In this document: positions 1 through 64,000 of the stretch, in pieces
How positions within the stretch are numbered: position 1 is the stretch's first letter
How the letters are laid out: each line of letters begins with the position of its first letter
Assembly (NCBI GenBank): GCA_017439675.1
Contig: JAFSIQ010000029.1
Span: 1-64,000 of the forward strand
DNA length: 64,000 nucleotides
Direction of reading: 5' to 3'
From: Lachnospiraceae bacterium
GTDB taxonomy: Bacteria > Bacillota > Clostridia > Lachnospirales > Lachnospiraceae
Program-made: the position numbers and the translations under genes
Notes under the pieces: model-generated
What the model was told of the DNA's origin: nothing
Databases searched by the model: none
Seen by the model: the letters and a program-made list of their open reading frames with translations, nothing else

Positions 1-273
1 GGTTGTGTTTGCCTTCTTGAAATGTCCAACCTCTGCCTTACCAGCACCATGTGGATTTCTGATAACTTTCTTACCTGAAACGTCCTTTGTTGTTACCTTT
101 TCCTTCTTCTCACCGTATCCAACCTGGATTGCTTCATATCCATCGTTTTCAACTGTCTTAACCTGTGTTACTACACAAGGGCCTGCCTGTAATACAGTTA
201 CAGGTGTCAAAACGCCGTCTTCATTGAAGATTTGAGTCATTCCGACTTTTGTAGCTAAAATTGCTTTCTTCAT
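1..273 (-). CDS. rplC: 50S ribosomal protein L3, N-terminal part (runs off left edge)
   Basis: This is the first 91 residues of ribosomal protein L3, a primary 23S rRNA-binding protein of the large subunit. The protein opens [20 protein letters not shown], the hallmark L3 start (the GMTQ/F motif), followed by the VTVLQAGPC strand. The ATG at 273 has a strong AGGAGG site just upstream (281-290). It lies 152 bp downstream of rpsJ on the same strand, the standard S10-operon order, so rplD and rplW would be expected to the left of the window. Confidence 0.97.
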
Positions 274-425
274 TTTAAAATTTCCTCCTAATTAATTTAC
301 AGCGGATTGCCGTAGCAATCATTCTAAATTCGACTCCTAGAGTCTTTTAGGTTTTACTGTATTCATTTTTAATAGATTACTTTGTGGGGTCTTCCCCGTT
401 TTGTTTCCTTATTATAAAGAAACGA

Positions 426-743
426 TTATTTTGTTTTCATCTTAACATCGATGTAAACACCAGCTGACATATCTAACTTCTGTAATGCGTCGATAGTCTT
501 CTGAGTTGGCTGAATCACGTCGATCAATCTCTTATGAGTTCTCTGCTCAAACTGCTCTCTAGAGTCTTTGTACTTATGAACCGCTCTAAGAATTGTAACT
601 CTCTCAATCTTAGTAGGCATTGGTACAGGACCTGAAACCTTTGCACCTGTCTTCTTAACAGTATCAATGATGTTTGCTGCAGCCTGATCGATTAACTTGT
701 GATCATAAGCCTTAAGTGTAATTCTCATTACCTGATTTGCCAT
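426..743 (-). CDS. rpsJ: 30S ribosomal protein S10
   Basis: This is a 105-residue S10, the usual family length. S10 sits in the head of the small subunit and also acts as NusE in transcription antitermination. Visible family features are the [13 protein letters not shown] start, the GPVPMPTK loop and the C-terminal VYIDVK. An in-frame extension exists upstream to 851, but the ATG at 743 has AGGAGGCGGC seven bases upstream and gives the family length, so it is chosen. It is the first gene of the S10 operon, with rplC next. Its own promoter and a leader of about 235 nt lie upstream. Confidence 0.97.
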
Positions 744-978
744 AAAAAAAGCCGCCTCCTTTTCGCACTTAATATTCGTACGACAAGTGGTGACTGTACA
801 CTCTCCCGTGTGTGTCGCAATTTGAAGCACATCGCAACTTTCACACGTCATCTCCGCTCTCCGGATGGTTATTCGTACAGTGACTTGCCGTCAGTTTTTT
901 AACTTGACATTCGCTCCACGGAAAACCTACCATATTCTAGGTAGCAACCTCACGCTTCACAGCTATCAATGTCACAGC
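744..978 (-). promoter_or_regulatory. Long 5' leader of the S10 operon
   Basis: About 235 nt separate the predicted transcription start from the rpsJ ATG. The leader holds a hairpin near 928-946 (CTACC pairing with GGTAG) and other short inverted segments. S10 operon leaders are sites of ribosomal-protein autoregulation in other bacteria (L4 in enterobacteria). That this leader does so is inference; I do not recognise a named RNA family in it. Confidence 0.4.
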
Positions 979-985
979 AAGAGTA

Positions 986-1014
986 AGAATAACATACAGT
1001 TTATGGGAATGCAA
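986..1014 (-). promoter_or_regulatory. Sigma-A type promoter of the S10 operon
   Basis: Read on the minus strand, TTGCAT (1009-1014) and TATTCT (986-991) are separated by exactly 17 bases. This is the only good match between the upstream terminator and rpsJ. The operon therefore seems to start here rather than continue from an upstream tuf or str operon. Confidence 0.65.
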
Positions 1015-1065
1015 GACTTTTTTGTATAAAATTGTACTTTTTTCCGTGCAATCTACGAGCCATGC

Positions 1066-1130
1066 GATTATCCAATTCAAGGACTTGTAGGGGAGCTTGC
1101 TCACATACAAGTTCTTGTGTTTGGATAATC
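1066..1130. repeat. Intergenic inverted repeat (nested hairpin)
   Basis: GATTATCCAA (1066-1075) is a perfect inverted repeat of TTGGATAATC (1121-1130). Inside it, CAAGGACTTGTA (1078-1089) pairs with TACAAGTTCTTG (1106-1117) with one mismatch. The flanks to about 1048 and 1211 hold further GGCTC/GAGCC pieces. It lies between the terminator of the surface-protein gene and the S10 promoter. It resembles the structured islands that follow terminators elsewhere in the window. Confidence 0.6.
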
Positions 1131-1240
1131 ATGTGGCGACAGCCACGACTGAGTCGGAGCAAAGCGTAGACGAAGTCCGTGCTTGGCTCATGTACGAGCC
1201 TATTGTGCGTCAAGCTTGCTTGTAAACACAATTCTCCAAA

Positions 1241-1276
1241 GAAAAACATCCACTATCCTTTCAGATAGTGAATGTT
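1241..1276 (-). terminator. Intrinsic terminator of the Ig-repeat surface protein gene
   Basis: On the minus strand a 13-bp imperfect stem (AACATTCACTATC with GATAGTGGATGTT) with a six-base loop is followed by TTTCTTT. It begins about 11 bp after the stop codon at 1288. Confidence 0.8.
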
Positions 1277-1287
1277 TCTCTAAAATC

Positions 1288-4200
1288 TTACTTTATCTTA
1301 ATTGTAATGGTTGCTTTCTTGCCACTACCATCTGTTGCTCTTGCAGTAATCTTAACCTTCTTACCCTTTCCGGCTTTCTTCGCTTTCACAACACCCTTTG
1401 AAGTGACAGTTGCATATTTGGTATTGCTTGAACTCCACTGCAATGTTTTGTTCGCTGTCTTACCCGTTGTCTTCACTGTTGCTTTCAGCTTAAGCTGTTT
1501 TCCAGCCTTCACTGTTTTGCTCTTAGCCGAAATTTTAATACTCTTAACCGCATGCTTTACAATGCTAATTTTGTATGTGGCCTTAATATTACTTCCATCC
1601 TGTGTGGTCGCTGTAATGGTTACACTCTTACCTGCACCCGCTTTTTTGGTAGTAACAACACCCTTCGCTGAAACAGTGGCATACTTCGTGTTGCTAGACG
1701 ACCAAACAAGCTGTTGATTCGTTGCATCTGTTGGCGTGAACATCGGAGTCAGTGTAATCTTCTTACCTGCAACAACTTTCTTAGAAATACCGAGTAATTT
1801 CAGTTTGGTAACCGGCTTCGTTGACTCCTGTTGATTGTCGCCTGCCGGAGGTGTCTGCGTACCCTCATTCGACGAACCTGAAGTGTCATTTCCACCCGTA
1901 GTTCCCTGAGAAGGATCCGTCGTATCATCCTTCTTCGTTGCCAATTTGACAGTAAATATAATATCTATCTCATTACCATACTTATCTCTCACTACGCATT
2001 TGAACTGCGAATCCTTCTTGATTACTGGTGTCTTAAAACTTGTTACAGCCTCAGCATACCACTCCCAATCACCTACTTCATCATTATACTCATACCAATT
2101 ATAGGTAATATCTGCATCTGTTGTAGTGCTTGCCTTCACCTTCAAGATGGTTCTTGTACCAGATTCCACTTCAACAACCGTACTTCCGTCTGCTACCGCA
2201 CTTAATCCTGTGTCTACATTCACACGAATATAAAATCTAACATATTGGGTATTGTCATATGTATCACGCACCACACAGGTGTACTCTGCATATTCCGTAA
2301 CATCATCTACCGTATAGGTCGCATCCTCTGCTCCTAATATCCATGCATCATTTTTCAGCCACTCATAGGTAAGCTCTCCACTCGTTGCAGTGGCATTTAC
2401 TCGTAAAGTAACCAAATCATTCAGATCCACTGTCAAGTCTGTTTCCCCAACTGCTGTAGCTGTCAAACCATTTTCTACAGAAACTCTAAATGATATTGTA
2501 CCCTCATTTCCGTAGCTATCTTTTACCTCACAAACAAAAATTGTACTATTTGTAATGGCACCTGTCGTGTAAGTACTTTCTGTAGCATTCTCAATCTCAA
2601 ACCAACCCTCTGGACCAGACTGATGCCACTGATAGGTAAGTGCAGAATTAGCCGTTGCATTGACTGCCAATGTGGCAGAACCACCTTCAGATACATACAC
2701 CGAAGTGCTACCCACCGGTTCTACTTTAAAATTATTCGCAACACTTATTGTAAAAGCCACACTTTCCTCATTGCCATAAACATCCCTTACCTCACATCTA
2801 TATTCTTCACTTGTTGTAATTGCCTTTGTTGTATAGCTTGTTCCTGTTGCACCTTCAATCAACTCATATTCATCTATATCACTATCCCAATAATACCACT
2901 GATAAGTCAGTGCCACACCCTCTGCAGCCGTCGCTTCTACCTCTAATGTAGTTGTCTCATTTAATGGCACCGTCACATGGTCGTCACCAACCGCATCCAC
3001 AGTCAACTTTGAATCAACGGACACATAAAACCATACATTTTTCGTCTCACCATAAGCATCACTCACCGCACAGTAATATGTCTGATTTCTAGTAATTTTC
3101 TCTGTTTCGCAACTTGCTGTTGTACTTGCAAGCTCAACATCTTCTCCAGTATCTGAACTCTTATACCATGTATAATAAATTGATTCACCCTCATTTGCAG
3201 TCGCAGTTACTTCCAACGTTACAGTTTCTCCCTGTGTCACTAGTACATACGCTTCTGTATCCTGATATGGGTCATCCTTAACATACGCCTTCAAACCACT
3301 GGCAACAGATACATAAAAATATATTGTAATACTACCGCCATAAGCATCGCTTACCTTACAATAATATGTTTTCTTTTCGTTAACCTCATCCGTTGTATAG
3401 GCACTTTCACTACCGAGCTTATCCGGATAATTCTCATCGCCTTCTTCATAATCATTAGGGTCTTTATCATACCATGCATAGTATATATTGCTTCCATCCG
3501 TAACACTTGCATCTACTTCCAAAGTTGTCGCCTGTCCCACCGGCACTTCCACATGCGCTTCTGTTTCCTCATATTCACTATCCGCCACATATGCCTTCAA
3601 GCCACTGTCCACTGATACATAGAAGTTGACCCACTCATAGCTGCCATAATCATCACTTACTTTACAACTATATGTAGTGCGTGTAGTAATGGCATCTGTC
3701 TCGCAAGTTGATTCTGTCTTACCTTCCAACAGTTCATCATCCTTGTACCATTCATAAGAAACATTCCCCATTCCTTCATCAACACCTGCATACACTGTCA
3801 ACGTCGCAGTCTCAGACTGAGCCACCTTTACATCTTTATAATTAGACTCCTCTTCTACATCCGCATAAGCATACAAACCACTGGCAACCGAAACATAAAA
3901 CCACACTCTTTCCCAATTGCCATAATCATCGCTTACGTCACAATAATACTCTGTGTATTCATTAATATCGCTTACAGTACAGCTTTCTGTGGTACTGTCA
4001 AGCAAGATATCTCCCTCTGTTTCTTCATCACCTTCTGGAACCCATTGATACCATTTGTAGGATACATTTCCTACATCCGCACTTGCATCGACCTCCATGG
4101 TAATACTTCCACCTTTTGACACCTGCATATCAACACTGCCATCCTCAGTTCCTGCCACATACCCCTTTAAACCGCTGTCGATGGAGATTTCAAAGTAACT

Positions 4201-4548
4201 TTGACCAAGGCCATTACCATTCTCATCATATACTTCGCAATAATACTGCATTTTTGTACTGATTGTATCTATGGTATAATCTACTCCTGTTGCTTCCTCA
4301 ATGAAAGTATACTCATCATTCTCATACGCCTTGCCAAGCCACCGATACGTATAATCGGTTGAAACCTTTTCCACTGCCGTCAATGTTACACTGGCATTCA
4401 AAGGCACACTCAAATATTCCCATGTCTCAAGAGTACCCGTCATCGCATACACATCTGCCCCTTCCGCCTGGGCTGTTACTGGCACCAAGGATAAAACCAT
4501 GGTAAACACCAGAACAAATGCCAAAATTCTCTTACCAAATCTCATCAT
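1288..4548 (-). CDS. Large secreted surface protein with nine Ig-like repeats and two Big_2 domains
   Basis: The 1086-aa product has a signal peptide (basic MMRFGKR, hydrophobic core, cleavage near TAQAEG). About nine tandem Ig-like repeats of 90 residues follow; each has a YxWY strand near its start and a Y(Y/R/T)CxVxD.YG strand near its end, with one Cys per repeat. A low-complexity Ser/Thr/Gly/Pro linker then leads to two C-terminal Big_2-type domains (WSSSNTKYATV in each) ending in a basic tail. No LPXTG sorting signal is present. The ATG at 4548 follows GAGGAGG at 5-base spacing. Its C-terminal module is closely similar to that of the GH9 protein at 49218-54974. An adhesin or wall-associated structural role is inference. 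Confidence 0.85.
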   Translation of the reverse strand: MMRFGKRILAFVLVFTMVLSLVPVTAQAEGADVYAMTGTLETWEYLSVPLNASVTLTAVEKVSTDYTYRWLGKAYENDEYTFIEEATGVDYTIDTISTKMQYYCEVYDENGNGLGQSYFEISIDSGLKGYVAGTEDGSVDMQVSKGGSITMEVDASADVGNVSYKWYQWVPEGDEETEGDILLDSTTESCTVSDINEYTEYYCDVSDDYGNWERVWFYVSVASGLYAYADVEEESNYKDVKVAQSETATLTVYAGVDEGMGNVSYEWYKDDELLEGKTESTCETDAITTRTTYSCKVSDDYGSYEWVNFYVSVDSGLKAYVADSEYEETEAHVEVPVGQATTLEVDASVTDGSNIYYAWYDKDPNDYEEGDENYPDKLGSESAYTTDEVNEKKTYYCKVSDAYGGSITIYFYVSVASGLKAYVKDDPYQDTEAYVLVTQGETVTLEVTATANEGESIYYTWYKSSDTGEDVELASTTASCETEKITRNQTYYCAVSDAYGETKNVWFYVSVDSKLTVDAVGDDHVTVPLNETTTLEVEATAAEGVALTYQWYYWDSDIDEYELIEGATGTSYTTKAITTSEEYRCEVRDVYGNEESVAFTISVANNFKVEPVGSTSVYVSEGGSATLAVNATANSALTYQWHQSGPEGWFEIENATESTYTTGAITNSTIFVCEVKDSYGNEGTISFRVSVENGLTATAVGETDLTVDLNDLVTLRVNATATSGELTYEWLKNDAWILGAEDATYTVDDVTEYAEYTCVVRDTYDNTQYVRFYIRVNVDTGLSAVADGSTVVEVESGTRTILKVKASTTTDADITYNWYEYNDEVGDWEWYAEAVTSFKTPVIKKDSQFKCVVRDKYGNEIDIIFTVKLATKKDDTTDPSQGTTGGNDTSGSSNEGTQTPPAGDNQQESTKPVTKLKLLGISKKVVAGKKITLTPMFTPTDATNQQLVWSSSNTKYATVSAKGVVTTKKAGAGKSVTITATTQDGSNIKATYKISIVKHAVKSIKISAKSKTVKAGKQLKLKATVKTTGKTANKTLQWSSSNTKYATVTSKGVVKAKKAGKGKKVKITARATDGSGKKATITIKIK

Positions 4549-4601
4549 ACACTCCTCCTCTTTCATATCCATTATATAACGCCCCAAAATAACGTCTATT
4601 T

Positions 4602-4630
4602 ATTATATCATTTTTTCTTTAAATCCACAA
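4602..4630 (-). promoter_or_regulatory. Promoter of the Ig-repeat surface protein gene
   Basis: TTGTGG (4625-4630) and TATAAT (4602-4607), read on the minus strand, are spaced by 17 bases, about 55 bp upstream of the start codon. Confidence 0.65.
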
Positions 4631-4694
4631 TTGATTCTTTCATCAAACCGCCTTGCAAACACACTTTCACATCACTGCTATCATCCTCTACTTC

Positions 4695-5726
4695 CTAATA
4701 AAACTCCTCCTGACACTTCCGGTTAAATTCCTTAAAATCCATAATGTCCTGATAGTCATCCTCGTAGGTGAACATCCCATCATGTGCTGTGCCATACACT
4801 GTCACACGAATCTGAAACTCCTTATTCTCATCTGTTTTTTCGTAGAGCACCACTTCCACCTGATTATCTCGAAGTGGACTACCGATTGTTCCAGAAACCC
4901 CTAAGTCCTTATCGCATACAAATTCCGTTCCGTACTTCTTCTCCATATGTGCTACCACCTTATCCGGAGTCTCTTCATATATCCGCATCTCTTTTTCATA
5001 TTCTTCGTAAGCATCCAACAAATGTGCATACAATCCTTTCTCCGTCCAACGGTCATCCTTTGAGGTGGAAAATGGTACCTCTATATCACGAAACAAATAA
5101 GTATCCTCATCATCGCAAAACACGATACGAATTCCCGCTATATGTTGTCTTTGAAACGCAAGATTGGTATCCACTTCTTTGTCATATTCATAATGTAAAA
5201 TACCATCAATTTCTGCTCCTACCTTAGCAATCACCTTCAAGTCCTCTTTTTCAATAGGCTTACCATGGTTAATTCCCGCATGTAAACTAGAACCACCCTT
5301 TGCCAGTTTCATCATGTCCACTTGCTGCGTTTCCACATCTACCGCCGTCAATTCCGTCCATTCCAATCCGCTCTCATTCAAAATCTTTTGAATCTCTTCC
5401 CTCTCGTGTTGAAAAACACTTACCTGATAGGTATCCGCGACATACGCAGTATAGAGGGGAAATGAGCTATTGTATAACGGAATATGCTCCGAATAGGAAA
5501 ATACAGAGAATGGTCTCCCCTCCGAATCCTCAAAACAAAACACCTTATAGTCTTCCACCATATCCTCACCTATGTATTCCACATCCTTCGACACCAATGC
5601 CTTTGTAAGCCGTTTTATCTTCCCCTTAGAGTAATATGTCTTACTGATGGAACAACCACTACAGAGCGATGCACACACTAAAACACTTATCAAAAATATT
5701 ATCTTCTTATATCTCAACTTTCTCAT
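4695..5726 (-). CDS. Predicted lipoprotein of unknown function
   Basis: The 343-aa protein has a typical lipoprotein signal: basic MRKLRYKK, a hydrophobic stretch, and the lipobox LCSGC near residue 25. It is therefore probably anchored to the outer face of the membrane. The mature part is acidic, with no motif I can assign. The ATG at 5726 has AGGAGA upstream. Neighbours on the same strand are the surface protein (downstream) and a membrane protein operon (upstream). The gap to the next gene upstream is about 190 bp with a terminator, so it is likely a separate unit. Confidence 0.75.
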   Translation of the reverse strand: MRKLRYKKIIFLISVLVCASLCSGCSISKTYYSKGKIKRLTKALVSKDVEYIGEDMVEDYKVFCFEDSEGRPFSVFSYSEHIPLYNSSFPLYTAYVADTYQVSVFQHEREEIQKILNESGLEWTELTAVDVETQQVDMMKLAKGGSSLHAGINHGKPIEKEDLKVIAKVGAEIDGILHYEYDKEVDTNLAFQRQHIAGIRIVFCDDEDTYLFRDIEVPFSTSKDDRWTEKGLYAHLLDAYEEYEKEMRIYEETPDKVVAHMEKKYGTEFVCDKDLGVSGTIGSPLRDNQVEVVLYEKTDENKEFQIRVTVYGTAHDGMFTYEDDYQDIMDFKEFNRKCQEEFY

Positions 5727-5854
5727 AATCCGTTCTCCTTATTGCATCATTTTATGAACCGCCAAATCCATGATTTATTCGCACTATATTTTTTCATGAT
5801 TCTATTCTACATTACAACTACACTTCTTGCCATATGTCATATGTCATCTTATAT

Positions 5855-5886
5855 ATAGAAAGAAGCCGTGACATTTGTCACGACTC
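5855..5886 (-). terminator. Terminator after the four-gene membrane protein and methyltransferase run
   Basis: On the minus strand GTCGTGACA pairs with TGTCACGGC (9 bp including G-U pairs) and is followed by TTCTTTCT. It sits 34 bp after the stop of the small membrane protein at 5920. Confidence 0.6.
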
Positions 5887-5919
5887 CAACCATACATAAA
5901 CCCTGTCTATAAAATTTAT

Positions 5920-6336
5920 TTACCACAACAAACTCAGCATATCCTTGAAACAGGCTATAACACATGCAAAGAGGACAATCATAATTTCCATTGTACTAAT
6001 TACTGCATAAATGATAGCACCCTTCTTCGGTCTTCCCAATATGTCCTGACGACAAACAAAATATGCCGGCTGAAACACAAGTACCGTTGCCAACAATTTA
6101 TCTACATTACCGTACTGTTCCCGAAGCGTTCGAATATCGGATATATGCAAACATACCAATATGCCTAGATTTAAGACAAGTAAGACAACTAATAAACCAA
6201 TCGGTGCTGTGTCCAAATCCATAAAATATCGAAATACATTTCGCATCATGGCATACAGAATAATTGGAAAAGACAGGCTCAAGCCCATCATGATATAACC
6301 ATAAACTTGTAAATCCATATCTTCAGATTTATTCAC
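5920..6336 (-). CDS. Small multipass membrane protein, unknown function
   Basis: The roughly 138-aa product has about four hydrophobic helices (starting near YIMMGLSLSFPIILY, LLVVLLVLNLGILV, LLATVLVFQPAYF and MIVLFACVIACF). I do not recognise the family. The start is uncertain: the frame opens at TTG 6354, but AAGGGG lies 8 bases before the GTG at 6336, which I use; the first ATG in frame is further down at MDLQ. It follows the 364-aa membrane protein by about 33 bp and is the last gene of that run. Confidence 0.6.
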   Translation of the reverse strand: MNKSEDMDLQVYGYIMMGLSLSFPIILYAMMRNVFRYFMDLDTAPIGLLVVLLVLNLGILVCLHISDIRTLREQYGNVDKLLATVLVFQPAYFVCRQDILGRPKKGAIIYAVISTMEIMIVLFACVIACFKDMLSLLW

Positions 6337-6369
6337 ATCATTCACCCCTTGCAAATGCTATACTTCAAA

Positions 6370-7464
6370 TCATTCTTCCTTCTGATTCGGATAATAGGCA
6401 ATTCCCAAAAAGCCTTCCCAATTCTTCTTATATAAATGTTCCAACTCATCCGAATACTCTGTAATAACCCAAGGATACTGACTGTCTATCCTATCCAACA
6501 ACCGCTCCGCACTCTTCTTGCCACCATTCAAAGTTACAATATGCCCCTTTTTATCAGTAAATACAAGCATAAGCTTTACTGGACTAATGGACTTTGTCGC
6601 CGCAACTGCAACATCTGCTGCTATATTACCACTCATTGGAGTTTCACTCTCTAGCAGATACACCCACACCAGTTCCGATGATTCTCCAAACACAGCATTC
6701 CCTTCAAACAAACCTGCCACATAAGAACTATCCAACCAGAAATCTGGTTCAACCTGAGCTGTCTCAAAGAACTGGGATATTCTTTCCTTCGCATATAGTG
6801 CATTTCCACTATTTTTGATATATGCACGAATCATTTTCTCCCCTATCATAGTGTGACTCTTAATCCACAAACTAAACCAAAGGAAAAAACACAACAAAAT
6901 CACGCCGCCAAAAACAATATTATCAAACTTTACATCCTCTGCGGACTTGATTGTCAATAAATAAGGCAGACAAAGCTGTTGTTCCGCATCTGACAATTCA
7001 CTCCACCCCAATGCATACTGGTAATGCGCACATTCCTGTTCTTGCATCGGCTCAAGCCAACCTTGTATTTCAAACAAATAACCTTCCAATTCCTCTTTCG
7101 TAAGCTTTCCGGATGCACAGTCCATCTGTGCATTCATCAAGGCTTCCGCCTTTTCCATATCTTCCCCCTCAAATCGAACACCTATCAAATAGCCATCCTC
7201 ATTCTGCGCCACATAAGATGCCGCAAAGGTCCTACCCTCATCATTTTCTTCTGTCTGATATATCCCCAACAATTCCGCATTCACACCCAAAACAAACATA
7301 CTATCCATGTCTGTCTTAAATTCTATCTCTTTCCAATCCACTGTTGCCTTTATTCTAGTCATGTTTAGATACACTGCAAAAAACACTGACAACAACACCA
7401 TCAGAAAGAACAGAATTTCTATCGATTGGGTATGCTTTTTCTTTTGCCTTATTAACGTTTTCAT
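6370..7464 (-). CDS. Membrane protein of unknown function, two transmembrane segments
   Basis: The 364-aa protein has a transmembrane helix near residues 18-35 (ILFFLMVLLSVFFAVYL), an extracellular-type domain of about 150 residues, and a second helix near residue 185 (GGVILLCFFLWFSLWI). A soluble C-terminal domain follows, with a strand (VWVYLLESETPM) and an AVAATKS helix. No family is recognised. Its ATG overlaps the stop of the upstream methyltransferase by four bases (ATGA), so the two are translationally coupled. Confidence 0.75.
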   Translation of the reverse strand: MKTLIRQKKKHTQSIEILFFLMVLLSVFFAVYLNMTRIKATVDWKEIEFKTDMDSMFVLGVNAELLGIYQTEENDEGRTFAASYVAQNEDGYLIGVRFEGEDMEKAEALMNAQMDCASGKLTKEELEGYLFEIQGWLEPMQEQECAHYQYALGWSELSDAEQQLCLPYLLTIKSAEDVKFDNIVFGGVILLCFFLWFSLWIKSHTMIGEKMIRAYIKNSGNALYAKERISQFFETAQVEPDFWLDSSYVAGLFEGNAVFGESSELVWVYLLESETPMSGNIAADVAVAATKSISPVKLMLVFTDKKGHIVTLNGGKKSAERLLDRIDSQYPWVITEYSDELEHLYKKNWEGFLGIAYYPNQKEE

Positions 7465-8699
7465 ACTCTACTCTCCCCTATCAATCGTTCTAGCGTCTGC
7501 TCCACATGGAACTCCTCACAAAGCCTCTCCACTTCCGCCAATGCCTTCTCCCGCTTCGCCTTGGAAACATTTCCCTTTACCCCACGAATCAAAATATTCT
7601 TTGGCGAATGCGCGATATCAATAAACTCTAGAAGCTGCGTCTTATAGCCACAATACTCTAACATATTGGCACGAATAGCATCTGTCATCAATGCAGACAT
7701 CCGTTCCTTTACAATTCCATACTTCGTAAGCAAGGACAAATCCTCACTTTGCACCTGTGCATTCACCTCGTGCTGACAACATGGTACAGACAAAATAATT
7801 CCTGCACCCCATTGTATCGCATTATAAAGCGCATAGTCCGTAGCAGTATCGCAGGCATGTAGCGTCACCACCATGTCAATTGGCTCATCCGTTTGATATC
7901 CATTCACGTCCCCCACTTCAAAGCGAAGATTCTCATATCCGTATTTTTTCGCAGTGTCATTGCATTTGCGAATCACATCCTCTTTCAAGTCTAGTCCAGT
8001 CATATGCACCTGATAGCCCTTCAGTTCCACCAGATAATAGTAGAGGATAAATGTAAGATAGGACTTTCCGCATCCAAAGTCAATAATATGCATGTTCTTA
8101 TTGGGATAATCCTTCACCACATCCTCCACCAACTCCAAAAAGCGGTTAATCTGTTTGTACTTGTCATACATAGCACGAACCACTTTGCCTTCCTTAGTGA
8201 AAATACCAAGGTCAACTAGCGGTGGAATCAGTGTTCCTTCTTGTAGCAGATAGTTCTTTTTCCGGTTGTGCGTTGGCAAAGGCGTTCCTTCCACCGTGAT
8301 ACACCTGTTCGTTACATTATTATTCTCGTCCACCACTGTATTTCCATTTCCCTTGACAGTGGCTATTCCGTTCCCCTTCACATGGCAATTGGACAATAAT
8401 TTTCCCTTCTTAGTCACCTTGAAATCCCATTGTTCCTCTGGAGCAAATACATTCAACTGCTTATAAATAGAAGGAAATGCTTCCATCACCACAGCTTCTA
8501 ATGCAGTCAGTTCCACATTTTCATGAAAGACCTGCTTGTCCGTAAAGCGTTCTATCTGATAGAGCACCCTTCCTTTCAGTAGCATTTTTTGTATCACCGT
8601 TTTCTTATATAGATGAGACTTATCCGCCAGGTTACTCAGTATCAATCTATCCGGTTGTCTGTTCAACAATTCCAAAATATTACGTGTATCCATTCGCAT
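7461..8699 (-). CDS. Class I SAM-dependent methyltransferase (Methyltransf_32-like)
   Basis: The roughly 412-aa protein carries a Rossmann methyltransferase domain in its second half: motif I is IIDFGCGKSYLTF, followed by an acidic strand end (TGLDLK) and a VVTLHACDTATDYAL motif. The SVPCCQHE stretch is typical of the Methyltransf_32/GSTCD-like group, whose substrates are largely unknown. The N-terminal 180 residues include an N/G-rich hairpin (VKGNGIATVKGNGNTVV). The ATG at 8699 is preferred because AAAGGA lies about ten bases upstream; 8708 and 8693 are alternatives. Its 3' end overlaps the next gene. Confidence 0.75.
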   Translation of the reverse strand: MRMDTRNILELLNRQPDRLILSNLADKSHLYKKTVIQKMLLKGRVLYQIERFTDKQVFHENVELTALEAVVMEAFPSIYKQLNVFAPEEQWDFKVTKKGKLLSNCHVKGNGIATVKGNGNTVVDENNNVTNRCITVEGTPLPTHNRKKNYLLQEGTLIPPLVDLGIFTKEGKVVRAMYDKYKQINRFLELVEDVVKDYPNKNMHIIDFGCGKSYLTFILYYYLVELKGYQVHMTGLDLKEDVIRKCNDTAKKYGYENLRFEVGDVNGYQTDEPIDMVVTLHACDTATDYALYNAIQWGAGIILSVPCCQHEVNAQVQSEDLSLLTKYGIVKERMSALMTDAIRANMLEYCGYKTQLLEFIDIAHSPKNILIRGVKGNVSKAKREKALAEVERLCEEFHVEQTLERLIGESRV

Positions 8700-8727
8700 T
8701 ACCCACATTCCTTTACCAATATAGAGA

Positions 8728-8753
8728 ATCGAGCAGGACTGCTCCTGCTCGAT
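8728..8753 (-). terminator. Hairpin downstream of the STAS-like gene, 11-bp perfect stem
   Basis: ATCGAGCAGGA (8728-8738) pairs perfectly with TCCTGCTCGAT (8743-8753). It lies downstream of the gene at 8790-9185 and just upstream of the methyltransferase start. There is no long U tract, so termination is plausible but not certain. The stem and the adjoining TATATACTTC closely match a hairpin at 17817-17842. Confidence 0.5.
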
Positions 8754-8789
8754 TATATACTTCTCACTCTATTATACTCGCACATTGCA

Positions 8790-9185
8790 TTATTGCAACA
8801 TTTTTTCAAGCCACTCTATCGCGGCTTCCTCTGATGGAAAATGCTTCTCCAAATATCCAGCCTTGGATTTCTTCTGATGACGTTTTGCCTGTACTGCAAT
8901 CACAAAGTTATCCGGGTCTACGAATGCAATGGCTTTACATCCTACTTCCTCAACCGCCTTGTGAAGATTCACCAGTTCCGCACTAACTTCCGCTTTCACC
9001 GGTGTCATTTCTCCAATACCCACTAGATATCCCCAGCCCGCTTCTTTCCATTCTGTGGCATATTTCAATATCATATCTGAAAGCCACTTAATTTCCTCCA
9101 CATTGGTTTCTCCAACTGCACAAGATTTAATTATCCGTTTTTCTGAAAACACATGAACCTTTTGGGCTCCATGAAATGCATGCAT
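8790..9185 (-). CDS. Small cytoplasmic protein, STAS/SpoIIAA-like appearance
   Basis: The 131-aa protein has no signal or membrane segment. Its alternating strand/helix pattern (VHVFSEKRIIKS, a long amphipathic helix, GYLVGIGEMTPV, CKAIAFVDPDNFVIAVQAKR) recalls small STAS-like or SpoIIAA-like domains, but this is only a fold-level impression. The ATG at 9185 has GGAG eight bases upstream. It stands alone between a divergent plus-strand gene and the minus-strand methyltransferase. Confidence 0.6.
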   Translation of the reverse strand: MHAFHGAQKVHVFSEKRIIKSCAVGETNVEEIKWLSDMILKYATEWKEAGWGYLVGIGEMTPVKAEVSAELVNLHKAVEEVGCKAIAFVDPDNFVIAVQAKRHQKKSKAGYLEKHFPSEEAAIEWLEKMLQ

Positions 9186-9321
9186 ACTCTCAACTCCCCA
9201 TATGTCAGGTGTACTACCATTGCAGTTTCACCTTTGCAAGTAAGTGCAACTACTAATCGCATTGTACCACAAGACAGAAGCTACAAACAACATTTTTTAC
9301 ATTTCTTTACAAATTTATCCA

Positions 9322-9358
9322 ATACCAATTTTGCTTATTGTTTTGACAAAATTGGTAT
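9322..9358. repeat. 12-bp perfect inverted repeat in the divergent intergenic region
   Basis: ATACCAATTTTG (9322-9333) and CAAAATTGGTAT (9347-9358) form a perfect dyad with a 13-base gap. It sits about 35 bp upstream of the promoter for the plus-strand methyltransferase. It could be an operator or a transcribed hairpin. The rest of 9186-9512 shows only the promoter described next. Confidence 0.5.
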
Positions 9359-9391
9359 ATCCTCGCATAAGGAACTTATGTTATATAGAAT

Positions 9392-9420
9392 TTGACGAAA
9401 ATCTCTTCCCTATATATAAT
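9392..9420 (+). promoter_or_regulatory. Strong sigma-A promoter for the methyltransferase and cls
   Basis: TTGACG (9392-9397) and TATAAT (9415-9420) are separated by 17 bases. The start codon at 9513 lies about 85 nt beyond the expected transcription start. Confidence 0.75.
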
Positions 9421-9512
9421 GTAAATAATTATGATTGTTTGTACTTTTTTGCATTTTTATTAGAAGATTTGCAAAGGCTAAGACAGACACAACAGATAAA
9501 GGAGACACTCAT

Positions 9513-10376
9513 ATGTGGATAGCAGAAAATTGGAAAGATTATGAAGTAATTGATACATCAAATGGAGAGAAATTGGAGCGTTGGGGTAACTATATTCTAC
9601 TGCGTCCAGACCCACAGGTCCTTTGGGACACACCCAAAAAGAATCCTGCGTGGAAGTATTTAAATGCACATTACCACAGAAGCAAAAAGGGTGGTGGTGA
9701 ATGGGAATTCTTCAATTTGCCAGAACAATGGTCCATTCATTATAAGGACTTGACCTTTCATTTAAAGCCTTTTAGTTTCAAACACACCGGTTTATTTCCG
9801 GAACAAGCTGCTAACTGGGATTGGTTTTCCGACCTAATCAGACAGGCAAATCGACCTATCAAGGTTTTGAATCTATTCGCATACACCGGTGGTGCAACCT
9901 GTGCCGCAGCGAAAGCCGGTGCAAGCGTCACCCACGTGGATGCATCCAAGGGCATGGTGACTTGGGCAAAAGAAAATGCTGTCGCATCCGGTCTTTCCGA
10001 TGCACCAATCCGTTGGATTGTAGACGATTGCGTCAAGTTCGTCGAACGGGAAATCCGCCGTGGCAATCACTACGATGCCATTATTATGGACCCGCCTTCC
10101 TACGGTCGTGGCCCTAAAGGCGAAATATGGAAAATCGAAGAAAAGATACATCCATTTATTGCCCTATGCCAGCAGTTATTAAGCGACGACCCATTATTCT
10201 TTTTGGTAAATTCTTATACAACTGGGTTGGCACCTGCTGTACTTACCTATCTCATTTCTACCGAGGTTGTTTCCAATCACGGTGGATTTGTGGAATCTCA
10301 GGAAATCGGATTACCGGTATCTGACAACGGATTGATTCTCCCTTGTGGAGCAGCGGGGCGTTGGCAAAAAATTTAA
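9513..10376 (+). CDS. Class I SAM-dependent RNA methyltransferase, RlmI-like
   Basis: The 287-aa protein has the catalytic core of the RlmI/Methyltrans_SAM group: motif I VLNLFAYTGG, a following HVDASKGMV acidic strand and motif IV MDPPSYGRG. These enzymes usually methylate cytosine in rRNA using SAM. It lacks the N-terminal PUA-type domain of full RlmI, so the exact target is uncertain. The ATG at 9513 has AAAGGAG eight bases upstream. It ends 34 bp before cls on the same strand and shares its promoter. Confidence 0.85.
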   Translation: MWIAENWKDYEVIDTSNGEKLERWGNYILLRPDPQVLWDTPKKNPAWKYLNAHYHRSKKGGGEWEFFNLPEQWSIHYKDLTFHLKPFSFKHTGLFPEQAANWDWFSDLIRQANRPIKVLNLFAYTGGATCAAAKAGASVTHVDASKGMVTWAKENAVASGLSDAPIRWIVDDCVKFVEREIRRGNHYDAIIMDPPSYGRGPKGEIWKIEEKIHPFIALCQQLLSDDPLFFLVNSYTTGLAPAVLTYLISTEVVSNHGGFVESQEIGLPVSDNGLILPCGAAGRWQKI

Positions 10377-10410
10377 CGAAACCATATCATCAGGAAATGG
10401 AGGTGGTAAA

Positions 10411-11991
10411 ATGGCAAAAAAACATGTAATCAAACAGGGGCAAAAACGAGGTGACCGCACTCTATTTGTGGAGAAATTACTCTGGGTTGCAATTCTTATC
10501 ATTTTACAGCTTTGTTTCCTGATTTTTTCATTTATCTATCTGCGGGAACAATACATTCATATCCAGACTTTGTTTTCTATTATTAGTCTGGTGCTTATCG
10601 TATATCTAGTAAACCGCCCCATCAACCCTTCCTATAAGTTAGTTTGGTGCATTACCATCGCCACAGTTCCTGTGTTTGGCGCACTGCTTTATCTAATTCT
10701 CTATGTAAATGATACCCGATTCCGTTTCCGACGCAGTATCCGCAAATCGGTGGAAGAGTCAAAAACTCATTTAACGCAGGACGAAAGTATCATGCTTGCA
10801 TTAGAGGATACCATGGAGGATTCCACACCGCAGGCGCGCTACATTTATAATCTCGCAAAATATCCCGTATACCAAAATACATCTGTAACCTATTTCTCCT
10901 CTGGAGAAGAATATTACATCCGGTTGTTGGAAGAATTGGAGAAAGCTGAGCATTTTATCTTTATTGAATTTTTTATCATTCATGAAGGCATCTTTTGGAA
11001 CAGTGTCTTAGACATTCTACGAGAAAAGGTGCGAAACGGTGTAGAAGTAAAAATATTATACGATGACATGGGGAGCGTGCGTACACTTCCACCAATGTAC
11101 TTTGAAGAGTTGCGCAAATTCGGCATTGAATGCTATTGCTTTAATCCGTTTAGCCCCACGCTTTCTCTACGGCTCAACAACCGCGACCACCGAAAAATTG
11201 TGGTAATTGACGGGCATACTTCATTTACAGGTGGAATCAACTTAGCAGATGAATACATTAATAAATGGCAAAAGCTCAATGGATATTGGAAGGACACCGG
11301 CATAATGCTAAAAGGCGAGGCAACCTGGAACTTTTCTGTTATGTTCTTGCAACTTTGGCAACATGCAACGGAAACCTCTGTGGACTACGAGCAATATCAA
11401 TTATCCCCAGAGGAATTCCCGGCAGAATGTAAAGCAAATGCAGATGGATATGTACAGCCCTACGCCGACAATCCACTGTATTCCGAAATCGTAGCAGAAA
11501 ATGTCTACCTTAACATGATTCATCGTGCTACAAAATACATCTTCATTACCACTCCATATTTGATTGTAGACAACGAAATGATTACCTCTTTGACTCTGGC
11601 AGCACAAAGTGGAGTTGACGTGCGAATCCTGACCCCTGGCGTTCCTGATAAAAAGGCGGTATTTATGATAACCCGATCTTTCTATGAACCGCTAACTAAA
11701 GCCGGGGTTAAAATATACGAATACACACCAGGCTTTATCCACTCGAAAATGATGATTGCAGACGGGGAATACGCAGTGGTAGGATCCATCAATCTGGATT
11801 ACCGTAGCCTTTATCTGCATTTTGAATGCGCTGCATTTCTATATCATTGTAAAGAAATCGAAGAGATTAAAGAAGATATACTTGAATGCCTTGAGGTTTC
11901 AAAAGAAATCACCTACGAATCTTGCTTACAGTTAAACAAACCATATCGTTTATGGCAGAGCCTACTGCGACTCTACGCACCGTTGTTATAA
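10411..11991 (+). CDS. cls: Cardiolipin synthase (phospholipase D superfamily)
   Basis: The 526-aa membrane enzyme condenses two phosphatidylglycerol molecules to cardiolipin and glycerol. Two N-terminal hydrophobic helices (near residues 20-45 and 78-98) are followed by two HKD phosphatidyl-transfer motifs: HRKIVVIDGHTSFTGG and HSKMMIADGEYAVVGS. The length fits bacterial Cls. The ATG at 10411 follows GGAGGTGG. It is the second gene after the methyltransferase and is closed by a strong terminator. Confidence 0.95.
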   Translation: MAKKHVIKQGQKRGDRTLFVEKLLWVAILIILQLCFLIFSFIYLREQYIHIQTLFSIISLVLIVYLVNRPINPSYKLVWCITIATVPVFGALLYLILYVNDTRFRFRRSIRKSVEESKTHLTQDESIMLALEDTMEDSTPQARYIYNLAKYPVYQNTSVTYFSSGEEYYIRLLEELEKAEHFIFIEFFIIHEGIFWNSVLDILREKVRNGVEVKILYDDMGSVRTLPPMYFEELRKFGIECYCFNPFSPTLSLRLNNRDHRKIVVIDGHTSFTGGINLADEYINKWQKLNGYWKDTGIMLKGEATWNFSVMFLQLWQHATETSVDYEQYQLSPEEFPAECKANADGYVQPYADNPLYSEIVAENVYLNMIHRATKYIFITTPYLIVDNEMITSLTLAAQSGVDVRILTPGVPDKKAVFMITRSFYEPLTKAGVKIYEYTPGFIHSKMMIADGEYAVVGSINLDYRSLYLHFECAAFLYHCKEIEEIKEDILECLEVSKEITYESCLQLNKPYRLWQSLLRLYAPLL

Positions 11992-11994
11992 TGC

Positions 11995-12043
11995 AAGGAA
12001 AGGGAAACGTATCAGTATTTGATAAGTTTCCCTTTCCTTTACA
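11995..12043 (+). terminator. Intrinsic terminator of cls, probably bidirectional
   Basis: AAGGAAAGGGAAAC (11995-12008) pairs perfectly with GTTTCCCTTTCCTT (12026-12039), then a short T run follows. The reverse strand also gives a stem near a T-rich stretch, which could serve copZ. Confidence 0.85.
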
Positions 12044-12117
12044 TTTTTACTCTTTTATTACTCTCTTACAATTGTACTTTGATTGATTTGTCCTTCCAAG
12101 CTTCCTCAAAATGATAA

Positions 12118-12309
12118 TTATTCTACCACTTCAAAGCCCAAGTCTTCAATCTCAGACGCAACCTTCTTTACAATTGCATCATCACCATTGAAAGACACCG
12201 TCTTGTTCTCCAACGAAACCTCCGCTGTTACATCAATTTCCTTCAATGCCTCAATCACTCTGTTTACACATCCTTGGCACATCATACCTTCCACCTTTAA
12301 TGTGTTCAT
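12118..12309 (-). CDS. copZ: Copper chaperone, heavy-metal-associated domain
   Basis: The 63-aa single HMA domain carries the metal site MMCQGC at residues 9-14 and the ferredoxin-like pattern (VIEALKEIDVTAEVSLENKTV). CopZ proteins bind Cu(I) in the cytosol and pass it to the CopA ATPase or to the CsoR regulator. It begins 22 bp after csoR and is probably cotranscribed. The cognate ATPase lies 2.8 kb away at 15132-17654. Confidence 0.9.
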   Translation of the reverse strand: MNTLKVEGMMCQGCVNRVIEALKEIDVTAEVSLENKTVSFNGDDAIVKKVASEIEDLGFEVVE

Positions 12310-12331
12310 CGTAAAGTCCTCCTTTTATTTC

Positions 12332-12679
12332 TTATATTAGTTTTTGCAAGGTGTTAATCAATTCGTCTACCTTATCTTCTTTTCCCTGCTTCACATCCTC
12401 CACTACACAGGTAGAAATATGCTCCTTTAAGAGAGCTTTGTTAAAGCCGGATAATGCTGACTGAATAGCTGCAACCTGAGTAATGATGTCAATACAGTAC
12501 GCATCCTTTTCCAACATACCTTTCACACCACGAACCTGTCCTTCAATTCGACTTAAGCGGTTCATGAGTTTTTTCAATTCCTCCTCTTCGCGCTTTTTTG
12601 TCTTACAGCAACTGCATTGTTTATCGCAGCATTCTATTATGGTATTCTCTATTCCATGTTCCTGTTCAACTTGTTTCAT
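12332..12679 (-). CDS. csoR: CsoR-family copper-sensing transcriptional repressor
   Basis: The 115-aa protein is a DUF156/CsoR all-helical regulator. The Cu(I) ligands of the family are present as Cys62 (AYCIDI), His87 and Cys91 (LLKEHISTC). An extra Cys-rich N-terminus (C17, C18, C22, C24, C25) precedes the domain, which is not part of the core fold. The frame extends upstream, but the ATG at 12679 has GAGGTAG at good spacing. It forms an operon with copZ. A matching operator lies in the copA promoter at 17789-17805. I did not see an equally good site before csoR itself. Confidence 0.88.
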   Translation of the reverse strand: MKQVEQEHGIENTIIECCDKQCSCCKTKKREEEELKKLMNRLSRIEGQVRGVKGMLEKDAYCIDIITQVAAIQSALSGFNKALLKEHISTCVVEDVKQGKEDKVDELINTLQKLI

Positions 12680-12743
12680 TTCTATTCTACCTCTGCTAGT
12701 TTCATTTCTTATTCCTTCGTAGTAGCATATGACCAAACATTCC

Positions 12744-13430
12744 CTATTTGCAATAATTCCGTCTCTTGATATTCAACACCGGAAGCATGTCTTCCTCATC
12801 AAACAAATCTAACAATGCATCCAATCCGTTCTCCAATTTGTAGTCCAACTCCTCCTGATAAAGTGGGAACATCTGATAAAAATTAATCTTCTTGCCAGAG
12901 CTTAATGTGAAATCCAACTGCTCATACATCAGGTTACATGCATTAAGTAGCACAAAACTATTAAGCTCGGTATTCTCCGCAAAGGGACTCATATCCTCAT
13001 TGCCATGTATCGTATGTCCATAACCTAACCATGTATCCATCCCTAATGGCAATCGGCCCAATATTTTCATATAGCGAAGTGGCCAATAATCCTTCTCATC
13101 CTGCGATTTTATATTCCAATTTTTCGGAAGATAGAACACCATCTCCGCATGTTCCAGATTATATTCCTTCAAATCCTTTGGTACATTCATAGCATAGGCA
13201 CCCATACCCATGGTAACCATTTTGTAATAAGGGTCCTCGTCAGTAGGAGGTATTATAATAAGGTCTAAATGTACATCCGGAGAGAATATTTCGTGAAACA
13301 CATCCTTGAATTCACCGAAATTTTCTTGAATAAAACACTCGAATTCCTGCATCTCCTTTTCCGAATATTCATACATTGGCATTTCTTCCTTATTGCCCTT
13401 TTTCTTCTTGAATTTGTCAAATATACCCAT
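12744..13430 (-). CDS. Suppressor-of-fused (SUFU) domain protein
   Basis: The 228-aa cytoplasmic protein matches the bacterial SUFU-domain pattern: HLDLIIIPPTDEDPYYKMVT and the GMGAYAMNVP region, then HAEMVFYLPKNW and the WPLRYMKILGRLP helix. The function of bacterial SUFU proteins is poorly known; they are often linked to polymorphic toxin immunity. A Lys-rich N-terminal stretch (KFKKKKGNK) precedes the domain. The ATG at 13430 has GGGAGGT upstream. No toxin is adjacent here. Confidence 0.75.
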   Translation of the reverse strand: MGIFDKFKKKKGNKEEMPMYEYSEKEMQEFECFIQENFGEFKDVFHEIFSPDVHLDLIIIPPTDEDPYYKMVTMGMGAYAMNVPKDLKEYNLEHAEMVFYLPKNWNIKSQDEKDYWPLRYMKILGRLPLGMDTWLGYGHTIHGNEDMSPFAENTELNSFVLLNACNLMYEQLDFTLSSGKKINFYQMFPLYQEELDYKLENGLDALLDLFDEEDMLPVLNIKRRNYCK

Positions 13431-13544
13431 AATTGACCTCCCACATTCCATACACGTTATTCTTCATCAAAAATTTCACCTGGTCGAAACCCAACACAAT
13501 CTTATTATCGCCAACTTCCAATTTCTTTTTCCCATATATCTAAC

Positions 13545-14333
13545 TTACACCGATTCGAATTCATATAAGCGATACATCTTTTGGGACATCTTTCCAGCAA
13601 ACACCTTTTTAAAAATTGTTCTTTCCATTCCCTGCAATTCGCCTATCATGGAATCCGGTGTCATATCGTGCTCTTTTACATAGGTGAATCCTGTGTTTTC
13701 CTCACAGATATGTGGGTCATCTAAACCCACCACCTCTGTCACACCAACATCATTAATAGGATTCTTGTACTTAGACGCTTTCGCAGCAAACTCCGTATAG
13801 CAATCCATCAGTAAAGCCACCTTATTAAAATGATTCGAAACCGCCTGTAATAATCCTTGTAACTCCTCTATTTGAAAATACATGCTGATGCCTTCCATAA
13901 TCACAATAGCATTTGCATTGCTTGGTACATCTTGAAGCCATTCCACATTTCTTGCATCCGAGGCAATCATGGTATAATCTTCTGTTTCATCATAATAAAG
14001 CTTTCTCTCTTCTATCACATCTGGAAAATCCACATCATACCAAAGATGGTGATTGGTTCCCACTCTCAACACGCGACTATCCATTCCACAGCCAATATGC
14101 AGAACAATCGCATGCTCGTCCTGTTGCATCTTCTCCTTCAGCCAATTATCAAAGACCGCTGAGCGCATACCCATATAGTAGGTGAGCCACTTGGACTTCG
14201 CTTTTCCCTTCAAGCGAAACCCTTCTTTCTCCCATATTTCCTCTGCCTTTGCATCATGCAAAATAATCCCTTTTTTGCTTACACTTGCCTTCCCATATAA
14301 AGGTATATACAAAGTTTTGTTAACACCAGTCAT
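13545..14333 (-). CDS. Leucine carboxyl methyltransferase (LCM) family protein
   Basis: The 262-aa class I methyltransferase shows the LCM/Ppm1 signature: motif I VLHIGCGMDSRVLRV, the WYDVDFPDVIEERK strand-turn and NAIVIMEGISMYF. In bacteria these proteins methylate carboxyl or hydroxyl groups of small molecules or polyketides; the substrate here is unknown. The ATG at 14333 follows AGAGGT and lies 12 bp after the end of the RhuM-Fic remnant. It ends 114 bp before the SUFU gene. Confidence 0.8.
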   Translation of the reverse strand: MTGVNKTLYIPLYGKASVSKKGIILHDAKAEEIWEKEGFRLKGKAKSKWLTYYMGMRSAVFDNWLKEKMQQDEHAIVLHIGCGMDSRVLRVGTNHHLWYDVDFPDVIEERKLYYDETEDYTMIASDARNVEWLQDVPSNANAIVIMEGISMYFQIEELQGLLQAVSNHFNKVALLMDCYTEFAAKASKYKNPINDVGVTEVVGLDDPHICEENTGFTYVKEHDMTPDSMIGELQGMERTIFKKVFAGKMSQKMYRLYEFESV

Positions 14334-14345
14334 CTTCTACCTCTT

Positions 14346-15116
14346 TCACCGCAAACAATTCATAATAACACTAACCATCATCTCCTTCTCTTCCGGTCTT
14401 GACTCTGCAATCATAATGGTCAATGCCACAAGCGTATGGTCATCAATTAATTTCTCACCGTCCGCAAACAACACACCATTCTTGTCAAGAAAATATAAAA
14501 ACATGGTTGCCGCAATACGTTTGTTGCCATCATAGAAGCTATGATTCTTAGTCACAAGATACAAGAGATTCGCTGCCTTCTCTTCTAATGACGGATATAT
14601 CTCTTGCCCGGCATAAGATTGATAAATGTTACCAATACTTCCTTTAAAGGAATCATCCTTTTCTTTGCCGAACAAATCTGATTCCTTGCCAAAACGCATG
14701 CATGCGATTGCATCTATACACTCTTCATAGGTCAACACATAGGTTGCATCGTTCCCCTTTGGTCGTTTCATTGTCTGATGGTCATATGAATCCAACAACT
14801 CCAATGCGGTATTATATTTTTCAATCACAGATAATATCTGACTAGCATCTAGCGAATTCTCTGTTCGCTTCATAATTCGAATCACCTCATTCAATTGCTT
14901 TATACGATTATCGTTCACCGCATAACCCTGTAATATATATTGCTTCAATACAGAATTCGCCCATCTTCTAAACTCTACACCTCGTTGTGACTTGACGCGA
15001 TAACCGACGGAAATGATGACATCTAAGCTATAATATTCTACATTATACACCTTACCATCTGTAGCAGTTGTCGCAAAATTTGCGACAACTGAAGAAAAAT
15101 CCTCGAAAACTATAAT
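14346..15116 (-). pseudogene. 5'-truncated RhuM-Fic/DOC family gene
   Basis: The readable frame begins after a TAG at 15117-15119 and continues to 14346. It matches RhuM from the middle of the family's N-terminal domain (NFATTATDGK, then YSLDVIISVGYRVKSQRG), through RRWANSVLKQYI, to a Fic domain with the full motif HSFYDGNKR. Family members usually start about 60 residues earlier with a helix-turn-helix-like segment, which is absent here. No ATG exists before the RhuM core; a GTG at 15050 could initiate a 234-residue product. The break falls 13-16 bp beyond the copA stop codon, so an old deletion or rearrangement joined it to copA. Confidence 0.75.
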
Positions 15117-15131
15117 CTATCCTTTTTCTTT

Positions 15132-17654
15132 CTACAATTTCTTTCCTCGCAACCGCAACGCATTGCTCACCACACACACCGAGCTTAATGCCATGGCAAG
15201 CCCCGCAAAATGTGGGCTAAGAAGTTGTCCAGTCACTGGATACAAAACTCCCGCTGCAATCGGAATTCCAATTACATTATAACAAAACGCCCAGAATAGA
15301 TTCTGCTTGACATTGCGGATGGTCATCTTAGAAAGCTTGATTGCTTTCGCCACATCCTGCAAGTCCGATTTCATCAATACAATATCACCAGACTCTAGTG
15401 CGATATCACTGCCGTTACCAATAGCACAACCGATATCCGCCTGTGCTAATGCCGGAGCATCATTAATTCCATCTCCTACCATCATAACAATTTCTTTGTT
15501 ATCTTGCAATTCTTTAATATGGCTCGCTTTTTCTTCTGGCAATACTCCTGCAAATACGTTGTCAATGCCAACCTGACTTGCAATGTCCTTGGCTGCATGT
15601 TCCCTATCACCAGTTATCATGTAAACCTTAAGACCTTTTTCCTTCAAAGCCGCTACTGCATCCTTGGAGGTTTCCTTCACCGCATCTGCCACAAGGATGA
15701 TTCCAATAAGCTTATTATCCTTGGCAACATATACCAAAGTAGAACCTGTTCTGTTTGCCTTTTCACACTCATTGTTCCATGCAGACAAATCAATGTCGCA
15801 ATCCTTCATCAAGGTTTCATTTCCAACACAGATTTCACTTGTAGTCTTCTCTTCATCTTTGACAACATTTTCATCATTGTATTCTACATCATTATGTCTA
15901 GCATCATCGACAACCGCACATACATTGCTATCTTCATTACACACTGCAACTTGTCCTTCAGTTGCAACCTTCGCTCGAATTCCCTTTCCAGACACATTTT
16001 CAAACTCTGTAATGTCGCTCTTAATTTCACCATACACACCCTCGTAACAGTTCACCACTGCCTGTGCAAGGGGATGGTCTGACGCTTTTTCCACCATTGC
16101 AGCCAAGTAAAGCACGTCACTTGGGTCCACTCCATCCTTTACCATCATGTCCACCACTTCCGGCTCGCCCTTTGTGATGGTTCCTGTCTTGTCAAGCACC
16201 ACTGCGGTCACTTTGCGAATCTGCTCTAACGCCTCACCGCTTCGCACCAAAATTCCATACTTCGCACCCAAACCTGTTCCTACCATAATAGCCGTCGGAG
16301 TCGCCAAGCCCAAAGCACACGGACAGGCAATTACCAATACCGCCGTGAATATTTTCAGTATAAATGCAGACTCAAAATCTAGAAATGCCCACACACCTGC
16401 TGCGATACAGGCAATCACTATCACCGTTGGCACAAATACACCAGCCACTTGGTCAGCAATCTTAGAAATCGGCGCTTTCTTCCCCTGAGCTTCCTCCACA
16501 AAATGAATAATTTTAGAAAGGGTGGTGTCCTCGCCAACCTTAGTAACCTCCATGTAAAGAGCACCATTTTGATTGACACTACCACCGATTAGCGTATCAC
16601 CAGTTACTTTGTGCACTGGCATACTCTCACCAGTCAGCATAGACTCATCTACACCACTTTCCCCCTTCGTAACAATTCCATCAATTGGAACCTTGTTGCC
16701 CGGCTTTACCAACAACACGTCGCCAATTCTCACTTGTTCAATTGGCACTTCCACCACAGTGTCATTTGCAGTGACTTTATAGGCAACCTCTGGCGCCAAC
16801 GCCATCAGCTCATAGATTGCTCCCTTGGTCTTTTCCTTATTGTTACTTTCTAAATATTTACCCAAACTAACAAATGCTACCACCACCGCAGAAGACTCAT
16901 AATAAAGCTCATGTACATGCTGGCTATCCACAGAAATCAAATATGTGATAATCAAGCTATATAAAAATGAAGTAACACAGCCAATAGTTACCAATGCATT
17001 CATATTCGGATGCAAATTCTTTAGTGATTTTACACCTGACACAAACAGTTCAAAATTCAACACCAAAATCGGTATTGTTAACAACAACTGTGTCAGTGCA
17101 AAATTCACTGGATAAATTTCCATACTCATAATCTCCGGCATCGGCAAAGGGGTCGGCAACATATGTCCCATAGACACATAAAGAAGCAACACTGCAAATA
17201 TCATCGTCACAAACAATTTCTGCTTCTTCGCCTTTAATACCTTTCGCGCTTCTTCCTGATCCCTTTTTCTTTTTTCCTGTCTTTTACTGACGGCTGCCTG
17301 TGATGTAGGTGCACTTACTTCCTGTTTGTCAGCATTTACTTTACCTGTAGAATAATCACCATCTTTTGCAATCTCTTCTTTCTTCATTTGTGATGGCGTG
17401 GAAGTCTCAGTCTTCACCTCATCCGCCTTTACATCCTCATCCTCTAGCTTCTCACAACCAAAGCCAGCCTTATTCACCTTTGCAACAATCTGTTCCTCGC
17501 CTACCACATTCTCATCATAAACAATTCGCATGGTCTCTGTGGTGAGATTCACTTCACTTTCTGACACACCCTCTAATTTTCTTGTCACCCGTTCTACAGA
17601 AGCACTGCAAGCTGCACAGCTCATTCCTGTAATGCGGTACTTTTGTTCTATCAT
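15132..17654 (-). CDS. copA: Copper-exporting P1B-type ATPase
   Basis: The 840-aa enzyme pumps Cu(I) out of the cell using ATP. It has one N-terminal metal-binding domain (GMSCAACSASV, Cys13 and Cys16), a charged linker of about 100 residues, eight membrane helices, the TGES actuator motif, the CPCALGLATP copper site, DKTGT phosphorylation motif, an HPLA nucleotide motif and the GDGINDAPAL hinge. An unusual acidic insertion of about 40 residues (around VVDDARHNDVEYNDENVV) interrupts the nucleotide-binding domain. The ATG at 17654 has GGAGGTATA upstream. A promoter with a CsoR-type operator lies about 130 bp upstream. Confidence 0.95.
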   Translation of the reverse strand: MIEQKYRITGMSCAACSASVERVTRKLEGVSESEVNLTTETMRIVYDENVVGEEQIVAKVNKAGFGCEKLEDEDVKADEVKTETSTPSQMKKEEIAKDGDYSTGKVNADKQEVSAPTSQAAVSKRQEKRKRDQEEARKVLKAKKQKLFVTMIFAVLLLYVSMGHMLPTPLPMPEIMSMEIYPVNFALTQLLLTIPILVLNFELFVSGVKSLKNLHPNMNALVTIGCVTSFLYSLIITYLISVDSQHVHELYYESSAVVVAFVSLGKYLESNNKEKTKGAIYELMALAPEVAYKVTANDTVVEVPIEQVRIGDVLLVKPGNKVPIDGIVTKGESGVDESMLTGESMPVHKVTGDTLIGGSVNQNGALYMEVTKVGEDTTLSKIIHFVEEAQGKKAPISKIADQVAGVFVPTVIVIACIAAGVWAFLDFESAFILKIFTAVLVIACPCALGLATPTAIMVGTGLGAKYGILVRSGEALEQIRKVTAVVLDKTGTITKGEPEVVDMMVKDGVDPSDVLYLAAMVEKASDHPLAQAVVNCYEGVYGEIKSDITEFENVSGKGIRAKVATEGQVAVCNEDSNVCAVVDDARHNDVEYNDENVVKDEEKTTSEICVGNETLMKDCDIDLSAWNNECEKANRTGSTLVYVAKDNKLIGIILVADAVKETSKDAVAALKEKGLKVYMITGDREHAAKDIASQVGIDNVFAGVLPEEKASHIKELQDNKEIVMMVGDGINDAPALAQADIGCAIGNGSDIALESGDIVLMKSDLQDVAKAIKLSKMTIRNVKQNLFWAFCYNVIGIPIAAGVLYPVTGQLLSPHFAGLAMALSSVCVVSNALRLRGKKL

Positions 17655-17783
17655 GATATACCTCCAGAATCTTATTCTTCTATTATTACTATTATCACAT
17701 AGTGAAATAACAATTATTCTACATCGAATCACCATCAATCTACTTACATGTAATGTAGTCACTGTAATTCATTTCACACACTT

Positions 17784-17812
17784 ATAATATACCCCCATAG
17801 GGTATGTGTCAA
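17784..17812 (-). promoter_or_regulatory. copA promoter
   Basis: TTGACA (17807-17812) and TATTAT (17784-17789), read on the minus strand, are spaced by 17 bases. The spacer is almost wholly filled by the CsoR-like operator, so repressor binding would block RNA polymerase. Confidence 0.8.
17789..17805. promoter_or_regulatory. CsoR-like operator
   Basis: The 17-bp pseudo-palindrome ATACCCTATGGGGGTAT (minus strand) matches the known CsoR site form, an ATACCC half and a GGGTAT half around a short central AT step. CsoR (12332-12679) is the obvious ligand; binding itself is inference. Confidence 0.75.
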
Positions 17813-17816
17813 GAAG

Positions 17817-17842
17817 GTCGAGTAGGCTGACTCCTACTCGAC
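17817..17842. repeat. Hairpin matching the one at 8728-8753
   Basis: GTCGAGTAGG (17817-17826) pairs with CCTACTCGAC (17833-17842). The stem differs from the 8728 hairpin mainly by compensatory-looking C/T and G/A changes, and both are followed by TATATACTTC. It sits just upstream of the copA -35. Confidence 0.6.
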
Positions 17843-17879
17843 TATATACTTCGTACAACATCTCGCTTATCAGCTTGAT

Positions 17880-17977
17880 GATGTACATTCGCCAAATAGA
17901 CAATTGCGTGCGAGCACGCTTGTCTACTTGGCTCATTGTATACACAAATAAGCCCGACACCTTATTGATGCCGGGCT
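17880..17977 (-). terminator. Terminator of the 17984 gene plus trailing structured element
   Basis: On the minus strand a GC-rich stem (AGCCCGGCATC with GGTGTCGGGCT, 17951-17977) is followed by TATTTGTGTATACAATGAGCCAAG and then a second stem, AGACAAGCGTGCTCGCACGC...TTGTCT. The TTTGTGTNNACA-ATGAGCCAAG trailer recurs after other terminators in this window. Confidence 0.7.
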
Positions 17978-17983
17978 CTTCCT

Positions 17984-18673
17984 TTACTTGATATATGTCG
18001 CTCTGTTTTCTGCAGTATTATCATAATATGTCAAGTTGCTTTCCTTTGCTGTTTTCAACAACTTCTTCATTTTCTTTTTGTATGTCTTATAAGATACTTC
18101 CTTGCCATTTACAACACAGGAGTAATAATACATTTTATATGCACCTTTTCCTGCGATATGTTTTATCTTAGGCTTTGCCATTTCTTTAGTATCCGTCGCC
18201 TTAAAAGAAATCTTTTCGATTGCCTTACCATTTTTTATCTTATAGTAATATGCACTATAAGAACCCGTTCCAGCAAAAGTAGTATACACTACACCTCTCT
18301 TCTTATAGACACCAATATTATCACCTGTTAGTATACATTTTACCTTACCCTTATGGTATGTCAACAGCTTGTAATAGCCACTAGCATGACAAGCCGAATC
18401 ATTTGTCAAAAGTAAATCCTTAACACCGTCTTTATTCACGTCTACAACACAAAAGCGAAAATTCTTTGTCACATTCTCACTAGACATACTACTCCACTTA
18501 TATGTAGATTTTGACAATAATTTCTCATAAGCAGCAAGTGCCTTTTTATTCTTTGCACGGTTAGACGCCGCATATGATGTAGACTGTACAGAACCAACAA
18601 ACACAAGTGTCATCACTAAAACGAATGCTAAAACAATCTTTTTTGACAAACTAACTCTCTTATATTTCTCCAT
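17984..18673 (-). CDS. Secreted protein of unknown function with a calcium-loop-like motif
   Basis: The 229-aa protein has a signal peptide (KKIVLAFVLVMTLVFVGS, cleavage near TSYAAS). The segment VVDVNKDGVKDLLL resembles the DxNxDG loop of EF-hand, dockerin or FG-GAP-type repeats and probably binds calcium. The rest is Lys/Tyr-rich beta structure like other exported proteins in this window. AGAGAGGAG precedes the ATG at 18673. It starts 15 bp after the proS stop, so it may be read from proS transcripts. Confidence 0.75.
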   Translation of the reverse strand: MEKYKRVSLSKKIVLAFVLVMTLVFVGSVQSTSYAASNRAKNKKALAAYEKLLSKSTYKWSSMSSENVTKNFRFCVVDVNKDGVKDLLLTNDSACHASGYYKLLTYHKGKVKCILTGDNIGVYKKRGVVYTTFAGTGSYSAYYYKIKNGKAIEKISFKATDTKEMAKPKIKHIAGKGAYKMYYYSCVVNGKEVSYKTYKKKMKKLLKTAKESNLTYYDNTAENRATYIK

Positions 18674-18688
18674 ACAAAAGCTCCTCTC

Positions 18689-20122
18689 TTAGTATGCTCT
18701 TCCGAAATAAACCATCTTCTTCGCTGGCTTTCCGCAGTGTACACATACAGCTCCTAATGTCTCCTGTGCAAACGGCATACAACGCGTAGAAGCACCTGTC
18801 TCCTCCTTGATTGCTTCCTCACATTCTCTCTCCTCACACCACATTGCCTTGATGAAGCCCTGCTTATTCTCAATAATGTCCGTAAATGCTTCCCATGTAT
18901 CCGCGACATGCGTATTCTCTTCACGATGCTTCAATGCCTTCTCGAACATATCCTTCTGGATAGTCTCAAGAAGTTCGCCTACCTTTGCATTGATGTCATC
19001 TAGTGAAACCTCAATCTTTTCACCTGTATCACGGCGAACGATTAGTGCCTTGTTTGCTTCGATATCTCTTGGTCCAATCTCTACACGAAGAGGAATTCCA
19101 CGCATTTCCTGCTCAGCAAACTTCCATCCTGGATTCTTATCGGAATCATCCACCTTCACGCGGTAGTCTGACAATACACCCTTAAGCTCAAAAGCCTTTT
19201 CCAATACGCCTTCCTTCTTCTGCATAATTGGGCAAATCATAACCTGAGTTGGAGCCACCTTAGGAGGAAGCACCAAACCGGAATTATCACCGTGAACCAT
19301 AATCAATGCACCAATCAATCTAGTTGTCATACCCCATGAGGTCTGATGTACATATTCTAACTTGTTATCCTTGCTTGTATACTGAATACCAAATGCCTTT
19401 GCAAAGCCATCACCGAAATTGTGGCTAGTACCTGACTGCAACGCCTTACCATCATGCATCAATGCTTCAATGGTATAAGTAGCCTCTGCACCTGCGAATT
19501 TCTCCTTCTCTGTCTTACGTCCCTTAACAACTGGAATGGCAAGAACCTGCTCACAGAAGTCTGCATACACATTCAACATCTGAATGGTTCTCTCTTCCGC
19601 TTCTTCCGCAGTTGCATGTGCAGTGTGTCCCTCCTGCCACAGGAACTCTCTAGAACGAAGAAATGGTCTTGTCTCTTTTTCCCAGCGAACAACAGAACAC
19701 CACTGGTTATATACCTTTGGCAAATCTCTATAGGATTCTACTTCATTTGCGTAGAAATCACAGAACAAAGTCTCAGAAGTTGGTCTTACACAGAGTCTCT
19801 CCTGTAATGGATTTAAACCACCATGTGTCACCCAAGCAACCTCCGGCGCAAATCCCTCTACATGATCCTTTTCCTTCTGCAACAAGCTTTCTGGAATGAA
19901 CATTGGAAGATATACATTCTCAACACCAGTTGCCTTAAAGCGAGCATCTAATTGACTCTGAATCAACTCCCAGATTGCATATCCGGCGGGCTTGATTACC
20001 ATACAACCCTTCACGCTTGTATAATCAACCAAATCTGCCTTCAACACAACATCTGTATACCATTGTGCGAAATCCTCTTCCATGGAGGTAATCTGTTCTA
20101 CTAACTTCTTATCCTTCGCCAT
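18689..20122 (-). CDS. proS: Prolyl-tRNA synthetase, type 3 (archaeal/eukaryotic-like)
   Basis: The 477-aa class II synthetase charges tRNA-Pro. Its length and lack of the editing insertion place it in the short ProS-type-3 group found in some Firmicutes. Visible motifs are LCVRPTSET (motif 2 region), the [12 protein letters not shown] stretch and a C-terminal CxxC-type domain ([18 protein letters not shown]) typical of this type. The ATG at 20122 has AAGGAG upstream. No T-box consensus is seen in the 170 bp before it, only a short hairpin (TTCCACA...TGTGGAA, 20142-20162). Confidence 0.95.
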
Positions 20123-20293
20123 CTCTTTATCTCCTTCTATTCCATTCCACAAATCTCTGTGGAACTTATTTCCTTGCTGAACGCAAATTCCACGTTCCGT
20201 GCATCACCGCCCGATGTGAATATCTTTCTCTGCAAACATCAAACGATATACATCTGACATTATATCTTCATTGTTTCCCATTTGCAAGTGCAT

Positions 20294-21358
20294 TTACTCT
20301 ACTTTCTCACTGGCAAACCGATATAATTCCATTCCAATCAAAACTCCCGCCGGACCCAAAATAAAACCTATAACGCCAAACAACTGAAATCCTACATACA
20401 TACTAAGCAAAGTCAGTATTGGTGGAAGTCCCGTTTTGCTCCCTATCATTTTAGGCTCTGTAGTCTGACGAATCACCACACAGCCCACGTACGCAACTCC
20501 AACCACCAACGCTTTTCCAATCTCACCGCTTATGAGCAAAAAAATGGCATAGGGAATTAAAAACAAGCCTGCTCCCAACACCGGCAACGCATCCGCCACA
20601 GCCACTAATGGACCAAGCACTAGATAATACGGTTGCCCAATCAGCAAAAACGCAAGCGTGCAAAGTATGCCATCCAACAACATAATCAATCCCTGCGCCT
20701 TCAGATATGCCTTCACAGTTTCCCTACACGTCCCCATGGCATGGCAGACACATTTCCCCCACTCGGTCTGTATCATTTTTCCTCGAATTTTTTCATAATC
20801 CTGAATCAGAAAAAAGGTAGCCATTACAGTAACTATTATTTCAAACACCAGACCGAACAATTTGCCTGCAGCTTGTACAGAATAGGTAGTCACCTTCGGA
20901 ATCCACTCCGTCACCGATTGCGTCCACGAATTATCACCTATCGCCGGCATGGAATCCACAAAAAATGCTTCCACATATCCAAAACTTACTCCCCGGTCCA
21001 TCCGCAGCAAAGAATCGATACGAAGGCAGCAATCCTGCACCACACAAACTAATTTTGCTTGATAAAATGGAAGATTCAGCCATATACTTTCGCACTGGTC
21101 AAACAGATAACGAAACAACATGCAAAAGATAATCAGCACAAAGGCATAAAATCCAACCACCGACAATGCTAGCAACCATTTTTTCTTTCTCCCTTCCCAC
21201 ACATCGGAATTTCGATATATCTTTCTCAAAAGAGGATACAACACAAGAGAAACAACACTAGCAATTACAAAAGGAACAACCAGTGGTAGCAAAAAACGAA
21301 AGCTTAAGTAAATAGCTACCGTAATCACTACAATAAGTACCATTTTTTTCAAACTCAT
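20294..21358 (-). CDS. AI-2E/UPF0118 family membrane permease
   Basis: The roughly 354-aa integral membrane protein belongs to the AI-2E transporter (YtvI/YdbI-like) family. It has about eight hydrophobic helices, a large extracytoplasmic loop after helix 3, and the family's C-terminal signature (TEPKMIGSKTGLPPILTLLS, then GVIGFILGPAG). The substrate is unknown; relatives have sporulation or ion-export roles. The start is ambiguous: GGAGG directly abuts the ATG at 21358, while a TTG at 21352 is spaced six bases from it. It is monocistronic by appearance. Confidence 0.85.
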   Translation of the reverse strand: MSLKKMVLIVVITVAIYLSFRFLLPLVVPFVIASVVSLVLYPLLRKIYRNSDVWEGRKKKWLLALSVVGFYAFVLIIFCMLFRYLFDQCESIWLNLPFYQAKLVCVVQDCCLRIDSLLRMDRGVSFGYVEAFFVDSMPAIGDNSWTQSVTEWIPKVTTYSVQAAGKLFGLVFEIIVTVMATFFLIQDYEKIRGKMIQTEWGKCVCHAMGTCRETVKAYLKAQGLIMLLDGILCTLAFLLIGQPYYLVLGPLVAVADALPVLGAGLFLIPYAIFLLISGEIGKALVVGVAYVGCVVIRQTTEPKMIGSKTGLPPILTLLSMYVGFQLFGVIGFILGPAGVLIGMELYRFASEKVE

Positions 21359-21373
21359 CCTCCTTCCATATTC

Positions 21374-21429
21374 AAACAAAAACAACCTATAGACAGAACA
21401 AATATGTAAATTCGTCCTATCTATAGGTT
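21374..21429 (-). terminator. Intrinsic terminator of the pseudouridine synthase gene
   Basis: On the minus strand AACCTATAGA and TCTATAGGTT close a long imperfect stem (21384-21429), followed by GTTTTTGTTTG. The T-rich trailer overlaps the beginning of the permease frame. Confidence 0.75.
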
Positions 21430-21453
21430 GCCCTCTTTTTCCTAGTTCATACT

Positions 21454-22155
21454 TTAAAATTCATCTAGTTCAATCACATCAAATGCTTCCCCTTCCGGCT
21501 CGCATTTGAATACCATATGCTCACCAGTTGTCGGATGTTCAAACTCCAAACGTGTTGCAAACAATGCAATCTGCATATAACGCCGCTTCGTCTTTGCAAA
21601 ACGTGGATTGTACTTGGTATCTCCATAGATTCCCGCATCTCTGCTGGCCATCTGCACCCGAATCTGATGGTGTCTTCCAGTAATTAGCTGAATCAATACA
21701 TACGTGAGAATGCCCTCGTCCGTTTCCATCACATCTAGTACTTCATAATCCAGCTCTGCTCTTTTCGCTCCTTTGGCGCCCTTTTGCACCACCTTTGACA
21801 TGTTGGTCTTTCCATCCTTCACCAGATAATCGGTCAAAGTTCCACTTTCATCTGGCAACTCCCCTGTCAGGACTGCCTGATAAAACTTAATCATACCTCC
21901 ATCCTGTACTTGGTCAGACAAATCCGCTGCTGATTCCTGGCTCTTGGCAAACACCATAATTCCACCTACCGGTCGGTCTAAGCGATGTACCATTGCAAGG
22001 TATGGTTCCTCCTCCATCTCTTCCTTTTCAAAAATATAGTTTTTCAAATAGCTAAGCAAATCTGTATCGTGACTCTTATCCCCCTGTGCCGGCATGCCGT
22101 AGGGTTTCACGCACACGATTATATCTGCATCCTCATATAGTATGTCAACCTTCAT
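21454..22155 (-). CDS. RluA-family pseudouridine synthase
   Basis: The 233-aa enzyme isomerises uridine to pseudouridine in RNA. It shows the RluA catalytic motif HRLDRPVGGIMVFAKS, with the nucleophilic Asp, and the ITGRHHQIRVQMA motif. There is no S4 domain at the N-terminus, so it is the short RluA subtype; the target position cannot be told. A terminator lies 24 bp downstream. Confidence 0.9.
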   Translation of the reverse strand: MKVDILYEDADIIVCVKPYGMPAQGDKSHDTDLLSYLKNYIFEKEEMEEEPYLAMVHRLDRPVGGIMVFAKSQESAADLSDQVQDGGMIKFYQAVLTGELPDESGTLTDYLVKDGKTNMSKVVQKGAKGAKRAELDYEVLDVMETDEGILTYVLIQLITGRHHQIRVQMASRDAGIYGDTKYNPRFAKTKRRYMQIALFATRLEFEHPTTGEHMVFKCEPEGEAFDVIELDEF

Positions 22156-22226
22156 CTACAAGACTCCCTTCCATCTCCTATTGCCTATTTTATGGAGCAT
22201 ACCATTATCCACCTTATTTTACAAGT

Positions 22227-22901
22227 CTAATCCCGAAATCGGTATCCTATCCCCCAAACCGTTTCGATATAACGAGGATTGGTAATGTCATCCTCTATCT
22301 TCTGTCTCAGCTTCTTCACATAGGCAGTCACAGAAGTATAAAATCCTGACTCCAATGTGTCTTTCCAGACAGCACAATAGATTTCCTCCTTTGTCAAAGC
22401 CCGTCCAAGATTCTGTGCCATAAAAAGTAAAACCTCATACTCCTTAGATGTCATAATAATCTCTCGATTTCGCAAATACACCCGACGACAAAAAGCATCT
22501 ATTTTCAAATCACCTACTTCTAGTACACCAAAAGGTCGTACTAATCTCTGATACCGTTTGATATGTGCCTGTATCCGCGCCATAAGCTCGCCCTGCAAAC
22601 AAGGTTTAACTATAAAATCATCGATTTCGCTTTTAAAAACCTTAACCTTTTCCCATTCGTCGTCCTTATCTGACAACACAATAATTGGAACCTGTGTGTA
22701 CTTTCTGAGACGCGCTACTGTTTGACAACAGACATCCCACTTATCACACTCAAGCAAAATGAGACTATACTGTTCTAAATCATTCTCATAATCTACAATA
22801 GCAATCTCTTTCTCGAAGACCTGATAATCCCCTAGCCCAAGGTAATCCTTTACCCAGTCATCCTCTTTTTTCATTTCCTGTAACAATAAAATATTGTACA
22901 T
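22227..22901 (-). CDS. OmpR-type response regulator with degenerate receiver
   Basis: The 224-aa protein has an N-terminal receiver fold and a C-terminal winged helix (KEYEVLLFMAQNLGRALTKE to TVWGIGYRF). The receiver lacks key residues: the phospho-acceptor Asp is replaced by Glu51 (ILLEC) and the N-terminal acidic pair by Gln-Glu (LLLQEM), whereas Ser77 and Lys99 (IVKP) remain. It is therefore probably phosphorylation-independent. No histidine kinase is adjacent. AAAGGGG precedes the ATG at 22901. Neighbours are murA upstream and the pseudouridine synthase downstream. Confidence 0.85.
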   Translation of the reverse strand: MYNILLLQEMKKEDDWVKDYLGLGDYQVFEKEIAIVDYENDLEQYSLILLECDKWDVCCQTVARLRKYTQVPIIVLSDKDDEWEKVKVFKSEIDDFIVKPCLQGELMARIQAHIKRYQRLVRPFGVLEVGDLKIDAFCRRVYLRNREIIMTSKEYEVLLFMAQNLGRALTKEEIYCAVWKDTLESGFYTSVTAYVKKLRQKIEDDITNPRYIETVWGIGYRFRD

Positions 22902-23020
22902 TAAAAAAACCCCTTTCTTTATTAACGACAAGGGAACAAAAATGAATAAATAATTTGGATTGGTTCGTGAACGCCGTCCTATGACCGCGTCAAAAGAAGT
23001 GCAATTAAGATAATATATAC

Positions 23021-23048
23021 AAGCTGGAAATTCTAAGATTTCCAGCTT
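23021..23048 (-). terminator. Hairpin terminator after murA
   Basis: AAGCTGGAAA (23021-23030) pairs with TTTCCAGCTT (23039-23048), perfect over 10 bp, 18 bp past the murA stop. The trailing GTATATATT is only partly U-rich. Confidence 0.65.
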
Positions 23049-23065
23049 ATTATCAAAAAGATTCG

Positions 23066-24367
23066 TTAAACTGCTTTCAGTTTGAACTTTTGAATTTCTT
23101 TGTCTGTTTCTACCACCGCAATCTGTCCACCCAAGTTACGAATCTTCGCATCAAAATCTTCATATCCACGAAGAATGTACTTGATATCCTCTACCACAGT
23201 GAAGCCTTCTGCCGACAAAGCTGCAATTACGAGAGCTGCTCCCGCTCTCAAATCCGGTGCCACCACATTGGCACCCACGAATCCTTCCACACCGTCAATG
23301 ATAGCAGTGTTACCTTCTACCTTGATCTGACCACCCATGCGGAACAATTCGTCTACATACTTAAAGCGATTTTCAAAAATACTTTCCGTAATAATAGATG
23401 TTCCTTCTGACAACGCCAATACCACTGCCATCTGTGGCTGCATATCCGTTGGGAATCCCGGATATGGCAATGTCTTAATATTCGTAGAACGCAATCTATG
23501 ATTACTTACTACTCGAACAGAATCATCATATTCCATGACAACTGCTCCGATTTCCTTCAACTTAGAGGTGATTGCTTCTAAATGCTTTGGAATTACATTC
23601 TTAATTGTAATGTCACCCTTTGTTGCGGCTGCCGCAACCATGAAAGTTCCAGCCTCTATCTGATCCGGAATAATAGAATACTCCGTACCTTTCAATTTCT
23701 CAACACCACGAATACGAATCACATCGGTACCTGCACCTTTAATATTCGCGCCCATACTGTTCAAAAAGTTTGCCACATCAACAATATGCGGTTCCTTCGC
23801 CGCATTCTCGATGGTAGTCTTACCTTCTGCAAGAACTGCTGCCATCATAACATTGATGGTTGCCCCTACAGAAACCACATCCATGTAAATGTGATTACCA
23901 ACTAAACGTTCCGCCTCTACGTGAATCATGCTACTGTGGATGTCCACTTCTGCACCTAATGCCTTAAAGCCCTTGATATGCAAATCAATCGGTCTGCTAC
24001 CAATATTACATCCTCCCGGCAATGCTACGCTAGAACGCTTATACTTTCCGAGCATCGCACCTAACAAATAGTAAGACGCACGAATTTTACGAATAAACTC
24101 ATCATCCACACAATTGTCTGCATGCGGGTTGATGGTTCCACCACAAATCTTAACTGTATGTTCATCTATATATTTCACTCTTGCACCAATTCCTTGAATT
24201 GCCTGCAACAGTACTCTTGTATCTCTTACGTTAGGAACGTTGTCAATTATAACTTCTTCATCAGTCATAATTGCCGCCGCTAAAATTCCAAGGGCTGCAT
24301 TCTTTGCTCCTGCAATCGAAACCTCTCCAACTAATGGAGTGCCTCCCTTTATTACATATTGCTCCAT
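23066..24367 (-). CDS. murA: UDP-N-acetylglucosamine 1-carboxyvinyltransferase
   Basis: The 433-aa enzyme transfers enolpyruvate from PEP to UDP-GlcNAc, the first committed step of peptidoglycan synthesis. The full EPT fold is present with the KNAALG start, the active-site loop LPGGCNIGSRPIDLH containing the catalytic Cys, and the TDMQPQ motif. Firmicutes often carry two MurA paralogs, so this could be either. GAGGTG precedes the ATG. It has its own promoter at 24421-24448 even though it follows pyrI on the same strand. Confidence 0.95.
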   Translation of the reverse strand: MEQYVIKGGTPLVGEVSIAGAKNAALGILAAAIMTDEEVIIDNVPNVRDTRVLLQAIQGIGARVKYIDEHTVKICGGTINPHADNCVDDEFIRKIRASYYLLGAMLGKYKRSSVALPGGCNIGSRPIDLHIKGFKALGAEVDIHSSMIHVEAERLVGNHIYMDVVSVGATINVMMAAVLAEGKTTIENAAKEPHIVDVANFLNSMGANIKGAGTDVIRIRGVEKLKGTEYSIIPDQIEAGTFMVAAAATKGDITIKNVIPKHLEAITSKLKEIGAVVMEYDDSVRVVSNHRLRSTNIKTLPYPGFPTDMQPQMAVVLALSEGTSIITESIFENRFKYVDELFRMGGQIKVEGNTAIIDGVEGFVGANVVAPDLRAGAALVIAALSAEGFTVVEDIKYILRGYEDFDAKIRNLGGQIAVVETDKEIQKFKLKAV

Positions 24368-24420
24368 ATTGCACCTCGTGTATGGTTTCTGCCTACATAA
24401 TTGCAGACGTAATTACTATA

Positions 24421-24448
24421 ATTATAGCACGAAACTCCATTTTGTAAA
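24421..24448 (-). promoter_or_regulatory. murA promoter
   Basis: TTTACA (24443-24448) and TATAAT (24421-24426) on the minus strand are spaced by 16 bases, about 55 bp before the murA start. Confidence 0.7.
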
Positions 24449-24535
24449 CATTTTTTGTATTCTATGTGAAAAAACATCACAAATTTGCACCCAAACAATG
24501 CAGAATAATACAAAAAAATGTACCCTTTTTCACAA

Positions 24536-24970
24536 TCATCCCAACTCTTCGCCCTGATTCTCTGCCTCACAATAAACACAACGATAGGTACGTTTTTCTC
24601 TATCTGTCAGCTTGAATATCTGCTTCACACTTTGCTCTGTGGTGGTAATGCAACGAGGGTTTTTACATTTTACAATATTGACAATTTGTTCTGGTAATTC
24701 CACTTTTTTCTTTTCTACCGTCACCCCATCCTTGATAATGCTGACAGAAATATCTGGGTCCACATAACCCAATACATCCAAATTGATATCATAATCTGGA
24801 TGGTCAATTTTCAAAATGTCTTTTCTTCCCATCTTATGACTTGTAGCATTCTTAATGATTGCCACAGAACAATCCAACTTGTCCAACCCCAAATATTTGT
24901 ATACTAGCATCGCCTTACCTGCGGTAATATGATCTAACACAATTCCATTCTGGATACTATCAATATTCAT
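24536..24970 (-). CDS. pyrI: Aspartate carbamoyltransferase regulatory subunit
   Basis: The 144-aa PyrI binds nucleotide effectors and tethers catalytic trimers in the allosteric ATCase. The N-terminal allosteric domain (IQNGIVLDHITAGKAM) and the C-terminal four-Cys zinc site (CKNPRC and CVYC) are both seen. It starts 30 bp after pyrB, the usual gene order. Its presence implies a class B, effector-regulated ATCase. Confidence 0.95.
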   Translation of the reverse strand: MNIDSIQNGIVLDHITAGKAMLVYKYLGLDKLDCSVAIIKNATSHKMGRKDILKIDHPDYDINLDVLGYVDPDISVSIIKDGVTVEKKKVELPEQIVNIVKCKNPRCITTTEQSVKQIFKLTDREKRTYRCVYCEAENQGEELG

Positions 24971-25000
24971 AACACAAATCCATCCTTTCCCTATTCTCGT

Positions 25001-25924
25001 CTATTCAACCTTTCCCATTCCCAACATCATCATGATAAGTGCCATTCGGACAAACTTGCCATTCAACGCCTGCCGGAAATAACATGCTCGTGGATCATCA
25101 TCCACTTCCACCGCAATTTCATTTACCCTTGGCAACGGATGCAGAATACTCAAATTTTCCTTTGCCTTCTTCAGCTTTGGCATATCCAAAATATAAGTAT
25201 CCTTCAATCGGATATAGTCTGCCTCATTGAAGAAACGCTCCTTCTGAACCCTCGTCATATACAAAACATCCAAACGATCAATCACCTCATCGATGGTTCG
25301 AACCTGTTCAAAGGTCATGCCTTCCTTTCCAAACACTTCCTCCTTGAGATAATTTGGTATCTCTAACTCTTCCGGCGAAATCATAATATAAGTTACATTT
25401 TCATAACGGGACAACGCTTTAATCAAGGAATGTACCGTTCTACCAAACTTCAGGTCACCACAAAATCCAACTGTAATATTGTCAAGGCGACCTTTCTCTC
25501 TACGAATTGTAAGCAAGTCTGTCAAAGTCTGTGTCGGATGATTATGTCCTCCATCACCGGCATTTATAATCGGAGAATCTGACTTCATGGATGCCAAAAA
25601 TGGTGCGCCCTCCTTCGGATGTCGCATGGCAATAATGTCCGCGTAACAGGACACAACCTTCACCGTATCCGACACACTCTCTCCCTTAGTAGAAGAAGAG
25701 GAATCTGCCGAAGAAAAACCAAGTACATTACCGCCTAGTTCCATCATAGCTGCTTCAAAGCTCAATCGGGTTCTCGTACTTGGTTCAAAAAATAAGGTTG
25801 CCAATTTCTTACCTTCGCAAACCTTTGCATATCGCTTCTTATTCTCAATAATATGATCTGCCAAATCAAGCAAATCATCAATCTCCTTCACACTCAAATC
25901 CATTGGGTCAATTAAATGTCTCAT
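25001..25924 (-). CDS. pyrB: Aspartate carbamoyltransferase catalytic subunit
   Basis: The 307-aa enzyme condenses carbamoyl phosphate and aspartate in pyrimidine synthesis. It has the carbamoyl-phosphate motif [12 protein letters not shown], the 80s loop (SSSSTKGES), HPTQ, and HPLPRVNEI. The frame runs further upstream, but the ATG at 25924 has AAGGAGG and gives the family length. It is 16 bp downstream of a membrane protein gene, so pyrBI may be read from the promoter of the FapA-like gene. No PyrR-type attenuator is visible directly in front. Confidence 0.95.
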
Positions 25925-25940
25925 ATCGTTCCTCCTTCTT

Positions 25941-26417
25941 CTATCCCTTTTCTGGAATATTGTGATCCCAGAAATAACTCTCAGCCTGTGCTCTCTGTTC
26001 CTTTGCACATCGCAATACATATTGCTTTTTATTCGCATACACACGAATCTGTACTGTGCTTATCTCGTCATTGATAATCTTATAAGCATGTATCCGATTC
26101 CATTCCAAATATGTGGTTCCAATAAACACACCAATAGGTGCAATTCCACTTTGCATCCGACTATTAAAAAATATCAACAGTACAAACACCACCAAGGTCG
26201 GTAAAAAACGGTAATTATCCTGATATAGCATAAGTGCAATTAACAATAATGCCACATTGACATATATTATCTCCAATGGTCCTGTCTGTCTGCCATACCT
26301 ACTGCTAATGGTTATCTCTTTCTGTTTATCTATGGTTGAAAATGCAATAACAGCCGCCATACCAAATCCCAAAAACAGTATTACCGCAGCCGCATCCAGC
26401 CAAACATCTATCTTCAC
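25941..26417 (-). CDS. Small membrane protein with a C-terminal cytoplasmic domain
   Basis: The 158-aa protein has three hydrophobic helices ([44 protein letters not shown]). A soluble beta-rich domain follows ([29 protein letters not shown]). The W-x-x-I and strand pattern resembles small DUF5673-type membrane proteins, but I am not sure of the family. It lies between the FapA-like gene and pyrB with 35 bp and 16 bp gaps. Confidence 0.65.
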
Positions 26418-26452
26418 TTAGTTCACTCCAACTCTTATCTCAAAACATCACT

Positions 26453-27835
26453 CTAGTACAATAACGCTGCCTCGATAATTCCATCTTTCAGCACAAATTT
26501 GACATGCTTTAATTCCTGTTTCACATCAATTCCAGTTCCAGCAATCTCTACTCTGCAACCCGGAAAGATTACCTTTTGCACGGTAACATTAGCATCTTTT
26601 CCGCTACGAATCAAAGCTTCACTTTTTATCTTTTCCGTCTGATATCTTTTTAATTCAGTGGTCTTAATCACCTTTGCTTGAATAATCTTCATACGACGAT
26701 TGTTCACTTCTTTTGTCACATTGGTTTTTGCCATTCGTTCTAACACCTTTGCAGAACGTTCCAACAAATCCACTTCATCCTCTACCTTTTTAATAAGACC
26801 AATCAGTTCTGCATCCCTTGCCAAAGTGCTAGGCAACGCACCTGCCACCAAAAGGGTAGCAATCTCCGTCTCGTTTCCAGCTTCTGTCAACTCCATCCCC
26901 TGCACTGCATGGACAGAGCCTCCTAGTACAACTGCATCCTTTCCTTCCACTAATACCTTACCCTCAGCTTCCAACTGGGAATTCATAACTGAACGCACTA
27001 ATATATTACCGCCTGCCACCGCCTGAGAGTTTTCAAAGAATTTGCAGGAAATATCTCCACCTGCCACTAATTTTCCTGAAAACTTGCCCTGCATACCATT
27101 ATGCACGGTAATATTCTTCCCTGCCTCAATCTGACAGTTACCTACATGTCCTTTGATTTCGATGTTGCCGGATGCCTTTACATTCATACCCGATTTGACA
27201 TCACCTCGAATATTCACATCGCCATCGAAGTCAATATGTCCATGGTTAATATCCACATCACCCTCTACCTCTAATAGGTTGGTAATGCGAAATCCCCTTT
27301 CCGTTATCTCCACCATACCATGAATGGCTGCATAATATTTGCCATCTTCATGATAGAAGCCTTTTCCTTTCAAAACCGGCAAATCCTTACCGCGTTTTGG
27401 TGCCAACATGGTATTATCCACTGCATATCCGTACTCGCCATTCGTTGCCCGCACATACTCTGCTAGCAAATCGCCTTCTTCTACCACAGTCTGTGCTGCT
27501 GTATGCACATACTCCACCGAGCCATCTTCCAGCTCTCGCGGTGTATCTTCCATCTTTGCCTGCGCCACATGGTAAATATAATAACCGTCCTTGCCAGGGA
27601 CAGAAGGTTTCCCCTGAGCCACCTCAATAAAGATGTCATAAATCGCATTTTGAAGCACATCACAAAGAGCAGACTCCATTATGCCTGCTTTCACATTCTT
27701 CGACGCTAACAACGACTTCAATTCATCCACCGTCCATTCACTGCCATTGCTATCCAAGCGCAGCTTCATCTTGGCAGACATTTTATCATCACTGATTATA
27801 ATCTCCGGAATACATAATTGTGCGTTCTTCTCCAT
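26453..27835 (-). CDS. FapA-family (DUF342) protein
   Basis: The roughly 460-aa protein has an N-terminal DUF342 domain and a right-handed beta-helix of short glycine-rich turns (VEGDVDINHGHIDFDGDVNIRGDVKSGMNV, described over residues 205-310). A coiled-coil of about 100 residues and a final beta segment follow. Relatives are called FapA, polymer-forming or flagellar-assembly-type proteins; the biochemical role is unsettled. The ATG at 27835 follows GGTGGGGTG. It starts a likely operon with the small membrane protein and pyrBI. Confidence 0.8.
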   Translation of the reverse strand: MEKNAQLCIPEIIISDDKMSAKMKLRLDSNGSEWTVDELKSLLASKNVKAGIMESALCDVLQNAIYDIFIEVAQGKPSVPGKDGYYIYHVAQAKMEDTPRELEDGSVEYVHTAAQTVVEEGDLLAEYVRATNGEYGYAVDNTMLAPKRGKDLPVLKGKGFYHEDGKYYAAIHGMVEITERGFRITNLLEVEGDVDINHGHIDFDGDVNIRGDVKSGMNVKASGNIEIKGHVGNCQIEAGKNITVHNGMQGKFSGKLVAGGDISCKFFENSQAVAGGNILVRSVMNSQLEAEGKVLVEGKDAVVLGGSVHAVQGMELTEAGNETEIATLLVAGALPSTLARDAELIGLIKKVEDEVDLLERSAKVLERMAKTNVTKEVNNRRMKIIQAKVIKTTELKRYQTEKIKSEALIRSGKDANVTVQKVIFPGCRVEIAGTGIDVKQELKHVKFVLKDGIIEAALLY

Positions 27836-27934
27836 ACCAGTCACCCCACCTTCCTGGTGCAAACCGCAGCGGTTCCGCATATGCCTAATATACTATATAT
27901 CGGCATTTCAAGCCTCTTTACTAACTAGATATAT

Positions 27935-27970
27935 GAAAAAAGCTCTAATATACTATAACATATTAGAGCT
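27935..27970 (-). terminator. Intrinsic terminator of the carbamoyltransferase gene
   Basis: On the minus strand AGCTCTAATAT pairs with ATATTAGAGCT and is followed by TTTTTTC, 11 bp past the stop. It separates this gene from the FapA-like operon. Confidence 0.85.
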
Positions 27971-27980
27971 TACTTGTGAA

Positions 27981-28916
27981 TTATTTTGTTAATAATGTAA
28001 CCATAACTGCTTTTTCCGCATGGCGTCTATTCTCTGCCTGATCAAGAATCAAGTCTAGGTTGTCATTCACAACCTCCTGGCTGATTTCAAATCCAACATG
28101 CATCGGCATGTCATGCATTACCCTTGCCTTGCTACCTGCCAATAATTCCTTGTTAATCTGGTATGGCATCATTTTAGCAAGAGTCTCTTCCTTCTGCTTC
28201 TGATATGCAGGATTATTGAAGAACTCCATATCTACCCATGTATCTGTATAAAGTACATCCATATCTGCAACATACTTCTTTGCTTCTTCCATAGACATCG
28301 CTGGGTCTAACTCCACGTAATGACCACTCGCCTTTGCCTTTTCATAGAAATCCGCATCTACTGCGGTTTCATTTACAAGTGGAGTCAAGCCATAAATGGT
28401 ACCCTCGCCCATCTTTGCAAAAAATTCCACAAGGGAATTAAACACATTATTCTTGGCACCTATGTACATAAGCTTCACATTCAAACCACCAAAATGTTCT
28501 TTGAACGTCAAAGCATCTGCTAAAATCTGACATGGATGATAGGTAGAATCACATCCATTGATAAACGGAACTGTAACATTGTCAGCAAAAAGCTTTACCG
28601 TATCCGCCTTAATCAGACGCGCCATGATAATATCTACATTGCGACATACATACTTAATCTCCGAAACTGGTTCACCAAGGACAAAATTGGAATCCTCCCA
28701 AAGCTGATTGTAATAGCTTCCGCCAAGCTCTGTAATACCTGTGGTAAACGACAAGAAGGTACGGGTAGAAGTCTTTTCAAACAAAGTGTATAACTTTTTC
28801 CCCTTCAAGGTTTCCGCATACTTCTCCGGATTCTTCTTCATGTCATAGGCCAAATCTAAAATGTCCTTCAATTCTTCTTTGCTAAAATTGCTGAAATTAA
28901 TCATGTTCTTCATCAT
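27981..28916 (-). CDS. Ornithine/aspartate carbamoyltransferase family enzyme, atypical substrate site
   Basis: The 311-aa protein has the two-domain carbamoyltransferase fold with an intact carbamoyl-phosphate site (FEKTSTRT, residues 47-53, and HPCQ at 127-130). The amino-acceptor site departs from ornithine transcarbamylase: the usual SMG loop is DTWVDMEFF (225-233) and the HCLP motif is HDMPMH (268-273). The acceptor is thus probably not ordinary ornithine. GGAAGG precedes the ATG pair at 28916. It has its own promoter and terminator, and no arg genes are adjacent. Confidence 0.85.
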   Translation of the reverse strand: MMKNMINFSNFSKEELKDILDLAYDMKKNPEKYAETLKGKKLYTLFEKTSTRTFLSFTTGITELGGSYYNQLWEDSNFVLGEPVSEIKYVCRNVDIIMARLIKADTVKLFADNVTVPFINGCDSTYHPCQILADALTFKEHFGGLNVKLMYIGAKNNVFNSLVEFFAKMGEGTIYGLTPLVNETAVDADFYEKAKASGHYVELDPAMSMEEAKKYVADMDVLYTDTWVDMEFFNNPAYQKQKEETLAKMMPYQINKELLAGSKARVMHDMPMHVGFEISQEVVNDNLDLILDQAENRRHAEKAVMVTLLTK

Positions 28917-29005
28917 CTGTAACCTTCCTTCTTCTTTTTCATTGTCTGCCATTCCTTGCATTTTTTCATCTATACATACTAATTATATTTTAAGAATAGA
29001 TTACC

Positions 29006-29035
29006 ATTATACCCACTTTCATATATAAAATGCAA
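29006..29035 (-). promoter_or_regulatory. Promoter of the carbamoyltransferase gene
   Basis: TTGCAT (29030-29035) and TATAAT (29006-29011) on the minus strand are separated by 18 bases, about 90 bp before the start codon. Confidence 0.6.
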
Positions 29036-29111
29036 CAAAAAATGCGAATATATGTCAAATTTGTATAATTTATACTGATTATTGCTTCATTTTACCGACA
29101 TCGGCGGTTTT

Positions 29112-29891
29112 TTACACGGTTTCGCCCTGATCCTCTGACATATTCACCAAATCATCATCCGATACCTTAACATTGGGCATGACTGTTAAGTTGTCTTCTC
29201 TAGCAGGAACACTATGTAAGTTTTTCCGTTTTAATCTTCGTTGCCTACGCTTGTCCACCGGACGAATATTGGTAGCCGCGGCCTCCTGTCTCGCTCTTTG
29301 TATCTCTCGGAGCGTCTGGTCTAGCTTTCGGAATCTCTCTTCCGCTCGTTCCTCCTGTTCCTTCGTCATTCCAGAAAGATGATTCACCACCGCATCTGCC
29401 GCATGCGTTCCTACGCTTTGTCCTATCATTTCCCTATTTTCCTGAATAGCATTAGACACAATTCGGTTCATAATCTGCTGAAACTGCTGCATTTTTTCTT
29501 CGTTTTCCACCAACTTACTCTGTACTGGAACCAATTCCTTCTGAGATTCTTTCCCACCTTCCTTTTTCGAAGCCTCTAAAACAGATACAACGCTCGTTTC
29601 CTTTTCCTCTCTCTGAACAGAAACCGCCATCTTACTTTGAGCATCCTTTGATGACTCTATCTGTCCTCTTCGCATATCCAAATAACTTCGAATTGCTTTT
29701 AGTTGCAATCCGTTTTCCTTCAACGTCTTGACTTTAGATAACAACTCTATATCCCGTTTTGTGTAATATCGATGTCCCATTCCGTTTCGATGAATGTCCA
29801 TCTTTAGCTCCTCTTCCCAATACCGCAGCACATGAGCTTCCACTCCCACCAAAGCCGCTGCTTCCTTAATCAAATAACGTTCCTCTTTCAT
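29112..29891 (-). CDS. MerR-type DNA-binding protein with coiled-coil tail (RacA-like architecture)
   Basis: The 259-aa protein has an N-terminal MerR winged helix-turn-helix (YLIKEAAALVGVEAHVLRYWEEEL, RYYTKRDIELL). A long charged, Gln-rich region with coiled-coil heptads follows (EERAEERFRKLDQTLREIQRAR) and a basic stretch (DKRRQRRLKRK). This architecture is shared with RacA and other chromosome-anchoring or prophage-like MerR proteins rather than small-molecule sensors. The target is unknown. The gene starts about 60 bp after the terminator of the CHAP gene. Confidence 0.75.
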   Translation of the reverse strand: MKEERYLIKEAAALVGVEAHVLRYWEEELKMDIHRNGMGHRYYTKRDIELLSKVKTLKENGLQLKAIRSYLDMRRGQIESSKDAQSKMAVSVQREEKETSVVSVLEASKKEGGKESQKELVPVQSKLVENEEKMQQFQQIMNRIVSNAIQENREMIGQSVGTHAADAVVNHLSGMTKEQEERAEERFRKLDQTLREIQRARQEAAATNIRPVDKRRQRRLKRKNLHSVPAREDNLTVMPNVKVSDDDLVNMSEDQGETV

Positions 29892-29937
29892 TTTCAGTAT
29901 TCCTCCTGTCCTATTACTTAAGCCTTTCCCTATTATA

Positions 29938-29975
29938 AAAAAGAAAATGAGGTTGTCCTAGTATAGTGCAACCTC
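29938..29975 (-). terminator. Intrinsic terminator of the CHAP/cell-wall-repeat gene
   Basis: GAGGTTG and CAACCTC (29949-29975) form the stem; on the minus strand it is followed by ATTTTCTTTTTT. Confidence 0.8.
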
Positions 29976-30048
29976 AAAATTTTTTCATATTTTCACTGAA
30001 ATCGACAGATTCCGTTTGATTCTTTTCTTTTTCTCAAATTTCCCAACT

Positions 30049-31620
30049 TTATTGGCTAATATCTGTCACATAATCCATGTCTCCCACTGTAGCTTCTGTT
30101 TCAGACGTTTGTGCATCCTGACATTCGCCTGTAGTCTGCTCCGTCGCCTCTGTACTTTGTTCAGCGGTTGTCTCCTCGACATCAGCCACATACTTGCAAC
30201 GTCCTTTCCTGTCCGCTTTATATACCTTTCCCTTGTAGGTAATTTCCTTATTCTTAACCATACGCCCCTTAGCGTCAAAGTAATAACGATACTTTCCAAT
30301 CTTAAACAACTTGGACTGTGCTCTCACACCATTCTTTTGCAAGTAATACTTCTTACCTCCCTTGGTAATCCATTTCTTTTTCTGTATCACACCACTGCTA
30401 TTCGCATAGTAATACTTGCCCTTATATTTCTTAAATCCCTTCGAGCGTTTTCCGTTGGCATTGAAGTAATATTGCTTAGAACCAATCTTTACAATCTCAT
30501 TTTGGGCCATGCTACCATCTTCTGTGACATACACAAGTTTTCCTTTATAATAAAGCCACTGGGACTTCAATACAATTCCGTCTGCATTCACGTAATAGGT
30601 CTCTTTCTCCAATGTAAACCATTGATTTTTCTGTAGCACACCCTTATTGTTGAAATAATAGGTGTAATTATTCACATCATAAAAACCGGTTACTCTGTAA
30701 CCTTTTTTATCAACATAATACTTTTTCTTCTTGATGGTAAGCCATCGCTTTTTCTGAAGCTTGCCCTCTTTGTAATACACATAATTCACTCCATCAGATG
30801 CCTTTTTCCAGCCTGTGAACTCTGCATCTATCTCCGTAGTATCTTCTGTAGTAGTTTCTCCACCCGTTGCCCCTGTGGTTCCCTGTTCTGTAGTCGCGTC
30901 CGAGCCTGTACTTCCGGATTCTGTCGTTCCACCAGAACCACCCACATCGACATTCTGACTACCAATCACTGTATCGTAATTAGCCGCACGTTCGTAATAG
31001 GTAATGTTAGCGGTAGACAAATTGATAATACGTCCCCATGAAATCTGACAAGCACCTGAATAGTTTGCTTCTCCCACCATGATATTATCACCTGTTCTAG
31101 CAATAACGAAAACAGAGTGCCCATCATAGTCCAAACGAACAATATCTCCAACCCGGATACTTGCAATCTGTGCAGCGGTAGGGCTACTAATCTTCGTCCA
31201 TGTAGTCTCACCAAACACATCATATCCAAGCTTATTGGCAAAGCCCATACACTGAGTAGCCATTAAATGACCTCCCCCACCGGTAAAATGATTGCAGGTA
31301 CATCCACCCGTTCCGTAGATATGATCTACACCGGCAGTTTTGCCTGCATCACCATGTAACGAGCACGCTGTATCCGTATATCCATCCGAATTATCCGCAA
31401 GCTTGCCAACCTTATTCCAGTACTTTCCATGCGGAAACTTCACCTGCAATTCTGCCACCTTAGCTTGAAAATCAATGGTTGCTGCCTGAGTAGTCACATC
31501 CGTCCATAGTGCAAATATCACTACCAACAACATGCCCAACAGCACATGCTTGTGTCTCTTCCTTCTGTCCATTGCATTCCCATAGTTCGCTTTCTCTCTT
31601 GTATCTATCATTTCGTGCAT
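30049..31620 (-). CDS. Secreted CHAP-domain protein with cell-wall-binding repeats
   Basis: The 523-aa protein has an N-terminal export signal (VLLGMLLVVIFALW, cleavage near TQAATI). A CHAP-type peptidase/amidase domain follows, with the catalytic Cys in MATQCMGFANKLG, His in DGHSVFVIA, and the acidic strand VGEANYSG. A Ser/Thr/Gly linker leads to about nine aromatic cell-wall-binding repeats of the choline/glucan-binding type (YYVDKKGYRVTGF, YYFNNKGVLQKNQW and so on) and a Thr/Glu-rich tail with TEQ motifs. It probably cleaves peptidoglycan cross-links. Start 31620 has AAGGA nine bases upstream; a later ATG at 31572 is an alternative. Confidence 0.85.
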   Translation of the reverse strand: MHEMIDTREKANYGNAMDRRKRHKHVLLGMLLVVIFALWTDVTTQAATIDFQAKVAELQVKFPHGKYWNKVGKLADNSDGYTDTACSLHGDAGKTAGVDHIYGTGGCTCNHFTGGGGHLMATQCMGFANKLGYDVFGETTWTKISSPTAAQIASIRVGDIVRLDYDGHSVFVIARTGDNIMVGEANYSGACQISWGRIINLSTANITYYERAANYDTVIGSQNVDVGGSGGTTESGSTGSDATTEQGTTGATGGETTTEDTTEIDAEFTGWKKASDGVNYVYYKEGKLQKKRWLTIKKKKYYVDKKGYRVTGFYDVNNYTYYFNNKGVLQKNQWFTLEKETYYVNADGIVLKSQWLYYKGKLVYVTEDGSMAQNEIVKIGSKQYYFNANGKRSKGFKKYKGKYYYANSSGVIQKKKWITKGGKKYYLQKNGVRAQSKLFKIGKYRYYFDAKGRMVKNKEITYKGKVYKADRKGRCKYVADVEETTAEQSTEATEQTTGECQDAQTSETEATVGDMDYVTDISQ

Positions 31621-31639
31621 ACTCCATCATCCTTCGTAA

Positions 31640-34462
31640 TCATGATAACATCTTCTTTAAATACTGTCCTGTATAACTCTTGTCACATTGTACTACTTCT
31701 TCTGGGGTTCCTGCAACAACAATCGTACCACCACGATCACCGCCCTCTGGTCCAATATCCACAATATAATCTGCTGCCTTCACCACTTCTAGATTATGCT
31801 CAATGACTACCACCGTATTACCACCCGCTGCAAGACGATGCAAAATCTCAACAAGCTTATGCACATCTGCAAAATGGAGTCCTGTCGTTGGCTCATCCAA
31901 AATATAGATTGTCTTACCTGTACTCCTACGGGATAATTCTGTTGCCAACTTCACACGTTGCGCCTCACCACCAGACAACGTAGTAGATGGTTGTCCCAGA
32001 CGAATGTAACCGAGACCAACCTCCTTTAGGGTTTCAATCTTACGAAGAATAGAAGGCACATTCTCAAAAAACTTACAAGCCTCATCTACCGTCATATCCA
32101 ACACATCAAATATATTCTTACCCTTATACATTACTTCTAACGTCTCGCGATTATAACGCTTACCACCACACACCTCACAAGGTACATACACGTCCGGAAG
32201 GAAATGCATCTCTATCTTAATAATACCATCACCTTTACATGCCTCACAGCGTCCACCGGATATATTAAATGAGAATCTTCCCTTCTTATATCCGCGCGAC
32301 TTGGCGTCCTTCGTCCCTGCAAACAAGTCACGAATCATATCAAATACACCTGTGTATGTGGCAGGATTCGAACGTGGAGTTCTACCAATTGGCGACTGAT
32401 CGATATCAATCACCTTGTCAAGCTGCTCTAGTCCTTCAATTCCATCATGGTCTCCAGCCTTAATTCTTGCACGATTCAATTCCTTTGCCAAATGCTTATA
32501 TAAAATCTCATTCACCAAAGAGCTCTTACCAGAACCTGACACACCGGTTACGCAGGTCATCACACCAAGAGGAAATGGCACATCTATATTCTTCAAGTTA
32601 TTCTGTCTCGCACCCTTCACCGTAATCCAACCAGTCGGCTGCTTTCTCTCCTCTGGCACAGGAATCTTCATGCGTCCAGACAAATACGCACCAGTAATAG
32701 ACTTCTTACATTTCATAATCTGCTGGGCAGTTCCCTGCGCAATCACTTCACCACCCATCTCACCGGCACCAGGCCCAATATCTACGATATGGTCCGCCGC
32801 AAGCATCGTATCCTCATCATGTTCTACTACAATTAACGTATTGCCCAAATCCCGCAAATGCTTCAATGTACCAATCAACTTGTCATTATCTCTCTGGTGC
32901 AACCCGATACTTGGCTCGTCCAAAATGTAAGCAACACCCACAAGTCCAGAACCCACCTGTGTAGCAAGACGGATTCGCTGTGCCTCACCACCGGATAAGG
33001 ATGCTGTCGGTCTATAAAGCGCAAGATAATCTAATCCTACATTCATGAGAAAATGAAGTCTTGCCTTAATCTCCTTTAAAATCCCACCACCGATAAACTG
33101 CTGTCTATCTGTCAGTTCCATATTCTCCAAGAAATCCACCAATTTTTCAATCGACATGGTGGTAATCTCATAAATATTCTTATCAGCTACCGTAACCGCA
33201 AGTGACTCCCGCTTCAAACGCTGACCATCGCAGACATCACAAGGAGTAATGGTCATAAAGCTCTCATATTCTTCCTTCATGGATTCTGAACCCACTTCCC
33301 GATAACGTCTCTGCACATTGCGAATCAGCCCTTCGAAAGCTACATCGTAGATGCCCTCGCCACGCTGTCCCTTGTAATGGACCTTTACCTCACGACCATT
33401 CGTACCATACAGAATAATCTTCCTTGCCTCCTCTGACATCTGATTAAATGGTGTATTCAAATCAAAGTCAAACTCCTTCGCTAACGCATCTAATATGGCT
33501 CTGGTATAGGATTTCTTATCGGTACAGGACTGCCAACCAAGCACCACAATGGCACCATCGGCAATGGAAAGATTCTGGTCTGGTATCATCAAATCCACAT
33601 CAAACTCCATTTTGTAGCCAAGACCAAAACAAGTCGGACATGCACCAAATGGATTATTAAAGGAAAAGCTTCTTGGCTCAATCTCGTCGATGCTGATATT
33701 GCAATCCGGGCAAGCAAAACTAGAGCTTAGATTGATTGGTTTACCTCCAACCACATCCACCACCATAATTCCTTCTGCCAGTTTCATCACCGCCTCAATA
33801 GAATCATTGAGTCTTCGTTCTATTCCACTCTTCACAACTAGTCTATCTACCACGATAGAAATATCATGCTTCTTGTTCTTATCCAATTCTATCTCTTCTG
33901 ATAAATCATAAAGAGAACCATCCACAATCACGCGAACATAACCACTTCGCTTTGCCTGAGCAAGCACCTTCTCATGACGCCCCTTACGACCGCGGACAAC
34001 TGGTGCTAACAACTGAAACTTCGTTCCTTCTGGAAGCTCCATCACCGTATCCACCATCTGGTCCACCGTCTGTTTCTTAATCTCCTTGCCGCAGCATGGA
34101 CAGTGCGGTACACCTATTCTTGCGTATAACAGACGGAAATAATCATAGATTTCCGTTACCGTTCCCACCGTAGAACGTGGGTTACGATTGGTAGACTTCT
34201 GGTCAATGGAAATAGCAGGAGAAAGTCCTTCAATCTTCTCCACATCCGGCTTCTCTGCCTGTCCTAAAAACTGTCTCGCATAGGAAGACAGGGACTCCAT
34301 GTAACGTCTCTGTCCCTCCGCATAAATGGTGTCAAATGCAAGAGAGGACTTACCAGAACCTGACAGTCCAGTTACAACAACAAGCTCATCTCTCGGAATC
34401 TTAATATCTATATTTTTCAGATTGTGCTCCTTGGCACCTTTGATTGTAATGTATTGCTTCAT
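31640..34462 (-). CDS. uvrA: Excinuclease ABC subunit A
   Basis: The 940-aa damage-recognition ATPase of nucleotide excision repair has two ABC modules (Walker [15 protein letters not shown] and [13 protein letters not shown]), two LSGGEAQR signatures and zinc-binding CxxC pairs (CPCCG..., CPDC/CPTC, CEAC/CEVC). The length is typical. A GTG at 34468 lies in frame, but the ATG at 34462 is spaced eight bases from AAGGA. In many bacteria uvrA adjoins uvrB; here uvrB begins 4.3 kb upstream. No LexA box was seen before uvrA; instead an 11-bp inverted repeat (TTGTGAAACTC, 34493-34503, with 34533-34543) lies in its leader. Confidence 0.97.
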
Positions 34463-34674
34463 CTCCACTTTCCTTTCATCTCATCCAAACGATTGTGAAA
34501 CTCTAATTTACATTATCGATATCGGTTTTGAAGAGTTTCACAATTGTTTAATCATCCCAACAACATTCACACTTATATTACTTTATTGATTATGATTGAA
34601 TATAAAATATTTTGCAAGAGTAACTTCCTCCCAGAAGAAATAAATGTTCCTGATTAAAACCACAAAATCACAAA

Positions 34675-34702
34675 TTGACATCTTTTTATAATCTGCTATA
34701 AT
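34675..34702 (+). promoter_or_regulatory. Promoter of the antisense RNA (antitoxin)
   Basis: TTGACA (34675-34680) and TATAAT (34697-34702) are both consensus, with a 16-base spacer. They face away from uvrA and drive a short RNA with no convincing open frame. Confidence 0.75.
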
Positions 34703-34708
34703 GTATTT

Positions 34709-34815
34709 AACAAGGTAGTCGGAAGGTGAGTGCAGTTCACCCGACCCAGCAAAAAGAATTATAAGTTACAAAAAGTAGTCGTTATTCTCGCCAAAGAACA
34801 GGACGGCTACTTTTT
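34709..34815 (+). ncRNA. Predicted antisense RNA of a type I toxin-antitoxin system
   Basis: The RNA of about 107 nt starts after a consensus promoter. It folds into a 5' hairpin (GTCGG/GGTGA with TTCACC/CGAC, 34718-34745) and ends in a terminator stem (AGTAG...CTACTTTTT, 34771-34815). Its 3' end is complementary to the 3' end of the toxin mRNA, including the stop codon. A CCCG-ACCCAG element near its 5' part (34744-34749) recurs as ACCCAG at 34945-34950 in DNA opposite the toxin leader, so a second contact by pairing is possible, as in Fst/par systems. Confidence 0.65.
34771..34815. terminator. Bidirectional terminator shared by toxin mRNA and antisense RNA
   Basis: AAAAAGTAG and CTACTTTTT close the stem, so both strands end in a hairpin with a U run. 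Convergent RNAs sharing one terminator are characteristic of Fst- and TxpA-type loci. Confidence 0.75.
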
Positions 34816-34890
34816 ATTTTCTCTATTTAGAAATTCAAGAATCACCAATACCATAGTAAGTATTATCATGAATTCCTCATAAGTACTCAT
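34807..34890 (-). CDS. Small hydrophobic toxin peptide (putative holin-like toxin family)
   Basis: The 27-aa peptide begins MSTYEEF, has a single hydrophobic helix (MIILTMVLVILEFL) and ends in a charged tail (NRENKK). The MSTYE start, membrane helix and Lys/Asn-rich end are the signature of the putative holin-like/type I toxins of Firmicutes. GGGAGGG lies eight bases before the ATG at 34890; an ATG two codons earlier (34896) is less well spaced. The stop codon lies inside the terminator shared with the antisense RNA. A likely -10 (TATACT, 34988-34993) gives a structured leader of about 90 nt. These peptides damage membranes when not repressed. Confidence 0.72.
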   Translation of the reverse strand: MSTYEEFMIILTMVLVILEFLNRENKK

Positions 34891-35004
34891 AAGCATCACC
34901 CTCCCTGTAAGGCTCAGGTCAGATGACTAGCACGTCCCCCGGCTACCCAGTTAAACACATTGCAGCCCCAAACTAACGTTCGAATATAGTATAACAAATT
35001 CCAT

Positions 35005-35043
35005 TAAAAAAGTACAGAACAATTTCAAACATTTGTTCTGTAC
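35005..35043 (-). terminator. Intrinsic terminator of the 35085 gene
   Basis: GTACAGAAC (35012-35020) pairs perfectly with GTTCTGTAC (35035-35043), followed on the minus strand by TTTTTT. The toxin promoter region begins immediately after it. Confidence 0.85.
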
Positions 35044-35084
35044 TTTCACATCTTTTTATTCACTCACTGCCTTTGAGCCCCTTA

Positions 35085-36500
35085 TCATTCCACCATACGC
35101 TCTTCCTGCAATTGCCCAAATTTATCATCAGCCTTAAAACTATCTAGATACTGCCAAAATTGTCCCTCGCTAGTCCGTTCCTTTGCCCCCACAATATAAA
35201 CCACATCTGGGTTTTGTGAGTTTTCCAAAATATAGAAGGACAAATACATCTGCGTACGGTCCAACGCACCACGACCATTCCATGTCACACGATATCCCTG
35301 ATTTCCATCCACTGTAGCCGTTTCGCTTTTCAACGTGCCTGACACGCCTAAGGTCTGTTCTAGCACGCTCAAAAATGCCCTTGCACCAAATTCTTTACTG
35401 TCACCCTGCAATTTTACATTAGACATATCGAAGTAATCTAACAAATTAAAATAGCCATAAGTCTCCTGCAAATTCGTTTCCATATATTCCACCGGATTGG
35501 TATCATAATCCTCACTTTTTTCTAGTCCAACCAATACCATTCCCTCAAAGAGTGCCGCCTCCTTCTCACCAACATCCTCAGAAGCAAAAAACTTCAAATC
35601 CGCTTTTGTCTGGAAATCGTCTGCAAGCTCATAATACCAAACACCTTTATATTCTCTAAATCCCTTTGGGATATTAATGTAGCCTGTGGTTTTAGAGCCC
35701 ACTCTGTCCTCCACTCCCACAAACTGCTTCGCCTGAGGTTCACCAGAAGACAGAGAAAATGTCTGCACATAATCCACACACTGTTCATAACCACTGGTAA
35801 AAGCTGCTGTCACACAATGAAAAACACCTTTTTGTTGCGGATTCTCAATAATATAAGTCTGATACTGATACTCCGTTTCTCCTCGGTTTCCTTTCCACTT
35901 CATACTCATCCCAGAAAGACCATTCACATCAACAAGCTCTCCTTCAACAAGCAATCCCTTCTCTCCCGCAGTCAAAAGCTCATTTTCCAAAAGACCGCTC
36001 CGAATGCCATCAAACACTTGGTCCATATCCAACTTGTTCCTCTTCTTACCATAAAGCTGACTGATGCCATCACCAAAACCAACGTAGTCTTCTCTACGTT
36101 TATCAGAGGTAACTAACGACATAATTATGTACATCGTTCCCTTCTCATTTTTTAGTTGAACCCCTTCTGCAATCCCATCTGCTCCTCCTGCATAATTGAC
36201 ATCTGCCGGATTAAATGAGCCCGTCACACCAAAGCCTTCTGGCACATCTATATAACCATAAATATTGTTGCCAACCCGCGGTGCATCATCCGAGAAATCC
36301 GTCACTGTATCATCAAAGCGGGATGAATGGACACTAATCACTCTAACTATCAAAAGGACTAACAGCACGCAAATCACAATCACAATCACTCTTGTAATTA
36401 ATCTTTGTTGTTTGAAGGCTTTCTCATCTGTATATACATTCTCTAAAAAATCTTCCATTTCATACTCTGTAACATTTTTCCGAACTGCATTTTGCTCCAT
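35085..36500 (-). CDS. Single-pass membrane protein with extracytoplasmic repeat domain, unknown family
   Basis: The roughly 471-aa protein has a 35-residue acidic cytoplasmic start, one transmembrane helix near residues 40-60 (VIVIVICVLLVLLIVRVI) and a large outer domain. The outer domain contains two related halves, each starting GY(I)(D/N)(V/I)P(E/K)GF (about residues 78 and 288) and each ending in a 'WxGxRG...Y..YIxEN' segment. AAGG lies ten bases before the ATG at 36500. It follows the anti-sigma gene by about 100 bp on the same strand and could be part of that regulon. Confidence 0.7.
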   Translation of the reverse strand: MEQNAVRKNVTEYEMEDFLENVYTDEKAFKQQRLITRVIVIVICVLLVLLIVRVISVHSSRFDDTVTDFSDDAPRVGNNIYGYIDVPEGFGVTGSFNPADVNYAGGADGIAEGVQLKNEKGTMYIIMSLVTSDKRREDYVGFGDGISQLYGKKRNKLDMDQVFDGIRSGLLENELLTAGEKGLLVEGELVDVNGLSGMSMKWKGNRGETEYQYQTYIIENPQQKGVFHCVTAAFTSGYEQCVDYVQTFSLSSGEPQAKQFVGVEDRVGSKTTGYINIPKGFREYKGVWYYELADDFQTKADLKFFASEDVGEKEAALFEGMVLVGLEKSEDYDTNPVEYMETNLQETYGYFNLLDYFDMSNVKLQGDSKEFGARAFLSVLEQTLGVSGTLKSETATVDGNQGYRVTWNGRGALDRTQMYLSFYILENSQNPDVVYIVGAKERTSEGQFWQYLDSFKADDKFGQLQEERMVE

Positions 36501-36599
36501 ATCATCTATACCTTCTCTACCCATAATATCTACTCTTCAACATCTGTCATCATTTCTATATATTTGTCAGTTCCATGCACACGGCGTTCCCTCTAATTC

Positions 36600-37202
36600 T
36601 CAATCCTCCGCATCCTTCTCCCAGAGAACATACAACACCTTACCATCCTTGTCGCAATAGGAAACCTTACTGAATGGTTCATCGCCAAACAAAGGCTTAT
36701 CCGGTGCAATTTGTGTGTAAGTCAGTGGCTCCGTCCAACCCATCCTGAATCTGCCAAATATATTTTCGCCTAGATATAGCTTTATCTCTCCATTCGCATT
36801 GTCATCAACAATCACAACATCGCCTCTACTAGCAAGGTTTTCACGGCGCAAGAACAATCCTTCCTCCATCTCTACCACTTGCAAGTCCTTCATCAAATCT
36901 GGTCCATAGTAAAACACCGGTAAAACCGTAAGGTCGCAGAACAAAAATGCACCATACAGCCCGAGCATCACTACCACAATCAAGATTGTTCGCATCAATA
37001 TTTTTTTACGAAGTTTTTTAAATGGATTAATATCCCTATCTTCCGCAATTGGCATACTTGTTTTCAATTTCTCTGCCACCGCTTTACACTCGGCACATGT
37101 TTCCATATGCTTCTCTAACATCATCTTACTATCTTCACTTAAAACATCATCAACATATAATGGTATTAAATCGTTTGCAACATTGCAGTTTACCTCTTTC
37201 AT
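36600..37202 (-). CDS. Zinc-finger anti-sigma factor (zf-HC2)
   Basis: The 200-aa membrane protein has an N-terminal anti-sigma zinc domain (NDLIPLYVDDVLSED, then HMETCAEC, the HxxxCxxC motif), one transmembrane helix (ILIVVVMLGLYGAFLF) and an extracytoplasmic domain. It should hold the adjacent ECF sigma factor inactive at the membrane until an envelope signal arrives. AAAGGAG is seven bases from the ATG at 37202. It starts 53 bp after the sigma gene. Confidence 0.88.
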   Translation of the reverse strand: MKEVNCNVANDLIPLYVDDVLSEDSKMMLEKHMETCAECKAVAEKLKTSMPIAEDRDINPFKKLRKKILMRTILIVVVMLGLYGAFLFCDLTVLPVFYYGPDLMKDLQVVEMEEGLFLRRENLASRGDVVIVDDNANGEIKLYLGENIFGRFRMGWTEPLTYTQIAPDKPLFGDEPFSKVSYCDKDGKVLYVLWEKDAED

Positions 37203-37255
37203 ACACATACTCCTTTCCACTATGTAATACTTTATCTTTGAATACAACAAATTTG

Positions 37256-37762
37256 CTATTTCTTCAAAGCATCTAGTATCTTTGCTTTTGCCCGGTAAAA
37301 TGTCACCCGTGCCCAGCTTTCCGTCTTACCATAAACTTCTGCTATTTTCTGATAGGAGACCTCATGTAGCACTTTCAACGAAAATACAGTTTTATACGGC
37401 TCCTCCATATTCTCTAAAATGTTTCGAATCTCCTCTGCTTCTTCCACAGCCTCAATTCGATTAATTGCAGGTTCCTCCATATCCGGAACATTGAGAAAAA
37501 CTTCTTCTTCCACAAACCCAGATACATTCCTTTTCTCCTTGCGCAAGTAATTAAAATAATCATTTTTCGCAATCTGACATAGCCAGACCCGAATGTCACA
37601 ATCCCCACGGAACTTGTGAGCTGCTTGTATCGCTTTGCAAAACGTATTCTGTGTGACCTCCTCAGCAATGTCCACATTACCGGCGAGAGAACGTGCGTAA
37701 CAAAATACATCCTTGTAATATCTTCTATAAATGATATCCATTTCCTTGTTAAATTGTTTCAC
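37256..37762 (-). CDS. ECF-type RNA polymerase sigma factor
   Basis: The 168-aa sigma-70 family protein has region 2 (YYKDVFCYARSLAGNVDIAEEVTQNTF and RVWLCQIAKNDYFNYLRKEKR) and region 4 (YKTVFSLKVLHEVSYQKIAEVYGKTESWARVTFYRAK). The start is GTG at 37762, spaced seven bases from AGGAGG and giving the usual ECF length. It pairs with the zf-HC2 anti-sigma factor downstream. A possible self-recognised promoter lies at 37779-37809. Confidence 0.92.
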   Translation of the reverse strand: MKQFNKEMDIIYRRYYKDVFCYARSLAGNVDIAEEVTQNTFCKAIQAAHKFRGDCDIRVWLCQIAKNDYFNYLRKEKRNVSGFVEEEVFLNVPDMEEPAINRIEAVEEAEEIRNILENMEEPYKTVFSLKVLHEVSYQKIAEVYGKTESWARVTFYRAKAKILDALKK

Positions 37763-37778
37763 CGTCTCACCTCCTACT

Positions 37779-37809
37779 AATACGACACACAAAATGATTC
37801 CCTGTTACA
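37779..37809 (-). promoter_or_regulatory. Possible ECF-type promoter of the sigma operon
   Basis: Read on the minus strand, TGTAAC (37804-37809) and CGTATT (37779-37784) resemble the AAC-type -35 and CGT-type -10 elements of ECF sigma factors. The 19-base spacing is longer than the usual 16-17, so this is tentative. Confidence 0.4.
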
Positions 37810-37849
37810 AATTTTTCGAAATTTCTCAAACATTTCTCAAACAAGCATG

Positions 37850-37910
37850 ACTCCACTTGGCTCATTGTCAACACAAAAGGAGCAAACACTTTACAAAAGT
37901 ATCTGCTCCT
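37850..37910 (-). terminator. Terminator of the REC-ComFB gene with conserved trailer
   Basis: On the minus strand AGGAGCAGATAC pairs imperfectly with GTGTTTGCTCCT (37878-37910), then TTTTGTGTTGACAATGAGCCAAG follows. The TTTTGTGT-NACA-ATGAGCCAAG trailer is shared with the terminators at 17951 and 56226. Confidence 0.75.
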
Positions 37911-37917
37911 CATTCCT

Positions 37918-38565
37918 CTAATTATGATTCGGTCTCTTCTTTACCACCTGCGCACAATATGCTATCTGTGTTAATATCTTCAACTTGGCTTCTCTGGATG
38001 CAACTTTCTCTGCCTTAGTAATAGCCGCTCCTCGTTCGCTAGTAACATACTTAGGCTCCAAATGATTCAGAGTCAAGCTTAACAAATCCCTACGGCAAAT
38101 CGGACAATCACACATCCCCAAGTCTCCAATATATTCATCAATCTCTGCCTGTAGTAAATCTTCCATTACATTGTGAACCTTTCGATTACTACCTACACAT
38201 AACAAATTCTGCACTCTCTTCCCCACAATGTCAAGGTTAAGCGGTTTCCCAATAATATCGTCCGCTCCCATCTTGAATGCGACCCCGATATCTTCTGATT
38301 TCTCTAAGTCAATTATTGTTAACACTGGTATGTTTTTGTGATTGGAATTATTCCCAACCCAATTGAGCAACGCAAATTCCGTCTTTCTTGAGATATCCAA
38401 ATCAACAATAATCAAATCAACACTACCCGCATTATCTTCAAAAAACATCAAACTTTCTTTCCCACTTTGAAGAGACATGCATTCATAATCTTTCTGTAAC
38501 AACGCGGTCAATGTTTCTTGAACTGCTGAATCAACATCCAGAAAAAGTATCGTCTTCTTACTCAT
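37918..38565 (-). CDS. Response regulator receiver fused to a ComFB domain
   Basis: The 215-aa protein has an intact receiver: acidic pair D10/D12, phospho-acceptor Asp55 (LIIVDLD) and Lys107 (GKPL). Residues 128-210 form a ComFB-type domain with the Cys motif CDCPIC (152-157) and LTLNHLEPKYVTS. ComFB domains occur in competence loci and some bind cyclic dinucleotides, so the fusion may join phosphorelay and second-messenger inputs; that is inference. There is no DNA-binding domain and no adjacent kinase. AGGA precedes the ATG at 38565. Confidence 0.8.
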   Translation of the reverse strand: MSKKTILFLDVDSAVQETLTALLQKDYECMSLQSGKESLMFFEDNAGSVDLIIVDLDISRKTEFALLNWVGNNSNHKNIPVLTIIDLEKSEDIGVAFKMGADDIIGKPLNLDIVGKRVQNLLCVGSNRKVHNVMEDLLQAEIDEYIGDLGMCDCPICRRDLLSLTLNHLEPKYVTSERGAAITKAEKVASREAKLKILTQIAYCAQVVKKRPNHN

Positions 38566-38641
38566 CCCAATCCTGTCCCCCTTTGTACATTGTCAGACAA
38601 AAATGTGCTGAAGATTACTCTTTTCTTCACCACATAGGTAT

Positions 38642-38670
38642 ATTCTAAAATATTATACAAAAAATGACAA
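38642..38670 (-). promoter_or_regulatory. Promoter of the REC-ComFB gene
   Basis: TTGTCA (38665-38670) and TAGAAT (38642-38647) on the minus strand are spaced by 17 bases, about 70 bp before the start. Confidence 0.6.
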
Positions 38671-38773
38671 GAATTTTATTCAAATTGTGCAATTATATTA
38701 TCGACACTTCTCAAATTCCAAACTTTTCGATATTTAATTCACCTATCCGACTAACCTTTAAGTCTCTCATTCC

Positions 38774-40771
38774 CTACATATCATAATCCCGCAGCGTAAT
38801 CTTCAACTCTTTCAAACGGTCACGATACTCTGCTGCCATCTCAAAGTTAAGCTCTGCCGCAGCCGTCTCCATCTTTTTAGTATATTTCTTAATCTCTGTC
38901 TGTAATTCCTTCTTGGTCATGGATTCAATATCCTTTTCCCGAAGTTTCGCATTCAATACATCAATATCCTCATCTGTGGATGTGGTGATCAAGTCACGAA
39001 CCGACTTCTGAATCGTAGTCGGAGTGATTCCATGCTCTTTGTTATAAGCATCCTGAATCTCTCGGCGGCGATTGGTTTCATCAATTGCAACTCTCATAGA
39101 CCGGGTAATCTCATCCGCATACATAATAACCCTACCTTCACTATTACGAGCAGCACGACCAATGGTCTGTACAAGGGAAGTTTCCGAGCGCAAGAATCCC
39201 TCCTTGTCTGCATCAAGAATCGCAACCAAGGTAATCTCTGGAATATCTAATCCCTCTCGAAGCAGATTAATCCCCACTAATACATCAAACACACCCATTC
39301 GTAAATCACGTACAATCTCAATTCGCTCTAAAGTATCGATATCCGAGTGTAGGTATTTCACCTTCACTCCTTGGTCACGAAGATAATCGGTCAAATCCTC
39401 CGCCATACGCTTTGTAAGGGTGGTGACCAATACCTTGTGTCCCTTCTCCACCTCCTTATTCACCTCAGAAAGCAAATCGTCCACCTGTCCCTCTACGGGT
39501 TTCACCTCAATCAATGGGTCTAACAAACCGGTTGGACGAATCAACTGTTCTGTCCGCATCAACTCATGCTCCGCCTCATAATCCGACGGTGTTGCCGACA
39601 CAAACATAACCTGGTCTAACTTCTCCTCAAACTCATCAAATCGAAGTGGGCGGTTATCCATCGCAGACGGCAAACGGAATCCAAAATCCACTAGCGTCTG
39701 TTTTCTAGAGCGGTCTCCAGCATACATTCCACGAATCTGCGGAACGGTAATATGGGACTCATCAATTATCATCAAGAAATCATCCTTGAAAAATTCCAAT
39801 AACGTATTCGGTGTAGCACCCGGCTCCAAGCCTGCCAGAGGTCTGGAATAGTTCTCAATACCAGAACAAAAACCTGTCTCTTTCAACATTTCCATATCAA
39901 AATGCGTCCGCTCACTAATGCGCTGTGCCTCAAGAAGCTTATCATTTTCCTTGAAGTAAGAAACCCTCTCTTCTAATTCCTGCTCTATCTCCTCTACGGC
40001 ACGCTCTATCTTATCCTGTGCCACTACATAATGGGACGCAGGAAAGATAAATGCACAGTTAATTCCTCTCTTCACTTCACCGGTCAGTGGGTCAAACTCC
40101 ACCATCCGGTCAATCTCATCTCCAAAGAACTCCACACGAATCGCATCCTCGAAGGTGGATACTGGAAGAATCTCCAACACATCCCCATGCACTCGGAAAG
40201 TTCCTCGCTTGAAATCCATCTCATTGCGTTCATACTGTATATCAATCAAATCCGTAATCAGCTTATCCCATTCGTAAGTAGCACCCACTCGTAAAGTTAA
40301 CATCATCTCCTCATAATCCTCTGGAGAACCAATACCATAAATGCAAGATACAGAGGAAATAACAATAACATCCTTCCGCTCAATCAATGCTGCCGTGGCA
40401 GAATGTCTCAACTTATCAATCTCATCATTCACAGAAGAATCCTTCTCGATGTAAGTATCCGTAGATGGTACATACGCTTCTGGCTGGTAGTAATCGTAAT
40501 AGGAAACGAAATACTCCACCGCATTCTCTGGGAAGAACTCCTTGAACTCACTATAGAGCTGTGCCGCTAACGTCTTATTATGTGCAATAATCAGAGTAGG
40601 CTTATTCAGTTTCTCAATAACATTCGCCATGGTGAACGTCTTACCAGAACCAGTAACACCAAGCAAGGTCTGAAATTGATTCCCCTCTTTAAACCCCCTC
40701 ACTAAATCTTCTATCGCCTGTGGCTGGTCACCAGTTGGCTTAAATTCTGAATGTAATACAAACTTATCCAT
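38774..40771 (-). CDS. uvrB: Excinuclease ABC subunit B
   Basis: The 665-aa helicase-like damage verifier of nucleotide excision repair has Walker A GVTGSGKT, the beta-hairpin region [19 protein letters not shown]-like DESH, the helicase VI motif QTIGRAARN, and the C-terminal UVR motif ([19 protein letters not shown]). GGAG lies six bases from the ATG at 40771. A consensus promoter with an overlapping LexA box makes it a likely SOS gene. uvrA lies 4.3 kb downstream, beyond non-repair genes. Confidence 0.97.
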
Positions 40772-40857
40772 CTCTTTCTCCACTTCAAATCAAAATTACT
40801 TCTCATAGTATATTCTTATTCAGCATTCCAATTCTCTTAATTCATCGAACAGTAATC

Positions 40858-40871
40858 CGAACACTTGTTCC
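40858..40871. promoter_or_regulatory. LexA (SOS) box of uvrB
   Basis: CGAACACTTGTTCC contains the perfect GAAC-N4-GTTC dyad of Gram-positive LexA sites (CGAACRNRYGTTYC), with one deviation. It lies just downstream of the -10, over the expected transcription start, so bound LexA would block initiation. Confidence 0.8.
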
Positions 40872-40872
40872 A

Positions 40873-40901
40873 AGTATATCACTGTTTATCTTCTCTTTCA
40901 A
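40873..40901 (-). promoter_or_regulatory. uvrB promoter
   Basis: TTGAAA (40896-40901) and TATACT (40873-40878) on the minus strand are spaced by 17 bases. Confidence 0.75.
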
Positions 40902-40922
40902 CTACTTTCAACCGCTTTCAAC
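40895..40922. repeat. Three CTTTCAAC copies at exact 10-bp spacing
   Basis: CTTTCAAC occurs at 40895, 40905 and 40915, i.e. once per helical turn, covering and extending upstream of the uvrB -35. It could be a phased binding site or a small replication-slippage repeat. Confidence 0.55.
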
Positions 40923-40970
40923 CGCAACTATGCGTTGCGCAATTTCCCTATGTTTGTAAATCTCAATACC

Positions 40971-40999
40971 TTGTCATTTCTATATTTGAGTGCTAAAAT
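40971..40999 (+). promoter_or_regulatory. Promoter of the C-type lectin-like gene
   Basis: TTGTCA (40971-40976) and TAAAAT (40994-40999) are spaced by 17 bases, about 50 bp before the start codon. Confidence 0.65.
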
Positions 41000-41051
41000 A
41001 ATCTCTACGTGACAAACATATCAAATATAGTTAATGCAAAGGAGTACACAA

Positions 41052-41774
41052 ATGTTCAAAAAATTCAGTAAACTTATCATTTTTTCGTTGCTAATGGTAT
41101 TCAGCATGAGTATCACATCCAATGCAACTAGTATCAAGGATTCCATCCCGGCAGACGCAGTACGCAATGGTAATCACTATTATTTAATAGTTGAAGAGCG
41201 AGGCATTACCTGGGAAGAGGCAAAAGCCCTGTGTGAAGCACAGAACGGTCACTTAGCAACCATCACATCAAAGAGTGAACAAAAGTTTATTAATAAGCTT
41301 AACAAAAATGAAACCCGTTTGTGGATTGGCGGTTACAGAGATGATAATGGCAAGTGGAAATGGGTCAGTGGTGAAAAGTGGAAATATACCAACTGGGGTG
41401 ACGGTGAACCTAACAACTCAAGCAATGTCGTATCCAACGAAAAATGTGTCGCTGTATGGCCACAACAATGGAACGACATGGCAAACACCAATACTGCCGA
41501 ACAATCCGGCTACATTTGCGAATGGGATTTAGGAACTCCTAAGAAGCCAACCATCACCAAGATTAACAAAAAGAAGAAAACTGTAAAGGGTAAAGCAGAA
41601 GTTGGCACTACCGTTTATGTTAAAATCGGAAAGAAAACATACAGTGCCAAGACTAACAACAAGGGCGTATTTACTGTAAAGTGTAAAACCCTCAAGAAGA
41701 ATGCTATCATCAAGGTATATGTAAAAAATGTAAATGACGGAAAGAGTAGCACCGTCACCAAAAAAGTAAAATAA
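41052..41774 (+). CDS. Secreted C-type lectin-like domain protein
   Basis: The 240-aa protein has a signal peptide (LIIFSLLMVFSMSI, cleavage near SNATS). A C-type lectin fold follows: NHYYLIVEERGITWEEAKALC, HLATITSKSEQ, LWIGGYRDDNGKWKW, EPNN, and WNDMA with the closing GYICEW. The EPN and WND motifs are those used for Ca-dependent sugar binding. The C-terminal 75 residues form a Big_6-like bacterial Ig domain (PTITKINKKKKTVKGKAEVGTTVYV). The ATG at 41052 has AAAGGAG upstream. It is monocistronic. Confidence 0.85.
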   Translation: MFKKFSKLIIFSLLMVFSMSITSNATSIKDSIPADAVRNGNHYYLIVEERGITWEEAKALCEAQNGHLATITSKSEQKFINKLNKNETRLWIGGYRDDNGKWKWVSGEKWKYTNWGDGEPNNSSNVVSNEKCVAVWPQQWNDMANTNTAEQSGYICEWDLGTPKKPTITKINKKKKTVKGKAEVGTTVYVKIGKKTYSAKTNNKGVFTVKCKTLKKNAIIKVYVKNVNDGKSSTVTKKVK

Positions 41775-41825
41775 TTACAATTGAAGTGCTCTTGCGAAAA
41801 TGCTTTTGCACTCCATCACACCAAG

Positions 41826-41865
41826 AAAGACTTTGATATCATCATATCTATCAAGGTCTTTTTTG
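41826..41865 (+). terminator. Terminator of the C-type lectin-like gene
   Basis: AAGACTTTGATA pairs with TATCAAGGTCTT, followed by TTTTG. Confidence 0.85.
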
Positions 41866-41936
41866 TATTTACTCTTTCTTATACCCATACTTCTCCTGTG
41901 AGTTTTTCACATCGCCATCTGTTTACATAATTTTCC

Positions 41937-41965
41937 TTTACGAAACCATTTTTTTGCGTTATAAT
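41937..41965 (+). promoter_or_regulatory. Promoter of the FliM-motif repeat protein gene
   Basis: TTTACG (41937-41942) and TATAAT (41960-41965) are spaced by 17 bases. The leader is about 170 nt long and holds an imperfect inverted repeat (TGTTGTGTT near 42007 and AACACAACA near 42055). Nothing else is evident in 41866-42145. Confidence 0.7.
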
Positions 41966-42145
41966 ATAAGAACTATTCCTTATTCTTAGGGCATTTGTTG
42001 TGTTGTTATCACTTCCAAAGCATCGTTGACATAACACATTTATAAGTCATTCTAACACAACATCTTGTGCAGAAAATAAGATTTTTACAAGGACGACCAC
42101 AATTTACAGAATATACAGGGGCGTTACTAGGCGGAGGTATCACTT

Positions 42146-43717
42146 ATGAACAAACAGGAAAACAAGTTGGCACTTTCGGTGCTAACCACATTAATTTCAG
42201 GAATTGCATTAATTTACACATTAATTATGTATCACAATATCATATTTGCCGTAATGGGCATGAGCTTATTGTTTTTGATATGTGCGTACATTTTAACCCA
42301 GAATATCATTTCCTTTACCCTAGCGAAGAACAAAATGATGAACAGCCAGTTAAAGGATTACATCAATGATATTTCTGAACAACTAGAAAACATGAGCGGT
42401 GCACAATCGCAGCTTGGAAAGGCTACTTTTCTCTACACCAAACAAGCAGCTCAAACCGTTGCCACCTTGGAGAACAATTACATGGAAAGTCAGGAAGCAC
42501 TTTACAAAAACCTCACTTCCATCTCCAACGCCCAGAACAAAGCAACTAAGTTAATGATTAAATATGATCAGAATAATACCACGAAAGTAATTTCCACCAT
42601 TAAGGAATTGAGAAACCAATTAAGCGATACTATGATTCAGGGATTTGACCAGATTCAGCCGAACAACGCAGAGGTAATTGGTGCCCTAGAAGATATTGTA
42701 ACCTATTTGAAATCTCAGCCAAATGTGCCTGACCAGACCTTGAGTTTACAACTTAACAATGTGGCACACGAATTACAGAACATTTCCAATAGCATGCAGC
42801 ATTTCCAAATGCCGGTGCAAAATGTTGTACAGGCTGCTCCGCTTCAGACCGCAACTCCAATTACAGAAACCTCTGCAGCTGAAACCATAGCTCCAACTGC
42901 AGAAACAACCTCGGTTGCAGAAACCGATTCCGTTGCAGATATAGCTACTGCACCGGTTGAAGAAAACATATCAGTTGATACAACTACCTCGGTAGTAGAC
43001 ACAACGCCTACTGTGTCAAATGATGACATCGCTGATTTATTTGCATCCATGGAAGAACCGACAGTTGAAGCAGAGGAAAACACATTAGCTGACGTTGCAG
43101 AACAACCAGCATTGGAAACACTCGTATCGGAAAAACCAGTTGCTGAAGAAGCAACGGTAGCACCAATTTCAGAAGACCCGAACAAGCAGTTATCCGCAGA
43201 TGAAATCGCTGCACTATTTGCCGCTGCAGAACCGACGCCAAAGAAGGAAGCGGAACTGGCACCAAGCGCAGAAGAAACGACCAAAGAAGAACCATTTACC
43301 CCTACCTTTACAGTGGTTGGTAAATCGGATGAATATATGGAAGAGCACAAAGAAGATGTAGTATCTGCTCCAACAATTAGCGATATGAGCGATGACCCGA
43401 ACAAGCAGTTGTCTGCGGACGAAATCGCTGCACTATTCGCTGCTGCAGACCCAGCACCAAAAAAAGCGGAAAAGCCAATTGTGGAAGAAATGAAAACTCC
43501 TACATTAGATGATCCAAACAAGCAACTTTCTGCTGACGAGATTGCAGCATTATTTGCCGCCGCAGAACCGGCTCCAAAGGCAGAGCCTTCCGAAGAGGAA
43601 ATGGCAATGGATGCTGCATTGGCCAATGCACAACCTAGCGTAGCTCCTATTTCAGACGACCCAAATAAGCAATTATCCGCAGATGAGATTGCGGCACTAT
43701 TTGCAAGTCTTGGATAA
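42146..43717 (+). CDS. Membrane-anchored coiled-coil protein with four FliM-like linear motifs
   Basis: The 523-aa protein has two N-terminal transmembrane helices (LALSVLTTLISGIALIYTLI and a second near residues 32-58), a coiled-coil of about 160 residues, and a long acidic Ala/Glu/Thr/Pro-rich tail. The tail carries four near-identical copies of DPNKQLSADEIAALFA starting at residues 344, 417, 456 and 505, the last at the C-terminus, plus a degenerate copy (SNDDIADLFASMEEP, about 291). LSxDEIxALF matches the N-terminal motif with which FliM and FliY bind CheY-P (LSQDEIDALL). GGAGG precedes the ATG. A scaffold for a CheY-like partner is inference. Confidence 0.8.
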   Translation: MNKQENKLALSVLTTLISGIALIYTLIMYHNIIFAVMGMSLLFLICAYILTQNIISFTLAKNKMMNSQLKDYINDISEQLENMSGAQSQLGKATFLYTKQAAQTVATLENNYMESQEALYKNLTSISNAQNKATKLMIKYDQNNTTKVISTIKELRNQLSDTMIQGFDQIQPNNAEVIGALEDIVTYLKSQPNVPDQTLSLQLNNVAHELQNISNSMQHFQMPVQNVVQAAPLQTATPITETSAAETIAPTAETTSVAETDSVADIATAPVEENISVDTTTSVVDTTPTVSNDDIADLFASMEEPTVEAEENTLADVAEQPALETLVSEKPVAEEATVAPISEDPNKQLSADEIAALFAAAEPTPKKEAELAPSAEETTKEEPFTPTFTVVGKSDEYMEEHKEDVVSAPTISDMSDDPNKQLSADEIAALFAAADPAPKKAEKPIVEEMKTPTLDDPNKQLSADEIAALFAAAEPAPKAEPSEEEMAMDAALANAQPSVAPISDDPNKQLSADEIAALFASLG

Positions 43718-43737
43718 TAATTTACTCAATACAAAAA

Positions 43738-43788
43738 CAAAACCCAGTGGTATACGAAATAACTTTCATATATCACTGGGTTTATTTT
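43738..43788 (+). terminator. Terminator between the motif-repeat gene and the convergent secreted protein
   Basis: AAACCCAGTG pairs with CACTGGGTTT, followed by ATTTTC. It lies between convergent genes and may work on both strands. Confidence 0.8.
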
Positions 43789-43825
43789 CGTTTTCTATAT
43801 GCTTAGCTTACAAGTCAAGATATTC

Positions 43826-45103
43826 CTACTTCTTATAGAATATATAACTAGAATAACACCTTGTAGGATAACTCGTTGCACCTGTCACCACAGTTGCCTT
43901 CTCATCCCCATAATTCTGATAGGTATAATCAAACAAGTAATTACCCTCTGCATCCTTATAGATTTTGTTAATCTTACAAAAAGCACCGGTATACTTATTT
44001 TTGTAATACACATATACATGAGTTGGCTTGTACAATGATGTAGACTTGTAACTATAGTTATCATTTGGCCTTTGACGAGTGTACATAGACTTATTCGCAC
44101 CAAATGTTACCTTCTTATTGTTTCCAACAATCTGATACTGCGCTTTACCCTGTGCATCATATGTAATAAGCATAATACTCTGGATTGCATAATTCTTGTC
44201 TGCCATTTTAACCTTCAACTTACCATTCTTACCAGTCAAAAATCTCTTATAGGTACTCGTATCGCTAGTTGAAGTGCTTGTACGCTTCTCTGTAAACACC
44301 TGCTTTGCGCTTCCCAACTGAACAGAGGAAATAACTTTATTGGTCTTAAACACCTTAACCGTCTGGGTTTCGGTTGTCTTAACTATGATTGGCTCGATAT
44401 ACAAATAATCCTTTCCATCTGCACCCTTCTTAATGGTTGCTGGACAATATCCACAGCCTGAGTAGAATGCGTACATTTTACCACTAACTGTGCCTACATA
44501 ATAGGTCTCTGATTCTGAATATCCATCGAACTCTCTTACAAGCTTTGTCTCAACATACTCTTCCCCAGGTACTTCCACATAACTCTTATTACCAGTCTCA
44601 TCTTCCGTTATCTGCATCAGCTTGTAATAATAGGTTCTCACACCGTTAATGCTCTCACTTCGGGAAAGCTCCATTTTGTAATAGTGAGAACCATCAAATG
44701 TATTAGAGTAGTCCACTGTAGTAAACTTATAGGTACCTGTCTTCTGGAATGTAAACACATAATTATATTTGCCTGTATAAGCCAACACATCACTTATAGA
44801 TACGCCTTCTGCATACGCATCACTATCCTTGAAAAACTTTGACTTATAGTAAGAATCATAATACTCATCCCATGAAGTACAATTTGCATGTACCTTCTTC
44901 TTCATTTTAGAAACACTCTTACCATTAATCTTAACATTATCACCAATCACTGTGACAGTTCCGCCCACATAACTTTGATGTTTGGCATCATCTACTTTTT
45001 TTCTGTTGACTGTCATCGCCTCTGCTGTCATACCTGACATCATCATCAAAAATGCCAACGCCAATGAGGCTAACAATGCTTTATATTTCATTAGACTCTT
45101 CAT
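43826..45103 (-). CDS. Secreted protein of unknown function, paralog of the next gene
   Basis: The 425-aa protein has a signal peptide (LLASLALAFLMMMS, cleavage near AEAMTV) and is Tyr/Lys/Ser-rich with no membrane anchor. A CGYC pair occurs in the middle. Its C-terminal third (GKLKVKMADKNYAIQSIMLI to THVYVYYKNKYTGAF) aligns by eye with that of the gene at 45121-46026, sharing the GKLKxxx, Y-x-I-x-x-I and VYYK(N/D)K pattern. AGGGGGT precedes the ATG. It begins 17 bp after its paralog and should be cotranscribed. Confidence 0.75.
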   Translation of the reverse strand: MKSLMKYKALLASLALAFLMMMSGMTAEAMTVNRKKVDDAKHQSYVGGTVTVIGDNVKINGKSVSKMKKKVHANCTSWDEYYDSYYKSKFFKDSDAYAEGVSISDVLAYTGKYNYVFTFQKTGTYKFTTVDYSNTFDGSHYYKMELSRSESINGVRTYYYKLMQITEDETGNKSYVEVPGEEYVETKLVREFDGYSESETYYVGTVSGKMYAFYSGCGYCPATIKKGADGKDYLYIEPIIVKTTETQTVKVFKTNKVISSVQLGSAKQVFTEKRTSTSTSDTSTYKRFLTGKNGKLKVKMADKNYAIQSIMLITYDAQGKAQYQIVGNNKKVTFGANKSMYTRQRPNDNYSYKSTSLYKPTHVYVYYKNKYTGAFCKINKIYKDAEGNYLFDYTYQNYGDEKATVVTGATSYPTRCYSSYIFYKK

Positions 45104-45120
45104 ATATTGTTACCCCCTTC

Positions 45121-46026
45121 TTAATATTGCCACAACGACAAATTGCTATAAGAACTCTTTGTGTAGCTGACAGACTTATCACCTGTAATCTTATTGACTT
45201 CAACACACTTAATTTCCTTACGTCCACGCTTGGTTGTAACAGAATATTTCACTGTATTACCATAGAATTTGTCCTTATAAGAGATATAAATGTATGTATA
45301 TTTCTTCTCTGAACGAGAACCATAACCACTTGCACTCTTTTGTGTATAATAATATGTCTTAGAAAGCGTCACATTACCACCATTCTTTATCTTCTTATAC
45401 ACAAGTTCTCCCTTATCATTGACATATGCTACAATAATCCCCGTAATCTTATACTGGCTATTCGGAGTAATCTTAAGCTTTCCAGAGGTTCCCTTCACCT
45501 TAGTGTTGGTCTTTGATGTTATTTTCTTAACTCCATTCGACATTGTGGTGGAGTTCTCCTTTACCACCTGGTTTCCAAATGTAGCCTTCTTAATAAGTGA
45601 GTCATTTGCAACCACCTGAACGGTCAATTTCTTGGTTGCCTTTACCTTACCGGTAGCATCTGTCACTGTAATAGTAAGCTTATAGGTTCCTGTCTTGGTA
45701 GTATAAAAGCTGATTGTAGAATAGGAATCACTAGCACCATTGATTTGAACATTGGTGACTGCTGCTGTCATTCCATTTTTCTTGTTAATCTTAATCTTCT
45801 TAACAGTATCTCCTTCACCATGCCTTACAGTAATAGTGTTGGTAAGTCCAACTACCACACGCTTCTTTGTACTGCTCTTGTAGTTCTCTTTCACATCATA
45901 GTAACCATCTACATACACTTCACCTGGTACATAGTCAGCCGCATTAACCGTTATTACATTGGCAAACAAAAAGCAAAATGCCAGCACAGTAAATACCGCT
46001 GAAATCATCTGTCTGAATCTCTTCAT
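45121..46026 (-). CDS. Secreted protein with a PKD/Ig-like domain, paralog of the 43826 gene
   Basis: The 301-aa protein has a signal peptide (FTVLAFCFLFANVITV, cleavage near VNAADY). A beta-sandwich segment of the bacterial Ig/PKD type follows (TISFYTTKTGTYKLTITVTDATGKVKATKKLTV). The C-terminal module (SGKLKITPNSQYKITGIIVA to YTYIYISYKDKFYGN) is shared with the gene downstream. GGAGG precedes the ATG, and a consensus promoter lies about 80 bp upstream. Function is unknown. Confidence 0.75.
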   Translation of the reverse strand: MKRFRQMISAVFTVLAFCFLFANVITVNAADYVPGEVYVDGYYDVKENYKSSTKKRVVVGLTNTITVRHGEGDTVKKIKINKKNGMTAAVTNVQINGASDSYSTISFYTTKTGTYKLTITVTDATGKVKATKKLTVQVVANDSLIKKATFGNQVVKENSTTMSNGVKKITSKTNTKVKGTSGKLKITPNSQYKITGIIVAYVNDKGELVYKKIKNGGNVTLSKTYYYTQKSASGYGSRSEKKYTYIYISYKDKFYGNTVKYSVTTKRGRKEIKCVEVNKITGDKSVSYTKSSYSNLSLWQY

Positions 46027-46104
46027 TCATTCATCCTCCTCTTTTTTGATGTATATACTTTGTGATTTCTCTTTAGACTTCACACGTAGTATATCTAATT
46101 TTCA

Positions 46105-46133
46105 ATTATACCCTTTTCCTACCATTTTCTCAA
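46105..46133 (-). promoter_or_regulatory. Promoter of the paralogous secreted protein operon
   Basis: TTGAGA (46128-46133) and TATAAT (46105-46110) on the minus strand are spaced by 17 bases. Confidence 0.7.
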
Positions 46134-46249
46134 GCAAATTAAGGTTGCAATAATCATTTTCTAGGTTACATTTTTCCTAACTTACTACACTTTCACAATC
46201 TTCTCACAAAGATAATTTCCATTTGCCGATTATGAAATTTCTTATAAAG

Positions 46250-46290
46250 CAAAAGGATTTCGACTGCATCAACGCAGACGAAACCCTTTC
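46250..46290 (-). terminator. Terminator of the FN3 protein gene
   Basis: AAAGGgTTTCGtCTGC pairs with GCAGtCGAAAtCCTTT on the minus strand, followed by TGCTTTAT; the stem is long with few mismatches. Confidence 0.8.
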
Positions 46291-46320
46291 ATAATCTTAT
46301 ACTCTATACCGTTATATTAT

Positions 46321-48927
46321 CTACTTCTTCACCTTTATGCTCTTCACAGCAGACGCCTTACCGGCAATATCCTCTCCCGCCTCACTTGCAGCAATCGGAA
46401 CTACCTTGTAGTAATATGTCTTTCCTGCGGAAAGCCCTGTATCCTTAAATGTAATAGAGGTAGTAACACCTACGCATACATACTTACCCTTCTTCTTGGT
46501 CGCGCGATATACTCTGTATGCAACAGCACCCTTTACCTTCTTCTTTAACTTAATGGTTACCGTTTTCTTTGCGGATGTTATAGACTTAATGGTTGGCTTT
46601 CCAGACGGAGCACTAACAAAAGAGTAATTTGCCTCACCGAGAGAAGAACATGTATAGCTAGAAGAGTAACTCTTCCACACTCTCTTTGTCTGTTTCACCA
46701 CATCAGTAGTCCCCGGTGTTGTTACCCATAGCTCGGTTGCACTGCCATAACTGTTCTGTGCTTCTTCATCTGACTTCCCATCATTCTTGTAATCCTGCCA
46801 TGTCTTTTCTTTGGCAGCATATGCAATTACATAATACTGATAGGTGATTCCCGGCTCAGCACCCTTGTAATAATCTGTCTTCTGGCTTACCTCAACCGGA
46901 GACATGGCATATCTTTCAATCTGCTTCATATTTGCCTGATCCCAGTAGCCACAATACTGAATACTTCCACCATAGATTTCACCAGCATAGTCAATAACAG
47001 AGGTGTCGGTGAACTCGCTTGTCGCATATTCATAATTCTGGTAATAATAAGTCTTTGTCTCATCCAGCTTCCAGTTACACATCGGTCTTGCCACCGTACC
47101 TGTCGTATCATTGTTAAATGCATCAACCGCCGCATTCCATGCAGCCACATCCACAGCCACTGGTTTCTTAGCACCTACATATTGTGTTACCTTACTGCCA
47201 TAAGTTTCATTTGTATAATATTCGTTATCATACTCATCGGCACTAGGATATGCTACTACATAACCATTCACATCCTTATTCTTAGCTATGCTCATAGCCG
47301 GCATACGATATACTTCATAATATGCTGCTCCTTCAACTGGGGTCCATGTTACCTGAATGCCATTTGCTACCTTCTTCGCCTTTACATTCTTTACAATACC
47401 TAGTGTGGCTATTGTGGTATATTCGTGACTCTCACCCACTGTAGCACCATTATCCTTGTAAGGATAGATGCGATAGGTTTCCGTCAAATCATACTTTCCT
47501 TCTGCATCTGCCTTAATATCACTAAGCTTCTTGGCTACAAACTTATATTTCGTAGCAGACGCACTAAGCTTTGTCACCTGCTCCCATGTATAAGATTGCG
47601 TTGCGGCATCAATTACCTTCTTCTCTACAATGTAGCCCTTTGCTCCATAGGATTTGTTCCACTCAACGGTCCGGTTACCGGTTGCATCTGTATATTCTGC
47701 AGTAATATTCATATCTCCAAAATAGAAAGATACACTCTTCGAATCATCTATCTGTACTTCTCCGCTGCTACCATCCTTTGGCAAAACAGCAACTACCATA
47801 TATTGGAATGCACAATCAACTGCCGTTTTCTTATCTGTATAACTCTTCTTTCCAGAGCCCAATGTCTTCAAAAGTTCCCATTTTCCAAAGCCATCACCGA
47901 CAACTCCACCCTTGGAATATGCGGTAAGGTCCGAATCTGCCATACGGCGGTATACCTTATACTGCTTTGCACCGGCAATCTTGTTCCAGGTCAACTTGAC
48001 ATTTTTCTTTCCCTGCACCGTAAGCTTTAGGTTCAATGCACTACCCCTGGTAGTACATTCATGCACGGTATATGGACCATAACTAATCTTTCCTGTTTTC
48101 TTATCCTTGTAATATACTCTTACCTTATAAGAATACTTTGTTTTAGACGTTAAATTCTTATCAGTATATACATTCTTTGTTGTAGTTTCAATCTTCTTGT
48201 AGGAATTGCCTTCCTTACGATAGATTTCATAACCAGTTCCCACACTCTTTGATAAATTCAACTGTACAGAAGTTGACTTTACAGCAGAAGACACACCTGG
48301 CTCATTGAGGTCCATCTTCAGTGTAAAGGAGCCCGCAGGCACAATGTAATCCGCCATATAAATGGTAGCAAGTGGAGCAGAGTTGTATTCACCAGTAACA
48401 TAACTATGGTACTCACATCTCGCCTCATACGATTCCTGCCACCATGAGTTTCGCAATCGAACATCACTATAAGTCTGCTTTAATTCTGCAAGCTTGGCCT
48501 CTACTGCCGCCTTGTATGCAACACCATCAAAGTAGTATATATCCACTTTGTAGGTTCCCGGTGCATAACTCTTTTCAATGTAAGTGCTTGTCTCAGTTCC
48601 ATCAATTACAAACTTGCCTTCCTCTGTATAAAACCACTGTTTTGTCGGCCCCTGATACGCCTTTGAAGAATCGAAGGTTTCATTTCGATAGGAACCTGAA
48701 AGGCTTTCTGTTTGATCATCCTTATACAGATTAAACATTACCTTCGCTCCATCCGGAAGTTTTGATGGTATTGTAAATGTCCACCCCTCCGTATGCTGTC
48801 CATAGGCCTTTGTGCTCTTAAGTGTTACCTTGGGTGCTTCTGCCCGCACTGGCGTTACTATACCAATTGCTAAAGCCATCACCGCAAAGGCCGCTATAAT
48901 ATGCTTCATCCATTGTCTTTTTCTCAT
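46321..48927 (-). CDS. Large secreted fibronectin type III repeat protein
   Basis: The 868-aa protein has a signal peptide (IIAAFAVMALAIGI, cleavage near VRAEAP) and an N-terminal domain of about 190 residues without a clear family. Several FN3-like domains follow, recognisable by the GxxIYRK/YRVYR strand and KT(Y/K)YYKV closing strand (for example KQYKVYRRM, YYEVYRMP, VAYRVYRAT, AGKTYYYKVVP). It ends in a basic tail (SAVKSIKVKK). No enzyme motif or sorting signal is visible. GGAGGAG precedes the ATG. A terminator follows and a palindromic element lies upstream. Confidence 0.82.
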   Translation of the reverse strand: MRKRQWMKHIIAAFAVMALAIGIVTPVRAEAPKVTLKSTKAYGQHTEGWTFTIPSKLPDGAKVMFNLYKDDQTESLSGSYRNETFDSSKAYQGPTKQWFYTEEGKFVIDGTETSTYIEKSYAPGTYKVDIYYFDGVAYKAAVEAKLAELKQTYSDVRLRNSWWQESYEARCEYHSYVTGEYNSAPLATIYMADYIVPAGSFTLKMDLNEPGVSSAVKSTSVQLNLSKSVGTGYEIYRKEGNSYKKIETTTKNVYTDKNLTSKTKYSYKVRVYYKDKKTGKISYGPYTVHECTTRGSALNLKLTVQGKKNVKLTWNKIAGAKQYKVYRRMADSDLTAYSKGGVVGDGFGKWELLKTLGSGKKSYTDKKTAVDCAFQYMVVAVLPKDGSSGEVQIDDSKSVSFYFGDMNITAEYTDATGNRTVEWNKSYGAKGYIVEKKVIDAATQSYTWEQVTKLSASATKYKFVAKKLSDIKADAEGKYDLTETYRIYPYKDNGATVGESHEYTTIATLGIVKNVKAKKVANGIQVTWTPVEGAAYYEVYRMPAMSIAKNKDVNGYVVAYPSADEYDNEYYTNETYGSKVTQYVGAKKPVAVDVAAWNAAVDAFNNDTTGTVARPMCNWKLDETKTYYYQNYEYATSEFTDTSVIDYAGEIYGGSIQYCGYWDQANMKQIERYAMSPVEVSQKTDYYKGAEPGITYQYYVIAYAAKEKTWQDYKNDGKSDEEAQNSYGSATELWVTTPGTTDVVKQTKRVWKSYSSSYTCSSLGEANYSFVSAPSGKPTIKSITSAKKTVTIKLKKKVKGAVAYRVYRATKKKGKYVCVGVTTSITFKDTGLSAGKTYYYKVVPIAASEAGEDIAGKASAVKSIKVKK

Positions 48928-48992
48928 ACACTTCTCCTCCTAATTTTTTATTTACTCATAAGCATTTACGAAACTCATAGGAAATATATTGA

Positions 48993-49184
48993 ATTGTACA
49001 GAATGAACAAATGCCATAAGTAGGTGCTTCGAAACCCGTCGGTACTTAACGAGAGATTTGTCTCGAATTTAGTACCACTACGCATTGAGGTGGCGAGATG
49101 CCTGAGACCCTAGCTTGCGTGCAAGCTTAGTTCGAAGGTATGCTTTAGCTATGTGCCTACGTTGGCTTGTTCAATCTGTACAAT
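48993..49184. mobile_element. 192-bp palindromic element with inverted termini (MITE-like)
   Basis: The ends ATTGTACAGAATGAACAA (48993-49010) and TTGTTCAATCTGTACAAT (49167-49184) are inverted repeats matching at 17 of 18 positions. Complementarity continues inward (GTAGGTGCTTCGAA near 49020 with TTCGAAGGTATGC and TGCCTAC near 49132-49160), and a smaller hairpin (AAGCTTGCACGCAAGCT region) lies inside. There is no coding frame. Obvious target-site duplications are not seen. It may instead be a transcribed structured spacer between the GH9 and FN3 genes. Confidence 0.6.
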
Positions 49185-49217
49185 GTTTAAAATATATATT
49201 AGAGTTTTGCAATTGCT

Positions 49218-52200
49218 TTACTTAACCTTTATCTTGATAGTCGCTTTCTTACCGCTTCCATCCTTTGCTTTGGCAGTAATCTTAACCGTTCCCTTCTTCT
49301 TGGCAGTCACCTTGCCCTTGGCATTGACAGTCGCCACCTTCTTGTTAGAGGTGGACCATGTAAGCTCCTTGCTAATTCCCTTAGCAGGGGTAAACTTCGC
49401 CTTGATGGTAACCGACTTACCCTTCTTCAAGGTAGTTGTCTTTGCTGACAACTTAATCTTCTTTACAGCATTTTTCATAATGGAAATCTTGTAGGTTGCC
49501 ACAATGCTGTTGTCTTCTTGTGAATATGCTGTTACAGTTACTTTCTTGCCCTTACCAGCCTTCTTGGTTGTCACAACACCCTTGCTGTTCACAGAGGCAT
49601 ACTTACTGTTGCTGACCTTCCACTCCACATTCTGGTTGGTTGCATTTTCCGGATACACCATAGCTGTAAGCTTAATTTTCTTGCCTGGAGCAACCTTCTT
49701 TGTATCACCAGTTATCTTAATCTGCTCCACTGCTATATCACCATTTACAACCGTGATTGTGCATGTAGCAGATACACCACTTCCATCATTTGCTGTTGCA
49801 GTAATAATCGCAGTTCCTTCAGCCACAGCTGTCACCGCTCCCTCGGCATCCACTGTTGCAACCGCAGTATTACTACTGCTCCATGTAACCGAGGCATCAT
49901 ATGCATTAGCCGGAAGCACGGTTTCTGCCAAGGCAACACCATCACCGACCTCCAAGGTTTCCGCTGTGCTATCCAATGTGATATGGGTAACCTTTATCTT
50001 TGTCACATTCACTGTAAATGTGACATCTCCCTTTACAGTATAGGAGATTCCTCCTTGATATAAGTTTCCGGTGGATTTCTCTTTCCATCTCACCACGCAA
50101 CCCTTTACATCCTCTAGCTCCGGAAGGACAATGGCACTTCCTGCATAACACTCCATAGAATCTATGGTTGTCGTTCCATCTTCTTCTAAGAATACAACAG
50201 TGTAGGTGGCAATAATATTGCCATTTTCATCCTTTGGCGTAGAGGAGTATAAGTTCTCCATACCGCCATCTGTAGTGATATTGTTCTCACCCTTCAAGAT
50301 AATGTTGTCTGACACAATCGCCTTATCCGTAGAGCCTGCTCCTGCATTTACCTTTACATCCGCATTTTCAATGGCAATGCCCTCAGTCGCTTCTATCGCT
50401 GCTGCGCCTGCTCCACCAGTTGCGATTACTTCACTACTAATAATTGTAATAGTATCTGCCTTCATCGCAGGATTTCCGCTATCTCCAGTAGCTGTCACTT
50501 TACTTTCTTCTATTACAATGCTACCCGCAGAAATCGCCGCTTTACCTGTTCCGGTTGCTTCTACCACAAGGGTAGGTCCATTGATTGTTATGGTTCCCTT
50601 TATCTCAATGTAATCCGCCTTAAGCGTTCCGTTACCTGTTATCTTCACATCTCCTGTTGTGCTTGACACAATGGATGAAACTGTAGAAGTTCCCACCACC
50701 TGAATGGTTGTGCTATCATTTGGCACACACACCTTAAGGTTTTCATTGATTCCTACAAGGGTGTATGTGGCATTGGCTGTTTGCAACGTCAACACATTAT
50801 CTGCATAAGCTACTGTCGGTTCGCTACTGCCGTTCACGCGAAGTGCGTCCACATAAGCATCCACTTCACTTCCGCTTAACTTCGACACATCAACGGTATA
50901 TGGATTTATCACAAGTGTATACACCTGCAATGGTGTAGAACATGTCGCACTTGCATACTGAGTTGTTGTCTCTTTGTATCTTGCATATATCTTGTAAGAT
51001 GTAAATGCCGACAAACCTGCAAAGGTTCCGGATGTCTGCCAGTTCACACCGTCCTTAGAATACTCCACACCATTTATTTCATTCACTGTGATGCGATTGG
51101 CTGTACGGCTTGCAAGCACTGGAGTTGCAGGGACATTAGCGTTGGTCTGCTTGTTGACCTTGATGGTTACCATCTCTTTCGATGTCATCTCATCATCCTC
51201 TAGACCATATTGTGTTTTACTTGCATCACTCCATGTGAAGATTACATACTTCTGTATCGTACCAATTTCACTTTCTGTCGGTACATAATCTGCATTCTCC
51301 CAAGTAAAGGTTCCGTAATCCTCGGCTGGATATGTATCATTTCCAATCTTTACCTGTCCTCCCACAAACGAAGACTCCTTTAATGCCTGTCCATATGTAA
51401 TGTCGGTTGCTGTTGGAAAAACAACTTCCAAGCCTTCACGATTTACATTAATCGAAACTTCTCTTGTAATTGTTCCTGTACTGCTATTATATCCATCAAT
51501 ACTTGTGAAAGAATAATTCTTAATCGCATTGTCACTCAATGTTAATACCACATCATAGGATGAGGTTCCTCTAGACGGTGCCATACTAGAATTCTTCCAT
51601 GCAAAGCTACCATATTCTGTACTACCACCGGTTAAAACCGAATCTGCCAAGGTCTGACCTACCGTTAGTGCTGCGGCTGTTGGGAAGTTCACTTGACTTA
51701 CCGCCTTTGGATGGATTGTCAATGTTCCGTTCTGTGTGGTTATCTCGTAATTCGCATTACTTGTAACTGTCAAGCTAATCGGATATGTACCTGCATCTGA
51801 TAATGTAGTCGCTGTTGTAGTCACTTGATAACTCAATGTATCGCCTACCACAAGACTATCCTCATATGAGGAATCCACCGACAATGTAGGAACCGCCTCA
51901 CCATATGTCATTTCTGCATCATTCGCCTTCACCACAATTGGCTTCTTGGTTACTGTCACAGAAACTGGAATCGTCAGTGTCTTGCCACTATAAGCAATAA
52001 TCACTTTGTCTGTATAGGTTCCTGCCGCTAATCCCGTCTTTGGCTTCACCGATATCGTTGATGCCCCCGTCGGACTAATGCTAACCCCCGTCGGCATGCT
52101 CACAATTTCAAAATACATGCCAGATTCAAGTGAAGTATTGCTTGGTGTTGTAGCAACACCGCCCACATTGATCACGCTTGCTGAAGCTGTATAAACGGAT

Positions 52201-54974
52201 GTATATCCATACTCTATAGACTGACAAACCAAACTGCTTGCAGAACTGGTTAGCTCTGCCGGCTTCTTCACTGTCACTGTACAGGTTGCAGTTGCCGATT
52301 CGCCAGATTCCATCTTCGCCACCGTTGTAGCTGTAATGGTTGCTGTACCGTTTGCTTTTGCGGTCACCACACCACTGCTATTCACCGTTGCAACAGAAGT
52401 ATCACTAGACGACCAAGTAACACTTTGAGACGCATCCTCCGGAGCAACTGTTGCCACAAGAGTAAATGTTTCCCCTACCACCAATTCCTGAGAGGCGGCA
52501 TCAAGGGTAACGCCAGTTGGCTTGGTTGCATTTTCTTCCCCTGCTAAAGTAAAGTTACTTCCACCATAGAAATCCGCATGAATCGTCTGATTTGTAAACC
52601 CTGCATCTGTAGAATCCTTATTTAACAAATATAATGCTGCTGCAGAACCTACCAAGCATGCATTGTAATCTAATGCAACCTCATTGGAAACCGCATCATT
52701 CACTGCATCATTATAAGTAGAAAAATCACTCCTTGTCGGTCCACCACACAACGCTCCGTAAAGCGTATATTTCTGCGTAGCATTGTTATTAAAATCCGTC
52801 CATCCAGAATAGCCGGATGCAGCTCTATGATGTGGCTTGGTCGGTGAGTTGGTGTTATAACCACATACCAAATTCTTCCCGATAGAATTATTACCTAAAA
52901 TCTGACTCATCTGATAACGACACCAAGAACCATACGTGTTGGTTCCTGCATGCTTGTCACTTACCATCATCATAAACTGCACATTACAGTTTACACGAGC
53001 AGAGCCCCAACTGTCACCACAATAGTATCCACTAGAGCTATTATTCGCTGTTGTATTAAACCAATTCCGAATAGTGTTTGTGTGGGATGTTTTGTTGCCA
53101 CTGCTATCTGGTGCATAAAATACCGCTGCCTGATATGCGTTCTCCCAACCATATGGTTTTTCAATGTTACCATTATTCGCATCATTCGATGTATATTCTG
53201 TAGCATAGGAGGAATCATTGGTGGCTATATAGAGCAATGCTGCTGCAAGACAATACTCATCCTGCCATCCGCCCCAACCAGAATGATAAAACCCACCTTG
53301 ATAATCTGCTTCTGCTTTTGAGTTATTCTTTGCAAATGCAAACAATGCTTTTGCGTATTTTAAATCCTCTTCATTACCAAAATTCAAATAATTAAGAGTC
53401 AGTGCAGCAGCCGTACCTCCGACAATATCCGTTGCTGGATTCGAAGATGTTGCCACTAAAGTATAGGTACGCTCCGTAGCACTCTCATCTTCCACCTCAG
53501 GTGCAACCCAGCTTGCATGATCCTTGTCACCATGACCAACCTGATAGCAAAATGCTTCCGCCTGCGTACCTGCTGCATTCAACACTGTACAACTCTTTAC
53601 ATATGTACAATAATAATCCGTAATCGTCTTTAAATGATTCTTCTGTCCAAGCTCATCAAACGCCTGTCCAAATTCGTAATAACTCATTCCCAGTGCAGTC
53701 ATAGCCTGTGACATTGGCAAACCAAATTTCACATGGTCTCCTGCGTCATGATATCCGCCGACCGCAGAGTATTCTGTTCCATTGTAGGTAAACTTATCAT
53801 TTACATGACAATCTCCTCTCCATCCGTTATATAAATCCTTGGAATAAAGTGAGGTCTCGCTTACCTGATCACCACACATATTGGCATCATAAAAATAGAG
53901 AGAATGCTGTAGCAGTTTTGCAAAATTGTAATCTAAAGATGTATCAATGGTTCCAATGTTACTACCATCAAAAACTTCACCACTACTAGAATTTCCACTA
54001 GAAGAACTACCCGATGGTTGCGTTCCGGCAGAAATCACAGAATCAAATGCACCCGTACTGCCAGAACCCGTTTTATAATATACAACCGCCTCATTAGTGG
54101 ACAATGCCGACGAACCACTATACTGAATCTTATAGCTTTCCCCACTCAAGGTTCCACCAGAGGATATGGTTTCACCAGAATTAGATGTTACATAGATATA
54201 ACTATCGTCATAAGACCACTTTACCTTTGCCCAGCTTCCGTCCCACGCACTGGAGCTTGTAATACCTGTTACTGGAATCATCACAATCCAATCACTGATG
54301 GTTTCTGACAATCCATTGCTAACTGCAATCTCATACTGATAATAATCATAAGACTGACTTGTCTGTGTCACCGTAGCAGTCACTTTATCCGATGTAGAAC
54401 CAATAGTAGATGGATCTGTTGCTGTATCATCCACACTTGGTGCCTCTGTAGAACTACCTACATTGTATGTCAACACAATAGTTGCGCCTTCCAAAATATT
54501 AGCCCGACACTGCGCACCCATTCCTGTTACAGTAGAACCTGATGCCACTTCCGCAGTTGACCAAGTACTTCCATCCTCTCCTGTACCCTTATATGTACCT
54601 AACACCACACTGCCCGTACTATAATCATAGGTTGCACCATTCCAACCACTATTCCAATACGCATTCGAATTAGGAGTAATCTTCACTTCCCAATCGCTAA
54701 TTGTAGTGCCTGTATTGTTATGTAATGTAAATTCATATTTGTACAAATCCACCGCCGGAGAACCTGTTCCCCACACATTAGCTGCAAACTCTAACTCACT
54801 AATATAAGATACATATACCCCACTGTCGGTTGCCGTAATCACATCCGTACCTGACACGGTAATCGTTTCCGCAGCTTCCACTTTTCTTGACGGAACCATC
54901 ACAAGGCTTAATACCATAACAAATGTCAACAGCCATGCGCTTATTCTTTTTCCAAATCCCTTCTTATTCTTCAT
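49218..54974 (-). CDS. Multidomain secreted GH9 glycoside hydrolase
   Basis: The 1918-aa exported enzyme has a signal peptide (WLLTFVMVLSLVMV, near VEAAET) and two N-terminal carbohydrate-binding-like beta-sandwiches (about residues 37-150 and 165-290). A GH9 catalytic domain (about 345-785) carries GGYHDAGDHVKFGLP (Asp near 410), HHRAASG (near 716) and NEVALDYNA with the acid Glu (near 765). Downstream are a Big_2 domain, MBG-like Ig modules, a beta-helix-like stretch rich in IxIxGT/TITI turns (about 1420-1590) and three Big_2 domains ending in a basic tail. GH9 enzymes are mostly cellulases or related beta-glucanases. There is no dockerin or LPXTG. The second ATG of a pair is chosen by spacing from GGAGG. 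Confidence 0.9.
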   Translation of the reverse strand: MKNKKGFGKRISAWLLTFVMVLSLVMVPSRKVEAAETITVSGTDVITATDSGVYVSYISELEFAANVWGTGSPAVDLYKYEFTLHNNTGTTISDWEVKITPNSNAYWNSGWNGATYDYSTGSVVLGTYKGTGEDGSTWSTAEVASGSTVTGMGAQCRANILEGATIVLTYNVGSSTEAPSVDDTATDPSTIGSTSDKVTATVTQTSQSYDYYQYEIAVSNGLSETISDWIVMIPVTGITSSSAWDGSWAKVKWSYDDSYIYVTSNSGETISSGGTLSGESYKIQYSGSSALSTNEAVVYYKTGSGSTGAFDSVISAGTQPSGSSSSGNSSSGEVFDGSNIGTIDTSLDYNFAKLLQHSLYFYDANMCGDQVSETSLYSKDLYNGWRGDCHVNDKFTYNGTEYSAVGGYHDAGDHVKFGLPMSQAMTALGMSYYEFGQAFDELGQKNHLKTITDYYCTYVKSCTVLNAAGTQAEAFCYQVGHGDKDHASWVAPEVEDESATERTYTLVATSSNPATDIVGGTAAALTLNYLNFGNEEDLKYAKALFAFAKNNSKAEADYQGGFYHSGWGGWQDEYCLAAALLYIATNDSSYATEYTSNDANNGNIEKPYGWENAYQAAVFYAPDSSGNKTSHTNTIRNWFNTTANNSSSGYYCGDSWGSARVNCNVQFMMMVSDKHAGTNTYGSWCRYQMSQILGNNSIGKNLVCGYNTNSPTKPHHRAASGYSGWTDFNNNATQKYTLYGALCGGPTRSDFSTYNDAVNDAVSNEVALDYNACLVGSAAALYLLNKDSTDAGFTNQTIHADFYGGSNFTLAGEENATKPTGVTLDAASQELVVGETFTLVATVAPEDASQSVTWSSSDTSVATVNSSGVVTAKANGTATITATTVAKMESGESATATCTVTVKKPAELTSSASSLVCQSIEYGYTSVYTASASVINVGGVATTPSNTSLESGMYFEIVSMPTGVSISPTGASTISVKPKTGLAAGTYTDKVIIAYSGKTLTIPVSVTVTKKPIVVKANDAEMTYGEAVPTLSVDSSYEDSLVVGDTLSYQVTTTATTLSDAGTYPISLTVTSNANYEITTQNGTLTIHPKAVSQVNFPTAAALTVGQTLADSVLTGGSTEYGSFAWKNSSMAPSRGTSSYDVVLTLSDNAIKNYSFTSIDGYNSSTGTITREVSINVNREGLEVVFPTATDITYGQALKESSFVGGQVKIGNDTYPAEDYGTFTWENADYVPTESEIGTIQKYVIFTWSDASKTQYGLEDDEMTSKEMVTIKVNKQTNANVPATPVLASRTANRITVNEINGVEYSKDGVNWQTSGTFAGLSAFTSYKIYARYKETTTQYASATCSTPLQVYTLVINPYTVDVSKLSGSEVDAYVDALRVNGSSEPTVAYADNVLTLQTANATYTLVGINENLKVCVPNDSTTIQVVGTSTVSSIVSSTTGDVKITGNGTLKADYIEIKGTITINGPTLVVEATGTGKAAISAGSIVIEESKVTATGDSGNPAMKADTITIISSEVIATGGAGAAAIEATEGIAIENADVKVNAGAGSTDKAIVSDNIILKGENNITTDGGMENLYSSTPKDENGNIIATYTVVFLEEDGTTTIDSMECYAGSAIVLPELEDVKGCVVRWKEKSTGNLYQGGISYTVKGDVTFTVNVTKIKVTHITLDSTAETLEVGDGVALAETVLPANAYDASVTWSSSNTAVATVDAEGAVTAVAEGTAIITATANDGSGVSATCTITVVNGDIAVEQIKITGDTKKVAPGKKIKLTAMVYPENATNQNVEWKVSNSKYASVNSKGVVTTKKAGKGKKVTVTAYSQEDNSIVATYKISIMKNAVKKIKLSAKTTTLKKGKSVTIKAKFTPAKGISKELTWSTSNKKVATVNAKGKVTAKKKGTVKITAKAKDGSGKKATIKIKVK

Positions 54975-54986
54975 CATTTCCTCCCT

Positions 54987-55856
54987 CTACTTTGTCTTTT
55001 TGCTTATTCTATTCCATTTGCTATACTTCTTAACTGTATTTCCTTCACTGTCCGTACTATTGACATACGCACGAATTCGCACATAATAACGCTTTTTCGA
55101 CTTCAACTTCACACCATTATATTTCTTAATTACCTTCTTGGTTGTATTCTTTCCAATTGTAAAACTTCTCTTCTTACTAAATGACTTCGTAGTAGATATC
55201 TGTAATTGGTATCCGTCTACACTGGTCTTTTTCTTCCATTTCAATGTCAGTTTATTCTTTCCAGCCGTGGCTGTAAATCCAGAAACCTTAGAACCTACCG
55301 GATTGACTAGCTTTGTTTCCACACCACTAGTCAAGGAAACCTTATAGGTTTTCTTCACATTCGCCGGTTGGCTCACTGAATCTGCTTTACAGCAACCAAA
55401 ACACTGTACCCAGTAAAGAACTCCATTCATCTGAAAACAACCCACTCCTATGGAATTAAATTCACTAGTCATAATATTGGTTTTGTGTCCACCAGAACCC
55501 ATCCATCCTGACATCACGTCCGCTGCAGAACCATAACCATAGGCAATATTCTCCGCATACATCTTATCGCAAGCAGTAAAGCAACGTTCTCCGTTCGGTC
55601 TCAAATGATTATATTCCACCGTCAACTCAGCTGCCCGAAGCATCGCCGCTGCCAACAAGTCCTTGTCCATAGTAAGTTTCCCAAGCCCCTGATTGGTTCG
55701 TTTCTGATTCACAATTTTCAAAACCTCATACGCTTCATCGTACATGCAAGTACCTGACACTGTTTCCGTACTAGCAGCCTCAACAGGTCTTGCGCACAAA
55801 ATCGCAAACAGACAGATTGCAAATCCCAACATTAAATTTCTCCACCTACATTTCAT
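54987..55856 (-). CDS. Secreted CAP-domain protein with a C-terminal FN3-like domain
   Basis: The 289-aa protein has a signal peptide (LGFAICLFAILCARP, near VEAAST) and a CAP/SCP domain: VLKIVNQKRTNQGL, AAELTVEYNHLRPNG, AENIAYGYGSAADVMSGWMGSGGH, and the closing GVGCF...YWVQCFG. The Cys-rich end (CFGCCKAD) is unusual. A final FN3-like domain (GKNKLTLKWKKKTSVDGYQL, KRYYVRIRAY) follows. CAP proteins are secreted, with no single known activity. It lies 12 bp upstream of the GH9 gene and shares its promoter, so both belong to one operon. Confidence 0.85.
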   Translation of the reverse strand: MKCRWRNLMLGFAICLFAILCARPVEAASTETVSGTCMYDEAYEVLKIVNQKRTNQGLGKLTMDKDLLAAAMLRAAELTVEYNHLRPNGERCFTACDKMYAENIAYGYGSAADVMSGWMGSGGHKTNIMTSEFNSIGVGCFQMNGVLYWVQCFGCCKADSVSQPANVKKTYKVSLTSGVETKLVNPVGSKVSGFTATAGKNKLTLKWKKKTSVDGYQLQISTTKSFSKKRSFTIGKNTTKKVIKKYNGVKLKSKKRYYVRIRAYVNSTDSEGNTVKKYSKWNRISKKTK

Positions 55857-55906
55857 ATAAGAACCCCCTTATCTCATGGTTTTTTCGACCTAATAACATA
55901 CCTTAT

Positions 55907-55935
55907 ATTATAGCATTTCAAAAGAGCTGTAGCAA
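55907..55935 (-). promoter_or_regulatory. Promoter of the CAP-GH9 operon
   Basis: TTGCTA (55930-55935) and TATAAT (55907-55912) on the minus strand are spaced by 17 bases. The -35 lies at the edge of the first intergenic repeat copy. Confidence 0.7.
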
Positions 55936-56095
55936 GCATTTCCATGCACATCGCAAGCACTGCTTGCTCAGTGATGGACGTTCGCCATATGAATGCGCTG
56001 ATGCGCCTTCCTAATATAAGAAGAAGGCAGGCTCTGAAATGCAAGCATTAACCATCCACATCGCAAGCTCCGCTTGCTCAGTGATGGACGTTCGC
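55932..56095. repeat. Two 54-bp imperfect direct repeats, each with a hairpin
   Basis: The segments 55932-55985 and 56041-56095 match almost throughout: both contain ATCGCAAGC, GCTTGCTCAGTGATGGACG and TTCGC. In each, CGCAAGC pairs with GCTTG(CTC) as a small hairpin. They lie between the tRNA terminator and the CAP promoter. Confidence 0.7.
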
Positions 56096-56122
56096 AGAAT
56101 GAAACCAGCAAGCTGTCTTCAC

Positions 56123-56184
56123 GACGCAAGAAAAAAACGCATCCTTGAATGCAAGCATTCCGGAATGCGTTTCTTTCTTGCGTC
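56123..56184. repeat. Long hairpin in the tRNA-Lys downstream region
   Basis: GACGCAAGAAA (from 56123) pairs with TTTCTTGCGTC (to 56184), and inside AACGCAT with ATGCGTT and GAATGC with GCATTC. The stem is about 27 bp with few bulges and an apex of a few bases. Confidence 0.65.
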
Positions 56185-56225
56185 GCAAAACAACTTCGTC
56201 GTTTCGCTCTGCTCACTGTTAACAC

Positions 56226-56248
56226 AAAAAGAACCAACCCAATGTTCT
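56226..56248 (-). terminator. Terminator of tRNA-Lys
   Basis: On the minus strand AGAAC and GTTCT flank a loop and are followed by TTTTTGTGTTAACAGTGAGC. The stem is short but sits correctly about 30 bp past the tRNA. Confidence 0.55.
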
Positions 56249-56276
56249 GAGACATCAAATCAGTTCCTTCGCTAAG

Positions 56277-56349
56277 TGGGCCGCCGGGGGCTCGAACCCC
56301 GCACACCCTGATTAAGAGTCAGGTGCTCTACCAAATGAGCTAGCGGCCC
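56277..56349 (-). tRNA. tRNA-Lys(CUU)
   Basis: A 73-nt cloverleaf is readable on the minus strand. The acceptor stem pairs GGGCCGC with GCGGCCC, the D arm contains AGCTCATTTGGTAGAGC, the anticodon stem CCTGA/TCAGG encloses the loop CTCTTAA (anticodon CTT), and the T arm is GGGGTTCGAGCCCC-like. CCA is not encoded. It reads AAG codons. Confidence 0.95.
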
Positions 56350-56599
56350 TTATTCAGTTCGTTGTTCTCTCAACAACATTGATGATTATATATGATGCAC
56401 AGACAAAATGCAAGTACTTTTTTAATATTTTTTCAAAAAAATTTCATAACTCTTAAAAAACCTTTATATTCAATGGCTTTCACCCACATTTCATATACCT
56501 TTTTTATATTTTTTGTGGTAATCATACACATTTTATATTATCATATCCATATTGTTAAAAAAACACAGAAAGGAACCCTGAAAACGGGAATATTGACAT

Positions 56600-58741
56600 A
56601 TGAAATTTATTATGAAAACAAAATTCGCTTTCATTCTCATGATTTTGTGCATTTACTGTTCTACTTTAACTACACATGCAACCGAATACGACCCTGGTGC
56701 CGGAAGGCTTTCCGGCGACGGCATTGCCGCGGATTTTTACGAAGATGCCGACACTAACAAAGAATCTTTTTCTTCGAATCCTATCAAACAGTACGGCAGT
56801 CGCAAATTAAAAAGTCCTTACACTGGCGTCAAGTACACACATAAAACTGTATTTGACGGACGAACCATTCGTCACGGCATTGACGTCAGCAAATGGCAGG
56901 GTGAGATTGATTGGGCGAAGGTGAAGGCTGCTGGCATCGACTATGCTTTTATTCAAGTTGGATTTCGTGGCTATGGTGATTCCGGCATTTTAAACGAAGC
57001 CACCAAGGACCCATATTTTGACATTAACATGAAAAATGCTATCGCCAACGGCATCCAGGTCGGTGTATATGTATTTTCCCAAGCTACCACAGAAGCAGAA
57101 GCCATTGAGGAAGCTTCTTACATATTGGACGCTATTCACGGGTATTCTATTACCATGCCATTGGTTATGGATTTTGAATATGCATCCACCGATTACGGAC
57201 TAGGCGGTCGTCTCTACAAAGCAAAGCTATCTAAGAAGAAAGCCACCGCTGTCTGTATGGCGTTTTGTAAAGAGATAGCGGCTGCTGGTTATACCCCTAT
57301 GGTATATGCTAACAAAAGTATGTTGGAAGACCAGATATTTGCATCCACACTTACAGATGCCGGATATCGTATTTGGCTTGCAAACTATACAAAGAGCACA
57401 GGCTACTCTGGCACTTTCGATTTTTGGCAATATTCAGAAAAGGGAAAAGTAAGCGGAATTTACGGCGATGTTGATATGAATTTTTACTATGTTCAAGAAA
57501 ATGACAACTTTGCACCACAACCAAACAGTATTTCCCTTGCTACATTTACAGAAGTTCCTGACACTATGTATACAGGAAGTGCTATCATACCACAAATGAC
57601 CGTTACCCACAACGGCACCATTTTGACACCAAATGTAGACTACACTATTACCTACACCGACAATGTGAAGGTTGGAACGGCTACAATTACCATTCAGGGA
57701 ATGGGCAATTACTGTGATACCAGAAAGATTCGTTTTCAGATTCAGCCAAATCCAGTAAGTTCATTTAAGGCAAAGAAGCGTTCCACTAATTTCATTACCC
57801 TCTCATGGAAAAAGGATTCCAGCATCAAAGGATATGAAATCTACCGTGCAGACAAAATAAATGGTACTTTCAATCTGATAAAAACTATAAAAAAGAACTC
57901 CTCTGTGACATTGAAAAATACCGGTCTTACTGCCGGCAGATGTTACTTCTACCAAATTAGAAGCTACAAGGTAGTGGACGGCAAAACCTATTACAGCGAA
58001 TTTTCACCGGTAACTCCAATCTACACAAAAACTGGATATACTAGAAATGCTTTGACAAAGACAAAGGCTGCCATCTACGACTATATTCCGGGAACGAAAA
58101 CAGAAACGATTAAAATTCCAGTCAGCGATGCTGTGACACCTGAGAAGGATACAGAGGAAGCCAACACAGAGCAGAGTACAAGCGAACAAACTACAACAGA
58201 ACAGACCGCAACAGAGCAAAACAGTTCAGAACAAACGACTACAGCACAAACTACAGCAGAACAGACAAATGCAGAACAAGTTGACACAACAAACAACAAC
58301 TCTGAACCAACAAACACAGAGCAAGACAACTTGCCTCAGACAGAAGCAGAAACCACAACACAAACAGTGAGGGTTGCTTCCACGGTGCTTGCCACTACTG
58401 CAAAAAATGAAAGTTTGTCTGTCATTTACAGCATCCGCTACAAAAAGCAAACTTGGTACTATGTAAAACACGAAACAACTGATGGCATTTATAAGGGCTA
58501 TATCCGTTCTAGTGATGTCACCATTACAAAGCTTGGCAAAATAGTAAAAACGAAACAGGTAAATGTGCGCAAGAAAGCCACCGCTTACTCAAAGAAGCTG
58601 ACAACCTTAAAGCGCAACAAAAAAGTTACCATATTAGAAACCAAGAAAAAACAGGGTGTAACATGGTACAAGGTACGCTTTAAGAAAAACGGAAAAACAT
58701 ACAATGGTTGGATTTCCGCACCATATATTAAGATAATTTAA
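56600..58741 (+). CDS. Secreted GH25 muramidase with FN3 and SH3 domains
   Basis: The 713-aa protein has a signal peptide (FAFILMILCIYCSTL, near THATEY). A GH25 lysozyme domain (about residues 90-305) carries GIDVSKWQGEIDW and the catalytic-type MDFEYAST. It continues with a bacterial Ig-like domain (about 310-390), an FN3 domain (about 392-475), a linker of eight five-residue TxEQx repeats (about 520-560), and two SH3-type wall-binding domains at the end (VNVRKKATAYSKKL, WYKVRFKKNGK). It should cleave MurNAc-GlcNAc bonds of peptidoglycan. The ribosome binding site is weak (GGGA at 12 bases), and an ATG at 56612 is an alternative. Confidence 0.9.
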   Translation: MKFIMKTKFAFILMILCIYCSTLTTHATEYDPGAGRLSGDGIAADFYEDADTNKESFSSNPIKQYGSRKLKSPYTGVKYTHKTVFDGRTIRHGIDVSKWQGEIDWAKVKAAGIDYAFIQVGFRGYGDSGILNEATKDPYFDINMKNAIANGIQVGVYVFSQATTEAEAIEEASYILDAIHGYSITMPLVMDFEYASTDYGLGGRLYKAKLSKKKATAVCMAFCKEIAAAGYTPMVYANKSMLEDQIFASTLTDAGYRIWLANYTKSTGYSGTFDFWQYSEKGKVSGIYGDVDMNFYYVQENDNFAPQPNSISLATFTEVPDTMYTGSAIIPQMTVTHNGTILTPNVDYTITYTDNVKVGTATITIQGMGNYCDTRKIRFQIQPNPVSSFKAKKRSTNFITLSWKKDSSIKGYEIYRADKINGTFNLIKTIKKNSSVTLKNTGLTAGRCYFYQIRSYKVVDGKTYYSEFSPVTPIYTKTGYTRNALTKTKAAIYDYIPGTKTETIKIPVSDAVTPEKDTEEANTEQSTSEQTTTEQTATEQNSSEQTTTAQTTAEQTNAEQVDTTNNNSEPTNTEQDNLPQTEAETTTQTVRVASTVLATTAKNESLSVIYSIRYKKQTWYYVKHETTDGIYKGYIRSSDVTITKLGKIVKTKQVNVRKKATAYSKKLTTLKRNKKVTILETKKKQGVTWYKVRFKKNGKTYNGWISAPYIKII

Positions 58742-58744
58742 TAG

Positions 58745-58773
58745 TTGACTTTCCAAAATGATTGTTCTACAAT
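58745..58773 (+). promoter_or_regulatory. Promoter of the thrS T-box transcript
   Basis: TTGACT (58745-58750) and TACAAT (58768-58773) are spaced by 17 bases, directly after the muramidase stop codon. Confidence 0.75.
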
Positions 58774-58814
58774 CTAACTATGCGAAACTCTACATCAGAG
58801 TTTTCAATAAAATA

Positions 58815-59145
58815 TGAAATGCATTGACGAGGACAGTAGATTAAGAATCTATCTCCAGAGAGGGTTTACGATTCCCGATGGATTTGTAGCGATACATTCG
58901 CCCTAGAATTTCCATTTGGATGGAGCTGGAATATACCCACCTAGAGCTTAGTTGAAAACCACCTCCGAGCAGCCGTTAATACCGGCCGGTGACTCCGATA
59001 TCGTCATAATGAAGTGTCTATGATTCTGGTTTTTGTACGGATTGTTTTCATAATGCATTACAATCTGCATAATACGGAATAATAGGAACTAGGGTGGAAC
59101 CGCGATTTATCGTCCCTGGCATATTTTATGCTGGGGACTTTTTAA
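58815..59145 (+). ncRNA. T-box riboswitch leader (threonine)
   Basis: A full T-box leader is visible: the Stem I 5' side with an AGTAGA loop-E element (58842 onwards), AGAGAGGG in the distal part, GGAATATACCC with a candidate ACC (Thr) specifier at 58935-58937, stems II/IIA, the invariant T-box AGGGTGGAACCGCG (59091-59104), and the terminator GTCCC...GGGAC plus TTTTTAAT (59112-59145). Uncharged tRNA-Thr would pair with the specifier and stabilise the antiterminator. A small 6-bp hairpin (58785-58803) precedes it. Confidence 0.9.
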
Positions 59146-59339
59146 TATATAAAAGTTCTGTCAAGCAGCTGTATCTCGTATAAGCTTGCTTGTTAAGAGA
59201 TGTTGTTATTTGACAAACGAACAATATGAGCATGTAGACCAAGAGGTCGGAATGCGAATGTTGTGTGCAATTGCGATAGTGCGTAGCACGTAGCAATTGA
59301 CTTTTATACAGAATCCAACAACAAACAGGAGGTGTGATT
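59146..59339. other. Spacer between T-box and small membrane protein, structured but no gene seen
   Basis: The 190-bp stretch contains AAGCTTGCTTG, a plus-strand ATGAGCATGTAG like the TGAGC elements elsewhere, and a hairpin (CAATTGCgatagtGCGtagcacgtaGCAATTG, 59260-59299). No good promoter is visible, so genes beyond are likely read through from the T-box. Confidence 0.4.
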
Positions 59340-59597
59340 ATGAATGTATTAGAAGCAGTTACTGACACATTGGATAGCACAAAAGAAGTATTAATCGATG
59401 GTGTTTGCAACATCAAAGATGCAATTGTTGATTTCTTTGACGAAGACGCCGGCATCACAAGAAAAATGCTTACACTCATCGTTATCATTGCCGCACTGGC
59501 AGGACTCATTTATGGTCTTATCATTGCGCCAAAGAAGAAAGTCATCGTAGAGACATGTAGTTGTAATGACGACTGGGATGACGAGGATTGGGATTAA
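59340..59597 (+). CDS. Small single-pass membrane protein between T-box and thrS
   Basis: The 85-aa protein has an amphipathic acidic N-terminus (VTDTLDSTKEVLIDGVCNIKD), one transmembrane helix near residues 44-64 (LTLIVIIAALAGLIYGLII), a basic stop (APKKK) and an acidic Cys/Trp tail (CSCNDDWDDEDWD). I do not recognise a family. CAGGAGG precedes the ATG at 59340. It lies between the threonine T-box and thrS (23 bp before the thrS ATG), so its expression should depend on threonine charging. Confidence 0.75.
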   Translation: MNVLEAVTDTLDSTKEVLIDGVCNIKDAIVDFFDEDAGITRKMLTLIVIIAALAGLIYGLIIAPKKKVIVETCSCNDDWDDEDWD

Positions 59598-59620
59598 AAA
59601 ACAAACAAGGAGAATATATC

Positions 59621-61597
59621 ATGATTATCACATTAAAAGACGGCTCCTCAAAGAAATATGAAGGAGCAATGAGCGTATTGGATATCGCGAAGGATATCAG
59701 CGAGGGACTTGCAAGAGTTGCTTGTGCTGGTGAGGTTGACGGCGAGGTTGTTGACCTTAGAACGATGGTGGACAAGGACTGTAGTCTTAACATTTTGACA
59801 TTTGATACAGAGGAAGGTAAAAAAGCATTCCGCCACACTGCTGCCCACATTTTGGCACAGGCAGTAAAGAGACTTTACCCAGATGCAAAATGTACTATCG
59901 GACCTGCTATTGAAGATGGTTTTTACTATGACTTCGATATGCCATCTCTCTCCCGTGAGGATTTGGACAAAATTGAAGCAGAGATGAAGAAAATCGTAAA
60001 GGAAAACATTGCAATCAAGAGCTTTACTCTTTCTCGCCCAGAAGCAATCAAGTTGATGGAAGAAAAGAATGAGCCATATAAGGTTGAGTTGATTAATGAC
60101 CTTCCTGAGGATGCGGTATTGAGCTTCTACGAGCAGGGTGATTTCACAGACCTCTGTGCAGGACCACATCTTATGAGTACAAAACCAGTGAAATTCTTCA
60201 AGCTTACATCCTCATCTGGTGCTTACTGGAGAGGTAACTCTGACAACAAGATGCTTACCCGTATCTATGGTACAGCGTTTACAAAGAAGGAAGATTTGGA
60301 AGCTCGTTTGGAGTTCTTAGAAAATATTAAGAAACGCGACCACAACAAGCTTGGTCGTGACTTAGAGTTATTTACAACCGTTGACGTTATCGGTCAGGGA
60401 CTTCCTCTTCTTATGCCAAAGGGTGCGAAGGTTGTCCAGACTATGCAGAGATGGATTGAGGACTTAGAAGACAACGAGTGGGGTTATGTGAGAACCAAAA
60501 CTCCTTTAATGGCAAAGTCAGACCTTTACAAGATTTCAGGTCACTGGGACCACTACAAAGAGGGTATGTTTGTATTAAATGATGATGAAGACGAGAACGG
60601 TGTATCCGCTTCCGGACAGGACATCTTGGCACTTCGCCCAATGACATGTCCTTTCCAGTACTATGTATATAAAGCGTCACAACGCTCTTACCGCGACCTC
60701 CCAATCCGTTACGGCGAAACTTCTACTTTGTTCCGTAATGAGGATTCTGGTGAGATGCACGGTTTGACTCGTGTAAGACAGTTTACCATTTCAGAGGGAC
60801 ATTTGATTGTAAGACCAGACCAGATGGTAGAGGAATTCAAAAATTGTCTTGCATTAGCAAAGCACTGCTTGCAGACTTTAGGTGTTGAAGAAGACGTAAC
60901 CTACCACTTGTCAAAATGGGACCCTGACAATAAGGAAAAATACATTGGCGAGCCTGAGGTTTGGGAAGAAACACAGCAACACATGAGAAACATCATGAAT
61001 GAATTGGAAATTGAGTTCACAGAAGATGTAGGTGAAGCTGCATTCTACGGTCCTAAGATTGATATTAACGCAAAGAACGTGTACGGCAAGGAAGACACCA
61101 TGATTACAATTCAGTGGGATGCGTTACTTGCTGAACAGTTTGATATGTACTACATTGATAAGGACGGTTCCAAGACTCGTCCATATATCATCCACAGAAC
61201 GTCTATGGGATGCTATGAGAGAACTTTGGCTTGGTTGATTGAGAAATACGCTGGTGCATTCCCTACCTGGTTAGCACCAGAGCAGGTTCGTATTCTTCCT
61301 ATCTCTGAGAAATTCCATGCTTATGGCGAGGAAATTTTGAAAGAGCTTAAGAAAAACGGTGTCCTTGCTACTATGGATGACCGTGCCGAGAAAATTGGTT
61401 ACAAGATTCGTGAGGCAAGACTTCAAAAGCTTCCATACATGTTAGTAGTTGGCGCCAACGAAGAGGAGACAAAGACAGTTTCTGTTCGTAAGCGTGGTGA
61501 AGACGGTGACCTTGGAGCGATGGAGCTTAGCACCTTTGTAAATAAAATTTGTGAAGAGATTCGCACAAGATCACTCGTTCAAATGAATGCAAACTAA
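59621..61597 (+). CDS. thrS: Threonyl-tRNA synthetase
   Basis: The 658-aa class II synthetase charges tRNA-Thr. It has the N-terminal TGS domain (MIITLKDGSSKKYEGAMSVLD), the editing domain with HTAAHILAQAV and the DLCAGPHL zinc/editing motif, the catalytic core (RPMTCPF, FRNEDSGEMHGLTRVRQF) and the C-terminal anticodon domain (WLAPEQVRILPIS). AAGGAG precedes the ATG at 59621. Regulation is by the T-box at 58815-59145. A terminator follows directly. Confidence 0.97.
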   Translation: MIITLKDGSSKKYEGAMSVLDIAKDISEGLARVACAGEVDGEVVDLRTMVDKDCSLNILTFDTEEGKKAFRHTAAHILAQAVKRLYPDAKCTIGPAIEDGFYYDFDMPSLSREDLDKIEAEMKKIVKENIAIKSFTLSRPEAIKLMEEKNEPYKVELINDLPEDAVLSFYEQGDFTDLCAGPHLMSTKPVKFFKLTSSSGAYWRGNSDNKMLTRIYGTAFTKKEDLEARLEFLENIKKRDHNKLGRDLELFTTVDVIGQGLPLLMPKGAKVVQTMQRWIEDLEDNEWGYVRTKTPLMAKSDLYKISGHWDHYKEGMFVLNDDEDENGVSASGQDILALRPMTCPFQYYVYKASQRSYRDLPIRYGETSTLFRNEDSGEMHGLTRVRQFTISEGHLIVRPDQMVEEFKNCLALAKHCLQTLGVEEDVTYHLSKWDPDNKEKYIGEPEVWEETQQHMRNIMNELEIEFTEDVGEAAFYGPKIDINAKNVYGKEDTMITIQWDALLAEQFDMYYIDKDGSKTRPYIIHRTSMGCYERTLAWLIEKYAGAFPTWLAPEQVRILPISEKFHAYGEEILKELKKNGVLATMDDRAEKIGYKIREARLQKLPYMLVVGANEEETKTVSVRKRGEDGDLGAMELSTFVNKICEEIRTRSLVQMNAN

Positions 61598-61623
61598 GAG
61601 TTTCTTGCAGACAAAACAGACAT

Positions 61624-61660
61624 GCAAAAGTGGTCAGCACACATGCTGGCCACTTTTGTT
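61624..61660 (+). terminator. Terminator of thrS
   Basis: AAAAGTGGTCAGCA pairs with TGCTGGCCACTTTT with a short loop, followed by GTTATT. Confidence 0.85.
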
Positions 61661-61733
61661 ATTATTATACTATTCAACATCCTACATTCTATTCAAATTA
61701 TATAGCAGAACATTAACCATCCAATCCTGCTCC

Positions 61734-61814
61734 CTATAATCCTACATAGAAACTCTCACGCCGACGTGCAACTGCATATTGCACATCGTCTTCCACCAAC
61801 AATATCTGGTACAT
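61734..61814 (-). pseudogene. Receiver-domain remnant, 26 codons
   Basis: An ATG at 61814 with a strong AGGAGG site begins MYQILLVEDDVQYAVA, the classic first strand and acidic pocket of a response regulator. The frame then stops after 26 residues at 61734. Nothing resembling the rest of a receiver follows in 61598-61733. It is best read as the start of a decayed response regulator gene facing away from the intact one at 61979. Confidence 0.6.
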
Positions 61815-61978
61815 TTCGTTTCCTCCTTCTGCGCATATTGTAAATGTAGTATATATTATTCGTTTATTGTTTGTGTATGATTTTTCTATTACGAATTGAT
61901 GTAAAAAAGCAGATATATTAGAGGGAATGTGATACAATAGAAGATACTTTAAAACAATTATCAAGAAAGGATACGGTT

Positions 61979-63049
61979 ATGCTGACAATCGGATTATGTG
62001 ATGATGATTTGAACTTTATCGAAGAACTACATACTTTCTTACACAATTACATGAAAAATGTCTCTGATTGGCAGCCTCGCATTTATCACAGTGGAGATGA
62101 AATTCTTGCAGACATTTCCCATCACACATTCGATTGCAATCTGTTATTTATTGACATTATTATGCCCGGAACCAATGGCATTGAAATTGCAAAATACATA
62201 TACGAACATCATATCGATACGGATATCATTTTCACCACTAGCTCCAAAGAGCATATATATGAATGCTATCGTTATCACTCATTTTCCTACCTGTTAAAGC
62301 CACTTTCCGTTACAACAGCAGAAAACGAATTAAATCGATATTTTTCAGAGATTGCAAAGGCTCCAAAATGTCTGAACATCTCCATTAAGAATGTTCACCA
62401 TCGCATTCCTCTCCGCTCCATTCTATACCTAGAAAGCGATTGCAGGAAAGTGATTATTCATACTCCTTCTAGAGATTATGAATATTACCAGCGATTAGAT
62501 CACTTAGAGGCTATATTGAAGGATAGCGGATTTGTCCGATGTCACAAAAGCTATCTGATTCCAGAATCCCGACTTACATCCTATCAATCCGGAAAGGTCA
62601 TGATTGGAGACATCGAAATTCCTGTCAGTAACCGATACAAAGGAGATATGGAGCAGCTATTTAGCGATACGGTTTCCAGTGCATCCGTTCTGCCAGACGG
62701 CTGTCAGGTTACAAGAAGCTTGTCTCAAAATCGCGGAATTACTGGAGCACTCGTTTGTACTAAGGGCGCATATCTCGGAAGTATCATACGCTTTTTTGCT
62801 GATTGTGAAATTACACTGGGAAGAGACGGAACTGCCTGTGATGTTGTCATCAACCTTGCACAGATCAGCCGCAAACATTGCTCTATTCTATATCACTCAG
62901 AAAGCAATACTTATGAAATAACCGATTATTCACACAATGGAACATTTCTAACGGATGAAGAACGTATGACTAAGAATAAACCTTATCATTTAAAACCCGG
63001 TACTGCCATCTCCTTTGGTAACGCCGATACGGTTTATCGTCTTATTTAA
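61979..63049 (+). CDS. REC-LytTR-FHA fusion response regulator
   Basis: The 356-aa protein has three domains. The receiver (1-120) has acidic residues DDD 8-10, phospho-acceptor Asp59 (LLFIDIIMP) and Lys107 (LLKPLS). The LytTR DNA-binding domain (130-230) shows ILYLESDCRKVIIHT and FVRCHKSYLI. The FHA domain (255-356) shows GR 281, SRKH 297-300 and HNGTF 319-323. A phosphothreonine-binding domain on a LytTR regulator is rare and links histidine-kinase and Ser/Thr-kinase signalling. The ATG follows AAAGGA. The next genes are an FHA protein and a Ser/Thr kinase, all on one strand. Confidence 0.88.
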   Translation: MLTIGLCDDDLNFIEELHTFLHNYMKNVSDWQPRIYHSGDEILADISHHTFDCNLLFIDIIMPGTNGIEIAKYIYEHHIDTDIIFTTSSKEHIYECYRYHSFSYLLKPLSVTTAENELNRYFSEIAKAPKCLNISIKNVHHRIPLRSILYLESDCRKVIIHTPSRDYEYYQRLDHLEAILKDSGFVRCHKSYLIPESRLTSYQSGKVMIGDIEIPVSNRYKGDMEQLFSDTVSSASVLPDGCQVTRSLSQNRGITGALVCTKGAYLGSIIRFFADCEITLGRDGTACDVVINLAQISRKHCSILYHSESNTYEITDYSHNGTFLTDEERMTKNKPYHLKPGTAISFGNADTVYRLI

Positions 63050-63066
63050 GACAAAAGGAGACAATT

Positions 63067-63573
63067 ATGAAATTAACAAAATGTCGAAACAATCACTACT
63101 ACAATGCTGACAAGCTTCCTTACTGTCCACATTGCATTCATATAGAATCCAATGTGCCTGTAGATGACGTGGAAGGATTACGCCAACAGAACGTGGAAAC
63201 CATTTCGGTGGAGAACAATATAGCTTGCACACTACAGGAGAGAAGAACTACTGGCTGGCTTGTCTGCATCTCTGGCGAAATGTATGGCGAAAGCTTCATT
63301 CTATACGAAGGAGAGAATCACATAGGTAGAGAACGTAATATGAATGTATGTCTCTCCAAGGAACCCACTGTTAGCCGCAATACGCATGCTACCATTACAT
63401 ATAATACGGAATCAAACACATTTTCATTGGGTATTGGAGCTTCGGACAAGCCTATTTTCCACAACAATACGCTTGTTACCAATACCACTTTACTTACCAA
63501 CAAGGATTTGATTCAACTGGGAGATTGCCAATTATTGTTCATTGCATTGTGTAGCAATAAATTTTCCTGGTAG
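63067..63573 (+). CDS. FHA-domain protein with N-terminal zinc ribbon
   Basis: The 168-aa protein opens with a zinc ribbon (MKLTKCRNNHYYNADKLPYCPHC: one Cys, a His-Tyr-Tyr, then CPHC), typical of stand-alone FHA proteins encoded beside Ser/Thr kinases. An FHA domain (about residues 58-165) follows with HIGRERN and TVSRNTHA; the late NG element is replaced by DKPIFHNNT. It should bind phosphothreonine on a partner. GGAG precedes the ATG, 18 bp after the REC-LytTR-FHA gene. Confidence 0.85.
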   Translation: MKLTKCRNNHYYNADKLPYCPHCIHIESNVPVDDVEGLRQQNVETISVENNIACTLQERRTTGWLVCISGEMYGESFILYEGENHIGRERNMNVCLSKEPTVSRNTHATITYNTESNTFSLGIGASDKPIFHNNTLVTNTTLLTNKDLIQLGDCQLLFIALCSNKFSW

Positions 63574-63584
63574 TCACCAACACA

Positions 63585-63674
63585 ATGATGGAAAACAACA
63601 AAACCAATCCACAATATCGCATACAGTCTTTGGAGAGGGACTATAAACAATACTACTATACAATTCGAGGATAA
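63585..63674 (+). CDS. Possible 29-aa small ORF between FHA and kinase genes
   Basis: An ATG-ATG pair at 63585 opens a 29-codon frame (MMENNKTNPQYRIQSLERDY, ending YYYTIRG) that stops five bases before the kinase ATG. There is no convincing ribosome binding site. It may be a real small peptide or just leader sequence. Confidence 0.3.
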   Translation: MMENNKTNPQYRIQSLERDYKQYYYTIRG

Positions 63675-63679
63675 GAACC

Positions 63680-64000
63680 ATGTCAAATACACGCGTTTCT
63701 AGCACCGGACTTACTCTCCCTAGCGGAAGTGTTCTCCATGACAATTACATAGTTGAAGCCGTGCTCGGTGAAGGTGGATTTGGCATTACCTATTCTGCCA
63801 TCCATCGCTCAACCAATGAAAAGGTTGCCATTAAGGAATACTTTCCATCTGGAATTGCCCTGCGTAATTTTGCCGGTTCCAAGCCACTAGTAACGCACCC
63901 AGAGGGCAAACTGGCAACATCCTTTAACCGAGGTATGCACCGCTTTCTAAATGAGGCAGCCCTGCTAAAGAGCTTCCAACATTTAGGCAGTATTGTTTCT
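63680..64000 (+). CDS. Ser/Thr protein kinase, N-terminal part (runs off right edge)
   Basis: The first 107 residues of a Hanks-type kinase are present. The glycine loop GEGGFGITY, the ATP Lys in VAIKEYFPS and the alpha-C Glu in FLNEAALL are all seen. The KEYFPS-x-x-AxR insert is typical of the bacterial group found with FHA, PP2C and VWA genes. The catalytic HRD and DFG motifs lie outside the window. The ATG at 63680 follows GAGGA. It is probably the effector or source of the pThr signal read by the two FHA proteins upstream. Confidence 0.9.
   Translation, partial: MSNTRVSSTGLTLPSGSVLHDNYIVEAVLGEGGFGITYSAIHRSTNEKVAIKEYFPSGIALRNFAGSKPLVTHPEGKLATSFNRGMHRFLNEAALLKSFQHLGSIVS

Follow-up and report, generated by a model that had tools for sequence, protein, structure and literature searches.

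A putative membrane-anchored array of CheY-docking peptides in the Lachnospiraceae

Introduction

The window, which is the whole stretch of 64,000 nucleotides of Lachnospiraceae DNA analysed here, contains a gene for a membrane protein of 523 amino acids (P0001) whose tail carries four identical copies of a short motif resembling the N-terminal peptide of FliM and FliY. Judged from its sequence, P0001 probably serves, anchored in the membrane, as a multivalent dock for CheY, the response regulator of chemotaxis. CheY~P is normally pictured as a freely diffusing messenger, and the motor offers it one docking peptide per subunit. In the mechanism that we propose, two N-terminal transmembrane helices would anchor the protein, and its tail, presumably disordered, would extend into the cytoplasm. 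There every LSADEIAALF motif would form a helix that binds the CheY surface used by the N-termini of FliM and FliY, with a preference for phosphorylated CheY. With four or more sites per tail, CheY~P would be concentrated at the membrane and might be buffered there or passed to the motor switch, to the CheV/receptor array or to a phosphatase. If this is true, local CheY~P and its free fraction would become a tunable and inherited property through membrane proteins that bear as many as a dozen docks, and a large bacterial family would possess a chemotaxis component to which neither the Pfam nor the NCBIfam scan of P0001 gives a name. Such arrays are described in none of the titles and abstract openings of the CheY-binding literature among the matches listed, and the motif letters, used as a literature query, matched no chemotaxis paper in titles or abstract openings. 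A CheY dock had been proposed in a first-pass annotation of the same DNA, and the present analysis supports that interpretation in part.

Anatomy of the array protein

The array gene is encoded on the + strand (42146..43717), with an ATG at 42146 and a stop codon that ends at 43717. A Shine-Dalgarno sequence, GGAGG, precedes it (42133..42137, +). Behind the gene is an inverted repeat, AAACCCAGTG...CACTGGGTTT (43740..43783, no strand assigned), that by eye is perhaps a terminator. Hydropathy places two putative transmembrane segments at residues 7-30 and 31-60 (42164..42325, +), in agreement with the earlier description of P0001 as a membrane protein. Two N-terminal hydrophobic segments are present in 41 of 43 family proteins, P0001 included, and the other two have one long segment; in none of the 43 does hydropathy detect a segment starting past residue 160. 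The short start is positively charged and is followed by two crossings, so that by the positive-inside rule the long C-terminal part most likely lies in the cytoplasm.

Residues 62-230 look helical by eye and perhaps form a coiled coil (42329..42835, +), with K92, Q130, K135 and N144 as conserved residues. Across the 43 family proteins the helical part conserves a Gln in 36, a Lys in 37, a Glu in 35 and an Asn in 31. A catalytic site in this region was considered and set aside: the polar residues are conserved, but they form no recognised motif. The tail (residues 230-523) looks disordered and consists to 79% of A, E, P, T, V, S, D and K, which bears out the Ala/Glu/Pro-rich spacers noted earlier. 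It contains the motif DPNKQLSADEIAALFA at residues 344-359 (43175..43222, +), 417-432 (43394..43441, +), 456-471 (43511..43558, +) and 505-520 (43658..43705, +), the last copy ending three residues before the C-terminus. A weak fifth copy, VSNDDIADLF, starts at residue 290 (43013..43042, +). The first-pass annotation had reported four copies and a weak fifth, and the sequence confirms all five.

No FliM middle, CheC or FliN domain is found among the P0001 matches up to E 1, and P0001 has no match to a CheW or receiver domain. Prok_Ub (PF14454) scores 28.5, above its cut-off of 25, yet only residues 453-475 align, to profile positions 15-37. These 23 residues correspond to one motif copy, the whole domain comprises 64 profile positions, and the match was rejected.

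The repeated motif is not a product of chance

Any two of the four copies in P0001 are separated by 6-12 substitutions in 48 bases, all of them synonymous, and each copy encodes the same 16 residues. Thus the protein motif has been kept, not just the DNA, and recent DNA duplication is rejected as the sole cause of the repeats. Chance or low complexity was evaluated with the core pattern [LM][ST]x[DE]EIxx[LM][FL]. Among 200,000 shuffles of the tail, three contained one match and none contained two or more. The background set was 245,209 amino acids of ORFs from the window and from loci L049-L080 and L286-L325, from which the proteins recognised by an array pattern had been removed, and the core pattern occurs in it five times: in two FliY N-termini, twice in L076, an array protein that had escaped this filter, and once as an apparent chance match. 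The shuffles, the background count and the synonymous-only differences together rule out chance or low complexity as the origin of the motif.

Relation to the docking peptide of FliM and FliY

A conserved EIDALL motif in the N-termini of FliM and FliY is bound by CheY-P, and helices alpha4 and alpha5 of CheY form the groove that receives the FliM peptide (PMC9126983, excerpt). We compared 38 FliM-FliY regions, 20 from array-bearing genomes and 18 from genomes without arrays. Their N-termini mostly read LSQxEI[DN]xLL (pattern absent in L218, FliM only in L194). The bridge to the arrays comes from FliY: in one array-bearing genome (G252) this protein begins MSDVLSEEEIAALFAQSN (core also given as LSEEEIAALFAQ), which is the array form, and in two further genomes (G034 and G049) FliY has LSQEEINALF. 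The array motif shares the core L-S-x-x-E-I-x-x-L-[LF] with the FliM/FliY peptide and differs from it in its DPN prefix and in a Phe for Leu; the Gln and the Asp/Asn that are usual in FliM and FliY (LSQxEI[DN]) are replaced in arrays by Ala/Pro and, after the Ile, mostly by Ala. In the N-termini compared, the FliM/FliY peptide is single and N-terminal, whereas the array places several copies on a membrane protein.

A score matrix was derived from the N-termini of the 38 regions and of two loci of the same genus, with AALF and NALF members omitted. With this FliM/FliY-only matrix P0001 scores 12.0 bits, and the highest score among 811 reversed ORFs is 9.7. The forward ORFs above 9.7 bits number 34, of which by our count 25 are array proteins, 5 are FliM or FliY and 4 are others, one of these four lying elsewhere in the window. 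The score matrix and the bridging FliY both place the LSxxEIxxL[LF] helix core in the P0001 motif. In a default hmmsearch with a FliM/FliY N-terminal profile, P0001 is not among the 60 best of the 811 ORFs. Three further settings, all without composition correction, were tried after the default had failed: one with a softened profile ranks P0001 14th (E 1.4e-5), and the top 25 listed for each of the other two do not include it. The FliM/FliY likeness asserted in the first-pass annotation is sustained by the bridging sequences and the score matrix, but not by the default profile search. Outside the array, the best FliM-like match of the window in the score matrix is W_26, an ORF of 347 amino acids, at 16.1 bits.

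Flagellar genes were described earlier as missing from the window, and none is seen among the ORFs listed for 36000-50000; the same genome encodes FliM, FliY and CheY on another contig (C44), where cheY lies directly behind fliM and fliY and CheA follows at a distance of some 12 kb. Compared with Thermotoga CheY, this CheY gives a match of E 4e-51, also to the entry 4iga, which contains a FliM peptide, and so the FliM-type docking surface is very likely present on it.

Distribution across genomes

A BLAST search with P0001 gave hits in 31 of the 299 Lachnospiraceae genomes sampled, all 31 with FliM and 30 with CheA. In these genomes 30 of 32 ORFs contain the motif as recognised by a search pattern, in 110 copies (103 full length, 67 distinct) whose consensus is DPN[KHAR]x[LM][ST][AP][DE][ED]IAA[LM]FA. 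A motif profile built from 44 peptides, 43 of them among the 67 distinct copies, was then run on the 299 family genomes. It matches 88 genomes at E<=0.1, 61 at E<=1e-3 and 57 at E<=1e-4, with up to 13 motif matches per genome. Co-occurrence was scored on FliM and on the CheA dimerisation domain in the 299 genomes, and CheY was scored in the genome of the window. The first-pass annotation had named homologs in genomes without CheY or flagella as evidence against its proposal, and on this scoring the proposal was not refuted: at E<=1e-4 FliM accompanies the motif in 57 of 57 genomes (153 of 299 overall) and CheA in 56 of 57, and none of the 299 is a FliM-negative genome with the motif. The one motif genome without a CheA match (G168) has a FliM match that ends at a contig end. 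As a control, the weaker matches (E 1e-3 to 0.1) come from genomes of which 9 of 27 are FliM-positive, and such matches therefore behave as noise. Two FliM-negative matches, in G152 (E 1.5e-4) and G175 (E 9.1e-4), cover only profile positions 1-13 and 3-13, fall beyond the E<=1e-4 count and by eye belong to proteins of another kind; they were discarded.

The arrays are not universal among flagellated relatives, as 96 of the 153 FliM-positive genomes remain unmatched at E<=1e-4. Across the phylum 378 genomes were drawn, of which three matched at E<=1e-3, all of them Lachnospiraceae, and the nearest named related loci are two from Lachnospiraceae and one from a Eubacteriales assembly. The naive hypergeometric P for co-occurrence with FliM is about 5e-20 with relatedness ignored. 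An rpoB tree was made from 60 genomes picked by class, of which 58 gave usable rows; n043 was dropped as aberrant, leaving 57 genomes, of which 20 bear arrays, 20 have FliM without arrays and 17 lack both. Arrays and FliM are both scattered on this tree, requiring 12 and 8 changes, respectively. Well-supported branches provide six independent pairs that differ in FliM, and the array differs in the same direction in three of them on average and in the opposite direction in none. The relatedness-corrected test has a median p of 0.25, with a consistent direction and too little power, and the naive P is therefore not to be taken at face value.

Five protein contexts of the motif

The protein behind the match was inspected in all 57 genomes. 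In 56 it lies outside FliM and FliY, and in one (G107) it is FliY. Sorted by eye, the 56 comprise 42 members of the window's family, 12 members of a second family and two singletons. The window's family has two transmembrane segments, the helical part and the tail, and two members that lack the N-terminal part (L055 and L124) were assigned to it by tail and neighbours. The last motif stands at the C-terminus in 44 of 45 proteins (21 of 21 and 23 of 24), and several members, e.g., L052, L077, L078 and L079, have a single terminal copy. In the exception, L123, the array gene reaches the end of its contig, and its last residues look like adapter or otherwise foreign sequence. A 1659-aa array protein of G236 (L032/L062) has DPN-type copies together with a repeated LPQEEMDALLENAD that is nearer the FliM form.

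In the second family an N-terminal EEYLDxLL-like stretch precedes the array, which is followed by a Lys-rich stretch and by what looks, by eye, like a single transmembrane segment. Its gene lies within four genes of cheV in all 10 loci that have upstream sequence (3 of 13 lacked it) and adjoins what we take to be hisH-hisF-ung in 10 of 13. The two singletons (L066 and L075) are unlike proteins with no Pfam match above cut-off. The fifth context is FliY itself. In G195 (L142) three tandem copies of MSQEEIEALL occupy an internal linker before the last domain, and in G107 (L138) one LSPEEIAALV does so; with starts as called, neither FliY has the motif at its N-terminus. The G107 match (E 1e-5) is counted in the 57, and the G195 match (E 5.4e-4) is not.

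We also entertain a broader reading, which is possible although we would not yet rely on it. The family may have invented an extra layer of chemotaxis control, made of membrane proteins with one to a dozen CheY~P docks each, in which the number of copies determines the amount of CheY~P retained. The motif would then be a module that passed into four or more unlike proteins and that multiplied inside FliY in one lineage. As part of the same tentative picture, CheY~P might be held near the membrane, at the receptor array (beside CheV) or at the motor.

Gene neighbourhood

Neighbours within four genes were recorded for 41 loci of the window's family, many of them cut by contig ends. A D-Ala-D-Ala carboxypeptidase is present in 21 of the 41, TrmB in 16, DUF3881 in 15, DUF4446 in 13, ParB in 7 and UvrB in 4, the window among the last; the names TrmB, UvrB and ParB, like hisH, hisF and ung above, are presumed from sequence. 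DUF3881 is found in 68 of 80 genomes queried (50 FliM-negative, and 30 FliM-positive without arrays), and the region behind it was searched for the membrane part of P0001 in 20 FliM-negative and 20 FliM-positive genomes (2 and 5 regions cut short). The search covered these DUF3881 regions. A relative of the N-terminal part occurs in none of the 20 FliM-negative regions and in 3 of the 20 FliM-positive ones; the three relatives (L312, L315 and L317) have no motif tail. A sigma-28-like promoter, sought with a crude pattern and automatic starts, precedes 0 of 55 array genes and 22 of 701 others.

Alternative explanations

Several known chemotaxis proteins resemble P0001 in part, and they suggest other readings of it. 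CheV, which combines a CheW domain with a receiver in the one locus whose domains were scanned, is the gene neighbour of the second array family, and P0001 matches neither of these domains. The motif may conceivably dock a receiver other than the motor CheY, for instance the CheV receiver or another single-domain CheY whose gene adjoins that of a CheX-domain protein, although we consider this unlikely. The genome of the window does encode such a second receiver (120 aa) adjoining a CheX-domain protein, the array motif departs from FliM at two positions, and because of the cheV neighbourhood the receiver of CheV remains a candidate partner. On the other side, a FliY N-terminus with the very form of the arrays exists, and cheV is near none of the 41 loci of the window's family, many of which are cut by contig ends. 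CheZ has a C-terminal CheY-binding peptide on a helical dimer, and P0001 is like it in having a helical part, a flexible linker and a peptide at the extreme C-terminus. A membrane-bound, CheZ-like phosphatase, whose C-terminal peptide would hold CheY~P while the helical domain gives the catalytic residue, would suit both the terminal motif, kept even in single-copy members, and the conserved Gln, Lys, Glu and Asn. We find it improbable all the same: P0001 has a membrane anchor and several copies, neither CheZ nor any other phosphatase family is among its matches up to E 1, no DxxxQ motif is seen by eye, residue 143 is Asn and not Glu, and the genome already has a FliY with CheC domains in addition to the CheX-domain protein. 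ChePep of Helicobacter and Campylobacter, compared by description only, is likewise a clade-restricted accessory chemotaxis protein, and it is reported to matter for the polar localisation of CheZ (PMC11237671, excerpt).

The motif may also bind a non-receiver protein of the flagellum, such as a part of the C-ring, the stator or the export apparatus, so that the array protein would mark or place flagella. The co-occurrence with FliM is as tight as that with CheA and so cannot separate a flagellar from a chemotaxis partner, and the frequent carboxypeptidase and occasional ParB neighbours would fit such a role. The partner named for EIDALL in the excerpt of PMC9126983 is CheY-P, however, and we give this reading little chance. 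That the resemblance to FliM arose by convergence, in a cell-envelope scaffold unrelated to chemotaxis, seems to us barely credible. The default profile search misses P0001 and the relatedness-corrected test by itself is not significant, yet the motif occurs in five protein contexts that include FliY and is absent, at E<=1e-4, from every FliM-negative genome among the 299. A multivalent dock for CheY at the membrane is the reading that we prefer.

Other genes near the array

Three other genes of the window deserve mention. A fusion of receiver and ComFB domains (37918-38565, -) lies 3.6 kb from the array gene, and in L123 a protein two genes from the array weakly matches it (26% over 122 aa); given this short span, the match probably concerns the receiver part. 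Upstream of the array gene is a protein with a C-type lectin domain and a bacterial Ig domain (41034-41774, +). A protein of 1919 amino acids (49218-54977, -) starts with a signal-like sequence and seems, by eye, to combine parts that resemble glycosidases and Ig domains; a gene of similar appearance lies near the array gene of G188.
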